Both the position numbers and the translations under genes were made by a program. This document shows, piece by piece, positions 1-64,000 of a stretch of 64,000 nt of DNA (position 1 is its first letter; each line of letters begins with the position of its first letter). Location: NCBI RefSeq assembly GCF_019083995.1, contig NZ_JAHRCU010000005.1, positions 186,001 through 250,000 on the forward strand. The letters are read 5' to 3'. The DNA is from Roseococcus sp. SDR. Its GTDB lineage: Bacteria; Pseudomonadota; Alphaproteobacteria; Acetobacterales; Acetobacteraceae. The notes under the pieces were generated by a model that was given only the letters and a program-made list of their open reading frames with translations, was not told where the DNA came from and ran no database searches.

Positions 1-699
1 GTGCTCTACCTGAATCGGGAGAGCAAGCGCGAGGGCTACCCGCTGGTCACCCCCGGCCGGCCGAAGCAGAACAATGTCGGCGGCTTCCCGGGCATGCCGG
101 ACCCGAAGACCTTCCTGCTGGCCAACGGCACCACGGTGCAGGCGCCGAAGCCCGAGAGCGAGCGCGAGATCGCCATGGTGCCGATGGATCCCTCGCCCGG
201 CTCGCCGCTGATCCCGACGGGCGATCCCCTGGTGGATGGCGTGGGCCCCGCCGCCTATGTGATGCGGGGCCAGCATCCGGCCGTGCTGCATGATGACGGC
301 ACGCCCTCCATCGTTCCGCTGCGCATCGCGCCCGAGTTCAGCGTGGACAATGGCGATCCGGACCCGCGCGGCTTTGACGTGCTGGATGCCGATGGCGTCG
401 TTGCCGGCAAATGCGTGGATGTCTGGCTCGACAAGTCGGAGATGATCTTCCGCTACATCGAGGTCGCGGTGCAGACCGACATGGGCGAGCGGACGATGAT
501 GTATCCCGTGCCGCTCATCAAGGTGGATGGCGAGCGCCGGGTGGTGACGGTGCGCACGCTGCTGGCCAAGCATTTCGCCAATGCGCCGCGCCTCAGCTAC
601 CGCGACAGCATCACGCTGCGTGAGGAGGACATGGTCTCGGCCTATTGCGCCGGCGGCCAGCTCTACGCGAAGCCGGAGCGCTCGGAGCCCTGCCTGTGA
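1..699 (+). CDS. puhA: Photosynthetic reaction centre H subunit, 5'-truncated by window edge
   Basis: The H subunit caps the cytoplasmic face of the type-2 reaction centre and controls proton delivery to QB. The 232 visible residues begin inside the protein: the opening VLYLNRESKREGYPL matches the stretch just after the single N-terminal membrane helix. The first GTG is therefore not the real start, and roughly 25-30 residues including the helix lie upstream. The rest is the soluble PRC-barrel-type domain, including FDVLDADGVVAGKCVDVW at about residues 125-142. The stop overlaps the puhB start as GTGA. It heads a puh operon with puhB and puhC, which is the standard arrangement. Family assignment is very secure. 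Confidence 0.96.
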   Translation: MLYLNRESKREGYPLVTPGRPKQNNVGGFPGMPDPKTFLLANGTTVQAPKPESEREIAMVPMDPSPGSPLIPTGDPLVDGVGPAAYVMRGQHPAVLHDDGTPSIVPLRIAPEFSVDNGDPDPRGFDVLDADGVVAGKCVDVWLDKSEMIFRYIEVAVQTDMGERTMMYPVPLIKVDGERRVVTVRTLLAKHFANAPRLSYRDSITLREEDMVSAYCAGGQLYAKPERSEPCL

Positions 700-1352
700 T
701 CGCAGAGCACGAGATCGAGCCGGTCCCGGGCCTGCCCGAGAAGCTGCCGGAGGGGGAGGGCATCCTCTGGCAAGGGGCACCGCGCTGGTGGTCGCTCGCC
801 AGCCGCGCGCTGCATCTGCGCGGTCTTGCCCTCTATTTTGCGCTCATGGTGGGCTGGAGCATCTGGAATGCCGCCACCACGGCCGAAACCTTCGGCGAGG
901 CGGCCTTCGCCGCGGCGACCTCCCTCGGCCTGGCGCTGCTCTGCCTGGCCGTGCTGGTCGTGATCGGCCGCGCGCTGGGTCAGGCCTCGCTCTACACCAT
1001 CACGAACAAGCGGGTGGTGCTGCGGGTGGGCGTGGCCCTGCCGATGACGATCAACATCCCCTTCACCGCGGTCGAGACCGCCGCGGTGAAGCGCCATGCG
1101 GACGGGACGGAGGATATCGTCCTGACGCTCTCGCCCAAGCACAAGATCGCCTGGCTGGCGCTCTGGCCGCATGCGCGGCCCTGGCGCGTGGCGCGGGCGG
1201 AGCCGATGCTGCGCGCTGTACCCGTCACTTCCGGTGCGGCACAGGTGCTGGCGCGTGCGCTGGCGGCCAGCGCTTCCGTCCCGGTGACGCCGGTGCTGGA
1301 AGAGGGACGCGGGGTGCGTGATGGCGCGCTGCCCGGCGCGGTGGTGGCCTGA
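696..1352 (+). CDS. puhB: Photosynthetic complex assembly protein PuhB
   Basis: PuhB is an inner-membrane factor for reaction-centre assembly. The protein has about 218 residues and opens with the family-typical EPVPGLPEKLPEGEGILWQG, followed by two membrane segments (around residues 45-65 and 73-95) and a soluble bPH2-like domain. I chose the GTG at 696, which overlaps the puhA TGA, over an ATG at 645. The residues encoded from 645 are unlike the family and lie wholly inside puhA. The stop overlaps the puhC ATG (TGATG), implying translational coupling through the puh operon. Confidence 0.93.
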   Translation: MIAEHEIEPVPGLPEKLPEGEGILWQGAPRWWSLASRALHLRGLALYFALMVGWSIWNAATTAETFGEAAFAAATSLGLALLCLAVLVVIGRALGQASLYTITNKRVVLRVGVALPMTINIPFTAVETAAVKRHADGTEDIVLTLSPKHKIAWLALWPHARPWRVARAEPMLRAVPVTSGAAQVLARALAASASVPVTPVLEEGRGVRDGALPGAVVA

Positions 1353-1795
1353 TGTTCACGCTCACGGACCGCGGCAACTTTCTGCCCCTGGCCACCATGC
1401 TCGCCGTGATCTGCGGCGTGCTCTTCCTGGTCGGAGGCCGCCAGCCGCGCTCGGTGGAGGTGCGTGGGCTGGAGCAGCCGGCCGTCGAACGCCTGGTTCG
1501 TTTCGAGGATGGCGCGGATGGCTCCATTGTCATCCGCGATGCGCAGAATTCGGCGGTTTTGGCGCGGTTTCCGGTAGCCGAAGGCGGCTTCGTGCGTGGT
1601 AGCATCCGTGCGTTGGCGCGTGAGCGCCGGCAGGAAGGCCAGGGTCGTGAGGCGCCGTTTCGTCTCGCCCGTTGGTCGGATGGCCAACTCACGCTCGACG
1701 ATGCGGCGACCGGACGCCGGATCGACCTGACGGCCTTCGGCGCGACAAATGCCGGGGTCTTTTCGCGGTTGCTGACCGCGCAAGGAGAAGACTGA
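1352..1795 (+). CDS. puhC: Photosynthetic complex assembly protein PuhC
   Basis: This is a 147-residue protein with one N-terminal membrane anchor (about residues 10-28, LPLATMLAVICGVLFLVGG) and a periplasmic remainder. PuhC is needed for normal LH1-reaction-centre assembly in purple bacteria. Identification rests on size, topology, the conserved RxVxVRGLEQPAVERLVRFEDG-like central part and position between puhB and acsF. The ATG overlaps the puhB stop, and its own TGA overlaps the next ATG (TGATGA). Confidence 0.9.
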   Translation: MFTLTDRGNFLPLATMLAVICGVLFLVGGRQPRSVEVRGLEQPAVERLVRFEDGADGSIVIRDAQNSAVLARFPVAEGGFVRGSIRALARERRQEGQGREAPFRLARWSDGQLTLDDAATGRRIDLTAFGATNAGVFSRLLTAQGED

Positions 1796-2118
1796 TGAGG
1801 AAGGCGCTGGTTGGTTTGTGGGAGGACATCACCGGCCCACGCACCATCACGGTTCCCTGCACCGTGGAGATCGAGCAGAGCTTCGACAGTTTCCACGCCC
1901 ATGCGGTGCCCGAGGGCATCATGCTGCGCCCGGGTGACCGCGTGGTGGTGAACGGCGCACCCGACCACGTCGCCTATGGCGAATGCACCAGCTACGAGAC
2001 GACGGCGACCGTCTATCGCGCCGGGCCGATCACCCGGCTTTGGACGGAGATCTCGGCCATCATCGAGATCACCGAACTGTATCACTGTGGCTTTGAGCCG
2101 AAGGAATACGCGGCATGA
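1795..2118 (+). CDS. Small conserved PGC protein between puhC and acsF (AscD-like)
   Basis: A 107-residue soluble protein of unknown biochemical role. The core ([42 protein letters not shown]) fits the conserved small ORF usually found just ahead of acsF in alphaproteobacterial puh operons, which some annotations call ascD. The ATG at 1795 overlaps the puhC stop, and its TGA overlaps the acsF ATG by four bases, so it is probably co-translated with the cyclase. Its position makes it a candidate accessory factor for AcsF, but that is inference. The name is from memory of cluster layouts, so no symbol is given. Confidence 0.75.
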
Positions 2119-3188
2119 ACCACATCAACCCCAACCCACCGCGCCAGCTCAACGAGACGACGCGGATGGCGACCACCGAGACGGTGCTCTCGCCCCGCTT
2201 CTACACGACCGACTTTGCGGCGATGGATGCGCTCGACGTCAGCTCCATCCGCGAGGACTGGGACGAGCTGATGGCCGAGTTCCGGCGTGACCCGAACAAG
2301 GGCCATTTCGTCCGCACCGCCGTCTTCGACGAATTCCGCATGGATGATCTGCCGGAGCCCCTGCAGAAGGAGCTGCTGGAGTTCCTCGTCAGTTCCGTCA
2401 CCGCGGAATTTTCGGGCTGCGTGCTCTATGCCGAGATCAAGAAGCGCATCAAGAACCCGGACATCAAGGAGCTCTTCGCGGTGATGAGCCGCGACGAGGC
2501 GCGCCATGCGGGCTTCATCAACGACAGCCTGAAGGATCTGGGCGTCGGCGTGGATCTGGGCTTCCTGACGAAGGCCAAGAAATACCACTACTTCCAGCCG
2601 AAGTTCATCTTCTACGCGACCTATCTCAGCGAGAAGATCGGCTATGCCCGCTACATCACCATCTACCGCCAGTTCGAGCGGCACCCGGAGCTGCGCTTCC
2701 ACCCGATCTTCAATTGGTTCAAGGAGTGGTGCAACGACGAGTTCCGCCATGGCGAGGCCTTCGCGCTGCTGATGCGCGCCAACCCGCAGCTCACCAGCGG
2801 CATCAACGTGCTCTGGTGCAAGTTCTTCCAACTCGCGGTCTTCGCGACCATGTATGTGCGCGACCATGCGCGGCCGGAGTTCCACAAGGCGCTCGGCATG
2901 ACGCCGACGGAGTACGACATGGAGGTGTTCCGCATCACGGCGGAGATCTGCAAGCAGTGCTTCCCGGTGACGCTGGACATCGAGGCGCCCGCCTTTCTGC
3001 GCAATATGGACCGCATGCTGGCGATCGCGGAGGCCATGGGCGAGACGCGGCGCAAGCCCGGCTTCCTGTCGAGCGTGAAGCGCTTCGGTCTGAGCATCGG
3101 GGCCGCGGCGGTCTTCGCGCGGCTCTACTTCATCCGCGGCCGCAAGGCGGAGCTGCCGGCGCAGGTGCGCCTGAGCCCGGCCTGGTAG
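2115..3188 (+). CDS. acsF: Aerobic Mg-protoporphyrin IX monomethyl ester oxidative cyclase
   Basis: AcsF is the O2-dependent diiron cyclase that builds ring E, giving divinyl protochlorophyllide. The 357-residue protein carries the carboxylate-bridged diiron ligand set: Glu in VLYAEIKK near residue 107, DEARH at 127-131, Glu in LSEKIG near 173 and DEFRH at 208-212. Start 2115 overlaps the previous stop; an in-frame ATG at 2166 is an alternative. The O2-independent cyclase BchE is also encoded in this window, so the host can close ring E with or without oxygen. Confidence 0.96.
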
Positions 3189-3200
3189 AGGGAGCCCCGC

Positions 3201-4016
3201 GTGCTGCTGCACATCCTCCCCGTCGTCTTCGCGGTCTTCGTCTGGTGGTTCGGCACGGCGCTGGTTTTCGTGCTGGACCAGCTTCCCCGGCGGAGTTTCC
3301 ACTGGACGATGGCGGGGGCGAGTGCGGCACTCGTGGGCGCGCTCTATGGCGCCGTGGCGTTGGCGGAGGATGTCAGCGTCCCGGCGGCCTATCTCGGCTT
3401 CGCCTGTGGCGTGGTCATCTGGGCCTGGAGCGAGATCGGCTTCCTGACGGGGCTGATCACGGGGCCGAGCCGCCAGCCCTGCCCGCCGGGGGCCGAGGGC
3501 TGGGGGCGCTTTCTGGCGGCGTTGAGGACCATTCTTTACCATGAGCTGGCGATCCTGGCCCTGGCGCTGGTGCTGTTGGCTCTGCTTTGGGATGCCCCTA
3601 ACCAGATGGCGCTGCACACCTATCTGGTACTCTGGATCATGCGTCAGAGTGCGAAAGTGAATATCTATCTGGGCGCGCGCAACCTGGGCGAGAGCATGCT
3701 CCCGCCGCATCTCCTTCATTTGGCGAGTTATTTTCGCCGCGGGACGATGAATGCGCTCTTCCCGGTCTCCGTCACGGGCGGGACCATCGCGGTCGTCGTC
3801 CTGGTCCAGAATGGGCTGGGCGCGGGGGCCTATGAAGCCACGGCCTATACTCTGCTCGCGGCCTTGATGGCATTGGCCGTGATCGAGCACTGGTTCCTCA
3901 TGCTCCCCCTTCCGCTCGATGGTCTCTGGACCTGGAGCCGGCCGGGGCATGTTCCTAAGCATACGGTCCCATGCCCGCAGCATGGGGACACGGCCCGGCT
4001 GCCGTTGCGGCCCTGA
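3201..4016 (+). CDS. puhE: Photosynthetic cluster membrane protein PuhE (DUF3623)
   Basis: This 271-residue integral membrane protein has about seven hydrophobic segments and the family motif KVNIYLGARN near the middle. PuhE affects bacteriochlorophyll and complex levels in Rhodobacter, with unclear mechanism. It starts at GTG 3201, 12 bases after acsF, in the usual acsF-puhE order, and is followed by hemA after 18 bases. The C-terminal 20 residues (from about VPKHTVPC) are polar and Cys/His-containing, and look lineage-specific. Confidence 0.9.
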   Translation: MLLHILPVVFAVFVWWFGTALVFVLDQLPRRSFHWTMAGASAALVGALYGAVALAEDVSVPAAYLGFACGVVIWAWSEIGFLTGLITGPSRQPCPPGAEGWGRFLAALRTILYHELAILALALVLLALLWDAPNQMALHTYLVLWIMRQSAKVNIYLGARNLGESMLPPHLLHLASYFRRGTMNALFPVSVTGGTIAVVVLVQNGLGAGAYEATAYTLLAALMALAVIEHWFLMLPLPLDGLWTWSRPGHVPKHTVPCPQHGDTARLPLRP

Positions 4017-4034
4017 AACAAGAAAGGCCAGACG

Positions 4035-5246
4035 ATGAACTACGATACCCTCTTCCGCACCCAGCTCGACGGTCTCCGCAAGGAGGGGCGTTACCGCGTC
4101 TTCGCCGATCTCGAGCGCCAGGCCGGCGCCTTCCCCAAGGCGAAATTCCACGGCTCGAGCGGCGTGGGCGAGGTCACCGTCTGGTGCTCCAACGACTATC
4201 TCTGCATGGGGCAGAACCCGAAGGTGCTGGCTGCGATGCATGAGGCGCTGGACCGCAGCGGCGCGGGTGCGGGCGGCACGCGCAACATCGGCGGCACCAA
4301 CCACGAGCATATCCTGCTGGAGCGCGAGCTGGCCGACCTGCACGGCAAGGATGCGGCGCTGCTCTTCAACTCCGGCTACATGTCCAACTGGGCCACGCTC
4401 TCCACGCTGGCTTCGCGCCTGCCGGGCTGCATCGTGCTCTCGGATGAGCTGAACCATGCCTCGATGATCGAAGGCATCCGCCACAGCCGAGCCCAATGCA
4501 TCGTCTGGAAGCACAATGACCTGGACGACCTGCGCGAGAAGCTCGCCGCCATTCCGGCCGAGACGCCCAAGCTCATCGCCTTCGAAAGCGTCTATTCGAT
4601 GGATGGCGACGTCGCGCCCATCCACGCCATCTGCGATCTGGCCGATGAGTTCGGCGCCATGACCTACCTCGATGAGGTGCATGCGGTGGGACTCTATGGC
4701 GCGCGCGGCGGCGGCATCTCCGAGCGCGATGGCGCGCAGCATCGCCTGACCGTGATCGAGGGCACGCTGGCCAAGGCCTTCGGCGTGATCGGCGGCTATA
4801 TCGCGGGCTCGGCCGACATGGTGGATTTCGTCCGCAGCTTCGCCTCGGGCTTCATCTTCTCGACCTCGCTGCCGCCGGCGGTCGCGGCCGGTGCGGCGGC
4901 CAGCATCCGCCACCTGAAGGAAAGCGCCGTCGAGCGCGAGCGCATGCATGAACGGGTTGCGCAGGTGCGCAACCGCCTGGATGAGCTGCAGATTCCGCAT
5001 CTCGACAACCCGAGCCACATCGTCCCGGTGATGGTCTACGACGCCAAGCTCTGCAAGCAGATCAGCGACACGCTGCTGGAAGAGCACGGCATCTACGTGC
5101 AGCCCATCAACTTCCCGACGGTGCCTCGCGGCACGGAGCGGCTGCGCTTCACGCCCTCGCCGGCGCATACCGATGCCGATATCGACCACCTGATGTCCGC
5201 GCTGCAGCAGGTCTGGGCGCGCTTCCAGCCGAGGCGGATGACCTGA
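4035..5246 (+). CDS. hemA: 5-aminolevulinate synthase
   Basis: Condenses glycine with succinyl-CoA to form 5-aminolevulinate, the first step of haem and bacteriochlorophyll synthesis by the C4 (Shemin) route used by alphaproteobacteria. The 403-residue PLP enzyme shows the Schiff-base lysine K247 (EGTLAKAFG), the cofactor aspartate in DEVHAVG (213-219) and the N-terminal NDYLCMG signature. The purine-rich AGAAAGG ahead of ATG 4035 serves as ribosome binding site. Its place between puhE and bchI couples tetrapyrrole supply to pigment genes. A second hemA elsewhere in the genome is possible. Confidence 0.97.
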
Positions 5247-5248
5247 GC

Positions 5249-6334
5249 ATGGATGGCTCGATCGCCGGGACGCGGCCGCGCGCAGGGAAGGCCCGCCGGA
5301 AGGCGGCCGAGCCCGTGCGGCAGCGCCTGGTGTTTCCCTTCACGGCCATTGTCGGCCAGGAGGAGCTGCGCCTCTCGCTGAGCCTCTGCGCGGTGGATCC
5401 CAGCATCGGCGGCGTCCTGGCGCTGGGCGATCGTGGCACGGGCAAGTCCACCGCCATCCGCGCGCTGGCGGCGCTGCTGCCGCCCATGCGGGCGATCCAG
5501 GGCTGCGCCTATAACTGCGAACCGGGCAAGCCGACGCCGGGCTGCGAGGCCTGCGCGCGGCGCGCGCCCAAGGCCGTCAGCGTCCCGGTTCCCGTGGTGG
5601 ACCTGCCGCTGGGTGCATCGGAAGATCGCGTCGTCGGCGCGCTGGATCTCGAGAAGGCGCTGGCCCAGGGCCAGAAGGCCTTCGAGCCGGGGCTGCTGGC
5701 CCGCGCCCATCGCGGCTTCCTCTACATCGACGAGGTGAACCTGCTGGAGGACCACCTGGTGGACCTCCTGCTCGACGTCGCGGCCTCCGGTGAGAATGTG
5801 GTGGAGCGCGACGGCCTCTCCATCCGCCACCCCGCGCGCTTCGTGCTGGTGGGCAGCGGCAATCCGGAGGAGGGCGAGCTGCGGCCGCAGCTGCTGGACC
5901 GCTTCGGCCTCTCCATCGAGGTGACGACGCCCAGCGATCTGCCGACGCGCATCGAGGTGATCAAGCGGCGCGACGCCTTCGAGCGCGACCCCGCGGGCTT
6001 CTGCGCCCTGTGGCAGCCGGAGGAGGAGGCGCTGCGCGCCCGAATCCTCGCCGCCCGGGACCTGCTGCCGCGCGTGGTCCTGCCCGATGACGTGCTGGAG
6101 ATGGCGGCGAAGCTCTGCATGACCGCCGGTACGGATGGCTTGCGCGGCGAGCTCACGCTGATGCGCACCGCCCGCGGGCTCGCCGCCTTCGAGGGTGCCA
6201 CGGAGGTGAGCCTCGATCATCTGCGGCGCCTCGCGCCCATGGCGCTGCGCCATCGCCTGCGCCGCAGTCCGCTGGATGACGCGGTGGCGACCACCCGCGT
6301 GGCCCGCGCGGTGCAGGAGGTCTTCGGGCCGTGA
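5249..6334 (+). CDS. bchI: Magnesium chelatase ATPase subunit I
   Basis: BchI is the AAA+ motor of magnesium chelatase, working with BchD and BchH to insert Mg2+ into protoporphyrin IX. The 361-residue protein has Walker [10 protein letters not shown] at residues 60-68, Walker [17 protein letters not shown], the sensor stretch [19 protein letters not shown] and a Cys-containing insert near [13 protein letters not shown]. The first 25 residues are a basic extension. bchH is not in the window. The TGA overlaps the bchD GTG. Confidence 0.97.
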
Positions 6335-8010
6335 CCGAGGCCGCCCGGGCGCCGTCTCCGGGCGAGGATGCGGCCATGGCGGCCTGCCTCCTGGCGGTGG
6401 ACCCCGCGGGGTTGGGCGGCGCCGTGCTGCGCTGCCGCCCAGGGCTGGAGCGCGACCGCTGGCTGGCCAATCTGCGCGCGCTGCTGCCAGGCGACATGCC
6501 GCAGCGCCGCCTGCCGCCTGGCATTGGCGATGACGCGCTGTTGGGCGGGCTGGACCTCACCGCGACGCTGGCGCGCGGCCGGCCGGTGCAGTCCCTGGGG
6601 CTGCTGGAGGCGACGCGCGCTGGTGTCCTCATCATGCCCATGGCCGAACGCCTCTCCCGCGCCACCGCGGCGCGGCTGACGGCGGGGCAGGAGGCGCATG
6701 GCTACGCCATGGTGGCGCTGGATGAGGGGCTTGAGGACGAGGCCCCGCCGCCCGCCCTGACCGACCGTCTGGCCTTCCTGCCCGATCTGAGCCAGGCACC
6801 AGCCGCCAACCCCTTCAGCCCCAGCCAGGTCGCGGCCGCGCGGGAGCGGATGCCGCGCGTGGCGGCCGATGATGCGCTGATCGAGGCCATCCTGGCCACC
6901 GCCATGGCCTGCGGCATCACCTCGCTGCGCGCGCCCGCGCTGGCCCTGCGCGCCGCCCGTGCCTCGGCTGCGCTGCATGGCCGGGCTGCGCCGGATGCGA
7001 GCGACGCGCAGCTCGCCGTCCGCCTGGTGCTGGGCCCCCGCGCCACCATGCTGCCCGCGCCGCCCGAGGAGGCGCCACCACCCGACCAGCCGCCCGAGCC
7101 GCCGCCGGAGAACGAGTCCAAGGCCGAGCCGCGCAATTCGGACGCGATGGAGGATGTGGTCCTCGACGCGAAGCACGCCGTGCTGCCCGCGCAATTGCTG
7201 GCGACGCTGGCCGCCGCCGGGCTGCGCGCGCGCACGCCGACCGCGGGCAAGCAGGGGGCGGAGCGCATCTCGCTCAAGCGCGGCCGCCCCATCGGCACCC
7301 GCCCGGGCGAGCCGCGCAACGGCGCCCGCATCGCGCTGCTGGAGACGCTGCGCGCCGCCGTGCCCTGGCAGAAGCTGCGCCCGCGCCCCCCTCACGCCGC
7401 CATCGCCGTGCGGCGCGAGGATTTCCGCATCAAGCGCTTCCGCGAGCACAGCGAAAGCACGGCGATCTTCGTGGTGGATGCCTCGGGCTCCGCCGCCTTG
7501 CACCGCCTGGCCGAGGCCAAGGGCGCGGTCGAGCTGCTGCTGGCCGAATGCTATTCGCGACGCGATCGCGTGGCCGTCATCGCCTTCCGCGGCAAGGCGG
7601 CTGAGCTTCTGCTGCCGCCCACGCAATCGCTGGTCCGTGCGAAGCGCGCGCTGGCCGGCCTGCCGGGCGGTGGGGCGAGCCCGCTCGCCTCGGGCATGGA
7701 TGCAGCACTCGCCCTGGCACGCCTGGAGCGCCGCGCGGGCCGCACGCCGCTCATCGTCGTCCTCACCGATGGCCGCGCCAACATGGCGCGAGACGGCCGC
7801 ACCGGCCGCCCGGTTGCGGAGGAAGATGCGCTGGCGGTCGCCAAGCTGCTCCAGGCCGAGGCGCATAGCATCCTGGTGGTGGACACGGCGCCCCGGCCGC
7901 AGCCCTTCTCGGCCACGCTGGCCGCGGCCTGTGGCGGGCGCTGCCTGCCCCTGCCGCAGGCGGGTGCCCATGCGCTGGCCGGCGCCGTGCGGATCGGGAT
8001 GGCGGCATGA
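6331..8010 (+). CDS. bchD: Magnesium chelatase subunit D
   Basis: BchD is the platform subunit of magnesium chelatase: a degenerate AAA+ domain (about 15-240), an acidic proline-rich linker (about 245-270, [18 protein letters not shown]) and a C-terminal von Willebrand A domain with MIDAS motif DASGSA near residue 390. It has 559 residues, usual for the family. Walker A is replaced by non-consensus residues, as expected for BchD. It starts at GTG 6331 overlapping the bchI stop (GTGA) and ends in an ATGA overlap with bchO. Confidence 0.95.
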
Positions 8011-8891
8011 GCCTGGCGCTCACCCTCACGCCCGACGCCGCGAGCGCGGAGCTGCGCGAGGATTGGCCGCACCGCGCCGCCAGCCGCTTCCTGCATGCGG
8101 GGGGCTTGCGCTGGCATGTGCAGATCATGGGCGAGGGTCCGGTGGTGCTGCTGCTGCACGGCACGGGTGCCTCGACCCATTCGTGGCGCGCCTTGATGCC
8201 GCTGTTGGCCCGGCGCTTCACCGTGATCGCGCCCGACCTGCCCGGCCAGGGCTTCTCCGGCGAGGCGGCGGCGGAGGCGCTCTCCATGGAGGGCATGGCG
8301 CGTGCGGTGGGCCACCTGCTTCAGGCCTTGCACGCCGAACCACGCCTGCTCATAGGCCATTCAGCAGGTGCCGCGATCGGCGCGCGCATGTGCCTGGATG
8401 GGCTCGTGGCGCCCGACCTGCTCGTCTCGATCAACGGCGCACTGCTGCCGCTGGGCGGCTGGGCGGGGCAGGTCTTCTCGCCGCTGGCGCGCCTCATGGT
8501 GAAGCTGCCCGGCATGCCGCGCCTCTTTGCCTGGCGCGCGGCCGATCCGGTCGTGGTGCGCCGCCTCTTGGACGCCACCGGCTCCAAGCTGGATGAGGAG
8601 GGGATCGAGCTCTACGCCCGCCTCTTCCGCCGGCCGGAGCATGTGGCCGGCACGCTCGGCATGATGGCCGCATGGGATCTGCACGCGCTGCGGCGTGACC
8701 TGCCGAAACTGAAGACGCCGCTGCTGCTCGTCATCGGCCAGCAGGACCAGACGATCCGGCCGACCGAGGCGCGGCGCCTGGCCCGCATCCTGCCGCAGGC
8801 GCGCATCCACGCGCTGCCGGGCCTTGGCCATCTCGCCCATGAAGAGGCGCCCGAAAGCGTCCTGCACGCCATCCTGGAGGATCACCCATGA
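8007..8891 (+). CDS. bchO: Alpha/beta hydrolase BchO, magnesium chelatase accessory protein
   Basis: A 294-residue alpha/beta hydrolase with oxyanion motif LLLHGTGASTHSW, nucleophile elbow GHSAGA and a C-terminal acid/His region (GQQDQTIRP, GLGHLAHEEAP). BchO is conserved directly after bchD in purple bacteria; its substrate is not established. The start overlaps the bchD stop (ATGA) and the stop overlaps the crtB ATG, so translation is probably coupled. Confidence 0.92.
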   Translation: MSLALTLTPDAASAELREDWPHRAASRFLHAGGLRWHVQIMGEGPVVLLLHGTGASTHSWRALMPLLARRFTVIAPDLPGQGFSGEAAAEALSMEGMARAVGHLLQALHAEPRLLIGHSAGAAIGARMCLDGLVAPDLLVSINGALLPLGGWAGQVFSPLARLMVKLPGMPRLFAWRAADPVVVRRLLDATGSKLDEEGIELYARLFRRPEHVAGTLGMMAAWDLHALRRDLPKLKTPLLLVIGQQDQTIRPTEARRLARILPQARIHALPGLGHLAHEEAPESVLHAILEDHP

Positions 8892-9916
8892 GCGACACAT
8901 TCCAGCAGGACCTGTCGGCCTGTCGTGAGTTGCTGCGCGTGGGCTCCAAGAGCTTCCACGCCGCCTCGCTGCTGCTGCCGCGCCGCGTGCGCGACCCCGC
9001 GACGGCGCTCTATGCCTTTTGCCGCCTGGGCGATGACGCGGTGGATGACGCGGCCGATCCGAGCGAGGGCCTCGCCATCATGCGCGCGCGGCTGGACGCC
9101 GCCTATCGCGGCACGCCGCAGGACCACCCGGCCGACCGCGCCTTCGCCCATGTGGTGGAAGCGCATGACATGCCGCGCGAATTGCCCGAGGCGCTGCTGG
9201 ATGGCTTCGCCTGGGATGCGGCCGGCCGGCGCTACGAGACGCTGGATGATGTGCACGCCTATGCCGCGCGCGTCGCCGGCACGGTGGGTGCGATGATGAC
9301 GCTGCTGATGGGCGTACGGCGCCACGCGGCCCTTGCGCGTGCCACGGATCTCGGCACCGCCATGCAGCTCACCAACATCGCGCGCGATGTGGGCGAGGAT
9401 GCGCGCAACGGCCGCCTCTACCTTCCGCGCCAATGGCTGCGCGAGGCGGATGTGGATCCGGACGCCTTCCTCGCGAATCCCGTGTTTTCGGCGGGCGTCG
9501 CCAGCGTCACCGCGCGGCTTCTGGCCGAGGCCGGGCGCCTCTACACGCGCGCCGAGGCGGGCATCGCCATGCTGCCGCGCGATTGCCGCCCGGCGATCCG
9601 CGCCGCGCATCGCATCTATGCCGAGATCGGCGCCGAGGTGGTGCGGGCCGGGCATGACAGCGTCTCGCGCCGCGCCGTCGTCTCCTCCAAGCGCAAGATG
9701 GCGCTGCTGGCGCGCGCCTGGCTGCCGACCATGCCGCGCCGCGCGGTGGCGCCGGAGCCGCCGCTGGAAGCGAATGCCTATCTCGTGCAGGCGGTGCCGG
9801 CGACGGAACTCGCGATTTCCGAAGGCAGCCTCGGCGAGCGCATCGGCTGGGCGATCGAGCTGTTCGCGCAGCTCGAGGAGCGGCAGAAAATCGCGCAGCG
9901 CACGGCGCAACCGTGA
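8888..9916 (+). CDS. crtB: Phytoene synthase
   Basis: Joins two geranylgeranyl diphosphates to 15-cis-phytoene, committing carbon to carotenoids. The 342-residue squalene/phytoene-synthase-fold protein has both Asp-rich metal motifs: DDAVDDAAD at about 49-57 and NIARDVGEDARNGRLYLP near 165-182. It overlaps bchO by four bases. No crtI (phytoene desaturase) is next to it. crtI-crtB is the usual pair in Rhodobacter-type clusters, so crtI must lie outside the window or in another operon. Confidence 0.95.
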   Translation: MSDTFQQDLSACRELLRVGSKSFHAASLLLPRRVRDPATALYAFCRLGDDAVDDAADPSEGLAIMRARLDAAYRGTPQDHPADRAFAHVVEAHDMPRELPEALLDGFAWDAAGRRYETLDDVHAYAARVAGTVGAMMTLLMGVRRHAALARATDLGTAMQLTNIARDVGEDARNGRLYLPRQWLREADVDPDAFLANPVFSAGVASVTARLLAEAGRLYTRAEAGIAMLPRDCRPAIRAAHRIYAEIGAEVVRAGHDSVSRRAVVSSKRKMALLARAWLPTMPRRAVAPEPPLEANAYLVQAVPATELAISEGSLGERIGWAIELFAQLEERQKIAQRTAQP

Positions 9917-9921
9917 TCATC

Positions 9922-9935
9922 TTGCGCCACATCAA
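9922..9935 (+). promoter_or_regulatory. Candidate FNR/FnrL site ahead of bchE
   Basis: TTGCGCCACATCAA matches the FNR consensus TTGAT-N4-ATCAA at 8 of 10 fixed positions, with a perfect right half-site. The centre is 63 bases before the bchE ATG. A weak -10-like TAGGCT at 9958-9963 would place transcription start near 9970, putting the site near -41.5 as in a class II FNR promoter. bchE is known to be FnrL-activated in Rhodobacter. The half-match on the left side keeps this tentative. Confidence 0.42.
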
Positions 9936-9991
9936 GGAGGCGTGTCGCAGCCGCACTTAGGCTTTCCAATGGAAGCCACGAAAGGTGCCAC

Positions 9992-11605
9992 ATGCGGATC
10001 GTCCTCGTTCATCCGAACTACCATTCGGGCGGTGCGGAAATCGCCGGCAACTGGCCACCCGCCTGGGTCGCCTATCTCGCCGGCTATCTGAAGGCGGGCG
10101 GCTACACCGACATCACCTTCATCGACGCGATGACGAACAACCTGACCGATGATCAGGTGCGCGACATGTTGGCGCAGGCCCAGCCCGATGTGATCGGCGC
10201 CACCGCCATCACGCCCGCGATCTACAAGGCGGAGGAGCTGCTGAAGATCGCGAAGGAGGTCTGCCCCGATGCCGTCACGGTGCTGGGCGGCATCCACGGC
10301 ACCTTCATGTATCAGCAGGTGCTGGCCGAAGCGCCCTGGATCGACGCCATCGTGCGCGGCGAGGGCGAGCAGGTCTTCCTCGACCTCGTCAGCGCCGTGG
10401 ATCGCGGCAATTGGATGGAGGAGCGACACCAGGTGAAGGGCCTTGCCTTCCTCGATGGCCAGGTGGTCAAGGCCACGCCGGCGGCACCCACCATCAAGGA
10501 TCTGGACCGCATCACGCCCGATTGGGGCGTGCTGGAATGGAGCAAGTACATCTACATCCCGAAAGGGCGGCGCGTCGCGATTCCGAACCTGGCGCGCGGC
10601 TGCCCCTTCACCTGCTCCTTCTGCAGCCAGTGGAAGTTCTGGCGCGACTATCGCGTGCGCGACCCGAAGAAGGTGGTGGACGAGATCGAGACGCTGGTGC
10701 GCGAGCACGATGTCGGCTTCTTCATCCTGGCGGATGAGGAACCCACCATCCACCGCAAGAAGTTCATCCAGTTCTGCGAACTGATGATCGAGCGCAACCT
10801 GCCAGTGGAGTGGGGCATCAACACCCGCGTCACCGACATCCTGCGCGACGAGGAGCTGCTGCCGATGTACCGGAAGGCAGGCCTCGTCCACATCTCGCTC
10901 GGCACCGAGGCGGCGGCGCAGCTCAAGCTCGACCGCTTCAACAAGGAGACGACGGTCGCGCAGAACAAGAAGGCGATCGACCTGCTGCGCAAGAACGGCA
11001 TCGTCTCCGAGGCGCAGTTCATCGTGGGCCTGGAGAACGAGACGGTCGAGACGCTGGAAGAGACCTACCAGATGGCGCGGGACTGGAATCCCGACATGGC
11101 GAACTGGGCCATGTACACGCCCTGGCCCTTCAGCGACCTGTTCCGCGAACTGGGCGACAAGGTCGAGGTCTTCGACTTTGACAAGTACAATTTCGTCACA
11201 CCCATCATGAAGCCGGACGCGATGGACCGCGCCACGCTGCTCGATCGCGTGATGCACAATTACCGCCGCTTCTACATGAACAAGGCCTTCTTCCAGTATC
11301 CCTGGACGCGGGACAAGCGGCGCCGCAGCTACCTGCTGGGCTGCCTCAAGGCCTTCCTGAAATCGGGCTTCCAGCGGACCTTCTACGACCTCGGCAAGGT
11401 CGGCTATTGGGGGCCGCAATCGAAGAAGAAGGTGGACTTCCACTTCGACAACACCCGCAAGCTGGATGCCGAGGCGCGCGACTGGAAAAACGCGCCGCCG
11501 CGCAAGCGCGAGGTGGTGAAGGCCTGTGGCGGCGGCGACCAGCAGATGACCGAAGCCGAGATGGAGGCCCAAGGGGGGGCGGAAAAGCCGGCGCCGCGTG
11601 GCTGA
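9992..11605 (+). CDS. bchE: Anaerobic Mg-protoporphyrin IX monomethyl ester cyclase (B12/radical SAM)
   Basis: BchE forms ring E without oxygen, taking the oxygen atom from water. The 537-residue protein has an N-terminal cobalamin-binding region (1-140, with [17 protein letters not shown] and the GGIHGTFM stretch) and a radical-SAM core with cluster ligands C204, C208 and C211 in [13 protein letters not shown]. The C-terminal about 100 residues are basic and lineage-variable. It is transcribed separately from the puh-bch operon (75-base gap with a possible FNR box) and overlaps bchJ by eight bases. It complements AcsF under low oxygen. Confidence 0.95.
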
Positions 11606-12182
11606 AGCGCGCATCGGCCCCAACGCCATCATCCGGGTGGCGGAGGCGCTGATCGAAGCGCAGGGCAGGGGCGTCACGGCGGATGTCTTCGCCGCGGCCG
11701 ATCTCTCGGATGCCTTGCGTTCTCCGCCGCAGGGCATGGTGCCGGAGGCGCAGGTGGTCCGCCTGCACACGGCGTTGCGCGCCCTGTTGGGCGTGCCCAC
11801 CGCGCGCGCGATCGGCGCCGAGGCGGGGCGGCGGACCGCCCATTACCTGCTGGGCCATCGAGTCCCGCGGCCGCTCGTGCTGCTGCTGCCGCGCCTGCCG
11901 GCGTGGCTCTCGGCCCGCGTACTATTGAGCGCGATCTCGAAGCACTCCTGGACCTTCGCGGGCAGCGCCGCCTTCCTGGCCCGGGCGGGCCGGCCAGTGG
12001 AGGTGGGGCTGGCCGGCTGTGCCATATGCCGTGGCGCGCATGAGCCGGGGCCGCTCTGCGACTATTACGGCGAGACCCTGGCCGGGCTGTTCCGCGTGCT
12101 CGTCACGCGCGATTGCACCGCCCTGCAGACGAGCTGTGCGGCCGCTGGCGCCTCGGCCTGCCGGTTCGAGCTGGCCTGGTAG
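11598..12182 (+). CDS. bchJ: BchJ, V4R-domain bacteriochlorophyll biosynthesis protein
   Basis: A 194-residue protein with a C-terminal 4-vinyl-reductase (V4R) domain. The conserved Cys-containing stretches [19 protein letters not shown] and [18 protein letters not shown] are visible. BchJ was once called the 8-vinyl reductase; later work assigns that reaction to other enzymes, and BchJ probably assists substrate handling. It starts at GTG 11598 inside the end of bchE, the usual bchE-bchJ pairing. A strong hairpin terminator follows 27 bases downstream. Confidence 0.88.
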
Positions 12183-12208
12183 GCATCAAGTTTCTTCATC
12201 CAGGAGGG

Positions 12209-12235
12209 GGGCCAGGGCAGTCGCCCTGGCCCTTT
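12209..12235 (+). terminator. Rho-independent-like terminator after bchJ
   Basis: Perfect 10-bp stem GGGCCAGGGC (12209-12218) / GCCCTGGCCC (12223-12232) with a four-base AGTC loop, followed by TTTGGCTT. It sits 27 bases after the bchJ stop, in the convergent gap facing pufC. Confidence 0.75.
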
Positions 12236-12343
12236 GGCTTGACGGCGCTGGCGATCGGGAGGCTGGCCTGGGTGCGGCGGGCATCAGCAGCACAGGCGAA
12301 GATCTCAGCGGGCAGGGCGAACCAGTGACTGGCGCCGGGCATG

Positions 12344-12374
12344 AAAAAGCGCGGGAAGCTCTCGCCGCCCGCGC
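12344..12374 (-). terminator. Rho-independent terminator of the puf operon
   Basis: Read on the minus strand: GCGCGGG (12374-12368), 12-base loop, CCCGCGC (12355-12349), then immediately TTTTT (12348-12344). It lies 23 bases beyond the pufC stop, so the long crt-bch-puf transcript would end here. Confidence 0.75.
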
Positions 12375-12396
12375 CGTTGGGAGAAGGTGACCCGCG

Positions 12397-13461
12397 TCAG
12401 TTGCGCGCGGGCTGCTCCAGGCCGGCCCGCCGCGGCGGCGGGTTCAGCTCGGGGTAGTCCTGCAGCATCCGCGCACCGCGCAGGGGCTCGTTCACGCCCT
12501 GGTGGCAGGTGGTGCAGTTCACCTTCAGCGTGTCACCCAGCGGGCCAAGGCGATGCGGCGGGAACTCAGGCCGCAGCGGCTCGATGTAGTCATTGTTGAT
12601 GGCACGCACCATGCGGATGCCGTGCCAGGCCGTCACACGTTGTGGCGTGCTGTCCTGCCAGCCGGAGAAGTTGCGGCTGTTGTGGCAGAAGGTGCAGTTC
12701 ACGCCGAGCGAGGAGGACATGTGCATCATCAGCGAGTAGGTCCATTCGGTGCCGAGGATGCTCGAGTTGTTGTCCGCCTGGCGCGAGGCGGAGGACTGCA
12801 CGCCGATCGGGTTGTCACGCAGCAGATAGGGCGTGAAGGGATCGGTCGGCAGGCTGCTGAGCGCATTCGCCGCCACCGGGCGGTTCTGCTCCGGCGCCGT
12901 CGAGAGCAGGCGATGCAGGCGCGCATTCGGGGGCGAAGTGGCCCAGACGGCGGCCGGCACGGCCTGGCCACGGTGGCAGGTGTAGCAGGTGACGCCGACC
13001 TGCTGGACGTGGCTGTTGTAGGTGGTGTTGATGGTCTGCACCATCTGCAGCATGCGCCGCGCCACAGTCTTCTGGTACTTGCCCTCGGCCGCGAAGTTGC
13101 CCTCGACGTGGCAGCCGTTGCAGCCCTGGTTTTCGCCCTCGCCGGGGTACACCCATTCGGTCATCGCCTGCATGATGCGGCCGAACTGCTCGACGCTGAG
13201 ATGGCCGAGGACGCGGACGTTCTCGTAGATCTCGGAGGCGCGCGGGCTGGTCGGATCATCCTCCGCCGGCTCGAGGGCCGGGGGCGCCACGTTGCGGGCG
13301 TTCACCACCGCCACGGTGCGGGGGTTTTCCACCCGCCCCATGGAGGTGCCGCGGAAGCCACCCTGCTCGGTTGCGACCGGCGGGCGCTCGAAGGTGACGA
13401 CGAAGAAGGCGAGCGCCGCCACCGCCGCGACCACCCCGCCGAAGATGAGATTGAATTTCAT
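12397..13461 (-). CDS. pufC: Tetrahaem cytochrome subunit of the photosynthetic reaction centre
   Basis: Periplasmic electron donor to the oxidised special pair. The 354-residue protein has four CXXCH haem sites: CNGCH 114-118, CYTCH 159-163, CTFCH 256-260 and CTTCH 316-320, with Met-rich helices (for example SLMMHMSSS) supplying axial ligands. The start at 13461 follows a GGAG-type ribosome binding site; an upstream in-frame extension into pufM is not credible. The N-terminus is a hydrophobic anchor (residues 4-23) with no cysteine, so unlike lipid-anchored PufC of Blastochloris it probably keeps an uncleaved membrane helix. Last gene of the puf operon. Confidence 0.95.
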   Translation of the reverse strand: MKFNLIFGGVVAAVAALAFFVVTFERPPVATEQGGFRGTSMGRVENPRTVAVVNARNVAPPALEPAEDDPTSPRASEIYENVRVLGHLSVEQFGRIMQAMTEWVYPGEGENQGCNGCHVEGNFAAEGKYQKTVARRMLQMVQTINTTYNSHVQQVGVTCYTCHRGQAVPAAVWATSPPNARLHRLLSTAPEQNRPVAANALSSLPTDPFTPYLLRDNPIGVQSSASRQADNNSSILGTEWTYSLMMHMSSSLGVNCTFCHNSRNFSGWQDSTPQRVTAWHGIRMVRAINNDYIEPLRPEFPPHRLGPLGDTLKVNCTTCHQGVNEPLRGARMLQDYPELNPPPRRAGLEQPARN

Positions 13462-13475
13462 GTCTCGATCTCCTC

Positions 13476-14432
13476 TCAGCGGCCGGGCACGGGGATGACA
13501 CCCCATACCGCCGGATAGGCGGGCGCGAAGCGCTTCTCGACCGCCCACAGGTACCAGTTGTCCACCACGGTGCCCGTCAGCAGGATGCCGATGCCGCCGG
13601 TGATGGGCGTCAGGATGGCGAACCACCAAGCCCAGCGGTGGATGCTCTCGTAGGTGGCGTTGAAGCCCATGGTCCAGCGCCAGAAGATGCCGGCGCGTTC
13701 GGCGGCCGTGCCGCGATCCACCGCCTGCTCCACCTCACGCTCGCCGCCGAAGCGGCCGACCGCGAGGATGGTGGCGCCATGCATCGCGAAGAGCAGCGTG
13801 GAGCCGTAGAGGAAGACGATCGAGAGCGCGTGGAACGGGTTGTAAAACAGGTTCCCGTAGCGGATCGAGAAGGCCGCCGTCCAATCCAGGTGCGGGAAGA
13901 TGCCGAAGGGCACCGCCTCGCTCCAGGAGCCCATCAGGATCGGGCGGATGAAGCCCAGCACCAGGTAGAGCCAGACCGCGCCCATGAAGGCCCAGAAGGT
14001 GTGCTGGCCAAGGCCGAGAGCCGCGGCCCGGCGCCAGATCCGCGCCGCCCAGAGGAACATGGAGGCGGTGAGGAAGAAGCCGGCGGCCAACCACCAGCCA
14101 CCCTCGGCGAGTGGCGGGATGCGCAGCCCGTGCTTGGGCAGCGGCGCTTCGAGCGCGAGCCAGGGCAGCAGCTTGACGAACTGGACGACGTTCCAGTTCA
14201 CCGAGGCCAGCATGTTGAGCCCGATGATCTCAAAGGCGATGAAGCCGCAGAGGATCGAGAGCACACCAAGCGTGCCGAGGTAGAAGGGCCCGATCTGCGC
14301 ATCGGCGAAGTAGCCGAGGATGCGGGCCGTCATCGGGTGTCCGATCCGGGCGTCGTTGCCCGGAGGGAGCTTCACGCCGGGGTAGTGCGGCCCGGATGGC
14401 TGCAGCCGCGTGAAGAGGTATTGGTATTCCAT
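13476..14432 (-). CDS. pufM: Photosynthetic reaction centre M subunit
   Basis: Core transmembrane subunit binding the special pair, accessory BChl, BPhe, QA and the non-haem iron with PufL. The 318-residue protein has five membrane helices and the conserved stretches [18 protein letters not shown] and [20 protein letters not shown], which supply His ligands. Start ATG 14432 ([11 protein letters not shown]) follows GGAAGGGA. A frame extension upstream falls in pufL and is rejected. 14 bases separate it from pufC. Confidence 0.97.
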
Positions 14433-14449
14433 TGTGGCGTCCCTTCCTC

Positions 14450-15274
14450 TCAATTCCAGATCGGCAGCTGAAGCCACCAGTTCCACCACTCCGGCCAGCC
14501 GCGGGTCCAGAACGGACCGCTGATGACGATGCAGACCGCGCTCCAGAAGCCGGCCGAAAGCGCCACGAACAGGCCGAGGCGGTGGATGCCCAGCGTGCCG
14601 ATCGAGTAGCCGATGAAGTCGCGGTAGAAGGTGTTCTCATGCTCCGGCGTCTTCACCGGCTCACCCTTGGCAGGGTTGATGGCGGCGAGCACGAGCGAGG
14701 CATGGAGCGAGAGCGCCAGCGTCGTGGTGAAGAAGAAGGTCACCGCGATCATGTGCGCCGGATTGTAGTGGAAGTGCAGGTACTGGTACCCGACGTTCGA
14801 CACCCAATCGAGGTGGCTGAAGATGCCGTAGGGGAAGCCATGCCCCCAGGCGCCCATCAGCACGGGCCGGATCACGACCAGCGTGAAATAGGCGAAGACC
14901 GCCATGCCGTAGGCCCAGGGGATGTGCATCCCCATGCCGAGCTTGCGGGCGATTTCGGCCTGGCGAAGTGCCCAGGAGACGAAGGCGCCGAGAGCGCAGA
15001 TGGTGATGGCCTGCCAAAGCCCGCCCTCGTACATCGGCGCAAGGCCGAGACCGTATTTCAGGTCAGGCGGGGCGATGTTGATCAGCCAGGGATTCCAGGT
15101 GCCGCCATGCGCGGCGCCCACCAGAATCAGGCCGACACCGACCAGGGTGAAAAAGATCGTCGTGACGCCGAAGAAGCCGACATAGAAGGGCCCGACCCAG
15201 AAGTCGAAGAGGTCCCCTCCCACCAGCGTACCGCCGCGGACGCGATATTTTTGTTCGAAACTCAGCATCGCCAT
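14450..15274 (-). CDS. pufL: Photosynthetic reaction centre L subunit
   Basis: Core reaction-centre subunit holding the active-branch cofactors and QB. The 274-residue protein opens with the family-invariant [20 protein letters not shown] and has five membrane helices with the His-containing segments [16 protein letters not shown] and [15 protein letters not shown]. It is preceded by a 222-base leader carrying two RNA hairpins after pufA. Its stop is 17 bases before the pufM start. Confidence 0.97.
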
Positions 15275-15332
15275 GGATTGATGCTCCTGTCAGGGCAGCG
15301 CCGAAGCCCGCCCGGGTGTGTCGTCATCCTCG

Positions 15333-15353
15333 GCAGCGGGCGACGCCCGCTGC
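15333..15353 (-). repeat. Hairpin 1 in the pufA-pufL intercistronic region
   Basis: Perfect 9-bp inverted repeat GCAGCGGGC (15333-15341) / GCCCGCTGC (15345-15353) with a three-base loop. It lies on the minus-strand transcript between pufA and pufL, nearer pufL. There is no U-tract, so it is more likely an RNA-stability element than a terminator. Confidence 0.7.
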
Positions 15354-15408
15354 GCTTGCCTCGCCCACTGCCGTGGAGCGACACTCTTCGCCCGGGCTGA
15401 GAGGGGAT

Positions 15409-15436
15409 CGGATCACGCCCCGAAGGACGTGATCCG
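15409..15436 (-). repeat. Hairpin 2 in the pufA-pufL intercistronic region
   Basis: Perfect 9-bp inverted repeat CGGATCACG (15409-15417) / CGTGATCCG (15428-15436) with a ten-base loop, 60 bases after the pufA stop. In Rhodobacter capsulatus, hairpins at this same position protect pufBA mRNA from 3' decay and set the LH1-to-reaction-centre ratio. The same role is inferred here. Confidence 0.75.
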
Positions 15437-15496
15437 CATGCCCTCGTCAGTTCGAGCTGCGAAACCCATGCGCGCTTCCGAAGAAGCGCCCGTGGA

Positions 15497-15676
15497 TCAG
15501 CGGCCGACCGGCTGCCCGGGGGTGAAGGTCGGCGTGGTCGCGCACCAGCCCAGGTGGTCGCAGTAACGCGGCGAGCTGAGCACGGCGAAGTGAATCACCG
15601 CCGCCACGCCGACCACCCCGAGCATGCCCAGGACGCCGACGCGGAGGGGATTCACCACCATCCAAATCTTATGCAT
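15497..15676 (-). CDS. pufA: Light-harvesting complex 1 alpha chain
   Basis: LH1 alpha apoprotein, one membrane helix, binding BChl through a helix histidine. The 59-residue product reads MHKIWMVVNPLRVGVLGM at the start, with the ligand His29 in AAVIHFAVL. The KIWxxxNPxRV N-terminus is diagnostic of LH1 alpha. It is too short for many gene callers. The ribosome binding site GAGGAG precedes the ATG. The 22-residue C-terminal tail after SSPRY contains two cysteines (residues 39 and 45), which I do not recall as standard. Confidence 0.95.
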   Translation of the reverse strand: MHKIWMVVNPLRVGVLGMLGVVGVAAVIHFAVLSSPRYCDHLGWCATTPTFTPGQPVGR

Positions 15677-15741
15677 TGCGAATTCTCCTCACGATTGAGA
15701 ATGCCGGGCACCCGATCAGGACCGGATGGCCCGGCGGCTGA

Positions 15742-15927
15742 TCACAGGAACATCCGCCAATCGGGCGGAACCACCTGGGTCCCGTAGACGAGCGGACGCC
15801 AGAGCCAGACGAGGATGTGCGCGCCCATCGAGGCGAACACGGAGAAGATCCAGCCTTGCATCACCAGGCGGTGAATTTCACGCGCCTCGGCTTCCGTCAC
15901 ACCGGACCTCGTAGTCACATCGGCCAT
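15742..15927 (-). CDS. pufB: Light-harvesting complex 1 beta chain
   Basis: LH1 beta apoprotein. The 61-residue product has the acidic N-terminus and EAREIHRLVMQGWIFSVF, with the BChl-ligating His in the helix (SMGAHILVWLWRP, His37). I start at ATG 15927 (MADVTTRSG), which has GGAGGT eight bases upstream; an ATG at 15942 would lie on that Shine-Dalgarno. The tail after WLWRP (about 17 residues, ending DWRMFL) is longer than in typical LH1 beta chains. No pufQ is seen between bchZ and pufB. Confidence 0.94.
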   Translation of the reverse strand: MADVTTRSGVTEAEAREIHRLVMQGWIFSVFASMGAHILVWLWRPLVYGTQVVPPDWRMFL

Positions 15928-15989
15928 GAATTTGACCTCCAACCGGCCTTGCGGCCATTACCGTGCAAGTCCCGCGCGGCAAGGATGTA

Positions 15990-16007
15990 CGTGGCGAAAA
16001 CGCCACG
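15990..16007 (-). repeat. Hairpin between bchZ and pufB
   Basis: Inverted repeat CGTGGCG (15990-15996) / CGCCACG (16001-16007) with a four-base loop (UUUU in minus-strand RNA). It lies in the 136-base gap between bchZ and pufB, where Rhodobacter has pufQ and an mRNA processing region. A role in processing of the superoperon transcript is possible. Confidence 0.5.
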
Positions 16008-16063
16008 CACGGCTGACGGCCCGGTGTTGCCAGGCAGACAGAGGGTGAGGGGGAGGGGCGCGC

Positions 16064-17521
16064 TCATGCGGGCACCGCCTCCACCGATCTTGTTTCGGCA
16101 ACGCGCAGCGTCTCAGCCACGCGTGCGCGCGTGATGCGCGCCTCGCCGGCATCGCGCGCGGCCTGCTCCACTTCCTCGCGCATGCGCTTCGCCGCCGAGA
16201 TACGGATCAGGAAGGGCTCACGCTCCACCAGCGCATCCAGCAGCGCCTGGGCGTCCTCCTCCCAGACGTCGGAGGGACGCGCCGGCGTCGCCGGAATCTT
16301 GTCCATCTCGGTGCCGAGCGGGAGGATGTGGAACAGAGCGTCGAACAGCGCGTTGCAGTATTCCTGGATGATGTAGGTCGCACCCGCGTAGCCCATGTAG
16401 GGCGTGCCGGTGGCGCGGCGGATGATCGCCCCCGGGAAGCTCGCCGGGATATAGGCGGCGCGCGTGCCGGCTTCCGCCATGTACATGCGCTCGTTGAAGC
16501 TGCCGAAGACGACGAGGCCGGGCTTCTTCATCGCCTCGCGCGTCTTCGCATTGTCGGGCTTCTGGCCGGCGCGGCGCTCAGCGGCATACGCACACGGGAT
16601 GCCCATCTCCTCCGTCAGGAATTGCTGCAGGCCGTGCGTGTAGGTGTGCGTGGCGACGACGGAGTAGGGGGCGGAGGCGAAGAAATCCTGCGTCACCGAA
16701 CGCCAGAGATCCCACATGGGCTTCAGCGTCGTGTGCTTCTCGCGCTCGATGAAAGGCTCGGGGTCGAGGCCCGTGAGCTCACCCAGCTTCCGGAGGAAGT
16801 TGGTGGTGGCGAACATGCCGATCGGCGCCTGGAGGTAGGGGCGCTCCAGCTCCTCGCAGAGCTTGCGGCCGAATTCGCGGTAGAGGCAGATGTTCACATC
16901 CGCATTGGGCAGCTTCGCGATGTCCTCGACGTGGCTGCCCAGCGGGAAGACCAGGTTGATCTCGCAGCCGATGCCCTCGACCAGGCGGCGGATCTCGGCG
17001 AGGTCGGAGGGCATGTTGAAGGTGCCGTAGATGGGGCCGATGATGTTGACGCGCGGCGCCTCGCCCTCCTTGCGGACACGCGGCTTCATCTTGCGGCCCT
17101 TGGCGCCGAATTCGGTCCAGAGCCAGTTGATGGCGCGGTCCGCCGCCTGCCACTGGTCCTCGTCGATGGTACGACAGATGAAGCGCTGCAGGTTGCTGCC
17201 CTGCGGCGTCACCCCGCCACCGATCATCTCGGCGATGGAGCCGGTGACGACGACGGCCGGGAGATCGGGGTCCTGCGTCGCGGCCGCGCGGCGCATGTTC
17301 GGCTCCGTGCCGTTCTGGCTGAGGCTTTCCTCATCGAGCCCGGTGACGACGATGGGCAGCTCATGCGGGGGCAGCCCGTCCGTGTAGTGCAGCACGGCGG
17401 TGACGGGCAGGTTCTCGCAGCCCACCGGGCCATCGATGACGACGCGCATGCCGCGCACCGCCGAGAAGGCATAGATGGCGCCCCAGTAGCCGCCGGCACG
17501 ATCATGATCGAGGACGAGCAT
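16064..17521 (-). CDS. bchZ: Chlorophyllide a reductase subunit Z
   Basis: With BchY it forms the catalytic component of chlorophyllide a oxidoreductase (COR), which reduces ring B to the bacteriochlorin using electrons from BchX. The 485-residue nitrogenase-like protein opens with [19 protein letters not shown] and [19 protein letters not shown], whose Cys is a cluster ligand. Start ATG 17521 gives the family N-terminus; an upstream frame extension (MGRFTRLL) is rejected. A 111-base gap with a hairpin separates it from bchY. Confidence 0.96.
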
Positions 17522-17565
17522 GTCAGTGGTCCGATCGTGGCTGCGCAGCAGCCGCGTGAATCGGC

Positions 17566-17584
17566 CCACCAGCCATGCTGGTGG
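17566..17584 (-). repeat. Hairpin between bchY and bchZ
   Basis: Perfect 8-bp inverted repeat CCACCAGC (17566-17573) / GCTGGTGG (17577-17584) with a three-base loop, in an unusually long (111-base) gap for this tightly packed operon. There is no U-tract. It may be an attenuator, stability or processing element. Confidence 0.5.
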
Positions 17585-17632
17585 TGATGCGCGGCGCAGG
17601 TGTCGGGAGAGGGCTCAGGTTGGGGCGCATCA

Positions 17633-19141
17633 TCACGTCCCCACCGCTTCTTCGGCCTTGGCCCGGGCCGCGCGCTGCTTGCGCTGCCGCTCGCGGAAGC
17701 CCGGCGGGTCCACCGGCTTCTCGCGGAAGCCGTAGCCAGCGCCGTCCGGCGTGCCGACGCCTTCGAAGAAGCTCACCATGCGGCTGAAGCGCTCGCGGCC
17801 CTTGGTCTGGGCGGCGACGATGCCGGCCATGGAGCCCGCACCCGCGATGGAAAACAGCGGCCGCGCGCTGACCATGTTGGTGAAGTAGAGGGCAGGGATG
17901 CCCATCTCCTTCGCCTTCTGCACCAGTGGCGTGGTGCCGAGCGCCAGATCGGGCTGGACCTCCTTCATTGCGGCCAGGTCCTGCTCGAGCGAGGCCCGGT
18001 ACTGCACATGGCAGCCCTGGGCCTTGAGCCATTCCGCATCGGGCGCGCTCCATTCGGTCCGCGGCGCGGCGGTGCCGACATAGGGGACCTCGGCGCCGGC
18101 CTCGATCAGCAGGCGCGCCACCAGCAGCTCGGAGCCTTCATAGCCCGAGACGGTGATGCGGGCCTGGATCGGGTTCGCGGCGAGCACGGCGCGGATGGCG
18201 GGCAGCACGGCCTGGCGCGCGGCCTCGCGCTGGCTCTCCGGCACGCCCGCGGCGCGGCCGATGGCCTCGATCCAGGCCGCGGTGCCCTCGGCACCGACGG
18301 GGCCGGAGCCCACGACGTTGCGGCCGGCCGCGCGGAATTCGCGCACGCTCGCCGTGTAGAAGGGATGCAGGGCCGCGACGGCCACGCTGTCCAGCGCGGA
18401 GTAGAGATCGCGCCATTCGCGGCAGGGCGCCTGCGCGCCGGCGGCCAAGCCCATCGGCGCCAGGATCTGGCCGATGCCGACCGGATCGGCCGGGAAGAGC
18501 TCACCCACCAGGCAGACATTGCGCGCCTCGGTGTGGTTGCGCGGCCGGGCGACCGGGCCCTGCTCGGCCTCCTGCCGGGCATAGCGCAGCATCGCGCCGG
18601 TCAGCACGTCCTTCGCTTCGGCGTGGGTCGGCACGCCGAAGCCGGGCACATCGATGCCGATGATGCGGACCCCGTTGATCTCCTTCGGCAGCAGCTCGAG
18701 CGGCACGCCGGAGGCGGTGGGGACGCAGAGATTGGTGATGACGACGGCGTCGTAATCCTCGGGCTTCGCCGTCTCGTTCACTGCGTCGCGGATGTCCTCG
18801 AAGAGCTTGCCGGTGACGAGCGTCTCCGAGTTGAAGGGCACATAGCCCACGGTCCGCTTCGCGCCGTAGAAATGCGAGGTGAAGGTCAGGCCATAGACGC
18901 AGCAGGCGCTGCCCGAGAGGATGGTCGCCACGCGCCGCATGCGCAGGCCGACGCGCAAGGAGCCGAAGGCCGGGCACATGCTCTGCGGCTGGTCATGCGG
19001 CCCACGCGGATAATCCTGCATGAGCTGGTCCATGACGGCCGTCTTGCCCGCGGCGCGCGCGGCCGCGTCAAACGTCTCGCGCCCCGCATGGCAGGGCGAG
19101 GCGCCGGGCTCCGGAGGGCTGGCCGGGGGGAGGGAGTCCAT
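17633..19141 (-). CDS. bchY: Chlorophyllide a reductase subunit Y
   Basis: Partner of BchZ in the COR catalytic component, related to nitrogenase NifD and to BchN. The 502-residue protein contains the family signature PQSMCPAFGSLRVGLRMRR and SGSACCVYGLTFTSHFYGAKR, the Cys residues being cluster ligands. Start ATG 19141 gives a full-length N-terminus with GASPCHAGRETFDAAARAAG. It lies three bases after the bchX stop. Confidence 0.96.
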   Translation of the reverse strand: MDSLPPASPPEPGASPCHAGRETFDAAARAAGKTAVMDQLMQDYPRGPHDQPQSMCPAFGSLRVGLRMRRVATILSGSACCVYGLTFTSHFYGAKRTVGYVPFNSETLVTGKLFEDIRDAVNETAKPEDYDAVVITNLCVPTASGVPLELLPKEINGVRIIGIDVPGFGVPTHAEAKDVLTGAMLRYARQEAEQGPVARPRNHTEARNVCLVGELFPADPVGIGQILAPMGLAAGAQAPCREWRDLYSALDSVAVAALHPFYTASVREFRAAGRNVVGSGPVGAEGTAAWIEAIGRAAGVPESQREAARQAVLPAIRAVLAANPIQARITVSGYEGSELLVARLLIEAGAEVPYVGTAAPRTEWSAPDAEWLKAQGCHVQYRASLEQDLAAMKEVQPDLALGTTPLVQKAKEMGIPALYFTNMVSARPLFSIAGAGSMAGIVAAQTKGRERFSRMVSFFEGVGTPDGAGYGFREKPVDPPGFRERQRKQRAARAKAEEAVGT

Positions 19142-19144
19142 GCC

Positions 19145-20119
19145 TCAGACGCCCTCGTAGACCACTTCGAGGGAAGGCTTGTTCAGCACGTTGGTGCCGC
19201 ACATGTCCTCCATCGTCGCCGGCTGCAGCGTGACGCCGCGGCCCACCGCATCGCCCTTGAAGAGGTTCAGCAGGTTCTCGTGGCTGAGCGGCGTGGGGCG
19301 CAACGGCGGCGCCTCGGCCACCTGGATGCCCAGCGCCTCGAAGAGCGGCGCCCATTGGCCGCCCGGCATGCCCACGATCTCGTAATTGGCGCTCTTGCGG
19401 CGGATATCCTCATCGGCCGGGATGGCGGCCAGCACGGGGATCCCCACGGCCTGGGCGAAGGCCTGCGCCTCGCCCGTGCCGTCATCCTTGTTGATGACCA
19501 GGCCCGCGACGCCGACATTGCCGCCGAGCTTGCGGAAGTAATCCACCGCCGAGCAGACATTGTTCGCCACATAGAGCGACTGCAGGTCGTTCGAGCCGAC
19601 GACGATGACCTTCTGGCACATGTCGCGCGCGATCGGCAGGCCGAAGCCGCCGCAGACCACGTCGCCCAGGAAGTCGAGCAGGACGTAGTCGAAATCCCAC
19701 TGATGGAAGCCCAGCTTCTCCAGCAGCTCGAAGCCGTGGATGATGCCGCGCCCGCCGCAACCGCGGCCGACCTCGGGGCCGCCCAGCTCCATGGCGAAGA
19801 CGCCATCGCGCTTGAAGCAGACATCGCCGATCGTCACCTGCTCGCCCGCCGCCTTCTTGCGGGAGGAGGTCTCGATGATGGTGGGGCAGGAACGGCCGCC
19901 GAAGAGGAGCGAGGTGGTGTCGCTCTTCGGATCGCAGCCGATCAGCAGGACGCGCTTGCCCTGGGCCGCCATCATGTAGCTGAGATTGGCCAGCGTGAAG
20001 GACTTGCCGATGCCCCCCTTGCCGTAGATCGCGATGATCTGCGTCTCCTTCTTCGCCGGAATCACCTCCATGGAGGCGGCGTCGTCGGAGGGCTGCATGT
20101 TCCCGGGCACAGCGTTCAT
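19145..20119 (-). CDS. bchX: Chlorophyllide a reductase iron-sulfur ATPase subunit X
   Basis: NifH/BchL-like homodimeric ATPase delivering electrons to BchYZ. The 324-residue protein has P-loop IYGKGGIGKSF (about 30-40), the switch II region and the 4Fe-4S cysteines in CFKRDGV and GRGCGGRG. Start ATG 20119 follows GGAGAAAA and overlaps the bchC stop (ATGA). An upstream frame extension lies inside bchC. Confidence 0.96.
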   Translation of the reverse strand: MNAVPGNMQPSDDAASMEVIPAKKETQIIAIYGKGGIGKSFTLANLSYMMAAQGKRVLLIGCDPKSDTTSLLFGGRSCPTIIETSSRKKAAGEQVTIGDVCFKRDGVFAMELGGPEVGRGCGGRGIIHGFELLEKLGFHQWDFDYVLLDFLGDVVCGGFGLPIARDMCQKVIVVGSNDLQSLYVANNVCSAVDYFRKLGGNVGVAGLVINKDDGTGEAQAFAQAVGIPVLAAIPADEDIRRKSANYEIVGMPGGQWAPLFEALGIQVAEAPPLRPTPLSHENLLNLFKGDAVGRGVTLQPATMEDMCGTNVLNKPSLEVVYEGV

Positions 20120-21045
20120 GCGTGTTTTCTCCAATCGAGGACCATCTTGAGGCAGCGCGCATCGCCGAAGGCGGTGCGGTAGGCGTCGGGCGCGTCGCCG
20201 GCGTGCTGGCGATGCGTGATCAGGTGGTCGAGCGAGAGCTTGCCCTCGGTGAGGAGCAGGTTCAGCGCGGCCATGTCCTGCGCCTGCCATTCGGCGGCGA
20301 TGCGCAGGCGCATCTCCCGCATGAAGGCCGGGGCGAAGGCGAAGGAGAGGCGGTCGTAGAAGCCGGCCAGCGTGATCTCGCCGCCGGGCGCCAGGCGCGC
20401 CACGAGCTGGTCGAGGATGTTCTGATCACCGCTCGCATCGCAGATGCGGCGATAATCGCGGCGTGCATCCGTCTCGGGCGAGAGCACGGCGTAGCCCTCG
20501 GCACCCTCGGCGCGTTCGGGGCTGAGCTCCCAGACGGTGGGCGCCGGCTGGCCCATGGCGATGGTGATACGCGCCAGGAGGCGGCCCAGCACGCCATGGC
20601 CGATGATCAACTCCGGCGGGTGGTCCACGATCGCGTGGTACGCCGTGGCGGCCAGTGCCAGCAGGATCGCTGTGTCGCCCAGCGACTCGTCCACCGGGAT
20701 GACGCGGGCCCCCGGCGTGACCAGGCGACCAGCGGCGCCGCCAAACAGGCCCCGCACATCACGAAATCCGCGGGAGCCGGGAATGAAGACGCGCCGGCCG
20801 ACGGCCTGGCCCGACGCCGGGCCGGCCTGGACGATGCGGCCCACGCTCTCATAGCCGGGGACGAGGGGGTAACCCATGCCGGGGAAATTCGGCATGCGGC
20901 CCAGCCAGAGCAGCTTTTCCGTGCCCGTGCTGATGCCGGACCACTCGACGTGGACCACCACATCTTCCTCGCCGGGGGGCAGGAGGTCGACACGCTGGAG
21001 CTGCAACTGCTCCGGCTGGGTCATCAGGACCGCGATGGTGTCCAC
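20116..21045 (-). CDS. bchC: 3-hydroxyethyl bacteriochlorophyllide a dehydrogenase
   Basis: Oxidises the 3-hydroxyethyl group to acetyl, a late step in bacteriochlorophyll a formation. The 309-residue medium-chain dehydrogenase fold shows WSGISTGTEKLLWLGRMP, PLVPGYESVGRIV and a nucleotide-binding region near HGVLGRLLARI. The start is GTG 21045. Its promoter lies in the gap to crtF and is covered by tandem PpsR-type palindromes, although it is also in line with upstream crtEF. Confidence 0.94.
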   Translation of the reverse strand: MDTIAVLMTQPEQLQLQRVDLLPPGEEDVVVHVEWSGISTGTEKLLWLGRMPNFPGMGYPLVPGYESVGRIVQAGPASGQAVGRRVFIPGSRGFRDVRGLFGGAAGRLVTPGARVIPVDESLGDTAILLALAATAYHAIVDHPPELIIGHGVLGRLLARITIAMGQPAPTVWELSPERAEGAEGYAVLSPETDARRDYRRICDASGDQNILDQLVARLAPGGEITLAGFYDRLSFAFAPAFMREMRLRIAAEWQAQDMAALNLLLTEGKLSLDHLITHRQHAGDAPDAYRTAFGDARCLKMVLDWRKHA

Positions 21046-21075
21046 GTGTGGTCGAACTCCCTTTCAGGGACGGGT

Positions 21076-21119
21076 CGTCAATCTAGACCGACAGTCAAAA
21101 GTGTCAAGTGAAATGGACA
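21076..21119 (-). promoter_or_regulatory. bchC promoter covered by tandem PpsR/CrtJ palindromes
   Basis: Site 1 (21102-21119) is a perfect TGT-N12-ACA. Site 2 (21076-21093) is CGT-N12-ACA, one base off. They are eight base pairs apart, the spacing used for cooperative CrtJ binding at the R. capsulatus bchC promoter. On the minus strand a perfect -35 TTGACA (21107-21102) and TAGATT as -10 (21085-21080), spaced 16 bp, are embedded in the two palindromes. Binding would therefore block polymerase. This implies aerobic/light repression. Confidence 0.85.
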
Positions 21120-21136
21120 TTCGCGCCATGCCTATG

Positions 21137-22270
21137 TCACGCAGACGCAACAAGCACGCGGGTGAGAAGCGGTGTCGCAGTGGGGAGCAGGCGGGGTTGT
21201 CGGAAGCCCGCCGCTTCCAGCATTTCGCAAAGCCTTCGTGGCGTGCGCGGGCGCCCCGTGCCCATGGCGCGCAGGTAGAAGCCGAAATAGGCGGCCCCCA
21301 TGGCCTCCGCGCCTGGCGTCTCGGCCATCGGCTCGGCCACCAGCAGCGTGCCGCCGGGGGGCAGGGCCGCATGGGCGGCACGCAGCATGCCGGCCACATC
21401 TGCCTCGTCATGGTCGTGCAGGACGCGGACGAAACTGATGATGTCGGCGCCTTGAGGGAGGATTCCGGCGTGGAAGTCGCCCCCCACGGTGCGGGCGCGA
21501 TCGGCCATGCCAGCCGCCGCGAAGCGCGACTCCGCACGCGCGGCAACGGCAGGAAGGTCGAAGAGGATGACGTTCAGTGCAGGGTGTGCGGCGGCCACCG
21601 CGCGCAGGAAGGAGCCATCGCCGCCGCCCACGTCGAGCAGACAGCGATGTTTAGAAAAATCATAAGCATCAAGCACTTCGCTCGAGATCATCGGCTGCGA
21701 GGCGGCCATGAGCGCCGTGTAGGGGGCGACCTCGGCATCGCCCAGCGCCTCGGGCCGCTCCACGCCGGCATAGGGCCAATAGGCGGCGAGCTTGCCGCCG
21801 CCGCGCTCGCCGCGCAGCAGGGCCACCGGATCGGTCAGGTCGGCGTAGAGCATCGCATGGTGGGTCACCATGGATTCGATGGCGGCATTGCCCACCATCA
21901 CCGCCCCCAGCTGCCCCAACGCCCAGCGGCCGTTGCGGCGCTTGGTCAGGCCCAGCGACTCGGCCGCCTCGAGCAGCTGCGCCGCCGCATCGGCGGGCAG
22001 GCCGAGGCGATGCGCCAGCGTGCGCTCCTCCTGCGGGCCTTCGGCCAGGATGGTGAAGAGATCCAGCCGCACGCAGGCATAGAGCACCTGCGAGTAGACG
22101 AAGCCGGCCGCGAGATCGAAGAGCGAGCGCGCCCTTCGCCGCGCCATGCCGCGCGTCAGCGGAAAGCGGCCGGCCCAGCGGCGGAAATCGGCGCTGGCCA
22201 CGAGCCGGTCATGCCAGGCGGCCAGGCGGTCGCGCCAGTTCAGGGGGGAGGTCAGGGCGAGGCTTTTCAA
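21137..22270 (-). CDS. crtF: Demethylspheroidene O-methyltransferase
   Basis: SAM-dependent methylation of the C-1 hydroxyl of acyclic carotenoids. The 377-residue protein has an N-terminal dimerisation/winged-helix region and a C-terminal methyltransferase domain with motif I LLDVGGGDGSFLRA and VRVLHDHDEADV. The only start fitting the family N-terminus is TTG 22270, ten bases after the crtE stop, with no clear Shine-Dalgarno, so it may depend on translational coupling from crtE. Confidence 0.92.
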   Translation of the reverse strand: MKSLALTSPLNWRDRLAAWHDRLVASADFRRWAGRFPLTRGMARRRARSLFDLAAGFVYSQVLYACVRLDLFTILAEGPQEERTLAHRLGLPADAAAQLLEAAESLGLTKRRNGRWALGQLGAVMVGNAAIESMVTHHAMLYADLTDPVALLRGERGGGKLAAYWPYAGVERPEALGDAEVAPYTALMAASQPMISSEVLDAYDFSKHRCLLDVGGGDGSFLRAVAAAHPALNVILFDLPAVAARAESRFAAAGMADRARTVGGDFHAGILPQGADIISFVRVLHDHDEADVAGMLRAAHAALPPGGTLLVAEPMAETPGAEAMGAAYFGFYLRAMGTGRPRTPRRLCEMLEAAGFRQPRLLPTATPLLTRVLVASA

Positions 22271-22280
22271 AGGCGGGGGC

Positions 22281-23147
22281 TCAGAGCGCGTGGGCGGGCA
22301 GGGTCTTGGGCACCAGGCGCCGAGCCTCGTGGCGCATGAGCGCGCCGAGTTCCGCGCGGCCGGGGCAGGGCGGGATCGCCTCCACCGCCAGATCCGCCAA
22401 TTCTTCCAGGCGCTTGACGGCGCCCTTCAGGCCCAGCTCGCGCACCGCGCTCGGCCGGTCATGCGCCGCGTCCTGGCCGACCGGCTTGCCCAGCTGCTCC
22501 GCGTCGGAAATCGCATCGCCGATGTCATCGGCCACCTGATAGGCCTCGCCCAGGCGAAGCCCGACTGCGTTCCAGGCCTCGATGGGCCCGCCGGCCGCGG
22601 CCGCACCCGCCATGGTGGCGCCGGCGAAGAGGGCGGCGGTCTTGGCGCGGTGATAGGCCGCGACATCCACGCGCTTCTCACATTCCCAGGCCTGGCCGGC
22701 CACGATGCCGAGCGGCGTGCCGACCGAATCCCCCACGATCCGCATCACATCGCCGAGCCGCTCCGGATGGGCGCAGTGCGCGGCGGCGCGGGCGATGGTC
22801 TGGAAGGCGAGGACGATCAGCGCATCGCCGGCCAGCAGCGCCAAGGGCTCGCTGAAGGCACGATGGACGGTGAGCCGGCCGCGCCGCGTCGCCGCGTCGT
22901 CGAAGCAGGGCATGTCGTCATGCACGAGGGAGGCGCAGTGCAGCATCTCGATCGCGGCGGCGGTCGCTTCCACCAGCACCGGGTCATCCATGCCGCAGGC
23001 GGCGGCGGCGGCCATGCAAAGCCGCGGGCGCACCCGCGCGCCGCCGGGGAAGACGGCGTGGTGCATGGCGAGCGAGAGCAGGGGCGGCGTGGCCCCGGGC
23101 GCCAGGGCCTCGGTCAATTGCCGTTCGATGCGACGGTTCGCGTCCAT
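22281..23147 (-). CDS. crtE: Geranylgeranyl diphosphate synthase
   Basis: Makes C20 GGPP for carotenoids and the bacteriochlorophyll tail. The 288-residue isoprenyl synthase has the first Asp-rich motif in HDDMPCFDDAATRRG and the second in DDIGDAISDAEQLGK. ATG 23147 follows GGGAG. It is the first gene of the crtEF-bchCXYZ-pufBALMC chain and diverges from crtC across a PpsR-type operator. Confidence 0.94.
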   Translation of the reverse strand: MDANRRIERQLTEALAPGATPPLLSLAMHHAVFPGGARVRPRLCMAAAAACGMDDPVLVEATAAAIEMLHCASLVHDDMPCFDDAATRRGRLTVHRAFSEPLALLAGDALIVLAFQTIARAAAHCAHPERLGDVMRIVGDSVGTPLGIVAGQAWECEKRVDVAAYHRAKTAALFAGATMAGAAAAGGPIEAWNAVGLRLGEAYQVADDIGDAISDAEQLGKPVGQDAAHDRPSAVRELGLKGAVKRLEELADLAVEAIPPCPGRAELGALMRHEARRLVPKTLPAHAL

Positions 23148-23194
23148 GGAAGTGCTCCCTTCGGAACGGCGAAGATGGCACTCTCCTCATTGAC

Positions 23195-23212
23195 TGTCAC
23201 GTTCAATTGACA
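23195..23212. promoter_or_regulatory. PpsR/CrtJ operator in the crtE-crtC divergent region
   Basis: Perfect TGT-N12-ACA, 48 bases before crtE and about 90 before crtC. A plus-strand -35-like TTGACA (23207-23212) is embedded in it. A weaker TGT-N12-ACC lies at 23239-23256. One operator could repress both carotenoid directions, as in other purple bacteria. Confidence 0.78.
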
Positions 23213-23250
23213 GCAATCTCGCGTCGGACCGAAAAAACTGTCAACTGATC

Positions 23251-23267
23251 CTGACCATGCTGGTCAG
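23251..23267. promoter_or_regulatory. Perfect dyad in the crtC leader
   Basis: CTGACCA-TGC-TGGTCAG, a 7+3+7 perfect inverted repeat, 36 bases before the crtC start. It could be an operator for a second regulator or a small RNA hairpin. No known family is assigned. Confidence 0.45.
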
Positions 23268-23303
23268 GCAACGAGCGACCCGCAGGGTCCAGGAGATGCG
23301 CCC

Positions 23304-24254
23304 TTGCCCTTGGACGATCCCTCGAACGGCCTCGGCCCCGGCTTCCACCACACGCCCCCGAAAGACGGCTATGCCTGGTGGTATCTGGATGCGCTGAGCG
23401 AGGATCACCGCCACGGGCTGACCATCATCGTCTTCCTGGGCTCGGTCTTCTCGCCCTACTACGCGATCGCGCGCCGCCAGGGCCCGGCGGACCCGATGAA
23501 TCATTGCTGCATCAACGTGGCGCTCTATGGCAGCCCGGCCCGCTTCGCGATGACCGACCGCCCGGCCCGCGCGCTGAAGCGCGACGATGTCAGCATCACC
23601 ATCGGGCCGTCGGCCATGCGCTGGGACGGGAAGGTGCTGACGCTGGACCTGGATGAGGTGGCCGTGCCGCTGCCGCGCCGCATCCGGGGCCAGGTGCGCC
23701 TCACGCCGGGGCCGATGAACCGCCGCGTCTTCACGCTCGATGCGGCCGGCCACCACCATTGGCGGCCGATGAGTGCGGCGGCCAAGGTGGAGGTGGAACT
23801 CGAGCATCCGGGCCTCTCCTGGAAAGGCCATGGCTATTTCGACAGCAACTGGGGCTCGGCGCCGCTGGAGCGCGATTTCCAGGAGTGGGACTGGTGCCGC
23901 GTGCCGCTGAAGGAGGGGGCCGCCATCCTCTATGATGCGCGCCGCCGTGACGGCACGCGCCAGCAATTGGCTCTCCGCTTCCACGAGGATGGCCGCATCG
24001 AGGAGATGCCCGTGCCCCCCGACGTCAGCATGCGCCGCTCCCTCTGGGGCATCCGCCGCGCCACGCAGAGCGAGAAGGGGGCGCGCATCGTGAAGACGCT
24101 GCTGGACACGCCCTTCTATGCGCGCTCCGTGCTGGAGACGACGCTCTGCGGCGAGACCGCCATGGGCGTGCATGAAAGCCTGGATTGCGACCGCTTCGCC
24201 GCCCTGCCCATCCAGCTGATCCTGCCATTTCGGGTTCCGCGGCGCTGGGTCTAG
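23304..24254 (+). CDS. crtC: Acyclic carotenoid 1,2-hydratase
   Basis: Adds water to the terminal double bond of neurosporene or lycopene on the spheroidene pathway. The 316-residue protein has the conserved YAWWYLDALSEDHRHGLTIIVF near the start and WKGHGYFDSNWGSAPLE centrally. The start appears to be TTG 23304, with AGGAG eight bases upstream; no in-frame ATG is near. crtD, its usual partner, is absent from the window, and this gene marks the end of the cluster. Confidence 0.93.
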   Translation: MPLDDPSNGLGPGFHHTPPKDGYAWWYLDALSEDHRHGLTIIVFLGSVFSPYYAIARRQGPADPMNHCCINVALYGSPARFAMTDRPARALKRDDVSITIGPSAMRWDGKVLTLDLDEVAVPLPRRIRGQVRLTPGPMNRRVFTLDAAGHHHWRPMSAAAKVEVELEHPGLSWKGHGYFDSNWGSAPLERDFQEWDWCRVPLKEGAAILYDARRRDGTRQQLALRFHEDGRIEEMPVPPDVSMRRSLWGIRRATQSEKGARIVKTLLDTPFYARSVLETTLCGETAMGVHESLDCDRFAALPIQLILPFRVPRRWV

Positions 24255-24283
24255 GATACCCGAAACGCCCCGGAGGACTGACC

Positions 24284-25081
24284 ATGCTCGAACAATCCCC
24301 CATGCCCGTCCTGGACATCCCCTCGCTGCGCGACAAGGTCTCGCCCGCGGAGTGGCAGGCCCGCGTGAACCTCGCCGCCTGCTATCGCCTCATCGCGCTC
24401 TACGGCATGAGCGACATGATCGCGAACCACATCTCGGCCCGCGTGCCGGGCGAGGAGGGCGCCTTCCTCATCAACGCCTATGGGCTGCTCTATGAGGAGA
24501 TCACCGCCTCCTCCCTCATCAAGATCGACGTGAAGGGCAATATCCTGCTCAAGCCCGATTTCGGCGAGCTGAACTACGGCGTGAACCGCGCGGGCTTCGT
24601 CATCCATGGCGCGATCCATGAGGCGAGCCACGAGATCGACTGCGTGATCCACACGCACACCTGGCCGGGCATGGCCGTCTCCTCGCTGGAATGCGGCCTG
24701 CTGCCGATGAACCAGACGGCGATGCGCTTCCTCAAGATCGGCTATCACGACTATGCGGGTGTCGTGCTCGACACCGCGATGCAGGCGAAGCTGGTCGAGG
24801 ATCTCGGCAGCAACAACGCGCTGATCCTGCGCAACCACGGGCTGCTGACGGTGGGCAAGACCATCGCGGAGGCCTTCAACGCCATGCACCGGCTCGAGCT
24901 CTCCTGCCGGGCGCAGCTCGCGGCACTCGCCTGCAATGCGAAGATCATCCAGGTGCCCCAGCATGTGCTGGAGGAGACCTACATGAACTACCAGCCGCAG
25001 ACGCGCCGCCCCTATGGCGTGATGGAATGGCCCGCGCTGCTGCGCCGTCTCGACCGGATCGATCCTTCTTTCCGGAACTGA
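24284..25081 (+). CDS. Class II aldolase/adducin family protein
   Basis: A 265-residue zinc aldolase/epimerase-fold protein with the metal-binding HTHTWPGMAVSSL, a second His in LILRNHGLLTVG, and NHISARVPG near the N-terminus. Many such proteins are sugar-phosphate aldolases, but the adducin-like subgroup in alphaproteobacteria has no defined substrate, so none is assigned. Start ATG 24284 has CGGAGGA upstream. An in-frame extension back into crtC is rejected. It is the first non-photosynthetic gene after the cluster. Confidence 0.85.
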   Translation: MLEQSPMPVLDIPSLRDKVSPAEWQARVNLAACYRLIALYGMSDMIANHISARVPGEEGAFLINAYGLLYEEITASSLIKIDVKGNILLKPDFGELNYGVNRAGFVIHGAIHEASHEIDCVIHTHTWPGMAVSSLECGLLPMNQTAMRFLKIGYHDYAGVVLDTAMQAKLVEDLGSNNALILRNHGLLTVGKTIAEAFNAMHRLELSCRAQLAALACNAKIIQVPQHVLEETYMNYQPQTRRPYGVMEWPALLRRLDRIDPSFRN

Positions 25082-25107
25082 TCCCAAGCGCACGAAGTTC
25101 CGCCCTG

Positions 25108-25219
25108 CGGCCCGAAGGGCCGAGCGCGCGCATGCGTGCCGCGGGAAATGCCGCGAAGCCGAGGGCCGCGGAGGCGGCCCGCCCGGCGTCTGAGGGGCAC
25201 GAAGGTGAAACCTTCGTGC
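25108..25219. terminator. Paired inverted repeats in the convergent gap
   Basis: The 154-base gap between the aldolase-like gene and the converging methyltransferase gene holds two hairpins. One is CGGCCC-GAA-GGGCCG at 25108-25122. The other is a strong 10-bp stem at 25197-25206/25210-25219 (GCACGAAGGT, loop GAA). The second is a plausible bidirectional terminator, though it lacks a clear U-tract. The rest of the gap holds no gene. Confidence 0.5.
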
Positions 25220-25235
25220 GGTTGGTATGAGGGGC

Positions 25236-26489
25236 TCAGGGGAAGGGCAGGCGGATCCGCTCACGGAACCAGAAGGCGCCCTCGGCCACCAGGCTCGCGT
25301 GATAGGGCGGCTGCAGGTCGCCCCGCGGAAACTCCCCGGTGATGGTCACGCCCTCGCCGGGGGGCACGTCGCGCCCCAGCGTGCCGCGCGCCATCAGCTC
25401 CATCTCGCCCGCGCCGGAGGCGAGGCTGCCGGTGGCGCCCATCGTCACCAGTCCTTCCTCCCGCTCGGCCTGCGCGCGCCAGGTGGTCTCGCCGGTGTTC
25501 TCGGCGCGCAGCACCACGCGCAGCGTGCCGGGGCTGGGTTCGCTCGCCTCGATCACGGTGAAGCGGGCTGAGGTCCGGTCGGGGTCGAGCCCGCCCGGGC
25601 GCAGCGCGCGCGGCCGCCGCGCGAGGCAGGTGTTCCAGCCGCGCTCATGCCCGTCGCCCGCCGCCTCTTCGATGGTCCGGCGGCCCTGGCCGGCGGGGAA
25701 GAAGCCGTTCACGCTGTGCAGGAACTGGATCTCGGTGAAGCCCGTCTCGCGCAGCAGATGCGTCAGGTAGTCGCGCGCGAAGGGGCTCTCCAACGTGCCG
25801 TAGCGCGCCATCTCGGCGTCCAGCTCGGCCTCCAGCGCGCGGTCGCCGGGGTTCCAGCGGCTCTCGCCCAGCACGGCCATCTGCCCGCCCGGCGCCAGCA
25901 GGCCCAGCACGTTGCGCGCGGCCTTCGCCTCGTCGATCACGTGGTGCCACGCCTCATAGAACACCACCGCATCGGCGCGGCCCGAGCCTTCGAGGTCCGG
26001 CGGCAGGCTTTCCATCGTGCCGCGCACGAATTCCGCGCGCGCCAGCATGTCGATCTCCCACTTGGCCGAGGCGCGCTCGATCCGCTTGCGCGCGATGTCG
26101 AGCATGTCCTGGCTCGGCTCCAGCAGGATGACGCGATAGCCGATCATCAGGAACTGCTCGGCGAGCCAGCCGGGGCCCGCCCCCGCATCCACGATGGTGC
26201 CGCCGGGCAGGTCGAGCTTCTGGATGATGTTCAGCGCATTGTAGATGGCGCGGAAATAATGGGCATGGCCGCGCGTCGCATCGAGCGGCTTGAGCAGCAG
26301 GCTCTCGCGATGTTCGGGCGGGATCTTCCAGGTATAGGCCTCGGCCGCCGCCACCAGTTCCTCGTAGCGGCCATCGGCGGCGGTCACGTAGCGCCGCGGG
26401 CCGGTGAAGCCCGGTTGTTCCGGCGCAGGCGCGGGCGTGGGCGCGCGGCCCAGCACGCGCCGCAACCAGCCCGGCGGTTCAGCGGGCAT
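25236..26489 (-). CDS. SAM-dependent methyltransferase with C-terminal beta-rich domain
   Basis: A 417-residue protein. Residues about 65-270 form a class I methyltransferase fold with motif I IVDAGAGPGWLAEQF and the acidic strand-2 end LLEPSQDM. Residues about 300-417 look like a beta-sandwich (TGETTWRAQAEREEG, LPPGEG-type loops), similar in flavour to Ig-like domains appended to polysaccharide or lipid-modifying methyltransferases. The substrate is unknown. It lies 21 bases downstream of the sensor-fused adaptor gene on the same strand, so it may be co-transcribed with the exporter. Confidence 0.75.
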   Translation of the reverse strand: MPAEPPGWLRRVLGRAPTPAPAPEQPGFTGPRRYVTAADGRYEELVAAAEAYTWKIPPEHRESLLLKPLDATRGHAHYFRAIYNALNIIQKLDLPGGTIVDAGAGPGWLAEQFLMIGYRVILLEPSQDMLDIARKRIERASAKWEIDMLARAEFVRGTMESLPPDLEGSGRADAVVFYEAWHHVIDEAKAARNVLGLLAPGGQMAVLGESRWNPGDRALEAELDAEMARYGTLESPFARDYLTHLLRETGFTEIQFLHSVNGFFPAGQGRRTIEEAAGDGHERGWNTCLARRPRALRPGGLDPDRTSARFTVIEASEPSPGTLRVVLRAENTGETTWRAQAEREEGLVTMGATGSLASGAGEMELMARGTLGRDVPPGEGVTITGEFPRGDLQPPYHASLVAEGAFWFRERIRLPFP

Positions 26490-26510
26490 CAGGGGAGATC
26501 GAAGGCATGG

Positions 26511-28661
26511 CTACTCGCGTAGCACGATCACATCCCCGGGCGAGAGGCCTTCGCGGACCTCCACGCCCTCGGGCGTGCTGATCCCGAGCGTCACGGGGCG
26601 TGAGACCACGCGCCCGCCCTCGCGCACGCGCACCACGCGGCTTCCGTTCTCGTCGCGGATCGCGTTGGGCGGGAGCACCACCGCATCCTCGCGCTCATGC
26701 GTGATGATGGCGAGGCTGGCCGACATGCCGACGGCAAGGCGCGCACGCTGCTCCGGCGTCAGGTCGGTGATGGCGATGCTGACGGCGAAATTGGGCATGC
26801 CACGCCCCATGCCGCCCTGGTCGGAGCTGGCCTGCGCGGCCACGGAGGCGACGCGGCCCGTCAGCACCTCGCCTGCGAAGGCATCGCCGGTCACGGTCAC
26901 GTTCTGGCCGGGGCGCACCTGGTTCACGTCGATCTCGTCCACCTGCCCGCGCACCAGGAAGCCCGCGAGATCGCCGATGCCGAACATGGTCTGCCCGCGG
27001 GAGACGCGGGTGCCGACCTCGATGGTCTCGGCGCGGCCCTGGCCGGCGCCCCGCTCGGGCGGCATGAGCACGACGCCGGAGACGGGCGCGCGCACCTCGG
27101 CATTCTGCAGGTCGGTCTCGATCTCGCGCAGCTTGGTCTCGGCATTGGCGAGCTCGAGTTCCGCCGTGCGCAGGTGCAGTTCGCTGCCGCGGTCGAGCGT
27201 CGCGGCGAGGTCCTGCTGCGCCGCCTGCAACTGCAGCTCCTGGTTGCGCTGCTGCTGGATGAGGTTGCGATGCTCCTCGGCCGGGATGATGCCGCGGCTG
27301 AGCAGCATCTGGCTCTGCTGCAGGCGGGCGCGCAGGTTGCTGGTCTCGAGCTCGGCGGCGGCGAGCTGCCGGCGGGCGCGGGCGACCTCGAAGCCGTTCG
27401 CCCAGCCGCGGAGCTCCTCGACGCGCTGGCGCGCACGGATCTCGGCCGCGCGGGCTTCGCGCAGGCGCGTCTCCACCTCGCCGCGATCCATCCGCAGCAG
27501 GACTTCGCCCTGGGTGACCGCGCCGCCGTAGCGGAAGAGGCGTTCGCGCACCGTGCCGTCATAGGGAGCGACGACGCTGACATTGGCGCCCGGCTCCAGC
27601 ACGCCCACCACGGCGATGCGCGCGCTGACCGGCTGGGCCGTGGCCGTCATGGTGATGGCGCCACCTGCGCCGGCCGCGAAGACATCGGGTTCGGCCGGCG
27701 AGAACCAGGTCCAGGCGGCGACACCGAAGACGCCGAGGAAGGCCGCCGCCACGGCCGCGATGCGCAGGGCCGCGATGCGCCGCGCGATGCGGGCCGAGCG
27801 CGTGGCGGAATCCTCGAGCTTGAGGAAGGCGTCCTGCAGCTGCGTGTATTGCGAGGCGAGCTCGGCCTGCAGGCGCTCGGTCTCGGTCACATCGGTGAAG
27901 ACGGCGGTGATGGCCGGGCGTCCGGCATGGGGGCCGGTCTGCACGCGCCAGCTTGTGGCCTCGACCGAGAGGCGACGCTCGCCCGGGAAGTCGAGCACGC
28001 GGCGGCCCTGCGGGGCCTCCTCCTCCTGGAGGGGGGCGAGGACGGCGTCGATGAAGTCATCCGTGCCGTCACGCTCGCTGAGCAGGAGGGCGAGGCTCTG
28101 GCCGATCGCCTCCTCGGCATTGATCTCCAGGATGCGGGCCGCGGCGGGGTTGACGGTCATCACCCGCGCATCGGGGCCGATGGCGAGCACGCCATCCGTC
28201 ATCACATCCAGCGCGCGGCGATAATCGAGGGAGAGGCTCTCGTCCCGCCCGCGCCGCGCCTCCTCGCGCTCGGCCAGCTCAAGCTCGGCGGCGCAGCGGG
28301 CAGCGAGGCGATGCAGGCCCTCGCGCTCGGCCTCGGTGAGGTCGCGCGGCTTGCGGTCCAGCACCAGCAGTGCGCCGCGGCGGCCCGGCAGGGGCGCCGC
28401 GGCCGCGAAACGCAGCGCATCCGCGCCCGTGACCAGCGCATGCGCGGCGAAGCGCGGATCGGCCGTGAGGTCGGGGAAGGTGCCGAAGGCGTCGCCGGAA
28501 GCCGCCGTGAAGGGCTCCGTCTCCAGCGTCGCACCGATCGCGGCGACCACGCCCCGCTCGCCCAGCACGACGGCGCCGATGGGCGCGTGGCAGAGCAGGG
28601 CGGCGAGCCGTGCGATGTCCTCGAAGCCCGGCGCGACGTGGCCGGCAGGCGCGTCAGTCAT
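26511..28661 (-). CDS. GAF-PAS-transmembrane-HlyD fusion: sensor-linked efflux periplasmic adaptor
   Basis: A 716-residue protein with an unusual order. Residues about 12-130 are GAF-like; 145-262 are PAS (TDGVLAIGPDARVMTVN); 262-292 are a short coiled coil; 297-320 are a single membrane helix preceded by RSARIARRIAALR, so N-inside. From 340 on it is a full HlyD/MacA-type adaptor: lipoyl half APYDGTVRERLFRYGGAV, alpha-hairpin 393-520, second lipoyl half AEVRAPVSGVVL, then beta-barrel and membrane-proximal domains. Ordinary adaptors have only a signal peptide or anchor. No kinase or output domain exists, so the sensor may act on the pump. It overlaps the TolC gene by eight bases. Confidence 0.88.
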   Translation of the reverse strand: MTDAPAGHVAPGFEDIARLAALLCHAPIGAVVLGERGVVAAIGATLETEPFTAASGDAFGTFPDLTADPRFAAHALVTGADALRFAAAAPLPGRRGALLVLDRKPRDLTEAEREGLHRLAARCAAELELAEREEARRGRDESLSLDYRRALDVMTDGVLAIGPDARVMTVNPAAARILEINAEEAIGQSLALLLSERDGTDDFIDAVLAPLQEEEAPQGRRVLDFPGERRLSVEATSWRVQTGPHAGRPAITAVFTDVTETERLQAELASQYTQLQDAFLKLEDSATRSARIARRIAALRIAAVAAAFLGVFGVAAWTWFSPAEPDVFAAGAGGAITMTATAQPVSARIAVVGVLEPGANVSVVAPYDGTVRERLFRYGGAVTQGEVLLRMDRGEVETRLREARAAEIRARQRVEELRGWANGFEVARARRQLAAAELETSNLRARLQQSQMLLSRGIIPAEEHRNLIQQQRNQELQLQAAQQDLAATLDRGSELHLRTAELELANAETKLREIETDLQNAEVRAPVSGVVLMPPERGAGQGRAETIEVGTRVSRGQTMFGIGDLAGFLVRGQVDEIDVNQVRPGQNVTVTGDAFAGEVLTGRVASVAAQASSDQGGMGRGMPNFAVSIAITDLTPEQRARLAVGMSASLAIITHEREDAVVLPPNAIRDENGSRVVRVREGGRVVSRPVTLGISTPEGVEVREGLSPGDVIVLRE

Positions 28662-30153
28662 TCAGCGAAATCCGCCATGTGTCGAGCGTGGTGCCGAGCA
28701 CCTGGTCAAGCTGCGTGAGCGCGTTGGAATAGGCGATCACCGCCGAAAGCTCGGCGCTCTCCGCCGATTGCAGCGACCCCTGGAAGGAGACGACCTGGAA
28801 GTTGGAGGAGCGCCCGGCCTGGAGCTTCACCAGCTCCGCCTCCAGCTGCTGGCCGGCCAGTTCGCGGGCGCGGCGGGCCAGCTCCGCCTGGCGGCGCAGC
28901 GTGTCGATGTTGCGGACGATGTCCTCCACCGCCTGGCGCAGCCGGTCGCGCGCCTGCTCGATCGCGAGCTCGGACTGGCGGAGCGCGATGGTGGCGTTCA
29001 CCTCCGGCTGCTCGCGCGCGATCTGGCCGAGCGGGATGTTGAACTGCAGCCCGACGTTGAAGTCGTTGCGGACCTCGGCCAGGGCGCCCAGCGTGCGCGC
29101 GAGTTCCGCGCGCTGCGCCGCCCAGCCGGTGCCGGCGACGAGGGAGACGTCCCAGAGGCGCTGGTTGCGCGCGACATCGAGGTTGATGCGGTTGATCTCC
29201 ACCGCCAGCAGGGTGCGCAGGTAGTCCGGCTGGTTGGCGGCTGCGACCTCGAGCGCGCGCTGCGGGTTGACCCGGGCGGATTCCGCGGCTGGCCGCTCCA
29301 CCGCCCAGATCCTCTGATTCTGGTTCACCGCCAGCAGGGTGAGGAGGGCGAGGCGCGCCGCCTCATGCTGGTTGCGCGCACCGACGAGCTGGAGCTCCTG
29401 CTGCGCGATGCTGGTCTCGGCCTGGATGAGTTCGACCTGGGCGAGGCGGCCCGCCGTGAAGAGCGCCTGGTTCACGCTGGCCAGTTCCCGCGCGCGGCGC
29501 AGCGCCTCGGTGGCGATGCGCAGCTGCTCCTGTGCCTGCAGCAGCGTCCGGTAGCTCGTGATGGTCTGGGTGATCTGGTCCGAGACCAGCGCCTTGAGCT
29601 GGAGCTTGCTGTTCTCCTCCTGGATGCGCGCGATGCGCACCGGGGCCATGGCGAAGTCCACGCCACCGCCGGCCAGCAGCGGCTGGATCACCTGGAAGGT
29701 GGCGCGCCCCTGGCCGCTCGGGTTCTGGCCGCGCGTGTTGCTCTGCACGCCGAGCCAGCCGAACTGGAACTGCGCGCCGGTGGGGGCCGCGATGTTCACG
29801 ACGGGGCCGAGCGTTGCCTGCGTCAGATTCACACCATTGCTGCGCGAGCGGGTGACGCCGCCGGTGACGCCGAAGCGCGGGTCGAAGGTCGCCTCCGCCA
29901 CGCGGAGCGAGAAGCGGTCGGCCACGCGCTGCAGGTACTGGCTGCGGATGGCGCGGTTGCTGCGCAGCGCGAGGAAGACGGCCTCGGGCAGGGTCAGCGG
30001 GATGCTGCCCTCCGGCATGTTGGCCGTGGGCATGGTGGTGTTGGCGCGGGGGGCGGGCCGCTCCCGCGCCTGCTGCGCCCAGCCGGGCGCGGGGATGAGG
30101 GGAAGCGCGCAAAGGGCCAGCGCCACGCCCAGGATCGCCCTGCCTCCCTGCAT
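28654..30153 (-). CDS. TolC-family outer-membrane efflux protein
   Basis: Outer-membrane duct of a tripartite exporter. The 499-residue precursor has a signal peptide (about 1-24, cleaved after PGWAQ) and two OEP repeats with long helices. Start ATG 30153 follows AAGGAG. It overlaps the adaptor gene by eight bases, and an ABC ATPase and permease pair of MacB type lies just upstream on the same strand. A weak sigma-70-like TTGCGG-N18-GATAGT precedes it, so it could also have its own promoter. Confidence 0.9.
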   Translation of the reverse strand: MQGGRAILGVALALCALPLIPAPGWAQQARERPAPRANTTMPTANMPEGSIPLTLPEAVFLALRSNRAIRSQYLQRVADRFSLRVAEATFDPRFGVTGGVTRSRSNGVNLTQATLGPVVNIAAPTGAQFQFGWLGVQSNTRGQNPSGQGRATFQVIQPLLAGGGVDFAMAPVRIARIQEENSKLQLKALVSDQITQTITSYRTLLQAQEQLRIATEALRRARELASVNQALFTAGRLAQVELIQAETSIAQQELQLVGARNQHEAARLALLTLLAVNQNQRIWAVERPAAESARVNPQRALEVAAANQPDYLRTLLAVEINRINLDVARNQRLWDVSLVAGTGWAAQRAELARTLGALAEVRNDFNVGLQFNIPLGQIAREQPEVNATIALRQSELAIEQARDRLRQAVEDIVRNIDTLRRQAELARRARELAGQQLEAELVKLQAGRSSNFQVVSFQGSLQSAESAELSAVIAYSNALTQLDQVLGTTLDTWRISLND

Positions 30154-30292
30154 CGCACCGTCTCCTTTTTCGCTCTGACGCAAACTATCCCACTCTCCGG
30201 GCTTTCGCCGCAAGCCACCACGCCCATGGGTTTTCCCGATGGGCCCCATCGCCCCTCTCGACCGCGCGCGCCGGGTGGTGTTCCCTGAGCGC

Positions 30293-30517
30293 ATGATCCG
30301 CGTGGCGCCCCTGCTGCTTCTGTTGGCTTCGGCCTGCGCCCCGCCGGCGACGCTGCGCCAGCCGGTGATCGGCGCGAGCTACGAGCCGGTGAACGCACCG
30401 CTGCCGCCGCTGCCGGCCGTGATGGAGCTGACGGGGGACCCACCCATCGCGCTGCCCGACCCCTCGACCTTCACTCCGATCTTAGCGCCTCGATCGGGTC
30501 CAGGCGGGCGGCCATGA
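30293..30517 (+). CDS. Small proline-rich lipoprotein, unknown function
   Basis: A 74-residue product starting MIRVAPLLLLLASACAPP, a lipoprotein signal with a near-consensus lipobox (ASAC) and mature Cys15. The rest is Pro-rich (APLPPLPAVMELTGDPP) and without known fold. It lies on the strand opposite the exporter genes, between permease and tolC, and its 3' end overlaps the end of the permease gene by 47 bases in convergent orientation. Coding status is supported by the clean signal sequence only. Confidence 0.5.
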   Translation: MIRVAPLLLLLASACAPPATLRQPVIGASYEPVNAPLPPLPAVMELTGDPPIALPDPSTFTPILAPRSGPGGRP

Positions 30518-31643
30518 CGGCCGGGTAGAAGCCGAAGAAGACGCCGACGGCGAGCGAGACGCCCGCGCCCAATGGCGCCGCGATGGGCGAGAAATGCACG
30601 GGCCAGCCGGACATCCAGGCGAAGCCCACGCCGCCGGCATAGCCGAGCGCCACCCCCAGCGCCGCGCCCAGCACCGAGAGGATCAGCGCCTCGCTCAGGA
30701 ACAGCCGCCGCACATCCCGCCGGCGGGCGCCGATGGCGAGCCGGATGCCGATCTCGCGTTTCCGCTCGGAGACGGACATCAGCATGATGTTCATGACGCC
30801 GACGCCGCCCAGCACCAGCGCGATGCTGCCAACGGCACCCAGCAGCAGCGCCACCAGGCGCACCTGGCTGTTCATGCCGGCGATGAGCTGCCGGGCGGAC
30901 AGCACGTTCAGCGTGGCATCGCGCAGCCCCGGGCCCAGATGCTGCTGCAATTGCTGGGTCGCGACTTCGGGGTCCGCATCGCCGCGCAGGCGCGCCACCG
31001 CCATGGAGAGGGCGGGTGCTGCCATCACGCGCCGCGCATTGGGCAGGGAGAGGAAGAGCGTCCCGTTCACGTCCATCGGCAGCATGGGGTTCATCAGCAC
31101 CGGCTCGATGATGCCGATGACGGTGAAGATGTAGCGGCTGACCCGGATCTGCGAGCCGACGCGGATGGGCGAGAAGGGAGTGGAGAGCTGCTGCGCCAGA
31201 TCCGAGCCGAGGACGGCGTGCAGCTCGAAACGGTCATGCGGCGAGAGGAAGCGGCCTTCGGCCATGGGCAGGCGGCCCACATCGGCGAAGCTGCCGGTGG
31301 CGCCGATGAAGCCGGCATTGCGGGTCTGCCCCTCGAAGCTGATGGGGCCGCCGCCGATCATGAAGGGCGCGATCTCGCCCACCGTCGGCACCATCATGGG
31401 CACGCTCTCGATGTCGCCCAGGCGGAAATTGCCGAGGCCCGTCGGGCTGTCGGCCCGCAGCACCAGCGTGTCGGTCCCCATCTGGCGGAACTGCCGGATG
31501 GTCTCCTGCCGGGCCATGGTGCCGGCATGCAGCATGGAGATGACGGCGCCCGCGCCGACGACGATGCCGATCAGGGCGAGGAGGCTGCGCTGCCAGGCGG
31601 CGAGCAGGTTGCCGGCGGCCTCCATCAAGGTCTGGCGGATCAT
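30471..31643 (-). CDS. MacB-like ABC transporter permease
   Basis: A 390-residue permease with one N-terminal helix (about 19-40), a large periplasmic MacB_PCD-type domain (about 45-255) and three C-terminal helices. The coupling stretch SVSERKREIGIRLAIGARRRDV, typical of MacB/LolC-like FtsX permeases, follows the second helix. Here ATPase and permease are separate proteins. It pairs with the ATPase upstream and the adaptor/TolC genes downstream, suggesting export of a small molecule, peptide or lipid from the periplasmic side. Confidence 0.9.
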   Translation of the reverse strand: MIRQTLMEAAGNLLAAWQRSLLALIGIVVGAGAVISMLHAGTMARQETIRQFRQMGTDTLVLRADSPTGLGNFRLGDIESVPMMVPTVGEIAPFMIGGGPISFEGQTRNAGFIGATGSFADVGRLPMAEGRFLSPHDRFELHAVLGSDLAQQLSTPFSPIRVGSQIRVSRYIFTVIGIIEPVLMNPMLPMDVNGTLFLSLPNARRVMAAPALSMAVARLRGDADPEVATQQLQQHLGPGLRDATLNVLSARQLIAGMNSQVRLVALLLGAVGSIALVLGGVGVMNIMLMSVSERKREIGIRLAIGARRRDVRRLFLSEALILSVLGAALGVALGYAGGVGFAWMSGWPVHFSPIAAPLGAGVSLAVGVFFGFYPAVMAARLDPIEALRSE

Positions 31644-31751
31644 GGCTGCGCCACCGATTCACGCCTCCGGGCATTCGCCCTCCGTCGATCGGGGGCGGGC
31701 TGCGCCACCGATTCACGCCTCCGGGCATTCGCCCTCCGTCGATCGGGGGCG
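31644..31751. repeat. Perfect 54-bp tandem duplication between ABC ATPase and permease genes
   Basis: Positions 31644-31697 and 31698-31751 are identical over all 54 bases and fill the gap between the ATPase stop (31753) and the permease start (31643). On the minus strand each unit carries a GGAGG-type sequence and an out-of-frame ATG. 54 bases is a multiple of three. Identity with no divergence points to a recent event. Confidence 0.95.
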
Positions 31752-31752
31752 G

Positions 31753-32439
31753 TCATGCGTGCTCCAGCGCCATCTGGTTCTCGAGGCGCCCCTGCTTCAG
31801 CACGAGCCGGCGGCGGCAGCGGGCGGCGACCCCGGGATCATGCGTGATGATGAGCACCAGGACGCCCAGCTCCCGGTTGATCTCCTCGAAGAGGCCCATG
31901 ATCTCGCGGCTCACGGTCGGGTCCAGCGCGCCGGTGGGTTCGTCGGCCAGCAGGATGGCGGGCTCGCCCACCAGGGCGCGGGCGATGGCGACGCGCTGCT
32001 TCTGCCCGCCCGAGAGCATGTTGGGCACATGGTTCAGATGCTGGCCGAGGCCCACGCGTTCCAGCATCGCCTCGGCGCGGCGGCGCGCCTCGCTCTCGGG
32101 CGTGCCGCGATACATCAGCGGCAGGGCCACGTTCCGCCAGGCATTGAGGCGCGGCATCAGGAAGAATTGCTGGAAGACGAAGCCGATCATCTTGTTGCGC
32201 ATGGCCGATTGCGCATCCGCCTCGGCTGCCAGCACATTCTCGCCGCGGATGCGGTAGGTGCCCGAGCTTGGGCGATCCAGCAGGCCCACGATGTTCATGA
32301 AGGTCGTCTTGCCCGAGCCAGAGCCGCCCATGAGCGAAACCAGCTCGCCGCCGGCAAGGTCGAGATCGATGCCGTGCAGCACCGTGCGCTCGGTCGGGCC
32401 GATCTTGAATTTTCGGGTGATGCCGCGGAGTTCAAGCAT
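31753..32439 (-). CDS. MacB/LolD-type ABC transporter ATPase
   Basis: A 228-residue nucleotide-binding protein with Walker A GGSGSGKT (38-45), Q-loop FVFQQ, signature LSGGQKQR (142-149), Walker B ILLADEPTGALD (D166, E167) and switch His200. The subfamily is that of MacB, LolD and FtsE. It is first of the exporter genes in the transcription order ATPase, permease, TolC, adaptor. It is separated from the permease by the duplicated 54-bp unit. Confidence 0.93.
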   Translation of the reverse strand: MLELRGITRKFKIGPTERTVLHGIDLDLAGGELVSLMGGSGSGKTTFMNIVGLLDRPSSGTYRIRGENVLAAEADAQSAMRNKMIGFVFQQFFLMPRLNAWRNVALPLMYRGTPESEARRRAEAMLERVGLGQHLNHVPNMLSGGQKQRVAIARALVGEPAILLADEPTGALDPTVSREIMGLFEEINRELGVLVLIITHDPGVAARCRRRLVLKQGRLENQMALEHA

Positions 32440-32469
32440 CCGGGAAGGCTAGCCGAGCGCGCGGCCGCG

Positions 32470-33579
32470 TCAAAGCTGTCTCAGGACCGCCTCGGCCGCC
32501 GCCTCGCTCGGCAGCCCGTGTTCGGGGCGCAGGCGAGCGAGCGCCCGGGCGAAGCCGTCCCTCTGCCGGGCCACGGCTTCGTCCTCCTCGAAGAGCTGGG
32601 TGAGCCCGGCCGAGATCCGCACCGGCTCGCAATGCGGCAGCAGGAATTCGGGCACCACCGGCTCGTCCAGCAGCAGGTTCACGAGGCTCGCATATTTCAG
32701 CCGGAACAGGCGGCGGATGATGAAGTTGGAGACCGGGTTGAAGGTATAGGCGATGACATGCGGCAGGCCGGCGACGGCGGCCTCGAGCGAGGAGGTGCCG
32801 GATTTGATGAGGCCCGCCCGGGCGGCGGCGAAGGCATCCGCCTTCTCCTGCGGGCTGCGCACCATGCTGACCGGGCGTCCCCATTCCGCCGCCCGCGCCC
32901 GCACCGTCTCCTCCACCGTGCCGGCGAGCCCGATGATGGGGTGGATGTCCTCCGGCAGGCGCTTCAGCGATTCGGCGAAGATGGGCAGCAGGCGCTTCAC
33001 CTCGCCGCGCCGGCTGCCGGGCATGATGACGAGGCGGCGGCCGTGGCCTGGGGCGTGTTCGGCCACGCCATGCGCGGCCTCGCTCTCCAGGATGGGGTGG
33101 CCCACGAAATCCACCGGGATGCCGGCCGCCTCGAAGATCGGCGCCTCGAAGGGCAGAAGGGCCAAGATGCGGTCCACCTGGCGCGCGATCTTCTTCACCC
33201 GGCCCGGCCGCCAGGCCCAGACCTGGGGGGCGACGTAATGGATCACCGGAATGCCCAGGTGCCGGACGCGCTCGGCGAGGCGGAGCGTGAAGCCCGGGCT
33301 GTCGATGGTGATGATGAGGCGCGGGCGGCGGGCCGTGACGTCGGCCACCGCCTCCTCCATGCGCCGCTTGAGGCGGAAGATGCTGGGCAGCACCTCGGCC
33401 AGCCCCATCAGCGCCAGCTCGCGGATGTCGAAGAGGGACGAAAAACCCTGCTCGGCCATGCGCTCGCCGCCGATCCCGGCGAATTCCAGCGAGGCATCGC
33501 GGATGCGCAGCGCCTTGATGAGGCGCGCCCCCAGAATGTCGCCCGAAGCCTCGCCGGCGGCAATGTAGAGCAGGGTCAT
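32470..33579 (-). CDS. lpxB: Lipid-A-disaccharide synthase
   Basis: Joins UDP-diacylglucosamine and lipid X in lipid A synthesis at the inner membrane. The 369-residue GT19 protein opens MTLLYIAAGEASGDILGARL and contains DSPGFTLRLAERV, YVAPQVWAWRPGR and GTSSLEAAVAGLP. ATG 33579 overlaps the stop of the nitrilase-family gene. A longer frame reaching 33849 lies inside that gene and is rejected. The usual lpxA/lpxD/fabZ neighbours are absent. Confidence 0.95.
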   Translation of the reverse strand: MTLLYIAAGEASGDILGARLIKALRIRDASLEFAGIGGERMAEQGFSSLFDIRELALMGLAEVLPSIFRLKRRMEEAVADVTARRPRLIITIDSPGFTLRLAERVRHLGIPVIHYVAPQVWAWRPGRVKKIARQVDRILALLPFEAPIFEAAGIPVDFVGHPILESEAAHGVAEHAPGHGRRLVIMPGSRRGEVKRLLPIFAESLKRLPEDIHPIIGLAGTVEETVRARAAEWGRPVSMVRSPQEKADAFAAARAGLIKSGTSSLEAAVAGLPHVIAYTFNPVSNFIIRRLFRLKYASLVNLLLDEPVVPEFLLPHCEPVRISAGLTQLFEEDEAVARQRDGFARALARLRPEHGLPSEAAAEAVLRQL

Positions 33580-34448
33580 GCGAAAACGGCGGGGGCTGGG
33601 CGCGGGATGGGTGCGCGCGGCCAATCGCGGTGGTTGCGGACCGCGCCATCGGCGCGCACGGCATCCAGCCGAGATGCGTCGAGATCGGTGAAGAGAAGGC
33701 CCGGCGCATCGAGCGGATTGGCCGCCACCAAGCCATCTTCCGCGAAACCGCGATCCACCGGGCCGAAGACGCTGGCCGCGCCGTGGTTTTCGTCCAGCGC
33801 CACCGAGGCCGCGAAGCCGCCGACGGTCGGCGCCAGGGCCACGAAGCACTGGTTCTCCATGGCGCGGGCGGCGGCGCCGATCCGCACACGGTGGAAGCCG
33901 TGCAGCGTGTCGGTGCAGGTGGGCACCAGGATGAGCCAGGCGCCCGCTTCCACCTGGGCGCGGACGAGCTTGGGGAATTCCGCATCATAGCAGATGGCGA
34001 TGCCGAGCAGACCCCAGGGGGTCTCGAAGACCAAAGGCGGCGCGCCGGAGGAGACGCCCCAGCGCTCATCCTCGAAGCGCGTCATCATGCGCTTGTCCTG
34101 GAAGGCGAGGCGACCATCGGGCGCGATCAGTGGCGCACGATTGATGATGCGGGCACCGTCCCGCATCGGCAGCGTGCCGGGCTGCAGCCAGAGGGCATGG
34201 CGGCGGGCCGCCTCGCGCATCGCGGCCAGGATGGCGTCGGCCTGCTCGACCATGGCGCGCAATTCGGTCGCCGCATCCGGCGCGCCCCCGGCCAGAGCGG
34301 CGCCGAGTTCGACGCAGGCATATTCGGGCATGTGCAGCAGGTCGGCGCCCGCGCGCTTCGCCTCGGCGGCCCAGTGGTCGAGCTTCGCCGCATAGGCCGC
34401 GAGGTCCGGCGTCGGCTCGACCGGCCAGGCCAAGGTGGCGAGCCTCAT
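33576..34448 (-). CDS. Nitrilase-superfamily carbon-nitrogen hydrolase
   Basis: A 290-residue hydrolase with the Glu-Lys-Cys triad: E42 (HMPEYACVELG), K120 (AFQDKRMMTRFE) and C154 (AICYDAEFP). The superfamily covers amidases, carbamoylases and nitrilases; the local motifs do not decide the substrate. In alphaproteobacteria close relatives often sit beside GNAT genes. It overlaps both neighbours by four bases, GNAT upstream and lpxB downstream. Confidence 0.88.
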   Translation of the reverse strand: MRLATLAWPVEPTPDLAAYAAKLDHWAAEAKRAGADLLHMPEYACVELGAALAGGAPDAATELRAMVEQADAILAAMREAARRHALWLQPGTLPMRDGARIINRAPLIAPDGRLAFQDKRMMTRFEDERWGVSSGAPPLVFETPWGLLGIAICYDAEFPKLVRAQVEAGAWLILVPTCTDTLHGFHRVRIGAAARAMENQCFVALAPTVGGFAASVALDENHGAASVFGPVDRGFAEDGLVAANPLDAPGLLFTDLDASRLDAVRADGAVRNHRDWPRAPIPRPAPAVFA

Positions 34449-35029
34449 GTCAGCGACTTCACCCAGAAAGAAAGGGAATGCGGCGACGGCCGCTCATCGC
34501 CGATCTCGGTCCAGTCGAAGATGCAGGAGAGCTCCGGGTGATGCGTGTAGCCGCGCTTGCGCCAGAAACCGTCGAGTGGCGTGTAGCTGGCCGGGCGGCG
34601 TGGGTCGTTCATGTTGCGGACCACGGCGCAGAAGGTCGCCCAGGGGAGGCCCAGGCTTCGCGCATGCGCCTCGCGCGCCGCGAAGAAGGCGACGCCCAGG
34701 CCCTGGCCGCGATAGGGCTGGAGCAGGACGGACTCGCCGAAATAGGCATATTCCAGCGGGTTCCGGCCCGCCGCCTCGAAGCAGGCGCGCACCGGGCCAT
34801 GCGTGGCCGCCATGGGCTGGCAGGTGGCCGCCCCCACGATGTCGGTGCCGTCGAACGCCAGGATCACCGCCGCGCCCTGGTCCTCGGCATAGTGGCGGAG
34901 ATAGCGCGCTTCCTCGCCCTCCGGCGCCTGATAGAGGTAGGGCCATTCGGCGAAGACGGCGGCCCGCAGCCGGGCCAGTGCGGGCACATGCGGCAGCAGG
35001 GCCGCGCCCGTGACGGTCTCGATCTTCAT
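34445..35029 (-). CDS. GNAT-family N-acetyltransferase
   Basis: A 194-residue acetyltransferase with the acetyl-CoA loop LLQPYRGQGLGVAFF and a conserved C-terminal DGFWRKRGYTHHPELSC. The substrate is unknown. Relatives are frequently coupled to nitrilase-like hydrolases, as here, suggesting a two-step amide/acyl conversion. It overlaps the downstream hydrolase start and the end of the COG0523 gene. Confidence 0.85.
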   Translation of the reverse strand: MKIETVTGAALLPHVPALARLRAAVFAEWPYLYQAPEGEEARYLRHYAEDQGAAVILAFDGTDIVGAATCQPMAATHGPVRACFEAAGRNPLEYAYFGESVLLQPYRGQGLGVAFFAAREAHARSLGLPWATFCAVVRNMNDPRRPASYTPLDGFWRKRGYTHHPELSCIFDWTEIGDERPSPHSLSFWVKSLT

Positions 35030-36006
35030 GCGGCGGCCTCCAGGAAGGCGCGCAGCCCATCCTCCACCACGCGCGGCTCCAGGTCGCGCAGGATGAAGAC
35101 GAGGCGGCTCGAGCGGTCATCGCCCTCGGGCCAGGATTCCAGCATGCGGGGCGGGTGGAAGCTGTGCTGCACGCCATGCATCACCACGGGGCCCCGCTGG
35201 CCGGCGAGGTTCAGCACGGCCTTCATGCGCAGCATGTGGGCGCCTTGGGTCATCGCCATCATCTCGAGATAGCTGGCCACACCCTCCCAGGGGAGCGGCG
35301 CTTCGAAGCGCAGGCAGAGGGCCCGGATGCGGGAGTCATGCCGATTCACGTCATGGTGGTGGTGATGGTGGTGATGCCCGGCGGCGGCGATCCAGTCGCT
35401 GATCTGCGGCAGCTTGCCATCGGCGGAGAAAGGCCCCGCGTTGATGAGCTGCGCGGCCGACACCTCACCTGTCAGGATGGGCGCCATGGGGTTCAGCGCG
35501 GCGAGGCGCGCGACCAGCGGCGTGGGGTCGGCGAGGTCGGTCTTGGTGATGACGAGGCGGTCCGCGACCGCGGCCTGGCGCAGCGCCTCGGGCTGTTCGT
35601 CCAGCGTGGCCATGCCATGCACGGCGTCCACCAGCGTCACCACGCCATCCAGGCGGTAGTCGCGCAGCAGCAGCGGGTCGCCCATCAGGGTCTGCAGGAT
35701 GGGGGCGGGGTCGGCCAGGCCCGTGGTCTCGATCACGACACGCGCGATGGGCTGGGGGCGGGCGGCCAGGTCCCTGAGCGCGCGGGAAAGGTCGCCCCGG
35801 ATGGTGCAGCAGAGGCAGCCGGCGGCGAGCAGCACCGTGTCCTCGTCCAGGCGTTCCACCAGCAGGTGGTCAAGGCCGATCTCGCCGAATTCATTGATCA
35901 GCACGGCGGTGCCGGCCATCTCGGGCTGGCGGAGCAGCCGGTTGAGCAGCGTGGTCTTGCCGGCGCCGAGGAAGCCGGTGAGCAGGGTGACGGGGATCTG
36001 GTTCAT
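35026..36006 (-). CDS. COG0523 (CobW/Zng-type) metal-chaperone GTPase
   Basis: A 326-residue G3E GTPase. Visible are P-loop GFLGAGKTT (11-19), the metal motif CLCC (64-67), base specificity TKTD (154-157), a run of eight histidines (211-218) and a C-terminal CobW_C domain. COG0523 proteins deliver zinc or cobalt to client enzymes. The His run plus linkage to a Zur-type regulator and hisI points to zinc rather than cobalamin work. It overlaps hisI by four bases. Confidence 0.9.
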
Positions 36007-36428
36007 GTGCCGTAGAGGCTTTCGGGGCTGACGAGCGGGGCCGCGATCTCGGTGAGTTCGCCGCCGCGCGGGGCAAGGAAGAAGCAGTTGCGCCGGCCGG
36101 TGTGGCAGGCCACGCCCTTCTGGTCCACCAGGAGGAGCAGCGTGTCGCCATCGCAGTCGAGGCGGAGATCCACCACGCTCTGCACCTGGCCCGAGCTCTC
36201 GCCCTTGCGCCAGAGGCCGCCGCGGCTGCGGCTGTAGTAGCAGGCGCGGCCGGTGGCGAGTGTCTCGTTCAGGGCTTCCGCATTCATCCAGGCCATCATC
36301 AGCACCTCGCCCGTGTCATGCTGCTGGGCGATGGCGGGCACCAGGCCGCGCTTGTCGAAGCGCACGGCGGCGAGGAGGCGGGCGCGGGCATGCGGATCGG
36401 GGATCGGAAGGGGAGGGGTGCCGGTCAT
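36003..36428 (-). CDS. hisI: Phosphoribosyl-AMP cyclohydrolase
   Basis: Third step of histidine synthesis: hydrolytic opening of the adenine ring of PR-AMP. The 141-residue protein keeps the zinc cysteines with canonical spacing, C92, C108 and C115 (16 and 7 apart), plus Mg-binding DCDGD. It is first gene of an operon with the COG0523 GTPase, away from other his genes and divergent from zur. It is probably a client of that chaperone, or a paralogue kept for zinc limitation. Confidence 0.93.
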
Positions 36429-36432
36429 CAGG

Positions 36433-36448
36433 ATGCACTATATGGCAT
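36433..36448. promoter_or_regulatory. Candidate Zur operator between hisI and zur
   Basis: The 44-base divergent gap contains an AT-rich dyad ATGC-ACTATATG-GCAT, the only A/T-rich stretch nearby. Location fits autoregulation and control of the hisI/COG0523 operon. It resembles but does not clearly match known Zur boxes. Confidence 0.4.
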
Positions 36449-36472
36449 TGCGGAACCGCGAGTGAGGCCCCG

Positions 36473-36925
36473 ATGGAGATCGAAGCGACCCTGGACCGAG
36501 CGGCTGAGCAATGCGCGGCGCGCGGGGCGCAGTTGACGCCGTTGCGCCGGCAGGTGCTGCGCCTCGTGCTCGCGGCCGGGCAGCCCATGGGCGCCTATGC
36601 GCTGCTGGACAAGCTGCGGGAGGAGCGCGGCGTGGCCGCCCCGCCCACGGTGTATCGCGCGCTGGATTTCCTGCTGGAGCAGGGGCTGATCCACAAGCTG
36701 GAGCGGCTGAACGCCTTCCTCCCCTGCATCGAGGCCGGCCATGCGCATGCCGGGCATGAGCACCAGCACCAGTTCCTGATCTGCGGCCGGTGCGGCGGCA
36801 CAACGGAGCTGACCGATCATGCCGTGGCCCATGCGCTGGAGGCGGCGGCGGCGCGGGCCGGCTTCAAGCCCGGGCGGATGACGGTGGAGGTGGAGGGCAC
36901 CTGCGCCAAGTGCCAGGCGGGGTAG
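36473..36925 (+). CDS. zur: Fur-family zinc uptake regulator (Zur-type)
   Basis: A 150-residue Fur-fold repressor: winged helix (about 18-80, with PPTVYRALDFLLEQGLIHKLE) and a metal-binding C-terminal domain with His-rich AGHAHAGHEHQHQF and two CXXC pairs (104/107 and 144/147) for structural zinc. The short size, His cluster and divergent hisI/COG0523 operon favour Zur over Fur. Start ATG 36473; an upstream in-frame extension into hisI is rejected. Confidence 0.85.
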   Translation: MEIEATLDRAAEQCAARGAQLTPLRRQVLRLVLAAGQPMGAYALLDKLREERGVAAPPTVYRALDFLLEQGLIHKLERLNAFLPCIEAGHAHAGHEHQHQFLICGRCGGTTELTDHAVAHALEAAAARAGFKPGRMTVEVEGTCAKCQAG

Positions 36926-36928
36926 GGC

Positions 36929-38602
36929 CTACCCCTTCTTGCCAGAGCCCCCCTTGGTGAAGCCGGGCGCCGTCTTCAGCGAATCCACCGTGTCGAAGTC
37001 GCGCAGCACGCCGTCATCGGCGACCTCCACCTCGATCAGCCGGTCGGCATGCTTGCCCACCAGTTGCCGGGCGCCGACATCGCCGGTGATGGCCATCATC
37101 TCGGGCAGGAACTCCCGGCCCCAGAGCACCGGGTTGCCCTGCTTGCCGCGGAAGGTGGGCTGGACGATGGCGCGGCCCTCCTCCGGGTCGAAGGCGGCGA
37201 GAAGCCGGGCCATCACGGCGCCGTCCACCAGCGGCATGTCGCCCAGCGCCACCAGCACGCCCTCGGGCTCGGGCGGCAGGGCGGCGAGGCCGGCCTTGAG
37301 GCTGGCGGAGAGGCCCTCGGCGTAATCCTCGGCATGGACGAACTGGATCGGGCGGCCGGACAGCGCTTCCTCCACCCGCTCGCGCTCATGCCCGGTGACC
37401 ACGAGGACGGGCCGCACGCCGGAGGCGATGACGTTGTCCACCACGCGCGTCACCATCGCGACGCCTTGGGAATCAGCCACCAGCAGCTTGTTGAGGGGCG
37501 CCATGCGGCGCGAGCGGCCGGCGGCCAGCACCAGGCCCGCCACCTGGCGCGGGCGGCGCGGCGCATTGGCCACGGGGGCTGATTGCGGCGCCTTGGCGCG
37601 GGGCAGGGGCCGTGTCTCGATCTCCTTCAGAAGGCCGCCGACACCCATGCCCATCACGTCCCGCGCGCGGACGGAGAGCCCGGCGAAGAGGCGCTGCAAG
37701 ACCCAGTCGAAGCCGTTGAGCTTGGGGCTCCGCGCGCAGCCGGGCAGGACCATGGCCGGCACTTCGCTCCCCATGGGGCCCACCGCGCCCAAGCAGATGA
37801 GGTTCCCCGGGTCCACCGGCATGCCGAAATGCTCGATGCGTCCGCCCGCCTTCACGATGGCGGCGGGCCCGACATCGCGCCGGTCCACGGTCGCCGAGGC
37901 GCCGGCGATGAGCAGCATCTCCGCCCCCTGGCGCAGCAGGCGGCGCAGGGCTTCGGCCGTGGCACCCGTCTCGTGGCGCACACGCTCCACCGGCAGCAAC
38001 CGGCCCATCAGCGCCTCGATGCGGGCACCCGTGACCTCGACAGCGCCTTCCATCACGCTTTCCTTCACGCCGGGCAGTTCGGTGAGCACGAGGCCCACCT
38101 TGAGCGGGCGGAAGGGATGCAGCGTCAGCAGCGGTTGCTGCCGCAGCAGCACCTCGGCCACGCCCAGGGCGGGGCCCGGCACGGCGAAGGGGATGATCTT
38201 CAGCGTGGCCAGCATCTCCTTGGGCTGGACCACGCTGAAATTGGGCAGCGTCGCCAGCGTGATGCTTTCATCCAGCGCGTTCAGCCGATCGACCAGCGCG
38301 GCATCCACGGTGAGCAGGCCGGTGGTCTCGGCCAGCAGGTTCACGCGCCCCGTGGCGGCCCGGCTGCGGGCGATGAGGGGGGAGAGCAGGGCATCGGCCA
38401 GGCGGCTGGCCGCTTCATCTTCCGGCACGTCACCCTGGCCGAGGCGCGCCGCGATCACCTCGCCGTGATTGGCGGCCCGCAGGGCGGCCACGGCATCGGC
38501 GTCCAGCACCGTGCCCTTCTTCAGCACGCGATCCTTCAGGCGGACACTATGCGCGAGGATGGCGCCCTCGGCCTCGTCCAGCGGGGTTGGGCCGAAGATC
38601 AA
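36929..38602 (-). CDS. Molybdopterin-binding (MoeA-like) / MobA-like nucleotidyltransferase fusion
   Basis: A 557-residue two-part protein. Residues about 1-340 are a MoCF-biosynthesis-type domain (for example GAEMLLIAGASATVDRRDVGP). After a Pro/Ala-rich linker, about 355-545 is a MobA/MocA-like transferase with GLVLAAGRSRRMAPLNKLL, DMPLVDGAV and GKQGNPVLW. MocA-type enzymes make the cytidylylated molybdopterin used by xanthine-dehydrogenase-family hydroxylases. It overlaps the XdhC-like gene by four bases, fitting a maturation role. Confidence 0.85.
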   Translation of the reverse strand: MIFGPTPLDEAEGAILAHSVRLKDRVLKKGTVLDADAVAALRAANHGEVIAARLGQGDVPEDEAASRLADALLSPLIARSRAATGRVNLLAETTGLLTVDAALVDRLNALDESITLATLPNFSVVQPKEMLATLKIIPFAVPGPALGVAEVLLRQQPLLTLHPFRPLKVGLVLTELPGVKESVMEGAVEVTGARIEALMGRLLPVERVRHETGATAEALRRLLRQGAEMLLIAGASATVDRRDVGPAAIVKAGGRIEHFGMPVDPGNLICLGAVGPMGSEVPAMVLPGCARSPKLNGFDWVLQRLFAGLSVRARDVMGMGVGGLLKEIETRPLPRAKAPQSAPVANAPRRPRQVAGLVLAAGRSRRMAPLNKLLVADSQGVAMVTRVVDNVIASGVRPVLVVTGHERERVEEALSGRPIQFVHAEDYAEGLSASLKAGLAALPPEPEGVLVALGDMPLVDGAVMARLLAAFDPEEGRAIVQPTFRGKQGNPVLWGREFLPEMMAITGDVGARQLVGKHADRLIEVEVADDGVLRDFDTVDSLKTAPGFTKGGSGKKG

Positions 38603-39288
38603 GCCTTTGCCCCCTTTTGGCCGCGCCGCCGCGCCACGATCTGCGCGATGATGGAAAGCGCGATCTCGGGCGCCGTCACCGCGCCGATATCGAGGCCCAC
38701 GGGGGCCGCGATGCGCGCGATGGCAGCCTCGTCATGGCCGAGTTCCCTCAGCCGCTCGACACGCTTCGCGTGCGTCCGCTTGCTGCCGAGCGCGCCGATG
38801 TAGAAGGCCGGGCTCTTCAGCGCGACATCGAGGGCCGGGTCGTCGAGCTTGGGGTCATGCGTCAGCGTGACCACGGCCGTGCGGGCATCGGGCGCAAGCG
38901 CGGCCATCGCCTCGTCCGGCCAGTCATGGTTCAGCGTCACGCCCGGGAAGCGTTCCTCCGTCGCGAAGCTGCCGCGCGGGTCGATGACGGTCACCGCGAA
39001 GCCCATGGCCGCACCCAGCGGCGCCAGCGCCTGCCCCGCATGGACCGCGCCCACGATGATGAGGCGCAGCGGCGGGTTGAAAGGCTGGATGAACCAGCTC
39101 TCGCCATCCTGCGCCAGCGTCGCCGTCCGGTCGGAGTTCAGCGCCTGCTGCGCGGCATCGGCCAGGGCGCCGGGCAGCGCATCCTCGGGCCAGAGATGCT
39201 GCTCTCCATCGGAAAGCCGCGTCAGCAGCACGACGGAGCGCTGCGCGGCGCGTGCCGCCTGCAGGCGGGAGAGAAGTTCCGGTGTCAT
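38599..39288 (-). CDS. XdhC-family protein, Rossmann (C-terminal) domain only
   Basis: A 229-residue protein with the XdhC Rossmann domain (LRLIIVGAVHAGQALAPLGA, VTLTHDPKLDDPAL, YIGALGSKRTHAKR). XdhC proteins bind molybdenum cofactor, promote its sulfuration and insert it into xanthine-dehydrogenase-type enzymes. Here the N-terminal XdhC/CoxI domain is a separate gene just upstream with a four-base overlap, as in coxF/coxI-like loci. Confidence 0.85.
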   Translation of the reverse strand: MTPELLSRLQAARAAQRSVVLLTRLSDGEQHLWPEDALPGALADAAQQALNSDRTATLAQDGESWFIQPFNPPLRLIIVGAVHAGQALAPLGAAMGFAVTVIDPRGSFATEERFPGVTLNHDWPDEAMAALAPDARTAVVTLTHDPKLDDPALDVALKSPAFYIGALGSKRTHAKRVERLRELGHDEAAIARIAAPVGLDIGAVTAPEIALSIIAQIVARRRGQKGAKA

Positions 39289-39599
39289 CCGAGCTTTTCC
39301 ACGAAGACCTTGAGCTTGCCGCCGCAGGCCAGGCCCACCTCCCAGGCGCGCTCATCCGAGATGCCGAAATCGAGCAGTTGCGGCTTGCCGTCGCGCATGG
39401 CCTGCATCGCGACATCGGCGACGGCGCCCTCGATGCAGCCGCCCGAGACGGAGCCCGCCATGCGGCCCGAGGCGGTGATGGCCAGCATGGAGCCGGCCGG
39501 GCGCGGGCTGCTGCCCCAGGTCTCCACCACCGTTGCCAGGGCCACTTGTTCGCCGGCTGCGGCCCATTCGGCGGCGGTGGTCAGGATATCCTCGCTCAT
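39285..39599 (-). CDS. XdhC/CoxI N-terminal domain protein
   Basis: A 104-residue protein carrying only the XdhC/CoxI domain: ALATVVETWGSSPRPAGSML and the signature GSVSGGCIEGAV, whose Cys takes part in cofactor handling in XdhC. It is encoded separately from the Rossmann half, overlapping it and coxE by four bases each. Confidence 0.87.
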   Translation of the reverse strand: MSEDILTTAAEWAAAGEQVALATVVETWGSSPRPAGSMLAITASGRMAGSVSGGCIEGAVADVAMQAMRDGKPQLLDFGISDERAWEVGLACGGKLKVFVEKLG

Positions 39600-40801
39600 C
39601 GGCGCTTCCTCTCTCCCAAGGCCTCGATCAGCTCGCGCAGGCTCGCGAGGTTATGGACCGGGCGGAATTCGTGGACATGCGGCAGCATGGCCTTGATGCC
39701 CTGGGATTTGGGTTGGAACCCGGCATATCTCAACAGGGGGTTCAGCCAGATCAGCCGCCGGCAGGAGCGTTTCAGCCGGTCGGTCGCTTCGGCGAGGCCC
39801 CGCCCGCCCTCGCGGTCGAGGCCGTCGGTGATCAGCAGAACCACCGCACCCTGGCCCAGCACGCGTCGGCCCCAGTCATGGTTGAAGCGTTCCAGCGCCT
39901 CGCCGATGCGCGTGCCGCCGGACCAGTCGGGCACCATGTGCGAGACCATCTCGAAGGCGATCTCCGGGTCGCGGTGCTTGAGCTGGCGCGTGATGTTGGA
40001 GAGCCGCGTGCCGAACAGGAAGGAATGCACGCGCTCACGGTCATTGGTGACCGCATGCAGGAAGTGCAGCAGGACCTGGGCGTAGCGCGCCATGCTGCCC
40101 GAGATGTCGCAGATGGCGACGAGCGGCGGCGGGCGGGTGATGCGGCGGCGGCGCAGGATGCTCCGGAACTCGCCGCCCTGGCGGGTGGTGGCGCGCAGCG
40201 TCGCGCGCATGTCCACGCGGGGGCCGAGGGGGTCGGTGCGGAAGCGTCGGGTGGGGCGCTCATCCAGCGGCAGGACGAGGCGGCGGATCTCCTGCTTGGC
40301 GGCGGCGATCTCGGTGGCGCTCATCGCCTCGAAATCCATGGTCTGCAGGCGTTCGCGCTCGGAGACGGTCATCGCCGCGTCGAGCTGACGGGGCTGCTCC
40401 TCCGGCTTGGGCGGCGGAGGCTTGGGGCGGTCACCCGCCATGGCCTCCGCGATGCGCCGGCCGCCGGGCTTGGACTTCTCCTCGGGCTTCTGCGCCTCCA
40501 TCAGGGCAAAGGCCGCCGCGGCGGCCGCGCGCTCCGGATCACGCCAGAAGAGGTCGAAGGCGGCGTCGAAGATCTCGGCCTGCTCGTGGCGGCGGAGCAG
40601 CGTGGCCTTCAGCGCCGCGCGGACGCTGGCCTTGTCGCCGAGTTCGATGAGTGTCAGCGCCTCGGCCGCCCCCAGCGCATCGCCGGGGCCGACCTGCATC
40701 CCCGCCCGCCGCAGGAGGCGCACGAAGGCGAGCAGGTTGGGCGCCAGCGCCGCCGATGCCTCGACGGAACGTTCCGCACCCCTTGCGCCTGGAATCATCA
40801 C
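39596..40801 (-). CDS. coxE: CoxE-like VWA-domain protein
   Basis: A 401-residue protein with a C-terminal VWA domain containing MIDAS CDISGSMARYA. CoxE works with the AAA+ ATPase CoxD in posttranslational formation of the [CuSMoO2] site of CO dehydrogenase, and homologues serve other molybdenum hydroxylases. The start is GTG 40801, or ATG 40798 next to it. It follows the secreted-protein gene divergently and is separated by it from coxD. Confidence 0.85.
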   Translation of the reverse strand: MMIPGARGAERSVEASAALAPNLLAFVRLLRRAGMQVGPGDALGAAEALTLIELGDKASVRAALKATLLRRHEQAEIFDAAFDLFWRDPERAAAAAAFALMEAQKPEEKSKPGGRRIAEAMAGDRPKPPPPKPEEQPRQLDAAMTVSERERLQTMDFEAMSATEIAAAKQEIRRLVLPLDERPTRRFRTDPLGPRVDMRATLRATTRQGGEFRSILRRRRITRPPPLVAICDISGSMARYAQVLLHFLHAVTNDRERVHSFLFGTRLSNITRQLKHRDPEIAFEMVSHMVPDWSGGTRIGEALERFNHDWGRRVLGQGAVVLLITDGLDREGGRGLAEATDRLKRSCRRLIWLNPLLRYAGFQPKSQGIKAMLPHVHEFRPVHNLASLRELIEALGERKRR

Positions 40802-40835
40802 GGCCCTAGGCTCCGCTCAAGGTTGAGGAGCCAAC

Positions 40836-41318
40836 ATGAAAACTGTTCTGTCCGCGCTCGGTGCAGCGCTGCTGTCCTGCGCCCTGATGGCGCCCACCGC
40901 CCAGGCCCAGCGCCGCGACGAGAAGGTCGGCCGCGTCGGCAATGTGGATATCGTGCGCGTCTGGGAGGGTGGGCGCTTCGACCGCTGCTACGGCCTGGTG
41001 CCAGGCATCGAGGGCGGCTTCCGCGTCTTCTGGAATGTGGGGCGCAACTACATCATCACCGCACCCGGCGTCGGCACCGGGCAGGCGCTGGCGGTCGCGG
41101 TCACCACGCCGCGCGGCATGGTCCAGACGCGCGGCCAGATCGCGGGCGGGCGCACCGTCGTCACCCTCAACAACCAGGAGGCGCAGCAGATCATGTCCCT
41201 GCGCGGCCGCTTCGAGGTGGATGTGCAAGGGACGATCTTTCCCTACCAGCTTCAAGGCACGACGATGGAGCAGGTTTTCGTCGCGGTCGAGAACTGCGCC
41301 CATCGGAACCGGACCTAG
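40836..41318 (+). CDS. Secreted protein of unknown function
   Basis: A 160-residue product with a clear signal peptide (MKTVLSALGAALLSCALM, cleavage after AQA) and a beta-rich mature part with two cysteines (in RFDRCYGL and VENCAHRN) that could form a disulfide. No family is recognised. GAGG lies ahead of the ATG. It is inserted on the opposite strand between coxE and coxD, so it divides an otherwise co-directional gene set. Confidence 0.75.
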   Translation: MKTVLSALGAALLSCALMAPTAQAQRRDEKVGRVGNVDIVRVWEGGRFDRCYGLVPGIEGGFRVFWNVGRNYIITAPGVGTGQALAVAVTTPRGMVQTRGQIAGGRTVVTLNNQEAQQIMSLRGRFEVDVQGTIFPYQLQGTTMEQVFVAVENCAHRNRT

Positions 41319-41332
41319 CCCGGCGGCCCCCG

Positions 41333-42223
41333 TCACGCGGGGGCGCGGCTTTCCTCGATCAGGCGCGCCGCCTCCTCGCCCTTCAGCTTGGCGATGTCGT
41401 CCTGGTATTTGAGCAGGACGCCGAGCGTCGCATCCACCGAAGCCGGCTCCAGCTCGCGCGCGTTGAGCGCCGAGAGGGCGTTGGCCCAGTCGATGGTCTC
41501 GGCCACGCCGGGCAGCTTGAAGTAGTCGCCCTCACGCAGCTTCTGCACGAAGGCGACGACCTGGGCCGAGAGCGTCTCGGCCACCTGGGGCGCGCGGAGC
41601 GCCAGGATGGCGCGCTCCCGCGCCGCATCGGGGTAGTCCACCCAGTGGTAGAGGCAGCGCCGGCGGATGGCGTCATGCACCTCGCGCGTGCGGTTCGAGG
41701 TGATGATCACGACCGGCGGCGTCGCCGCGCGCAAGGTCCCGAGTTCGGGCACGGTGATCTGGAAATCGGCCAGGACCTCGAGCAGGAAGGCCTCGAAGGG
41801 CTCATCCGCGCGGTCCAGCTCATCGATCAGCAGGACGGCGGGCTCACCTTCGAGCGCCTGGAGCAGCGGGCGCGATTCGAGATAGCGCCGGTCATAGATC
41901 GAGCGCTCGATATCCGCGACATTCCCCGCGACCTCCGCCAGGCGGATGGCCATGAGCTGGCGCGCATGGTTCCACTCATAGGCCGCGGCCGAGAGATCGA
42001 GCCCGTCATAGCATTGCAGCCGCACCAGCTTGCGCGGGAGCTGCGCCGCCAGGACCTTGGCGATCTCCGTCTTGCCGGTGCCGGGCTCCCCTTCCAGGAA
42101 GAGGGGCCGGCCCATGCGCAGCGCCAGATGGACCGTGGTGGCGAGGGCCGTATCCGCGACATAGCCGCCCGCCGCGAGCAGCCCCGCGGTGGCCGCCACG
42201 TCGGCGGGCAGGTTCTGGCTCAC
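41333..42223 (-). CDS. coxD: CoxD-like MoxR-family AAA+ ATPase
   Basis: A 296-residue AAA+ chaperone with Walker A EGEPGTGKTEIAKVLA, Walker B AVLLIDELDRADEPFEAFL and sensor TSNRTREVHDA. I start at GTG 42223 (VSQNLPADVAATAGLL), which overlaps the coxG stop as GTGA and gives the usual N-terminus; ATG 42253 would extend back into coxG. It partners the VWA protein CoxE. Confidence 0.87.
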   Translation of the reverse strand: MSQNLPADVAATAGLLAAGGYVADTALATTVHLALRMGRPLFLEGEPGTGKTEIAKVLAAQLPRKLVRLQCYDGLDLSAAAYEWNHARQLMAIRLAEVAGNVADIERSIYDRRYLESRPLLQALEGEPAVLLIDELDRADEPFEAFLLEVLADFQITVPELGTLRAATPPVVIITSNRTREVHDAIRRRCLYHWVDYPDAARERAILALRAPQVAETLSAQVVAFVQKLREGDYFKLPGVAETIDWANALSALNARELEPASVDATLGVLLKYQDDIAKLKGEEAARLIEESRAPA

Positions 42224-42825
42224 GTGGAGAGGAAGATCAGGTAGAGCACCCAAAGCATCGCGCCGCTGCCGAGCCAGAAGAAGAGAGGCATGCCCATGAA
42301 CTCCGTGGGGATGAGAGAGAAGATGGAAAGCGCGGCCGGCGCGGGGGCCGGGGCGGGTGCGGTGCCGGGTGCCGCGTCAGCCTTCGGGGCCAGGCTTGCC
42401 GCGAAGCGGTCGAAGAACTGGTCGGCCATCTGCTTGGCGGTGCTGTCGATCAGGCGGGCGCCGAGCTGCGCCATCTTGCCGCCGACCTGCGCCTTCACGC
42501 TGTATTTCAGCAGGGTCTCGGTGGGGCTCACCGCCTCCAGCGCCACATCCGCGCCGCCCTTGGCGAAGCCCATGGCACCGCCATTGCCCTCGCCGCTGAT
42601 GGTATAGCTGGCGGGCGGGTTGAGGTTCTCAAGCTTCACCTTGGCCGAGAACTTCGCCGCCATGGGGCCGATCTTGATGGCGAGCTTCGCCGTCAGCTCG
42701 GTGTCCGAGAGCTTTTCAATGGATTCGCAGCCGGGAATGGCGGCCTTCAGCGCCTCGGGGTCGTTCAGCGCTTGCCAGACCAGCTCGCGCGGCGCGGCAA
42801 TCTGCCGCTCGCCATGCATTTCCAT
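42220..42825 (-). CDS. coxG: CoxG-like SRPBCC protein with C-terminal membrane anchor
   Basis: A 201-residue protein. Residues 1-150 are a SRPBCC/START-like domain (MHGERQIAAPRELVWQALNDPEALKAAIPGC in two parts). A Pro/Ala linker follows, then one C-terminal helix (about 178-198, FFWLGSGAMLWVLYLIF). CoxG helps recruit molybdenum hydroxylases to the membrane. Start ATG 42825. First gene of the maturation set in its transcription direction. Confidence 0.88.
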   Translation of the reverse strand: MEMHGERQIAAPRELVWQALNDPEALKAAIPGCESIEKLSDTELTAKLAIKIGPMAAKFSAKVKLENLNPPASYTISGEGNGGAMGFAKGGADVALEAVSPTETLLKYSVKAQVGGKMAQLGARLIDSTAKQMADQFFDRFAASLAPKADAAPGTAPAPAPAPAALSIFSLIPTEFMGMPLFFWLGSGAMLWVLYLIFLST

Positions 42826-42843
42826 GTGGATACTCCGCCAATT

Positions 42844-42862
42844 CGCCCCGTTATTAGGGGCG
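42844..42862. repeat. Small hairpin upstream of coxG
   Basis: Inverted repeat CGCCCC (42844-42849) / GGGGCG (42857-42862) with a seven-base A/T-rich loop, in the 138-base divergent gap between coxG and the transporter gene. The gap holds no gene; promoters for both directions should lie here, but I cannot place them. Confidence 0.35.
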
Positions 42863-42963
42863 GGGGGGCCGGCGCGCAAACCCCCCTCCCGTGCTCCCTT
42901 CGCCAATTGACGGCGCCCGGCAATCCGGGAAAAGACCTTAACGGTCCTGACGGGAGCTTCATC

Positions 42964-44355
42964 TTGCGCGCTGCGATCCTCGCCCTCCTGCTCGCCAGCC
43001 TGGCCGCTCCGGCCGAGGCGGCCGCGATCGACGGGCGGCAGCTCGGTCTCATCTGGACGCTGCCCTTCGTGGGCATCCTGCTGTCCATCGCGCTCATGCC
43101 CATCCTGACGCCGGGCTTCTGGCACCACCATTACGGCAAGGTGGCGGCCTTCTGGGGGGCGATCTTCCTGCTGCCCTTCCTGATCGTCTTCGGGCCCGCG
43201 ATGGCGGGGCAGGAGGTCGTCTTCGTCCTGGTGCAGGAATACATCCCCTTCATCGTCCTGCTGCTGGCGCTCTACACCACGGGGGGCGGCGTGCTGCTGC
43301 GCGGCACGCTGGTCGGCACGCCGCTGACCAACACGGCGCTGCTCGCGATCGGGACGGTGCTGGCGAGCTTCATGGGCACGACCGGCGCCTCCATGCTGCT
43401 GATCCGGCCCGTGCTGCGGGCCAATCAGCACCGCACGCGCAAGGTGCATATCTTCGTCTTCTTCATCTTCCTGGTCTCCAACATCGGCGGCAGCCTGACG
43501 CCGATCGGCGACCCGCCGCTCTATCTGGGCTTCCTCAAGGGCGTCTCCTTCTTCTGGCCGACGACGCACCTCTTCCTGCCCTTCCTCTTCTGCGCCGTGA
43601 TCCTGCTGGCGATCTTCTACACGCTGGACAGCATCCTCTACGCCCGCGAGCCCAAGCGCCCGGCGGACACCGCGCCCCGCGAAAAGCTCAGCATCGAGGG
43701 CTGGCCCAATGTCTGGCTGATCGGCGTGGTGGTGCTGGGGGTGCTGCTGCAGGGCATCTGGAAGCCGGGCGACGTGCAGATCCTCACCGAAAGCGTGGGG
43801 CTGGAGCGGATCGTCGCCATCGGGATCTTCCTCGGCGTCACGCTGGTCTCGATGCTGATCACCTCCAACGCGCTGCGCGAGGCCAATGGCTTCGCCTGGG
43901 GGGCGATGGCGGAGGTGGCGAAGCTCTTTGCCGCCATCTTCCTGTGCATGGGGCCGGTGCTGGCCATCCTGAAGGCGGGCCCGGAAGGCTCGGCCGCCGG
44001 CTTGGTGGCGCTCACCTCCGACGGTTCGGGCGCGCCCATCCCCTGGGTCTATTTCTGGATGTCGGGCGTGCTGTCGAGCTTCCTCGACAATGCGCCGACC
44101 TACCTTGTCTTCTTCAATCTGGCGGGCGGCGACCCGAACCACCTGATGACGCAGGGGGCGGCGACACTGACCGCCATTTCCGCAGGCTCGGTCTTCATGG
44201 GGGCCAACTCCTATATCGGCAATGCGCCCAACTTCATGGTGAAGGCCATCGTTGAGGAGAATGGCGTGCGCATGCCGTCTTTCTTCGGCTATTGCGCCTG
44301 GGCCTTGATCTTCCTCGTGCCGCTCTTCGTGCTGGTGACCCTCATCTTCTTCTGA
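42964..44355 (+). CDS. NhaD-like/ion-transporter-superfamily sodium:proton antiporter
   Basis: A polytopic membrane protein of about 463 residues with around 12 helices. The conserved loops SNIGGSLTPIGDPPLYLGF and LSSFLDNAPTYLVFFNLAGG are typical of NhaD/citrate-transporter-like antiporters. The likely start is TTG 42964, with GGGAG upstream and a hydrophobic Ala-rich N-terminus resembling a signal sequence. An in-frame ATG further upstream would run through the coxG gene. Substrate not certain. Confidence 0.85.
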   Translation: MRAAILALLLASLAAPAEAAAIDGRQLGLIWTLPFVGILLSIALMPILTPGFWHHHYGKVAAFWGAIFLLPFLIVFGPAMAGQEVVFVLVQEYIPFIVLLLALYTTGGGVLLRGTLVGTPLTNTALLAIGTVLASFMGTTGASMLLIRPVLRANQHRTRKVHIFVFFIFLVSNIGGSLTPIGDPPLYLGFLKGVSFFWPTTHLFLPFLFCAVILLAIFYTLDSILYAREPKRPADTAPREKLSIEGWPNVWLIGVVVLGVLLQGIWKPGDVQILTESVGLERIVAIGIFLGVTLVSMLITSNALREANGFAWGAMAEVAKLFAAIFLCMGPVLAILKAGPEGSAAGLVALTSDGSGAPIPWVYFWMSGVLSSFLDNAPTYLVFFNLAGGDPNHLMTQGAATLTAISAGSVFMGANSYIGNAPNFMVKAIVEENGVRMPSFFGYCAWALIFLVPLFVLVTLIFF

Positions 44356-44405
44356 GGGCGGGCTCGGTCTAAACTGTGGCCAACCGTTAGAGGAAGGCCA
44401 CAAAG

Positions 44406-45323
44406 ATGCCCTATGTGATCGGCGCCGATCTGCCCCGTGAACCCGCCGGGGAGCGCTTCCGCGCCCTGCTCGACCGCCCCGAGATCCTGGGCATGCCTGG
44501 CGCGCATCTCGGCCTCGCCGGGCTGCTCGCGAAGAAGCATGGCTTCGAGGCGCTGTATCTCTCGGGGGCGGCCATGTCCGCCTCCATGGGCCTGCCCGAC
44601 CTCGGCATGATCACCATCGAGGATGTGTGCTTCTTCATCCGCCAGGTGGCGCGCTCCACCGGCCTGCCGCTGCTGGTGGATGGCGATACCGGCTATGGCG
44701 AGGCGCTGAACGTCATGCACATGGTGCGCAGCTTCGAGGATGCGGGGGCGGGGGCGGTCCATCTGGAAGACCAGCTGCTGCCCAAGAAATGCGGCCACCT
44801 GAACGACAAGAAGCTCGCCAGCGCCGATGAGATGTGCGCGAAGGTGGCCGCCGCCCATCGCGCCCGCCGGCATCTCTACATCATCGCCCGCACGGATGCG
44901 GTGGCGAGCGAGGGGATGGACGCCGCGGTCGCCCGTGCCCAGCGCTACCTCGATGCCGGCGCGGATGCGATCTTCCCCGAGGCGCTGACCACGGTGGAGA
45001 TGTTCCGCGAGTTCCGCGCCCGCATGCCCGGCGTGAAGCTCCTGGCCAACATGACCGAATTCGGCCGCACGCCCTTCCTGACCAAGGAGGAGTTCCAGGC
45101 GCTGGGCTATGACATGGTGATCTGGCCGGTGACGCATCTGCGCGTGGCCGCCAAGGCCTGGGACCAGCTCTATGCGCAGATCGCGGCCGAGGGTGGCGCG
45201 CAGGGGGCGGTGGACCGCATGCAGACCCGCGCCGAGCTGTATGAGACCATCGGCTACCACAAGTATGAGGAGCTGGATGCGAGCCTGGTGCGGACCATCA
45301 TCCCGACGGCGATGCCGCAGTAA
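44406..45323 (+). CDS. prpB: Methylisocitrate lyase
   Basis: Cleaves 2-methylisocitrate to pyruvate and succinate in the methylcitrate cycle. The 305-residue PEP-mutase/ICL-fold protein has the catalytic loop PKKCGHL and metal site VDGDTGYGEALNV and HLEDQ. ATG 44406 follows GGAAGG. prpC and prpD are not adjacent, so propionate use cannot be concluded from this window alone; a related C-C lyase role is possible. Confidence 0.88.
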   Translation: MPYVIGADLPREPAGERFRALLDRPEILGMPGAHLGLAGLLAKKHGFEALYLSGAAMSASMGLPDLGMITIEDVCFFIRQVARSTGLPLLVDGDTGYGEALNVMHMVRSFEDAGAGAVHLEDQLLPKKCGHLNDKKLASADEMCAKVAAAHRARRHLYIIARTDAVASEGMDAAVARAQRYLDAGADAIFPEALTTVEMFREFRARMPGVKLLANMTEFGRTPFLTKEEFQALGYDMVIWPVTHLRVAAKAWDQLYAQIAAEGGAQGAVDRMQTRAELYETIGYHKYEELDASLVRTIIPTAMPQ

Positions 45324-45350
45324 GGCCGGGCCGGCGCCCATGAAAGGGGT

Positions 45351-45387
45351 CTGGGGCCAATGGCCCCAGCCGCCGGAGGCCCTTTTT
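45351..45387 (+). terminator. Hairpin plus T-run after prpB, overlapping the next leader
   Basis: Perfect 8-bp stem CTGGGGCC (45351-45358) / GGCCCCAG (45362-45369), loop AAT. A T5 run follows at 45383-45387, after a 13-base spacer. GGAGG at 45375-45379 is the ribosome binding site for the TTG start at 45389. The spacer makes it a weak terminator, perhaps partly read through. Confidence 0.5.
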
Positions 45388-45388
45388 C

Positions 45389-46492
45389 TTGCCTGACCCT
45401 CTCCTGATCGGCTCGGAGATCTACCGCCGTTCCACCTACGGCCCGAAGCATCCGCTGGCGATCCCGCGCGTCTCCACGACGCTGGACCTGATCCGCGCGC
45501 TGGGCTGGCTCCATCCCGCGCAATATCGGGACAGCCCGATGGCGAGCGTCGAGCAGCTCACGCGGTTCCACGATCCGGGCTATATCGCCGCCCTCCAGCG
45601 GGCCGAGGCGGCGCAGGGCGTGGATCCGGAGGATCGCGAGCGTTACCGCATCGGCGCCGATGGCAACCCCGTCTATCGCGAGGTCTTCCGCCGCCCGGCG
45701 ACCAGTGCGGGCGGCGTGATCCTGGCGGCGCAGATCACGGCGCCAGGCGGCGTGGTGCATGTGCCGGGTGGCGGCACGCATCACGGCATGCGTGATCGCG
45801 CCAGCGGCTTCTGCTACGTGAATGACGCTGTGCTCGGGCTGATGGAATGGCTGGGGCAGGGGCTGACGCGCATCCTCTACCTCGACATTGACGCGCATCA
45901 CGGCGATGGCGTGGAAGTCGCATTCCGCGACGAGCCGCGCGTGACGACGCTCTCCATTCATGAGGCGGGGCGCTGGCCCTTCAGTGGCAGCGCGCATGCC
46001 GCGCCCCATGCGCTGAACCTGCCCGTGCCGCCGGGCTTCAACGACAGCGAGCTGCGCGCCCTGCTGCACCAGCTGGTGCTGCCGCTCATCGCGCGGCTGC
46101 GGCCTGAGGCGATCATGCTCCAATGCGGGGCCGATGCGCTGGAGGAGGACCCGCTGGCGCGGCTCTCGCTGTCGAACAATGCGCATGCGGAGTTCATCGC
46201 CGCGGTGATGCACGGGGCGCCGCGCTTCATCCTGCTGGGTGGCGGCGGCTACAATCCCTGGACAGTCGCGCGCTGCTGGGCGCGGGGCTGGGCGGTGCTG
46301 AACGGCTTGCCGGTGCCCGCGCGCCTGCCGGCGGCGGCGGAGGCGGTGCTGCGGGCGCTGACCTTCCACCGCGCCGCCGGCCGGAACCCGCCGGAGCACT
46401 GGTTCACCACCCTGGCGGACGAACCGCGCGAGGGGCCGATCCGCGACGAGGTCCGGGCCCTTCTCGCGCTCGGGCTCGAAGCTGTGGCATGA
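45389..46492 (+). CDS. AcuC-like histone-deacetylase-fold hydrolase
   Basis: A 367-residue zinc deacetylase-fold protein with VPGGGTHHGMRDRASGFCYVND and YLDIDAHHGDGVEVAF, the active-site His pairs and Asp/His zinc ligands. Bacterial AcuC removes acetyl groups from proteins such as acetyl-CoA synthetase. The start is TTG 45389 with GGAGG nine bases upstream. It is followed with an ATGA overlap by the DUF192 gene. A second, different member of the fold is encoded at 48455-49477. Confidence 0.87.
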   Translation: MPDPLLIGSEIYRRSTYGPKHPLAIPRVSTTLDLIRALGWLHPAQYRDSPMASVEQLTRFHDPGYIAALQRAEAAQGVDPEDRERYRIGADGNPVYREVFRRPATSAGGVILAAQITAPGGVVHVPGGGTHHGMRDRASGFCYVNDAVLGLMEWLGQGLTRILYLDIDAHHGDGVEVAFRDEPRVTTLSIHEAGRWPFSGSAHAAPHALNLPVPPGFNDSELRALLHQLVLPLIARLRPEAIMLQCGADALEEDPLARLSLSNNAHAEFIAAVMHGAPRFILLGGGGYNPWTVARCWARGWAVLNGLPVPARLPAAAEAVLRALTFHRAAGRNPPEHWFTTLADEPREGPIRDEVRALLALGLEAVA

Positions 46493-46974
46493 TGCCCGGC
46501 ATGAAGCGCCTCCTCCTTGCCCTGATCCTCCTGATCCCCGGTCTGGCGTCCGCCCAGCCCGGCGTGGACCGCCCGCAGCCACGCCTGGCGGAGGAACCGA
46601 TGGTGATCGTGACCCGCGACGGCACGCGCCACGCCTTCCGCGCCGAGATGGCGATCCAGTCGCCCGAGCAGATGATCGGCATGATGTTCCGCACCAGCAT
46701 GGCGCCGGACGAGGCGATGATCTTCGATTGGGGCGCCCCGCGCGAAAGCAGCATGTGGATGCGCAACACGCTGATCCCTCTCGACATGCTCTTCGTCGCC
46801 GCCGATGGCCGGATCCATCGCATCCATGAGCGCGCGGTGCCGCAGAGCCTCGCCACGATTGACAGCCGAGGCCCGGTGCGGGCCACGATCGAGGTGCCGG
46901 GCGGCACGGCGGAGCGGCTGAACCTGCGCGTGGGCGACCGCGTGCTGCAGCGGATCTTCGGCAACGCGCCGTAG
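46489..46974 (+). CDS. DUF192 secreted protein
   Basis: About 161 residues with a signal peptide (MKRLLLALILLIPGLASA) and a DUF192 domain showing MIGMMFRTSMAPDEAMIF and SMWMRNTLIPLDMLFV. The function of the domain is unknown. The start is ATG 46489 overlapping the deacetylase stop, or ATG 46501, which gives the cleanest signal peptide. Confidence 0.87.
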   Translation: MMPGMKRLLLALILLIPGLASAQPGVDRPQPRLAEEPMVIVTRDGTRHAFRAEMAIQSPEQMIGMMFRTSMAPDEAMIFDWGAPRESSMWMRNTLIPLDMLFVAADGRIHRIHERAVPQSLATIDSRGPVRATIEVPGGTAERLNLRVGDRVLQRIFGNAP

Positions 46975-46993
46975 CTTACAGGCGGCTGATTCA

Positions 46994-47019
46994 CGTCCTT
47001 GGCGATGCCGCCAAGGACG
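46994..47019. terminator. Strong hairpin between converging genes
   Basis: Perfect 11-bp stem CGTCCTTGGCG (46994-47004) / CGCCAAGGACG (47009-47019), loop ATGC. It lies between the DUF192 gene and the convergent SnoaL-like pseudogene. There is no U-run on either side, but position and strength fit a bidirectional terminator. Confidence 0.6.
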
Positions 47020-47034
47020 ATCAGACGCCACGAT

Positions 47035-47475
47035 CTATCGCGGCAGCCGCGAGGAGTGATGGTCGGCGATGCGCCAGAGGCCATCGCCGCCCCGCACCAT
47101 CACCATGCTGAAGCGGGATGGCTCCTCGCTCATCGCGCCATCCGCCGCGCGGCGCAGGAAGGTGTCGTGGCCCGAGGCGACCGCGACGCCAGGCGCCAAC
47201 TCGCGTAGCGCGAACTCCCCGAAGCGCACGTCAATGCCCGCGGCCCCGGGTCGGATGCGCGCGAACTACGCGGTGATGGCGGCGCTGCCCACGGTCTGCT
47301 CGCGGCTGACCGAGCTCCACAGCCGCGCATCCTCCGTGTACGGCGCAGCCGCGCGGGCACCGTCATTCGTCGCATAGGCGAGCGCCCATTCGCGCGGCAG
47401 CGCGGCCGGATCCGGGGCGGCGGCCTGCGCCGTCCCGATGCCGGCCAGCAGCAGGGCGAGGGCGGCACGCATCAC
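47035..47475 (-). pseudogene. Secreted SnoaL/DUF4440-like protein interrupted by an in-frame amber codon
   Basis: One reading frame with a signal peptide (MRAALALLLAGIGTAQA), a SnoaL-like beginning (LPREWALAYATNDGARAAAPYTEDA) and, after TAG at codon 70, a continuing fitting half (FARIRPGAAGIDVRFGEF through GHDTFLRR to WRIADHHSS). The stop sits where relatives have the Tyr of an AYF-like motif, so a TAC/TAT to TAG change explains it. The frame has no other break. Its GTG start overlaps the dipeptidase stop. Confidence 0.75.
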
Positions 47476-48458
47476 GCCGCCGCCCGCAGCACCTGGCGCC
47501 AGACGCGGAGAAAGTTGCCGGACCAGAGCAGGCCGATCTCCCGCGGGCCATAGCCGCGCTTCTCCAGTTCCGCCGTGATGTTCTGCGTTTCTGCCGCGCT
47601 GGACCAGCCGGCGACGCTGCCGCCTCCGTCGAAGTCCGACGAGATGCCGACGTGATCCAGGCCGATGCGGCGGATCGCATGCTCCACATGATCCACCAGG
47701 TCGGCGACGCTCGCCTGGGTCACGCCGTTCGCACCGGGTGCCTTGAGGAAGGAGGCAACGGCGGTGATCTGCGCCACGCCGCCCACGGCGCGGATCATGT
47801 CGAGCTGCTCGTCATCGAGGTTGCGCGGATGGGCACAGAGGGCGGCGCAGGCGGTGTGGGTGACGGCGATGGGCGTGCGGGAGAGTTCCGCCGCCTGCAT
47901 CATCCCGGCCTTGGAGACGTGGGAGCAGTCGAGCATCAGCCCCACGCGGTTCATCTCCGCGATGGCGGCGCGGCCCAGCGCCGAGAGGCCGCCATGCTCT
48001 TTCTCGGCATCATTCAGGTTCTTGCGCGGGCGTGCGCTGTCGGCCAGCGCATTGTGCCCGTCATGGGTGAGCGTGAGGTAGATGGCGCCCAGCCGCCGCC
48101 AGGCCGCGATGCGCGCCAAGTCATGCCCCATGGCATAGCCGTTCTCGACGGCCGAGAGCACGGCGGGGATGCCGGCGGCGAAGCTCGCCTCCAGCTCATC
48201 CGGCGTCGCGCAGAAGCGGGAGGCCACGCCATCGGCGCGGGCGCGGATATGGCGCAGCATGGCCTCGGCGCGGGCGCTGGCCGCGGCGTGGCCTGCCAGG
48301 TCGCGCGCGCCCTGGCCGACATAGGCGATGAAGACCGCCCCACTCATCCCGCCGCGGCGCATCTTGGGCAGGTCCACGCATTGGTTGGTCTCGCTGAGCC
48401 AATCCGGCGTCTCGGGCCAGCGGATGTCGATATGCGTGTCGAGCACGAGGGGGGTCAT
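47472..48458 (-). CDS. Membrane-dipeptidase-family (M19) peptidase
   Basis: A 328-residue amidohydrolase-fold zinc peptidase (renal-dipeptidase type) with the metal ligands in LDTHIDIRW, the bridging region SAVENGYAMG, GLMLDCSHVSKAGM, AVTHTACAALCAHPRN and GISSDFDGGG. It would hydrolyse dipeptides, including D-amino-acid-containing ones. It overlaps the upstream deacetylase-fold gene (ATGA). Confidence 0.9.
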   Translation of the reverse strand: MTPLVLDTHIDIRWPETPDWLSETNQCVDLPKMRRGGMSGAVFIAYVGQGARDLAGHAAASARAEAMLRHIRARADGVASRFCATPDELEASFAAGIPAVLSAVENGYAMGHDLARIAAWRRLGAIYLTLTHDGHNALADSARPRKNLNDAEKEHGGLSALGRAAIAEMNRVGLMLDCSHVSKAGMMQAAELSRTPIAVTHTACAALCAHPRNLDDEQLDMIRAVGGVAQITAVASFLKAPGANGVTQASVADLVDHVEHAIRRIGLDHVGISSDFDGGGSVAGWSSAAETQNITAELEKRGYGPREIGLLWSGNFLRVWRQVLRAAA

Positions 48459-49477
48459 CGCGCGTCTCCGAAGCCGGTCAGGAAGCGTTCAAGCAGGCTC
48501 CCCAGGATGTCCACATTGTAGCCGCCCTCCTGGCAGATGGCGGTGGGCAGCCGGAGCGCGCCGATCGCGGCCCCGGCGCGGGCGAAGCCATCGGCCGTGA
48601 CCTTCAGCGCGGCCAGCGGCTCGAACTCGCTGGCGTCGAAGCCGAGCGGGACGACCAGCGCCTCGGCACCGAAATCGCGGATGGCGGCGATGCCTTGGGC
48701 GAGCGCGGCCAGCCAGCCCGCATCGCCCGTGCCGAAGGGCTGCGGCAGGTTGAGGTTGGCGGCACCCGTCTCCTCCGCGAAGCCGACATACCAGGGGTAG
48801 TAGCGGCCCGGGTCGGCATGCAGCGAGACGGTCAGCACATCCTCGCGCTCCCAGAAAATGCCCTGGGTGCCGTTGCCGTGGTGGCTGTCGATGTCGAGCA
48901 CGGCGACGCGCTTCGCCCCCGCATCGCGCAGGCGCTGGGCGGCCAGCGCGCTGTTGTTGATGTAGCAATGCCCGCCGGCGCGGCCCGCATAGGCGTGGTG
49001 GCCGGGCGGGCGGCAGAGGGCATAGGCGCTGCCACCCGTTGCCGCCACATCGGCCGCGGCGAGTGCGCAGCCGGCAGCGCCGATCGCGGCCGTCCAGGTG
49101 CCGGGGCCGATGGGGCAGGCGGTGTCGGCCGTATGCGCGCCGGCGCGGGCAATGACATGCGCGGGCTTGCGGCTGGACTGCGCCAGCATCTCGGGCGTGG
49201 GGTGGATGTTGGCGACGATCTCGCGCCCCGCTTCCGGCAACGCCGCCCATTCGGCGGCCGCGTGTTCCAGGAAGTCGAGGTAATCGGCCGTGTGCAGGGT
49301 GAGCAGCGCGGCTTGGGTCGCGGGCGGCGGGATCTCCGGCTTGAGGCCGAGCGTGTCCAGCCCCGCCCGCAGCGAGGCGGCGCGGGCGGGCACCTCGTAA
49401 TTGGCGCGGACCTGGCCGCGCATGAGGAAGAATTCCGGCGCGTGTCGCGCCTCGTCCGGGTGATGAAAGGCCTTCAT
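48455..49477 (-). CDS. Histone-deacetylase-family amidohydrolase (acetylpolyamine-amidohydrolase-like)
   Basis: A 340-residue HDAC-fold enzyme with CRPPGHHAYAGRAGGHCYINN, LDIDSHHGNGTQGIFW and LPTAICQEGGYN. The N-terminus MKAFHHPDEARHAPEFFLMRG is typical of acetylpolyamine amidohydrolases, which deacetylate acetylputrescine or related compounds. Start ATG 49477. It lies in an operon with the M19 peptidase and is divergent from the M20 series. Confidence 0.88.
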   Translation of the reverse strand: MKAFHHPDEARHAPEFFLMRGQVRANYEVPARAASLRAGLDTLGLKPEIPPPATQAALLTLHTADYLDFLEHAAAEWAALPEAGREIVANIHPTPEMLAQSSRKPAHVIARAGAHTADTACPIGPGTWTAAIGAAGCALAAADVAATGGSAYALCRPPGHHAYAGRAGGHCYINNSALAAQRLRDAGAKRVAVLDIDSHHGNGTQGIFWEREDVLTVSLHADPGRYYPWYVGFAEETGAANLNLPQPFGTGDAGWLAALAQGIAAIRDFGAEALVVPLGFDASEFEPLAALKVTADGFARAGAAIGALRLPTAICQEGGYNVDILGSLLERFLTGFGDAR

Positions 49478-49543
49478 GCGCAGGATTGAAGCCTGCCGGC
49501 GGGGCCTCGACAACCTCGCGCGGCCCCGCCCATTCTGCAGGGC

Positions 49544-50833
49544 ATGACCTCCCTCGATGCCGGCGCGCGACGCGCCATTCTGGACGCCTGCGATTCGCTG
49601 CGTGACGAAAGCCTGGACTGGCTGTTCCGCCTGGTCCGCTGCCCCTCCACCCTGGGCAATGAGGCCTCGGCGCTGAACGAGATGGAGCGGCTGTACCGGC
49701 ATCTGGGCCTGACCCCCCAGCGCATCCCCACCGACCCCGCGAAGCTGGCCGACCACCCGGGCTTCTCGCCGCCGCTGATCGATTATGCGGGCCGCGACAA
49801 TGTGGCGGCGATCCATCGCCCCAAGGCCGCCAAGGGCCGCAGCCTGGTGCTGCAGGGCCATGTGGATGTGGTGCCCGAAGGGGCGGCCGACATGTGGGAG
49901 ACACCGCCCTATGCGCCGACCATCCGGGGCGGCCGCGTCTATGGCCGCGGCGCGGGCGACATGAAGGCCGGCATCGTGAGCTACGCCATGGCCTTCGCCG
50001 CCTTGAAGCGCGCGGGTCTGCAGCCGGCCGCCGAGGTGCAGATGCAGGCGGTGATCGAGGAGGAATGCACCGGCAATGGCGCGCTCGCCACCATGCTGGC
50101 GCTGCCCAAGGCCGATGGAGTGATCATCCCCGAACCCGGGCCGGGGCTGGATGCTCTCTACACGGCCGAGGTCGGCGTGGTCTGGGCCTGGGTGACGGTG
50201 AGCGGCCGGCCCGCCCATGTGCGGGACATGCAGGCCGGCATCAACGCGATCGAGGCCGCCAACATCATCGCCGGCGCCTTCAAGGATTACGAGGCCGAGC
50301 GCAACCGGGGCGAGAACATCCACGCCGCCTTCCATGGCGTGAACCATCCGGTGAATGTGAACCTCGGTACCATCACGGGCGGCGAGTGGAATTCCTCGGT
50401 CGCGACCCGCTGCCGCATCGGGCTGCGGGTGGGCGTGATGCTCGGCTATTCGGCGCGGCAGACCAAGGCGGATATCGAGGCGCTGGTGGCCAAGGCGGCC
50501 ACGCATGAGCGGCTGCGCGGCGCGCAGGTGAAGCTGGAGTTCAAGGGCTTTCTCGCCGATGCCTGCGTCTTCCCGAAGGACACGGCGATCAGCGCGCTCG
50601 CCCAGCGCAGCTATGCCGAGGCGACCGGCGGCACGCTGCGGGACTATCCGGCGACGGGGCTCACCGATGGCCGGCACTTCGTGCTTTACCAGGGCACGCC
50701 CTGCGCGGTGTTCGGGCCGGATGCGCAGGACATTCACGGCATTGACGAGAGCGTGGGCGTGGAGAGCATCCACGGCATCACGCGCAGCATCGCGCTGACC
50801 ATGGCGGAATGGTGTGGGGTCGAACATGCATAA
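49544..50833 (+). CDS. M20-family deacylase (ArgE/DapE-like)
   Basis: A 429-residue zinc amidohydrolase with LQGHVDVVPEG, GRGAGDMKAGIV and the catalytic Glu in VIEEECTGNGALA. An inserted dimerisation domain follows (about 210-330). The substrate is probably an N-acyl amino acid; the exact one is undefined. The last eight bases overlap the next M20 gene. Confidence 0.88.
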   Translation: MTSLDAGARRAILDACDSLRDESLDWLFRLVRCPSTLGNEASALNEMERLYRHLGLTPQRIPTDPAKLADHPGFSPPLIDYAGRDNVAAIHRPKAAKGRSLVLQGHVDVVPEGAADMWETPPYAPTIRGGRVYGRGAGDMKAGIVSYAMAFAALKRAGLQPAAEVQMQAVIEEECTGNGALATMLALPKADGVIIPEPGPGLDALYTAEVGVVWAWVTVSGRPAHVRDMQAGINAIEAANIIAGAFKDYEAERNRGENIHAAFHGVNHPVNVNLGTITGGEWNSSVATRCRIGLRVGVMLGYSARQTKADIEALVAKAATHERLRGAQVKLEFKGFLADACVFPKDTAISALAQRSYAEATGGTLRDYPATGLTDGRHFVLYQGTPCAVFGPDAQDIHGIDESVGVESIHGITRSIALTMAEWCGVEHA

Positions 50834-52079
50834 TTTGCCGCTGAGTGGCCCCCGCCTCTGGGACAGCCTGATGGAAATGGCGAAGATCGGCGGCACGGCG
50901 AAGGGCGGCTGCAACCGCCAGACGCTGACCGATGTGGATGCGCAAGGCCGCGCGTTGTTCCAGCGCTGGGCGGAGGCGGCGGGCCTGACGATGACGGTGG
51001 ACCGCCTGGGCAACATGATCTTCCGGCGCGAGGGGCGGAACCCCAGCCTGCCGCCGGTCGCCATCGGCAGCCATCTCGACACCCAGCCCACGGGCGGGAA
51101 ATTCGACGGCGTGCTGGGCGTGCTGGCGGGGCTTGAGATCATGCGCGCGCTGCACGAGGCGGGGGCCGAGACCGAGGCGCCGCTTCTGCTGATCAACTGG
51201 ACCAATGAGGAAGGCTCGCGCTTCTCGCCGCCCATGATGGGCAGCGGCGGCGCCATGGGCATCTTCACCGAGGCCGAGATCCTGGCGAAGCGGAGCCCGG
51301 ACGGCGCCGTCTTCGGCGAGGAGCTGCGCCGCATCGGCTGGCAGGGAGCTGCGGACCCCGCGGAGCTCCAGAAGGTCGGCCATTACCTCGAACTCCATAT
51401 CGAGCAGGGCAAGCTGCTGGAGGATGAGGGTTTCGACGTGGGCGTCGTCACCCACGCGCTGGGCCAGACCTGGTTCGAGGTGGTGGTGGAGGGCGAGGAG
51501 GCGCATGGCGGCTCGCCCATGGCCGGGCGGCGCGATGCGCTGATGGCGGCCGCCCCCCTGATGAGCGCCGTCGAGGAGATCGCGCTCACCACCCTCGCCC
51601 CCTCCGGCGAGAAGGGGCGCGGCACGGTGGGCGTCGTCGATATCTACCCCTCCAGCCGCAATATCGCGCCCAGCCGCGTCTTCTTCACCATCGACATGCG
51701 CCATGGCGACCCCGCCGCGCTGGAGGCGATGGAGACGAGGCTGCGCGCCCGCGCCGAGGAGATCGCGCTGGCGCGCGGCGTGACCATCACCGTCACGCGC
51801 TTCTGGCACTCGCCGCTCACGCCCTTCGACCCCGCGCTCATCCAGCGCGCACGCGACAGCGCCACGGCGCGCGGCTTCAAGTGGCGCGACATTCCGACCG
51901 GCATCGGGCATGACGCGGTCTATATGGCGCGGCGCGTACCCACCGTGATGGTCTTCTGCCCCTGCCATGGCGGCCTCAGCCACAACGAGGCCGAGAGCAT
52001 CACGCCCGAATGGGCGACGGCGGGGATGCTGGTTCTGGCCGATGCGGCGCTGGCCACCGCGGGGCTGGTGCGGACGTGA
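50826..52079 (+). CDS. M20 hydantoinase/carbamoylase-family amidase, copy 1
   Basis: A 417-residue member of the N-carbamoyl-L-amino-acid/allantoate/ureidoglycolate amidohydrolase group: GSHLDTQPTGGKFDGVLG, NWTNEEGSRFSPPMMGSG and LELHIEQGKLLEDEG. It hydrolyses a C-N bond of an N-carbamoyl or similar substrate. Start ATG 50826 overlaps the previous gene. It resembles the next gene throughout. Confidence 0.9.
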   Translation: MHNLPLSGPRLWDSLMEMAKIGGTAKGGCNRQTLTDVDAQGRALFQRWAEAAGLTMTVDRLGNMIFRREGRNPSLPPVAIGSHLDTQPTGGKFDGVLGVLAGLEIMRALHEAGAETEAPLLLINWTNEEGSRFSPPMMGSGGAMGIFTEAEILAKRSPDGAVFGEELRRIGWQGAADPAELQKVGHYLELHIEQGKLLEDEGFDVGVVTHALGQTWFEVVVEGEEAHGGSPMAGRRDALMAAAPLMSAVEEIALTTLAPSGEKGRGTVGVVDIYPSSRNIAPSRVFFTIDMRHGDPAALEAMETRLRARAEEIALARGVTITVTRFWHSPLTPFDPALIQRARDSATARGFKWRDIPTGIGHDAVYMARRVPTVMVFCPCHGGLSHNEAESITPEWATAGMLVLADAALATAGLVRT

Positions 52080-53308
52080 ACCTGCCGCTCTCCACCGAGC
52101 GCCTCTGGGCGCGGCTGATGGAGATGGCGGCGATCGGCCCCATTCCGGGCGGCGGCAACAACCGCCCGGCGCTCTCCGCGCTGGATGGAGAGGCGCGGGC
52201 GCTGCTGGCGCGCTGGGGTGCCGAGATCGGGCTGACGCTCTCCGTGGATCGCCTCGGCAACATGGCGCTGCGGCGCGAGGGCAGGGACCCGACGCGCAAG
52301 CCCGTGCTGGTGGGCAGCCATCTGGACACCCAGCCCACCGGCGGCAAGTTCGATGGGCCCTATGGCGTGCTGGCTGGCCTCGAGATCCTGCACGCTTTGC
52401 ACGAAAGCGGCACGGAGACCGAGGCGCCCATCATCCTGGTGAACTGGACCAGCGAGGAGGGCTGCCGCTTCAGCCCCTCCATGATCGGCGCCGCCGGCGC
52501 CATGGGCGTGCTGAGCGAGGCGGAGGTGCTGGCCCGCCCCGCGCTGGATGACGGGCAGCCCTATGGCGAAGCGCTCGCCGCCACCGGTTGGGCCGGCCCG
52601 GCCGACCCCGCAGGCTTGCAGGACGCCGCCGCCTATTTCGAAGCGCATATCGAGCAAGGCCCGGTGCTGGAGGCCGAAGGGTTTGACCTCGGCATCGTCA
52701 CCGGCGGCTTCGCCACCGAGCGTGCGCTGGTCACCGTCACCGGCGAGACCAGCCATGCCGGCACCACGCCCATGGAGATGCGGCGCGACGCCGTGCTGGC
52801 CGCGGCCGAGATGATCACGGCGGGCGAGGGCGTGCTGCACCGCATCGCCCCCGAGGCGCGCATGACGATCTGCCGCTTCCTGGTGGAGCCCGGCGCGGAT
52901 GGCGTGGTGCCGGGCCAGGTGCGCTTCGCCTTTGAATACCGCCACCCCTCGGACGCCGTGCTGGCGCAATTGCTCGGCGAGGCCGACGCCGCCATGGCGG
53001 CCATCGCCACGCGCCGTGGCCTCTCCGTGAAGCGCGAGCCCTATTGGAGCTTCGCCGCCGTGCATTTCGACGCGGGCCTGGCGCAGCGCCTGCGCGCCAG
53101 CGCCGATCGCCACGGCTTCCGCCACCGGGACATCCTCTCGGGCGCGGGGCATGATGCCTATCACGCGGCGGCGTGCATGCCTGCCGTCATGCTCTTCATC
53201 CCCTGCCATGGCGGCATCAGCCACCATCCGAGTGAATCCATCTCCCGCGACTGGGCGGAGAAGGGGCTGCGGGTGCTGGCCGATTCCGTGCTGGAGACGG
53301 CGCGGTGA
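52076..53308 (+). CDS. M20 hydantoinase/carbamoylase-family amidase, copy 2
   Basis: A 410-residue paralogue of the previous gene: GSHLDTQPTGGKFDGPYG, NWTSEEGCRFSPSMIGAAG, AHIEQGPVLEAEG. It starts at GTG 52076 overlapping the preceding stop (GTGA). The pair looks like a tandem duplication with substrate divergence: copy 1 has GTAKGGCNRQ where copy 2 has GPIPGGGNNR near the N-terminus. Confidence 0.9.
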   Translation: MNLPLSTERLWARLMEMAAIGPIPGGGNNRPALSALDGEARALLARWGAEIGLTLSVDRLGNMALRREGRDPTRKPVLVGSHLDTQPTGGKFDGPYGVLAGLEILHALHESGTETEAPIILVNWTSEEGCRFSPSMIGAAGAMGVLSEAEVLARPALDDGQPYGEALAATGWAGPADPAGLQDAAAYFEAHIEQGPVLEAEGFDLGIVTGGFATERALVTVTGETSHAGTTPMEMRRDAVLAAAEMITAGEGVLHRIAPEARMTICRFLVEPGADGVVPGQVRFAFEYRHPSDAVLAQLLGEADAAMAAIATRRGLSVKREPYWSFAAVHFDAGLAQRLRASADRHGFRHRDILSGAGHDAYHAAACMPAVMLFIPCHGGISHHPSESISRDWAEKGLRVLADSVLETAR

Positions 53309-53805
53309 CGCCCATCCTGACCAGCGAACGCCTGACACTGCGCGAATTCCGCGCCGAGGATTTTGCGCCCTTCGCCGATTTCTGGGCCAGCGAGGCCTCG
53401 CGCTTCGTGGGCGGACCCTGCGGCCGCGCCGATGCCTGGCGCCGCATGGCCATGTATGCCGGGCACCGCGTGCTGCGCGGCTATGGCATCTGGGTGCTGG
53501 AACTCACGGGCGAGGGAAGCGTGGTCGGCCAGGCGGGCCTCTGGTTCCCCGAAGGCTGGCCCGAGCCCGAGATCCATTGGACGCTCTTCCCCGCCCATCA
53601 GGGCCGCGGCTACGCCACCGAGGCGGCGCGCGCCATCCGCCGCCACGCCCGCGATGACCTCGGCTTCACGCGCCTCGTCAGCTGCATCGAACCCGCGAAT
53701 GATGCCTCCGTCCGGGTCGCGCGCCGGCTGGGCGCGACGCGCGAGGGCAGCGTGACGGTCCCGCCGCGGGTCATGGATCTCTATCGCCACAACATGGATT
53801 TCTGA
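53305..53805 (+). CDS. RimJ/RimL-type GNAT acetyltransferase
   Basis: A 166-residue acetyltransferase with LTSERLTLREFRAEDF at the start and the acetyl-CoA loop FPAHQGRGYATEAARAI. Alternative substrates cannot be told apart. GTG 53305 overlaps the M20 copy 2 stop, so it belongs to the same operon. Confidence 0.87.
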   Translation: MTPILTSERLTLREFRAEDFAPFADFWASEASRFVGGPCGRADAWRRMAMYAGHRVLRGYGIWVLELTGEGSVVGQAGLWFPEGWPEPEIHWTLFPAHQGRGYATEAARAIRRHARDDLGFTRLVSCIEPANDASVRVARRLGATREGSVTVPPRVMDLYRHNMDF

Positions 53806-53807
53806 AC

Positions 53808-55367
53808 ATGCGCATCGCCGTCGCCGGCTTCCTGCACGAAAGCCATTCCTTCGCCCCGCGCCCGACCGAATGGGCGAATTTCCTGACGCCCGGTGGGCTG
53901 CCTGCGCTGCAACGCCCGGCCGCGATGATGGAGGGCCTGAAGGGCACCTCCACCTGCGCCTGGGGCGGCATCAGCGAGGCGATGAAACACGGCGCCAGCA
54001 TCGCCCCGCTCGGCTGGTGCTTCGCCAACCCAGCCGGCCCCGTGACGCGCGAGGCCTTCGAGCGGATCAGCGCGATGATTGTGGATGCGCTCTCGGTCGC
54101 GATGGAGGAAGCGACCGTGGACGGGGTCTTCCTTGACCTGCATGGCGCCATGGTGAGCGATGACTATCCGGATGCGGAGGGCGAACTCATGCGCCGCGTG
54201 CGCGCGGTGGTGGGGCCGGCCATGCCGCTCGCCATCACGCTCGACCCGCATGCCAACATGACGCGGCAGATGGCGGAGCTGGCCGATGTCATCGTGCCCT
54301 ATCGCACCTATCCGCATGTGGACATGCTGGCGGTGGGCCAGCGCGCCATGGCGCTGCTGATCCGGCGCATCCAGCGCGGCCAGCCCTGGGCCATGGCCTT
54401 CCGGGAGCTCGATTTCCTCATCCCCATCACCAGCCAATGCACGATGGTGGAGCCGATGGCGGGTGTGATGGCGCAGCGCGCGGAGATCGAGGCCGGCGTG
54501 GTCGAGCTCGCCTATTGCTTCGGCTTCCCCTACGCGGATTTCGCGGGCTGCGGCCAGGCCATCGCCGCCTATGCCGAGACGCCGGAAGCCGCCGCAGCCG
54601 CGGCAGAGGCGCTGGCCAAGGCGATCCGCGCGCGCGAGGCGAGCTTCGCCGGCGCGGTGCAGCCGGCGGCGGAAGCCGTCGCGGAGGCGATCCGCTCCTC
54701 CGGCGGCAAGCCCATCATCATCGCCGACACGCAGGACAATCCGGGCGGCGGCGGACATGGCGACACCACCGGCCTGCTGGCGGAACTCATCGCGCAGGAT
54801 GCGCAGGGCGCCGTGCTGGCGCCCATGAACGACGCCGAGAGTGCGGCCGCCTGCCACGCGGCGGGCGAGGGGGCGACCATCACCCTGGCACTGGGCGGCA
54901 AGAGCGATGGCGTGCCGCTCACCGTGACCGGCGTGATCGAGAAGCTGGGCGATGGCCGCTTCACCCTGACCGGCCCCATGGGCAAGGGCAACCCGGCCGA
55001 TCTCGGCCCCTCGGCGCTGCTGCGCATCGGCGGCGTGCGCGTCGTCATCGTCAGCCGCAAGATGCAGGCGCATGACCAGTCCATCTTCCTGCAACTCGGC
55101 GTGGACCCGGCGCAGGAAAAGATCGTGGCGGTGAAGTCCAGCGTGCACTTCCGCGCGCATTTCCAGCCGATCGCGGCCAGCGTGCTGGTGGCCGCGGCAC
55201 CCGGCCCGGTGGTGGCGGACCCCGCCACGCTGCCCTTCACCGCGCTGCGCGAGGATATGCGCCTGCGCCCGGGCGATAATCGCCGCTTCGGCTGGCAGAA
55301 GTATCGCCAGCCGAAGAAGGGGCCGCAATCGGTGCTGGAGATTCCGGAGAAGGAAGAAGAGGCTTGA
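53808..55367 (+). CDS. M81-family metallopeptidase (MlrC-like)
   Basis: A 519-residue protein opening MRIAVAGFLHESHSFAP, with DLHGAMVSDDYPDAEGE and ITLDPHANMT carrying zinc ligands, and a C-terminal MlrC domain (IADTQDNPGGGGHGDTTG). MlrC cleaves the linearised microcystin peptide; most homologues have unknown peptide or amide substrates. Last gene of the M20-GNAT-M81 operon. Confidence 0.9.
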   Translation: MRIAVAGFLHESHSFAPRPTEWANFLTPGGLPALQRPAAMMEGLKGTSTCAWGGISEAMKHGASIAPLGWCFANPAGPVTREAFERISAMIVDALSVAMEEATVDGVFLDLHGAMVSDDYPDAEGELMRRVRAVVGPAMPLAITLDPHANMTRQMAELADVIVPYRTYPHVDMLAVGQRAMALLIRRIQRGQPWAMAFRELDFLIPITSQCTMVEPMAGVMAQRAEIEAGVVELAYCFGFPYADFAGCGQAIAAYAETPEAAAAAAEALAKAIRAREASFAGAVQPAAEAVAEAIRSSGGKPIIIADTQDNPGGGGHGDTTGLLAELIAQDAQGAVLAPMNDAESAAACHAAGEGATITLALGGKSDGVPLTVTGVIEKLGDGRFTLTGPMGKGNPADLGPSALLRIGGVRVVIVSRKMQAHDQSIFLQLGVDPAQEKIVAVKSSVHFRAHFQPIAASVLVAAAPGPVVADPATLPFTALREDMRLRPGDNRRFGWQKYRQPKKGPQSVLEIPEKEEEA

Positions 55368-55374
55368 GGGCGCC

Positions 55375-55746
55375 TCAGGGGCAGGTGATCTGCAGGTAGC
55401 GCAGCACATGGGGCACCGAGGGGCCGGTGCCCCTGATCGGCTCCTGCCCCAGGGTGGCGGGGATTACGCTGCTCATGTTGGTGACGGAAAGCTGCGCGGA
55501 AGCGGCCGGCAGGGTCCCGGGGGGCGGAACGAACTGGACCGTCAGGGTGACTTGGGGGGCACCTGGCGTCCATTGGGCGAAGTTTGCGAAGACGTCGTAG
55601 CGATAGGTCGGGCCCCCGCTCCCCATGCCGAACCCGATGCTGGTGGTGACGACGATCGTGTTGTTGCAGACGAAAGCCTGGGCGGTCTGGGCGGATGCGG
55701 GGCCGCCTGGCAGCAGCAAGGCGGCAAGGGCGAGGGCAAGACGCAT
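55375..55746 (-). CDS. Small secreted protein, unknown function
   Basis: A 123-residue product with a signal peptide (MRLALALAALLLPGGPASAQ) and a beta-rich mature chain (VCNNTIVVTTSIGFGMG, VTLTVQFVPPPG) bounded by one Cys near each end (FVCNN, QITCP), suggesting a disulfide-closed sandwich. No family is recognised. It is convergent with the M81 gene. Confidence 0.68.
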   Translation of the reverse strand: MRLALALAALLLPGGPASAQTAQAFVCNNTIVVTTSIGFGMGSGGPTYRYDVFANFAQWTPGAPQVTLTVQFVPPPGTLPAASAQLSVTNMSSVIPATLGQEPIRGTGPSVPHVLRYLQITCP

Positions 55747-55844
55747 GTCGGTTCACTCCTGTTCCCGCTCATCTGGCCCGAGCCTCCGGGGCGCGCCAAT
55801 CGGACCGGCGGATGGCGGCGATCCGCGAGGCCGATGACCGCCGA

Positions 55845-57473
55845 TCACGCCGCGCTCGCCATCTCCCGCCCGCGGATGAAGTCGCTGGCCTTCTCGGCGA
55901 TCATCAGCGTCGTCGCATAGGTATTGGCGCTGACCATGGCCGGCATGATGGAGGCGTCCACCACGCGCAGCCCCGTCATGCCATGCACGCGCAGGCGGTC
56001 ATCCACCACCGAGGTCGGGTCATCGGCCGGGCCCATCCGCGCGGTGCCGATCAGGTGGTAGGTCGTGCTGCCATTCTTGAAGGCGAAGTCCAGCAGCTCG
56101 TCATCCGTCTGCACATCGGGGCCGGGCAGGGTTTCGCGATCCACGAAGGGGGCGAGCTCGGGCGTCGAGAGCATCCGCCGCAGCAGGCGCATGCCGCCGA
56201 TATGCACGCGGCGATCCATCTCGTCCGAGAGGTAATTGGGCTGGATCTCCGGGTCCTCGAAGACGTCGGTGCTGCGGGCGCGGACCCAGCCCTTGCTCTC
56301 GGGCCGGTGCTGCCAGGCGCCGGCGGTCATGCCGGGATAATCGTCCAGCACATAGACCATGCCCTCCTTGTAGGAGCCGGGCGTGAAGACGCATTGCAGG
56401 TCGGGCTGGTCGAGGCCTTCGAAGCTTTTCCAGAAGACATGCGCGTGGCTGGGTGCGGTGGCGAGGATATTGGGCTGGCCGGTGCCCCAGCGCAGCAGCT
56501 GCTTGCCAAGGTTGAGGCCCTTGGAGAGCTCGTTCAGCGTCTGCGTGCCGGGCTTGGCGCGCATCACGAAGCGGCTCGCGTAGTGGTCGCGGAAATTCTC
56601 GCCGACGCCGGCGAGTTCGTGCCGGACCGCGACGCCCAGCTTCTGCAGCAGCCAGCCGGGCCCGATGCCGGAGACCTGCATCAGGCGCGCGGTATTGGCC
56701 GTGCCGCCCGAGAGGATCACCTCGCGCCGCGCACGCACCTCGACGGGCTTGCCGCCGCGCTCCGAGAGGTAGCGCACGCCGACGGCGCGCTTGCCCTCCA
56801 GGATGATCTCGCACGCCCTCGCATTGGTGCGCAGCGAGAGGTTGGGGCGGTTCAGCGCATTGTGCAGGAAGGCGCGATAGGCGCTGACGCGGCGGCCGTT
56901 CAGGATCGCGCGCTGGAAATAGCCGACTCCCGCCTGGTCACCGCTGTTGTAGTCGGGATTGCGGGGGATGCCCAAGCCCACGCAGCCGGCGATGAAGGCT
57001 TCGGTCACCGGATGGATCCAGTCCATGTCGGTGACGGGAATGCCCTCGGTGCGGCCGCGCCGCTCGGGGTCACCATAGCCGATGCGGCGCTCGGTGCGCA
57101 TGAAATAGGGCAGGCAATCCGCATAGCCCCAGCCGCGATTGCCGCGCTGCGCCCAGTGGTCCAGGTCGTTCGGCTGGCCGCGATTGTAGATCATGCCGTT
57201 GACGGAGGAGGAGCCGCCCAACGTGCGCCCCTGCACGGTCGCGATGCGCCGCCCGCCGGTGCGCTCGGTGGGTTCGGTGCTGAACTGCCAGGTCACACCC
57301 GGGTCCTTCAGTGTCTTGATGAAGCCGGCCGGGATATGGATGAAGGGGTTGCGGTCCTTCGGGCCGGCCTCCAGCACGCAGACGCTGGATTGGGCATCCT
57401 CGCTGAGCCGTGCCGCGAGCAGCGACCCCGCCGCCCCGCAGCCTACGATCACATAATCGAACTCATCCGCCAT
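55845..57473 (-). CDS. GMC-family FAD oxidoreductase (choline/alcohol dehydrogenase-like)
   Basis: A 542-residue flavoprotein with the FAD motif DYVIVGCGAAGSLLAARLSE at the N-terminus, GRTLGGSSSVNGMIYNRG (GMC signature 1) and a conserved C-terminal YHLIGTARMG and ASIMPAMVSANTYATTLMIAEKA region holding the catalytic His/Asn. The substrate is an alcohol of unknown type. Start ATG 57473 (MADEFDYV); codons upstream to 57506 are unlikely. Confidence 0.9.
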   Translation of the reverse strand: MADEFDYVIVGCGAAGSLLAARLSEDAQSSVCVLEAGPKDRNPFIHIPAGFIKTLKDPGVTWQFSTEPTERTGGRRIATVQGRTLGGSSSVNGMIYNRGQPNDLDHWAQRGNRGWGYADCLPYFMRTERRIGYGDPERRGRTEGIPVTDMDWIHPVTEAFIAGCVGLGIPRNPDYNSGDQAGVGYFQRAILNGRRVSAYRAFLHNALNRPNLSLRTNARACEIILEGKRAVGVRYLSERGGKPVEVRARREVILSGGTANTARLMQVSGIGPGWLLQKLGVAVRHELAGVGENFRDHYASRFVMRAKPGTQTLNELSKGLNLGKQLLRWGTGQPNILATAPSHAHVFWKSFEGLDQPDLQCVFTPGSYKEGMVYVLDDYPGMTAGAWQHRPESKGWVRARSTDVFEDPEIQPNYLSDEMDRRVHIGGMRLLRRMLSTPELAPFVDRETLPGPDVQTDDELLDFAFKNGSTTYHLIGTARMGPADDPTSVVDDRLRVHGMTGLRVVDASIMPAMVSANTYATTLMIAEKASDFIRGREMASAA

Positions 57474-57486
57474 GGCGCTTCCCCCG

Positions 57487-57529
57487 GTGTTGGCGAAGCC
57501 TAGCAAGGGGAATGCGGCCGAGCCAACAC
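57487..57529. repeat. Interrupted inverted repeat in the GMC/MORN divergent gap
   Basis: Perfect 8-bp arms GTGTTGGC (57487-57494) and GCCAACAC (57522-57529), flanked by C-rich and G-rich runs that extend the pairing with one bulge; the loop is 27 bases. The 190-base gap also has an A/T patch TTATAT at 57577-57582, a possible -10 for the MORN gene. Confidence 0.4.
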
Positions 57530-57663
57530 GGGGCCGGCCACCGCCCCTTGCCGTTCGTTTCGTCTCTGCTCAAGATTTATATCAGGCAAGGCAAAGGTGG
57601 GATGGCACGGGGCGGTGTTGGATGCCGCTCCTGGCCGCTCGCGTCGGAGAAGGTGATCGGGCG

Positions 57664-59235
57664 ATGCGGATCGGAAGGGCGGCGCTCGCCGCATGGGCCT
57701 GGGCCATGCTCCTTGCCTTTCCGGCCTTCGCGCAGCAGAGCAGCTGGGTCTGCTTCATCGAGGGCGGCAAGCGGGAGCCCGCGCATTTCGAGCCGAACGG
57801 CAATGTCTATGTCGGCCGTCACGCGACGACGGAGGGGCTGGCCTTCAACGAGGCGATCGAGGCCTGCGAGCGGGGCGAGGGCAACCGCAACGCCTGCCAG
57901 GGCTCGATGACGCCGGGCGCGATCTGCCGGGAGATGGATGCGCAGCGCGCCGCCGCCTATCAGCCCGTGTTCCGTCGCCCGATGAACGTGACGCCCGGCG
58001 ACTACCAGTGCGAGGCGCGCGGCACGGCGCCGATCGGCTATGGGGTGGGTTGGAACGGCCAGTTCCATTCCACCACCAACCCGGACTACCAGGCGGCGCG
58101 CCGCGCCATGGAGGCGCTCTGCACCAGTTCCACCTGCGAGCCGATGCGCTGCTTCCGGCGATCCGGCACGCCGCCCCAGCAGACGCAGGCCCAGCAGACG
58201 CAGCCCCAACCGGCGGCTGGCGGCGGTGGTGGGGGTGGCGGCACGGCCGCGCAGAGCTTCCAGCCGGGCCAGGTGCAGTATTTCTGGCGAGAGCTGGGCG
58301 GCAATTGGCGCAGCGCGACGACGCAGAGCAATGTGCAGGCCTGCAACTACGCGAGTGCCGAGGCCTGCGACGCCGGGAATGTCCGCGCCTATGCCCCCGG
58401 CGCCACGCAGGCGCTGCACCTCAATGGCTGCAACGCGCCGCCCATCCAGATCCAATGCGTGGTCGAGGCGCGGAGTGCGCCGCCACCGCCCCCTCGGCCG
58501 GTGACGCCCCCTTCGGCGGGCGCGCCCCCGCCGCCATCGCCCGACACCTTGGCCCAGCCGGGCCGCCCGGGCTGGACGGTGGATGCGCGCAACGGCTGCT
58601 GGGTGTGGAATGCCAACCCACGGGCGGATTCGAGGGTCACCTGGGACGGCGCCTGCCCGCGCGGCCCAGCGGAGGGGCCCGGCAGCGGCGACTGGCGCTG
58701 GACGGAAGACGGCCAGGCGCGCCTCGCCCGCTTCGAGGGGCCGCGGCGCGAGGGGCGCGCGCACGGCCAGGGCACCTATATCTACGCCAATGGCAACCGC
58801 TATGAGGGGATGTACCAGGATGGCCGCCAACAGGGGCGCGGCGTCTACACCTGGGCCAATGGCGACCAGTATGAGGGCGAGTTCCGCGATGGGCAGCGCA
58901 CCGGCCGCGCCACCATGAGCTGGGCCAATGGCAACCGTTATGTCGGCGAGTTCCTGGATGGCCTGCGCAGCGGCCAGGGCCGACAGACCTTTGCGAGCGG
59001 CGACAGTTACGAGGGCAGGTTCCTGGCCAACAAGTTTCATGGCCAGGGCGTCTATGTGTGGCGCAGCGGCACGCGCTATTCGGGCGAGTGGAAGGCGGAT
59101 CGGCCCGATGGCCAGGGCGAATACTATGTCGCCTCGACACGCACCACCTATCGCGGCACCTGGGTCGATGGCTGCTATCGCGGCGCCGATGGCCGCCGCG
59201 CCTCGGCGACGCGTCCCTTGAGCGAGTGCCGGTAA
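57664..59235 (+). CDS. Secreted MORN-repeat protein
   Basis: A 523-residue precursor with a signal peptide (MRIGRAALAAWAWAMLLAFPAFA). A Cys-rich N-terminal region (about 25-165) follows, then a Gln/Pro/Gly low-complexity linker with eight consecutive Gly, a second Cys-containing domain (about 200-280) and a Pro-rich linker. Six MORN-type repeats of about 23 residues occupy roughly 367-500 (GQGTYIYANGNRYEGMYQDG and successors). MORN sheets bind lipid or protein; in bacteria roles are mostly unknown. Start ATG 57664 gives the signal peptide. Confidence 0.85.
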   Translation: MRIGRAALAAWAWAMLLAFPAFAQQSSWVCFIEGGKREPAHFEPNGNVYVGRHATTEGLAFNEAIEACERGEGNRNACQGSMTPGAICREMDAQRAAAYQPVFRRPMNVTPGDYQCEARGTAPIGYGVGWNGQFHSTTNPDYQAARRAMEALCTSSTCEPMRCFRRSGTPPQQTQAQQTQPQPAAGGGGGGGGTAAQSFQPGQVQYFWRELGGNWRSATTQSNVQACNYASAEACDAGNVRAYAPGATQALHLNGCNAPPIQIQCVVEARSAPPPPPRPVTPPSAGAPPPPSPDTLAQPGRPGWTVDARNGCWVWNANPRADSRVTWDGACPRGPAEGPGSGDWRWTEDGQARLARFEGPRREGRAHGQGTYIYANGNRYEGMYQDGRQQGRGVYTWANGDQYEGEFRDGQRTGRATMSWANGNRYVGEFLDGLRSGQGRQTFASGDSYEGRFLANKFHGQGVYVWRSGTRYSGEWKADRPDGQGEYYVASTRTTYRGTWVDGCYRGADGRRASATRPLSECR

Positions 59236-59251
59236 CCGCCCGCAGCCATCC

Positions 59252-59983
59252 TCAGAAGGGCGAGATGATGTCGAGCAGCTGCTGCCCGAGCCGCGGCTGC
59301 TGGATGTCCGAGAGCGAGCCGCGCCCGCCATAGGAGATGCGCGCCTCGGCCAGCCGGTCATGCCGCACCGTGTTGTCGGAGGCGATGTCCTGCGGGCGGA
59401 GAATGCCTTGCAGCGAAAGCTCGCGCATCTCGTTGTTCACCCGCACCTCCTGCCGCGCCATCACCACCATGTTGCCGTTGGGCAGGGTCTGCGTGACGGT
59501 GCCGGCGAGGCGCAGGTTGACCGTCTCGTTGCGCCGGACATTGCCGTTGCCGTCGCTGTTGCCGGCGCTGTCGGTGTTGAGCAGCGCGGAGGGCACGGCG
59601 CCCGGCGGATAGAGCCGCCGCGGCGCGCGCTCCTGCCCGTAGAGATTGACGGCGGCGGCCGTCTCGCTGCCGGTGCGGCTGCGCTGCGTGCGGTTGGCGA
59701 GCTGCGCGTCGTCATCGATGGTGACGAGGATGGTGATGAGGTCCCCCACCTGCGCCGCGCGCTGGTCGCGCAGGAAGGTGCGGCTGCCGGGGCGCCAGAG
59801 CGAATTGGCGAGCGGCGGCGCCTCATAGGGGGCGGGCATGGGCATGGAGACGGGGCGGTAACGGGGGTCCTGCGTCGGGTCCGTCACCGGCGAGAAATCG
59901 GGCGCGCGGCCGATGCGTGAGAGGCGCTCGGCCTGGCCGCAGGCGGCCAGGGCCAGCGGCAGGAGGAGAAGCGCGGCCTTCAT
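59252..59983 (-). CDS. flgH: Flagellar L-ring lipoprotein
   Basis: Outer-membrane ring subunit of the flagellar basal body. The 243-residue precursor has the lipobox LAAC (mature Cys15), SLWRPGSRTFLRDQRAAQVGDLITI and the conserved end GSLSDIQQPRLGQQLLDIISPF (in parts). It overlaps flgA by four bases (ATGA). Last gene of the flgFGAH set. Confidence 0.95.
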   Translation of the reverse strand: MKAALLLLPLALAACGQAERLSRIGRAPDFSPVTDPTQDPRYRPVSMPMPAPYEAPPLANSLWRPGSRTFLRDQRAAQVGDLITILVTIDDDAQLANRTQRSRTGSETAAAVNLYGQERAPRRLYPPGAVPSALLNTDSAGNSDGNGNVRRNETVNLRLAGTVTQTLPNGNMVVMARQEVRVNNEMRELSLQGILRPQDIASDNTVRHDRLAEARISYGGRGSLSDIQQPRLGQQLLDIISPF

Positions 59984-60936
59984 CGCGCGGCCACCGGGAT
60001 GGCGCCCATGGCCACGCGCACCCGGCCGGGTGCCACGGCCACCCCCTCGACGATGTTGCGGCTGGCGAGGTTCATCACCGGCACCGTGGCGCCGCGCGCG
60101 GCGGCTTCCAGCGCGCGGCCCTGGGCGGTGAGCTGAAGCCCGCCCGCATCCAGCAGCAGCGTCACCAGCGCGTTCTTCTGCACGATGGAGGGCGGGCCGA
60201 GATCCACCAGCGCGAAGCCCTGTTCGGCGGCCATGGGCCGGCGCAGCTCCTGGCCCACCACCTGGGCGAGCTGCTGCGCCTGGCCGGGCCGCACGCGCTC
60301 GGCGCGCAGGCGGGCGAGGCGGGCATCATTCGGGCCGATCACCTCGCCCAGCGCCAGGCGCCGCGTGGCGACGACGACGGGCACCGTGACGACGGCCCGG
60401 CCGGCGAGGCGCATGCGCTGCGTGCCCGCGCCATCGGCCAGCACGACGAGCGTGGCCTGGAAGCGCGCACCGGGCTGCTCGACGCTCACCCCTTCGAGGG
60501 CGAGCTGGAACCAGGCCTGGGCGGGGATCATGGGCGGGATCAGGCCGGGGAGTTCGATCTCCATCTCGGGCTCGATGCCGTGGCGCGTGAGTTCGTCGCG
60601 CAGCAGCGCCTCGATCTCGGCGCGTGGCACGGTGCGGCCGGGACGCTCGATGACGACGCGCTCGGTGCCGGTCAGGGGCCGCCAGTTCACGCCGTTCTGG
60701 CGTGCGATGTTCACGATGTTCTGGACCTCCAGCACCATCCGGCGCCCGGGCTGGGGGCTGGCGGCGATGACCCGCTCCGCATGCGGGCCCGCCTGGTCGA
60801 AGAGGTCGCCGACGCGCAGCACCTCGCCATCGAGCAGCGCGTGTGGGCGCAGGATGGCGGGCGGCGGCGCGTTCTGCGCTTGCGCGCGGGCGGGCAGAGC
60901 GAGGGCGGCCAGCGCCAGGAGAGGGCGGCGCTGCAT
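59980..60936 (-). CDS. flgA: Flagellar P-ring assembly chaperone
   Basis: Periplasmic chaperone for FlgI P-ring assembly. The 318-residue precursor has a signal peptide (MQRRPLLALAALALPARAQA) and SAF-domain-like C-terminal half with ATRRLALGEVIGPNDARLARL and the end SRNIVEGVAVAPGRVRVAM. It begins at a TAATG overlap with flgG. Confidence 0.92.
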   Translation of the reverse strand: MQRRPLLALAALALPARAQAQNAPPPAILRPHALLDGEVLRVGDLFDQAGPHAERVIAASPQPGRRMVLEVQNIVNIARQNGVNWRPLTGTERVVIERPGRTVPRAEIEALLRDELTRHGIEPEMEIELPGLIPPMIPAQAWFQLALEGVSVEQPGARFQATLVVLADGAGTQRMRLAGRAVVTVPVVVATRRLALGEVIGPNDARLARLRAERVRPGQAQQLAQVVGQELRRPMAAEQGFALVDLGPPSIVQKNALVTLLLDAGGLQLTAQGRALEAAARGATVPVMNLASRNIVEGVAVAPGRVRVAMGAIPVAAR

Positions 60937-61721
60937 TAACGCAGCCTCGTCAGCGTGCTGAGCATCTCATCGCTTGCGGTGATGACGCGGCTGTTCATCT
61001 CATAGGCGCGCTGCGCGGTGATGAGCGAGGTGATCTCCTGCACCGTGTTCACATTGCTGGTCTCGATGAAGCCCTGCATGACCGAGCCATGGCCCGGCTG
61101 GCCGGGGGCTGCCGCCTGCGGCTGGCCGGAGGCCGGCGTGGCGAGGAAGAGGTTGTCGCCCACCGCTTCCAGCCCGCCCTCATTGGCGAAGATCGCGGTC
61201 TGGATCTGCCCCACATTCTGCGGCGCCACCTGGCCGTCGAGGCGCGCCAGCACCTCGCCGCTCGCGTTGATCGTGACATCCCGCGCGGCGGCGGGGATGG
61301 TGATGCCGGGCTGCACCACGAAGCCCTCGGCCGTCACCAGCACGCCTTCGGGGCTGAGGGCGAAGGTGCCGTCGCGGGTATAGGCGATCTCGCCCGAGGG
61401 CATCTGGATCTGGAAATAGCCATTGCCGCGGATGGCGAGGTCGAAGCGGTTTTCCGTCTGCTGCAGGTTGCCCTGCTCGGAAATGCGGTAGACGGCGGCG
61501 GTGCGGACACCGAGGCCCACCTGCGCGCCGGAGGGCAGCACGCTGCCCGTGTCGTTGCTCTGCGAGCCGACGCGGCGGAGGTTCTGGTAGATCAGGTCCT
61601 GGAACTCGGCGCGGCGGCGCTTGTAGCCGGTGGTGCCCATATTCGCGAGGTTGTTGGAGATGACCTCGACATTGGTCTGCTGGGCGAGCATTCCGGTCGC
61701 GGCGATGGCGAGGGAGCGCAT
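60936..61721 (-). CDS. flgG: Flagellar distal rod protein
   Basis: Distal rod subunit. The 261-residue protein has the rod N-terminus (MLAQQTNVEVISNNLANMGTTGYKRR in two parts), RFDLAIRGNGYFQI centrally and the conserved C-terminus TSLITAQRAYEMNSRVITASDEML. GGAGAA precedes ATG 61721. It lies 16 bases after flgF. Confidence 0.96.
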   Translation of the reverse strand: MRSLAIAATGMLAQQTNVEVISNNLANMGTTGYKRRRAEFQDLIYQNLRRVGSQSNDTGSVLPSGAQVGLGVRTAAVYRISEQGNLQQTENRFDLAIRGNGYFQIQMPSGEIAYTRDGTFALSPEGVLVTAEGFVVQPGITIPAAARDVTINASGEVLARLDGQVAPQNVGQIQTAIFANEGGLEAVGDNLFLATPASGQPQAAAPGQPGHGSVMQGFIETSNVNTVQEITSLITAQRAYEMNSRVITASDEMLSTLTRLR

Positions 61722-61737
61722 GATTCAGGTTCTCCGA

Positions 61738-62481
61738 TCAGCTGCGGCGGCGGAGCAGGCGGTCCACGGCGCTCTGCTGCCGCTCCCCCTCGCGCTCCAG
61801 GAATTGCGTGGCGAACTGGAATTCGCGCAGCTCGGCCATCATGCGTGTCATCTCCAGGACGGATTGCACGTTGCTGCCCTCCAGCGCGCCCTGGACGAGC
61901 TGCGGGCGGGCGATCTCCTCCGGCGCCTGGCCCGCGGCATCAAGGTGCCGGTCGCCCTCGGCGCGGAGCTGCTGTTCATTGGCGAAGCGCACGATGCGCA
62001 GCCGGCCGATCACGCCATTCTCGGAGCGGATGGTGCCGTCGCCCTGCACCTCGATGCGCGTATCGCCCGGGGACACGGCGATGGGGCGTGAATCCGTGTT
62101 GAGGACCGGCGCGCCGGTCACATCCACGATCTGCCCGTCGGCGCCGATGGCAAACCGTCCGGCCCGCGTGTAGCGCTCGCCACGCGGCGTCTCGACGACG
62201 AAGAAGCCCTGGCCCGAGATCGCGATGTCGAGCGGATTGCCCGTTGCGCTGATGGCGCCGGGCTGGGTTTCCCGCCAGCTCGCGCGGTCCCAGGTGTAGC
62301 CGACCTGGGCCGCGCCGTTCGGTCCGTGGACGCGGCCCTGGCGCTCCACATGCTCGGCGAAGATCGGGCGTGCGGCGCGGTAGCCGGGCGTGTCGGCATT
62401 GGCGAGGTTGTGTGCCGTGAACTGACTCGCGCGCTGCTGGGCGGTGAGGCGCGAGAGCACGATGTAGCCTGGGCTGTCCAT
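61738..62481 (-). CDS. flgF: Flagellar proximal rod protein
   Basis: Proximal rod subunit. The 247-residue protein begins MDSPGYIVLSRLTAQQRA with the rod motif FTAHNLANADTPGYRAARP and ends with SVLEMTRMMAELREFQ. Start ATG 62481 has GGAGGG upstream. A longer frame to 62577 runs into the promoter region and is rejected. It begins the minus-strand rod/ring operon, divergent from fliL. Confidence 0.93.
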   Translation of the reverse strand: MDSPGYIVLSRLTAQQRASQFTAHNLANADTPGYRAARPIFAEHVERQGRVHGPNGAAQVGYTWDRASWRETQPGAISATGNPLDIAISGQGFFVVETPRGERYTRAGRFAIGADGQIVDVTGAPVLNTDSRPIAVSPGDTRIEVQGDGTIRSENGVIGRLRIVRFANEQQLRAEGDRHLDAAGQAPEEIARPQLVQGALEGSNVQSVLEMTRMMAELREFQFATQFLEREGERQQSAVDRLLRRRS

Positions 62482-62515
62482 GATCCCTCCGCGGTGGTGC
62501 TTCGGAAGCGGTTGG

Positions 62516-62530
62516 GCAAGCGGCATGCCA
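62516..62530 (-). promoter_or_regulatory. Candidate sigma-54 promoter for flgFGAH
   Basis: On the minus strand TGGCAT-GCCGC-TTGC has the required GG-N10-GC spacing and matches TGGCAC-N5-TTGC at all but one position. Transcription would begin near 62505, about 24 bases before the flgF ATG. Sigma-54 drives rod/hook genes in some alphaproteobacteria. Confidence 0.5.
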
Positions 62531-62569
62531 GGGCGGTGCGCGCCGAAATGGCATGGCCTGCCGCCTCGG

Positions 62570-62588
62570 CCGGGCAAGACCTGCCCGG
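62570..62588. repeat. Inverted repeat in the flgF-fliL divergent region
   Basis: CCGGGCA (62570-62576) / TGCCCGG (62582-62588) with a five-base spacer. It lies between the flgF promoter candidate and fliL, and may be an operator or enhancer-type site. Nothing else is recognised in this 195-base gap. Confidence 0.4.
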
Positions 62589-62676
62589 TCCCGGCAAGTC
62601 GCGCCGGCTCAAGGCTTCGTTAACCCCGATGCGCCAGAGATCGAGTCTCCGATCACCAGAAGGGTGCTTGAAGGCG

Positions 62677-63174
62677 ATGGCCGCGGCGAAGGGCGAAGAG
62701 GCGGCGGGGGAGGCGGAAGCCAAGCCCCGCGGGTCGAAGAAGAAACTGTTGTTGCTGGCGCTGCCGCTGCTGCTCGGCGGCGTGGGCGCCGGCGTGTGGT
62801 TCAGCGGCATCCTCTCGCCGGCACCGCCACCCGCACCCGCCGCCGAGGCGGAGCCGCAGCCGGTGAACCGCCAGCCGGTCTTCGTGAACATGCCCGACAT
62901 CACGGCCAACCTGAACGCGCCCGGCCGGCGCGCCTTCATCCGCGTGAAGAGCCAGGTGGAGGTGGCGGGCCCGGCCGATGCGGCGGCGCTGCAGGCCGCC
63001 ATGCCACGCCTCGTGGACCTCTTCACCACCTATCTGCGCGAGGTGCGCCCCGAGGAACTGCGCGGGAGCGCCGGCACGCACCGCCTGCGCGAGGAGCTGA
63101 TCGCGCGCGCCAATGTCGCCGCCGCGCCGGTGCGCGTGACGGACGTGCTCTTCACCGAGATCCTCGTCCAGTGA
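62677..63174 (+). CDS. fliL: Flagellar basal-body-associated protein FliL
   Basis: Inner-membrane protein that supports stator function. The 165-residue protein has a basic N-terminus (KPRGSKKK), one membrane helix (about 24-45), a Pro/Ala linker and the periplasmic FliL domain (VFVNMPDITANLNAPGRRAFIRVK in parts). I use ATG 62677; TTG 62668 in the same frame is an alternative with AGAAGG upstream. Its stop overlaps the fliM GTG. Confidence 0.92.
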   Translation: MAAAKGEEAAGEAEAKPRGSKKKLLLLALPLLLGGVGAGVWFSGILSPAPPPAPAAEAEPQPVNRQPVFVNMPDITANLNAPGRRAFIRVKSQVEVAGPADAAALQAAMPRLVDLFTTYLREVRPEELRGSAGTHRLREELIARANVAAAPVRVTDVLFTEILVQ

Positions 63175-64000
63175 GCGGCACATCCGAAGAAGACGACATG
63201 GCGGCCGCCTGGGGGGCGGCGCTGGCGGAGGAAGGCAGCGCGCCCGCCGAGGCGGCGGCCGAGGCGCCCGCCGAAGCCCCGGCCGACGCCGCGCGCGTGC
63301 TGAGCCAGGCCGAGATCGACAGCCTCATGGGCTTCGACGGCGGCGCAGGCGGCGATGCGGTCAAGAGCGGCATCGAGCAGGTGATCCATTCGGGCCTCGT
63401 CTCCTATGAGCGCCTGCCCATGCTGGAGATCATCTTCGACCGGCTGGTGCGCATCCTCTCCACTTCCTTGCGCAACTTCACCTCAGACAATGTCGAGGTC
63501 TCGATCGAGCGGCTCGCGAGCCAGCGCTTCGGCGACTACCTGAACTCGGTGCCGCTGCCCGCCATGCTCGCCGTCTTCAAGGTGGCCGAGTGGGACAATT
63601 TCGGCCTGATCGTGGTGGATTCCGCGATGATCTATTCGGTGGTGGACGTGCTGCTGGGCGGGCGGCGCGGCACGGCGGCCATGCGCATCGAGGGCCGGCC
63701 CTACACCACGATCGAGCGCACGCTGGTCGAGCGGCTGATCGGCGTGGTGCTGAATGACCTGGGCGACGCCTTCGCGCCGCTGACCGATGTGCGCTTCGAG
63801 TTCGAGCGGCTGGAGGTGAACCCGCGCTTCGCCGCCATCTCGCGCCTCTCCAATGCCTGCGTGCTGACGCGGCTGCGCGTGGAGATGGAGGATCGCGGCG
63901 GGCGGCTTGAGCTGCTGCTGCCCTATGCGACGCTGGAGCCGGTGCGTGAATTGCTGCTGCAGCAGTTCATGGGCGAGAAATTCGGCCGCGACAGCATCTG
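63171..64000 (+). CDS. fliM: Flagellar motor switch protein FliM, 3'-truncated by window end
   Basis: C-ring switch component. About 276 codons are visible with no stop before the window ends. After GTG 63171 come about 45 residues of an acidic/Ala-Glu-rich extension (AAAWGAALAEEGSAPAEAA). Then follow the CheY-binding motif LSQAEIDSLMGF and the conserved middle domain (RLVRILSTSLRNFTSDNVEV, VPLPAMLAVFKVAEWDN). The motif is normally within the first 15 residues, so the extension is unusual. The C-terminal SpoA domain is outside the window. Confidence 0.95.
   Translation, partial: MSGTSEEDDMAAAWGAALAEEGSAPAEAAAEAPAEAPADAARVLSQAEIDSLMGFDGGAGGDAVKSGIEQVIHSGLVSYERLPMLEIIFDRLVRILSTSLRNFTSDNVEVSIERLASQRFGDYLNSVPLPAMLAVFKVAEWDNFGLIVVDSAMIYSVVDVLLGGRRGTAAMRIEGRPYTTIERTLVERLIGVVLNDLGDAFAPLTDVRFEFERLEVNPRFAAISRLSNACVLTRLRVEMEDRGGRLELLLPYATLEPVRELLLQQFMGEKFGRDSI

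Follow-up and report, generated by a model that had tools for sequence, protein, structure and literature searches.

The window (i.e., the whole 64,000-nucleotide stretch that we analyzed) carries a run of genes on the reverse strand that encode, in this order, an ABC ATPase, a permease, a TolC-family channel, a fusion protein, and a methyltransferase. These genes and the parts of the fusion protein are listed below, with the basis of each assignment in parentheses.

31753..32439, reverse strand: ABC ATPase of the MacB/LolD type, encoded by a separate gene (Pfam, E = 9e-32)
30471..31643, reverse strand: MacB-type permease with MacB_PCD and FtsX domains and without an NBD (Pfam, E = 2.6e-26 and 1.3e-20)
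28654..30294, reverse strand: TolC-family outer membrane channel (Pfam OEP, E = 7.5e-37)
26511..28661 (stop codon included), reverse strand: 716-amino-acid fusion of GAF domain, PAS domain, coil, transmembrane (TM) helix, and MacA-like adaptor (open reading frame, Pfam, homologues)
28281..28625, reverse strand: GAF domain, residues 13 to 127, degenerate in the window clade (Pfam, PDB 4zmu, orthologues, dN/dS)
27876..28226, reverse strand: PAS domain, residues 146 to 262, ending in a DxTE motif (DVTE) (Pfam, identity, dN/dS)
27771..27875, reverse strand: putative signalling helix or coiled coil, residues 263 to 297 (alignment, spacing, periodicity, dN/dS)
27702..27770, reverse strand: single TM helix with its N terminus inside, about residues 298 to 320 (hydropathy, flanking charge)
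26514..27620, reverse strand: periplasmic MacA-like adaptor, residues 348 to 716 (PDB MacA matches, Pfam, NCBIfam RND_mfp)
25236..26489, reverse strand: SAM methyltransferase, 21 nt downstream of the fusion gene and outside the conserved core (Pfam)

The preliminary description of this DNA had claimed one uninterrupted 716-residue protein with GAF-like and PAS domains, a coiled coil, a membrane helix, and an adaptor, set among MacA/MacB/TolC-type genes and devoid of any kinase, cyclase, or DNA-binding output, and had proposed a domain search. The frame is indeed a single unbroken one of 716 codons, and both the domain order (from the N terminus, degenerate GAF, PAS, helical coil, one TM helix, and MacA-like adaptor) and the setting are borne out by Pfam and the neighboring genes. 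Pfam matched PAS (E = 8e-10, residues 146 to 222; 39.1 bits against a cut-off of 22.6), PAS_4 (E = 9e-8, residues 151 to 263; 32.7 bits against 23.1), HlyD_3 (E = 1.5e-15), HlyD_D23 (E = 1.4e-13), and, below its curated cut-off, GAF (18.9 bits against 22.4, residues 16 to 127); it found no kinase, cyclase, or DNA-binding domain and no other output domain. Among the best 25 of 26 NCBIfam families, histidine-kinase models matched the PAS part with scores far under their cut-offs. An assembly error joining a separate N-terminal gene, against which the preliminary description had cautioned, was ruled out. Other assemblies, including the single-contig assembly G241, contain this fusion too, so it is not an assembly join; the probability that two genes were united by an assembly or gene-call artefact is negligible, and the GAF-PAS-adaptor fusion is confirmed as a real architecture.

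The hydrophobic stretch at about residues 296 to 320 has a net charge of +3 in the 20 residues before it and of -2 in the 22 residues after it, and hydropathy and flanking charges thus agree with the single N-in helix proposed earlier; a marginal second hydropathy window at residues 15 to 16 also exceeds 1.6. Given the positive charge before and the negative charge after the hydrophobic stretch, the first ~295 residues, which hold the PAS and GAF domains, should be cytoplasmic. The protein thereby departs from the hallmark of MacA-type adaptors of having no folded cytoplasmic domain. Its periplasmic part is of the MacA type by similarity to solved structures, the closest of which (phmmer, PDB) are all MacA proteins (4dk0, E = 1e-9; 3fpp, E = 7e-8; 5nik, E = 9e-8). 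The NCBIfam MacA model gave 35.2 of 342 bits, so the protein is not a MacA equivalog, and the broad adaptor subfamily RND_mfp (TIGR01730) exceeded its cut-off (105.1 versus 94.9 bits), although the transporter next to this adaptor is of the MacB type and not RND (Pfam). Passages of one paper give RxxxLxxxxxxS/T as the TolC-binding motif of the adaptor hairpin tip (PMC3391258); this motif (RLS) is absent at the hairpin tip near residue 453, and the sole regular-expression match lies at residue 498. Six further long HlyD_3 frames of the same genome, taken from 25 HlyD_3 places, had no PAS or GAF match at E = 1e-3.

The full-length AlphaFold model was poor (mean pLDDT, 48; alignment of 7 sequences), and with pLDDT values under 50 across residues 137 to 394 it cannot show one continuous helix. 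Foldseek searches with this model matched adaptors with E values down to 2e-8 and TM-scores of just 0.1 to 0.3 by target (top match, the RND-pump adaptor 9j3d) and, weakly, GAF domains (3hcy, E = 4e-3, TM-score 0.69 by target; 3ci6, E = 7e-3, TM-score 0.59). Coming from a low-confidence model, these matches carry little weight.

The earlier assignment of PAS stands, whereas the GAF of the window protein falls short of the Pfam cut-off. In its orthologues L033 and L037, the corresponding part of the protein reaches 57.8 and 46.5 bits with Pfam GAF and remains a canonical GAF domain, which indicates that the N-terminal domain of the window protein is a real but decayed GAF. The closest solved structure is the GAF domain of a diguanylate cyclase (4zmu; phmmer, PDB; E = 2.6e-4). 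Hallmark residues are lost, the RxxAFC stretch having disappeared from the window protein, L030, and L042. With a purpose-built profile, the GAF domains of L041 and L073 were low-scoring; that of L041 (32 bits) is detected by this profile only and not by Pfam. Cys24 is conserved in 11 of the 12 GAF-bearing rows of alignment A1 and His74 in 10, which argues against a wholly idle domain despite its otherwise fast change.

Sensing of haem, flavin, or redox state, another proposal of the preliminary description, fared differently in the two domains. LOV photoreceptors need an adduct-forming Cys, and haem-binding PAS domains need a conserved proximal His. The PAS domain, which is 93 to 98% identical to its four nearest rows, has no Cys, and its sole His (residue 245) is not conserved in the alignment of homologues, so we rejected haem or LOV-flavin sensing by this domain as being without supporting residues. 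Given the conserved Cys24 and His74, the GAF domain may sense metal or redox state.

The gene arrangement points to a tripartite exporter of the MacB family. The end of the tolC gene overlaps the start of the fusion gene by 8 nt, and the two are therefore probably translated together. Under a start rule that takes the most upstream ATG within 60 nt before the tolC end, and thus favors overlap, 28 of 31 adaptor genes overlap tolC (the exceptions being L032, L066, and L074). By Pfam, the combination of a MacB_PCD and FtsX permease with an ABC ATPase places the transporter in the MacB family; the NCBIfam MacB equivalog cut-off is not reached (157.5 and 224 of 966 bits), and for the ATPase the MacB and LolD models were best, both under their cut-offs. 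ATPase and permease genes both lie beside the adaptor gene in 25 of 34 loci (18 and 16 in two sets). As for the other nine, the contig ends at or near the tolC or adaptor gene in eight, and in L076 the 2.4 kb before tolC had no match. Two loci, L039 and L040, have their ATPase and permease genes on the strand opposite tolC and the adaptor, which shows that the genes do not form one operon everywhere.

The surroundings of this core vary. The space separating the ATPase gene from the permease gene is filled by a perfect 54-nt tandem duplication (31644 to 31751). A 33-nt core of it is found twice more in the genome, with 2 and 3 mismatches; the reversed pattern, used as a control, gave no such match. 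Among 18 loci, the methyltransferase has a near-full match in L043 only and fragments in L030, and it is possibly being lost. Beyond it, positions 17633 to 24254 hold part of a photosynthesis gene cluster, with bchY and bchX identified by NCBIfam and genes that we take, from their translations, to be bchC, crtF, crtE, and crtC; a class II aldolase gene (24185 to 25081) lies between the photosynthesis and export genes. Such bch or crt genes adjoin the adaptor locus in the window, and the same holds for five loci among the 18 (bch and crt in L030, L031, and L043; crtC in L044; part of crtE in L033). An intrinsic link to photosynthesis was rejected, as the stretches from other genera (L037 to L041; up to 20 kb, some with early contig ends) had no bch or crt genes.

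We also considered that the cytoplasmic part might recognize the cargo or the enzyme producing it, in the manner of the short cytoplasmic domain of HlyD. Passages of two papers are consistent with this reading: the cytoplasmic domain of HlyD shares in substrate recognition (PMC13328181), and regions of this kind are described as indispensable to substrate recognition and to assembly (PMC8277102). MacB, however, is held in part of a further review not to move substrates across the inner membrane (PMC5985334), and no recurring cargo or biosynthetic gene was found among 20 flanking open reading frames of L065, L066, L067, L070, L071, and L040. We regard cargo recognition as rather unlikely. No shared regulator recurred in the flanking frames either (a CHASE3 kinase and response regulator in L065, a TetR regulator in L071, and a GntR-containing frame in L040). 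In L067, an HTTM or vitamin K-dependent gamma-carboxylase-like gene (8261 to 9841) lies directly downstream of the PAS-adaptor cluster, which might point to a modified peptide as the cargo of this lineage.

Adaptor homologues, with or without a sensor and with the own genome included in the counts, were found in 14 of 21 genomes of the genus (ten with GAF and PAS, three with PAS only, and one fragment). In samples of genomes from higher ranks, they occurred in 22 of 397 genomes of the family (10 of 102 genera), 13 of 250 of the order, 6 of 385 of the class, and 6 of 299 drawn from the phylum. The five other matches in the class, from five different families, extend from PAS to the end without a GAF domain (E = 1e-102 to 1e-138). 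Four adaptors in the phylum draw match only from the TM helix on; three of these, L061 being the fourth, were labelled bare. In another class of the phylum, L064 (619 to 2526; genome G973, 76% complete) combines a different, full-strength GAF (47.5 bits with Pfam), a coil with LQxAF (8.9 bits with a purpose-built coil profile), a TM helix, and an adaptor, with a MacB-type permease gene downstream. This protein had no relatives at E = 1e-35 in other genomes among 48 of its class and probably arose by a separate fusion event or by exchange of the sensor.

Across the 34 adaptors, we labelled 13 as GAF plus PAS, 13 as PAS, 1 as GAF (tentatively, by a purpose-built profile only), and 4 as bare; 3 with uncertain starts or contig ends (L074, L079, and L080) received no label. 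The sensor-free homologues L040 and L070 to L072 have the same neighbors, as do sensor-free homologues in plasmid records of Methylosinus and Azospirillum, and the sensor is thus dispensable for export as such. Across loci, the neighbors are stable and the sensor is modular. In a phylogeny built from the adaptor part alone, the presence of PAS requires 2 changes and that of GAF 4 (3 and 5 with four extra rows); the deep branches, on which the number of PAS gains (one or more) rests, are weak. GAF is absent from several relatives that keep the PAS-adaptor.

Between the PAS domain and the membrane, the distance from DxTE to LQxAY/F is 18 (13 sequences) or 25 (14 sequences) residues in all 27 DxTE-bearing adaptors, i.e., the two lengths are one heptad apart, and the alignment has no indel between LQxAY/F and the TM helix. 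Such heptad-exact spacing is suggestive of a signalling helix rather than proof of one, since just two separate changes (in the window clade and in L039) were counted by eye on the tree. Hydrophobic positions of the coil recur at -7, 0, +7, and +21, and the power spectrum, computed on rows that include the out-of-register L034, has its maximum at a period of 3.5 (25.0), with an almost equal value at 3.6 (22.4), so that periodicity by itself is of little help in telling a coiled coil from amphipathic helices in general. For linkers of this kind, passages on YF1 report experiments showing that heptad phase matters in that protein (PMC6798134). Taken together, the heptad-exact spacing, the conserved DxTE motif, and the swapped sensor modules lend support, as an idea, to the inside-to-outside signalling through the helix that the preliminary description had put forward.

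Rates of evolution differ strongly among the domains. The window protein and L030 are 71% identical in GAF, 98% in PAS, 100% in the coil, 96% in the TM helix, and 94% in the adaptor, with dN/dS values (codon bootstrap) of 0.38 (0.22 to 0.65) for GAF, 0.04 (0 to 0.11) for PAS, and 0.10 (0.06 to 0.15) for the adaptor. The pairs L043/L044 and P0001/L042 gave the same picture; the ranges over three window-clade pairs were 0.38 to 0.54 for GAF, 0.04 to 0.06 for PAS, 0.05 to 0.11 for coil plus TM, and 0.10 to 0.13 for the adaptor. PAS, coil, and TM helix are thus constrained in this clade. Wider pairs (P0001/L043 and L031/L044) gave 0.72 to 0.73 for GAF and 0.11 to 0.15 for PAS; over all of these pairs, the GAF value is ~5 to 11 times that of PAS. 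In the one sister clade tested, GAF is constrained (0.19 and 0.13), and in its pair L032/L027 PAS is the faster domain (0.42 versus 0.19), a reversal that implies that the constrained domain differs by lineage. On the basis of these ratios, we regard the GAF domain as eroding in the window clade and not in the tested sister clade; in the window clade it is probably losing its role, with PAS as the live part. Together with the lost hallmark residues and the absence of GAF from several relatives, the fast dN/dS weakens the weight that the preliminary description had placed on GAF as a sensor. GAF erosion, the several GAF changes on the tree (four, or five with the added rows), a G252 homologue whose frame is broken, and, at the start of a G152 contig, a fragment that contains a stop would also fit sensor domains that are functionless evolutionary leftovers. 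Given the low dN/dS of PAS and of coil plus TM in all three window-clade pairs and the retention of PAS across the class in five further families, we consider this quite improbable.

We see an even chance that the locus encodes an exporter of the MacB type under inside-out, post-translational control, in which PAS, more than the eroding GAF, would be the live sensor. The adaptor would belong to a tripartite exporter with split ATPase and permease and a TolC channel, and would carry a cytoplasmic PAS domain at its N terminus, capped by GAF in some lineages. A cytoplasmic ligand or partner would change the PAS domain; the DxTE motif would hand this change to the register-fixed coil that runs on into the adaptor TM helix; and the helix would alter either the stimulation of the nearby ATPase by the adaptor or the engagement of the permease, so that export could be tuned without new transcription. 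In this scheme, we infer the signal, the direction of its effect, the gating, and the cargo. According to parts of a review, deletion of the cytoplasmic region or TM helix of MacA compromises the stimulation of the MacB ATPase and prevents resistance in vivo (PMC5985334). By analogy, the sensor would sit at exactly the coupling end of MacA. Also in favor of a sensor-controlled pump is L064, from another class, in which a coil and adaptor of a similar kind follow a different GAF.

Some general properties of these modules speak against sensing. PAS domains often do no more than dimerize, and a dimeric coil can be reconciled with a hexameric adaptor only if three dimers assemble. The cytoplasmic domains might be assembly devices that sense nothing and dimerize adaptor protomers or dock them to the ATPase, and the PAS domain without conserved Cys or His, the resemblance of the coil to an oligomerizing helix, and the decay of GAF while the gene persists are in keeping with such a role. 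However, one kind of coil follows sensors of differing type (PAS, GAF plus PAS, or another GAF), and the sensor-free homologues with the same neighbors presumably assemble; we assign a pure assembly role a lesser, though appreciable, probability. Extending inside-out control to the whole set of homologues, we tentatively propose, with somewhat less than even expectation, a modular sensor-exporter family in which swappable PAS and GAF domains would drive a phase-locked helix across the inner membrane and into the periplasmic adaptor of a MacB-type pump; a machine that spans the envelope would thus be controlled directly from inside, with neither a kinase nor a second messenger nor transcription in between. 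Since the same exporter genes occur naturally next to adaptors that are bare, carry PAS or GAF plus PAS, or probably carry GAF only, and since the coil lengths are heptad-exact, inside-out control is directly testable.

Among the literature matches listed (titles and abstract beginnings, open-licence literature), no fusion of PAS or GAF to a MacA-type adaptor was found besides an HlyD-type case (PMC4452313). In passages of four other papers (PMC11218460, PMC9120033, PMC10434189, and PMC6372562), terms of both kinds occur and denote separate genes. A GAF-HlyD fusion is thus already in print for another system: the 2015 paper describes, in the passages concerned, GAF-HlyD/biotin_lipoyl proteins of SecA_DEAD-M50 loci, which also join GAF to an HlyD-type adaptor and for which its authors suggest a regulatory and sensory role (PMC4452313). 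Those loci encode a SecA-like protein and an M50 peptidase, and the authors report no ABC transporter there; the word PAS is absent from the text of that paper, and the likeness to the present family rests on architecture. Compared with MacA-MacB-TolC of Escherichia coli, the nearest solved adaptors are MacA proteins and the same permease, ABC ATPase, and TolC stand alongside, but the ATPase and permease, fused in E. coli MacB, are encoded here by two separate genes, and the hairpin tip differs from that of MacA in having no RLS motif. MacA is said in part of a 2026 review to be without a cytoplasmic domain (PMC13328181), whereas another review speaks, in the passage concerned, of a cytoplasmic region of MacA (PMC5985334); the present protein has ~295 residues there, with PAS and GAF. 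HlyD of type 1 secretion has, as here, a cytoplasmic N terminus, one TM helix, and a periplasmic adaptor, although its cytoplasmic part is small according to passages of two papers (PMC3391258 and PMC13328181) and its partner is HlyB. Finally, PAS/LOV histidine kinases such as YF1 share with the present family a PAS-type sensor and, as passages on YF1 describe, a heptad-dependent coil (PMC6798134), but where those proteins end in a kinase output, the coil here leads into a transmembrane adaptor.
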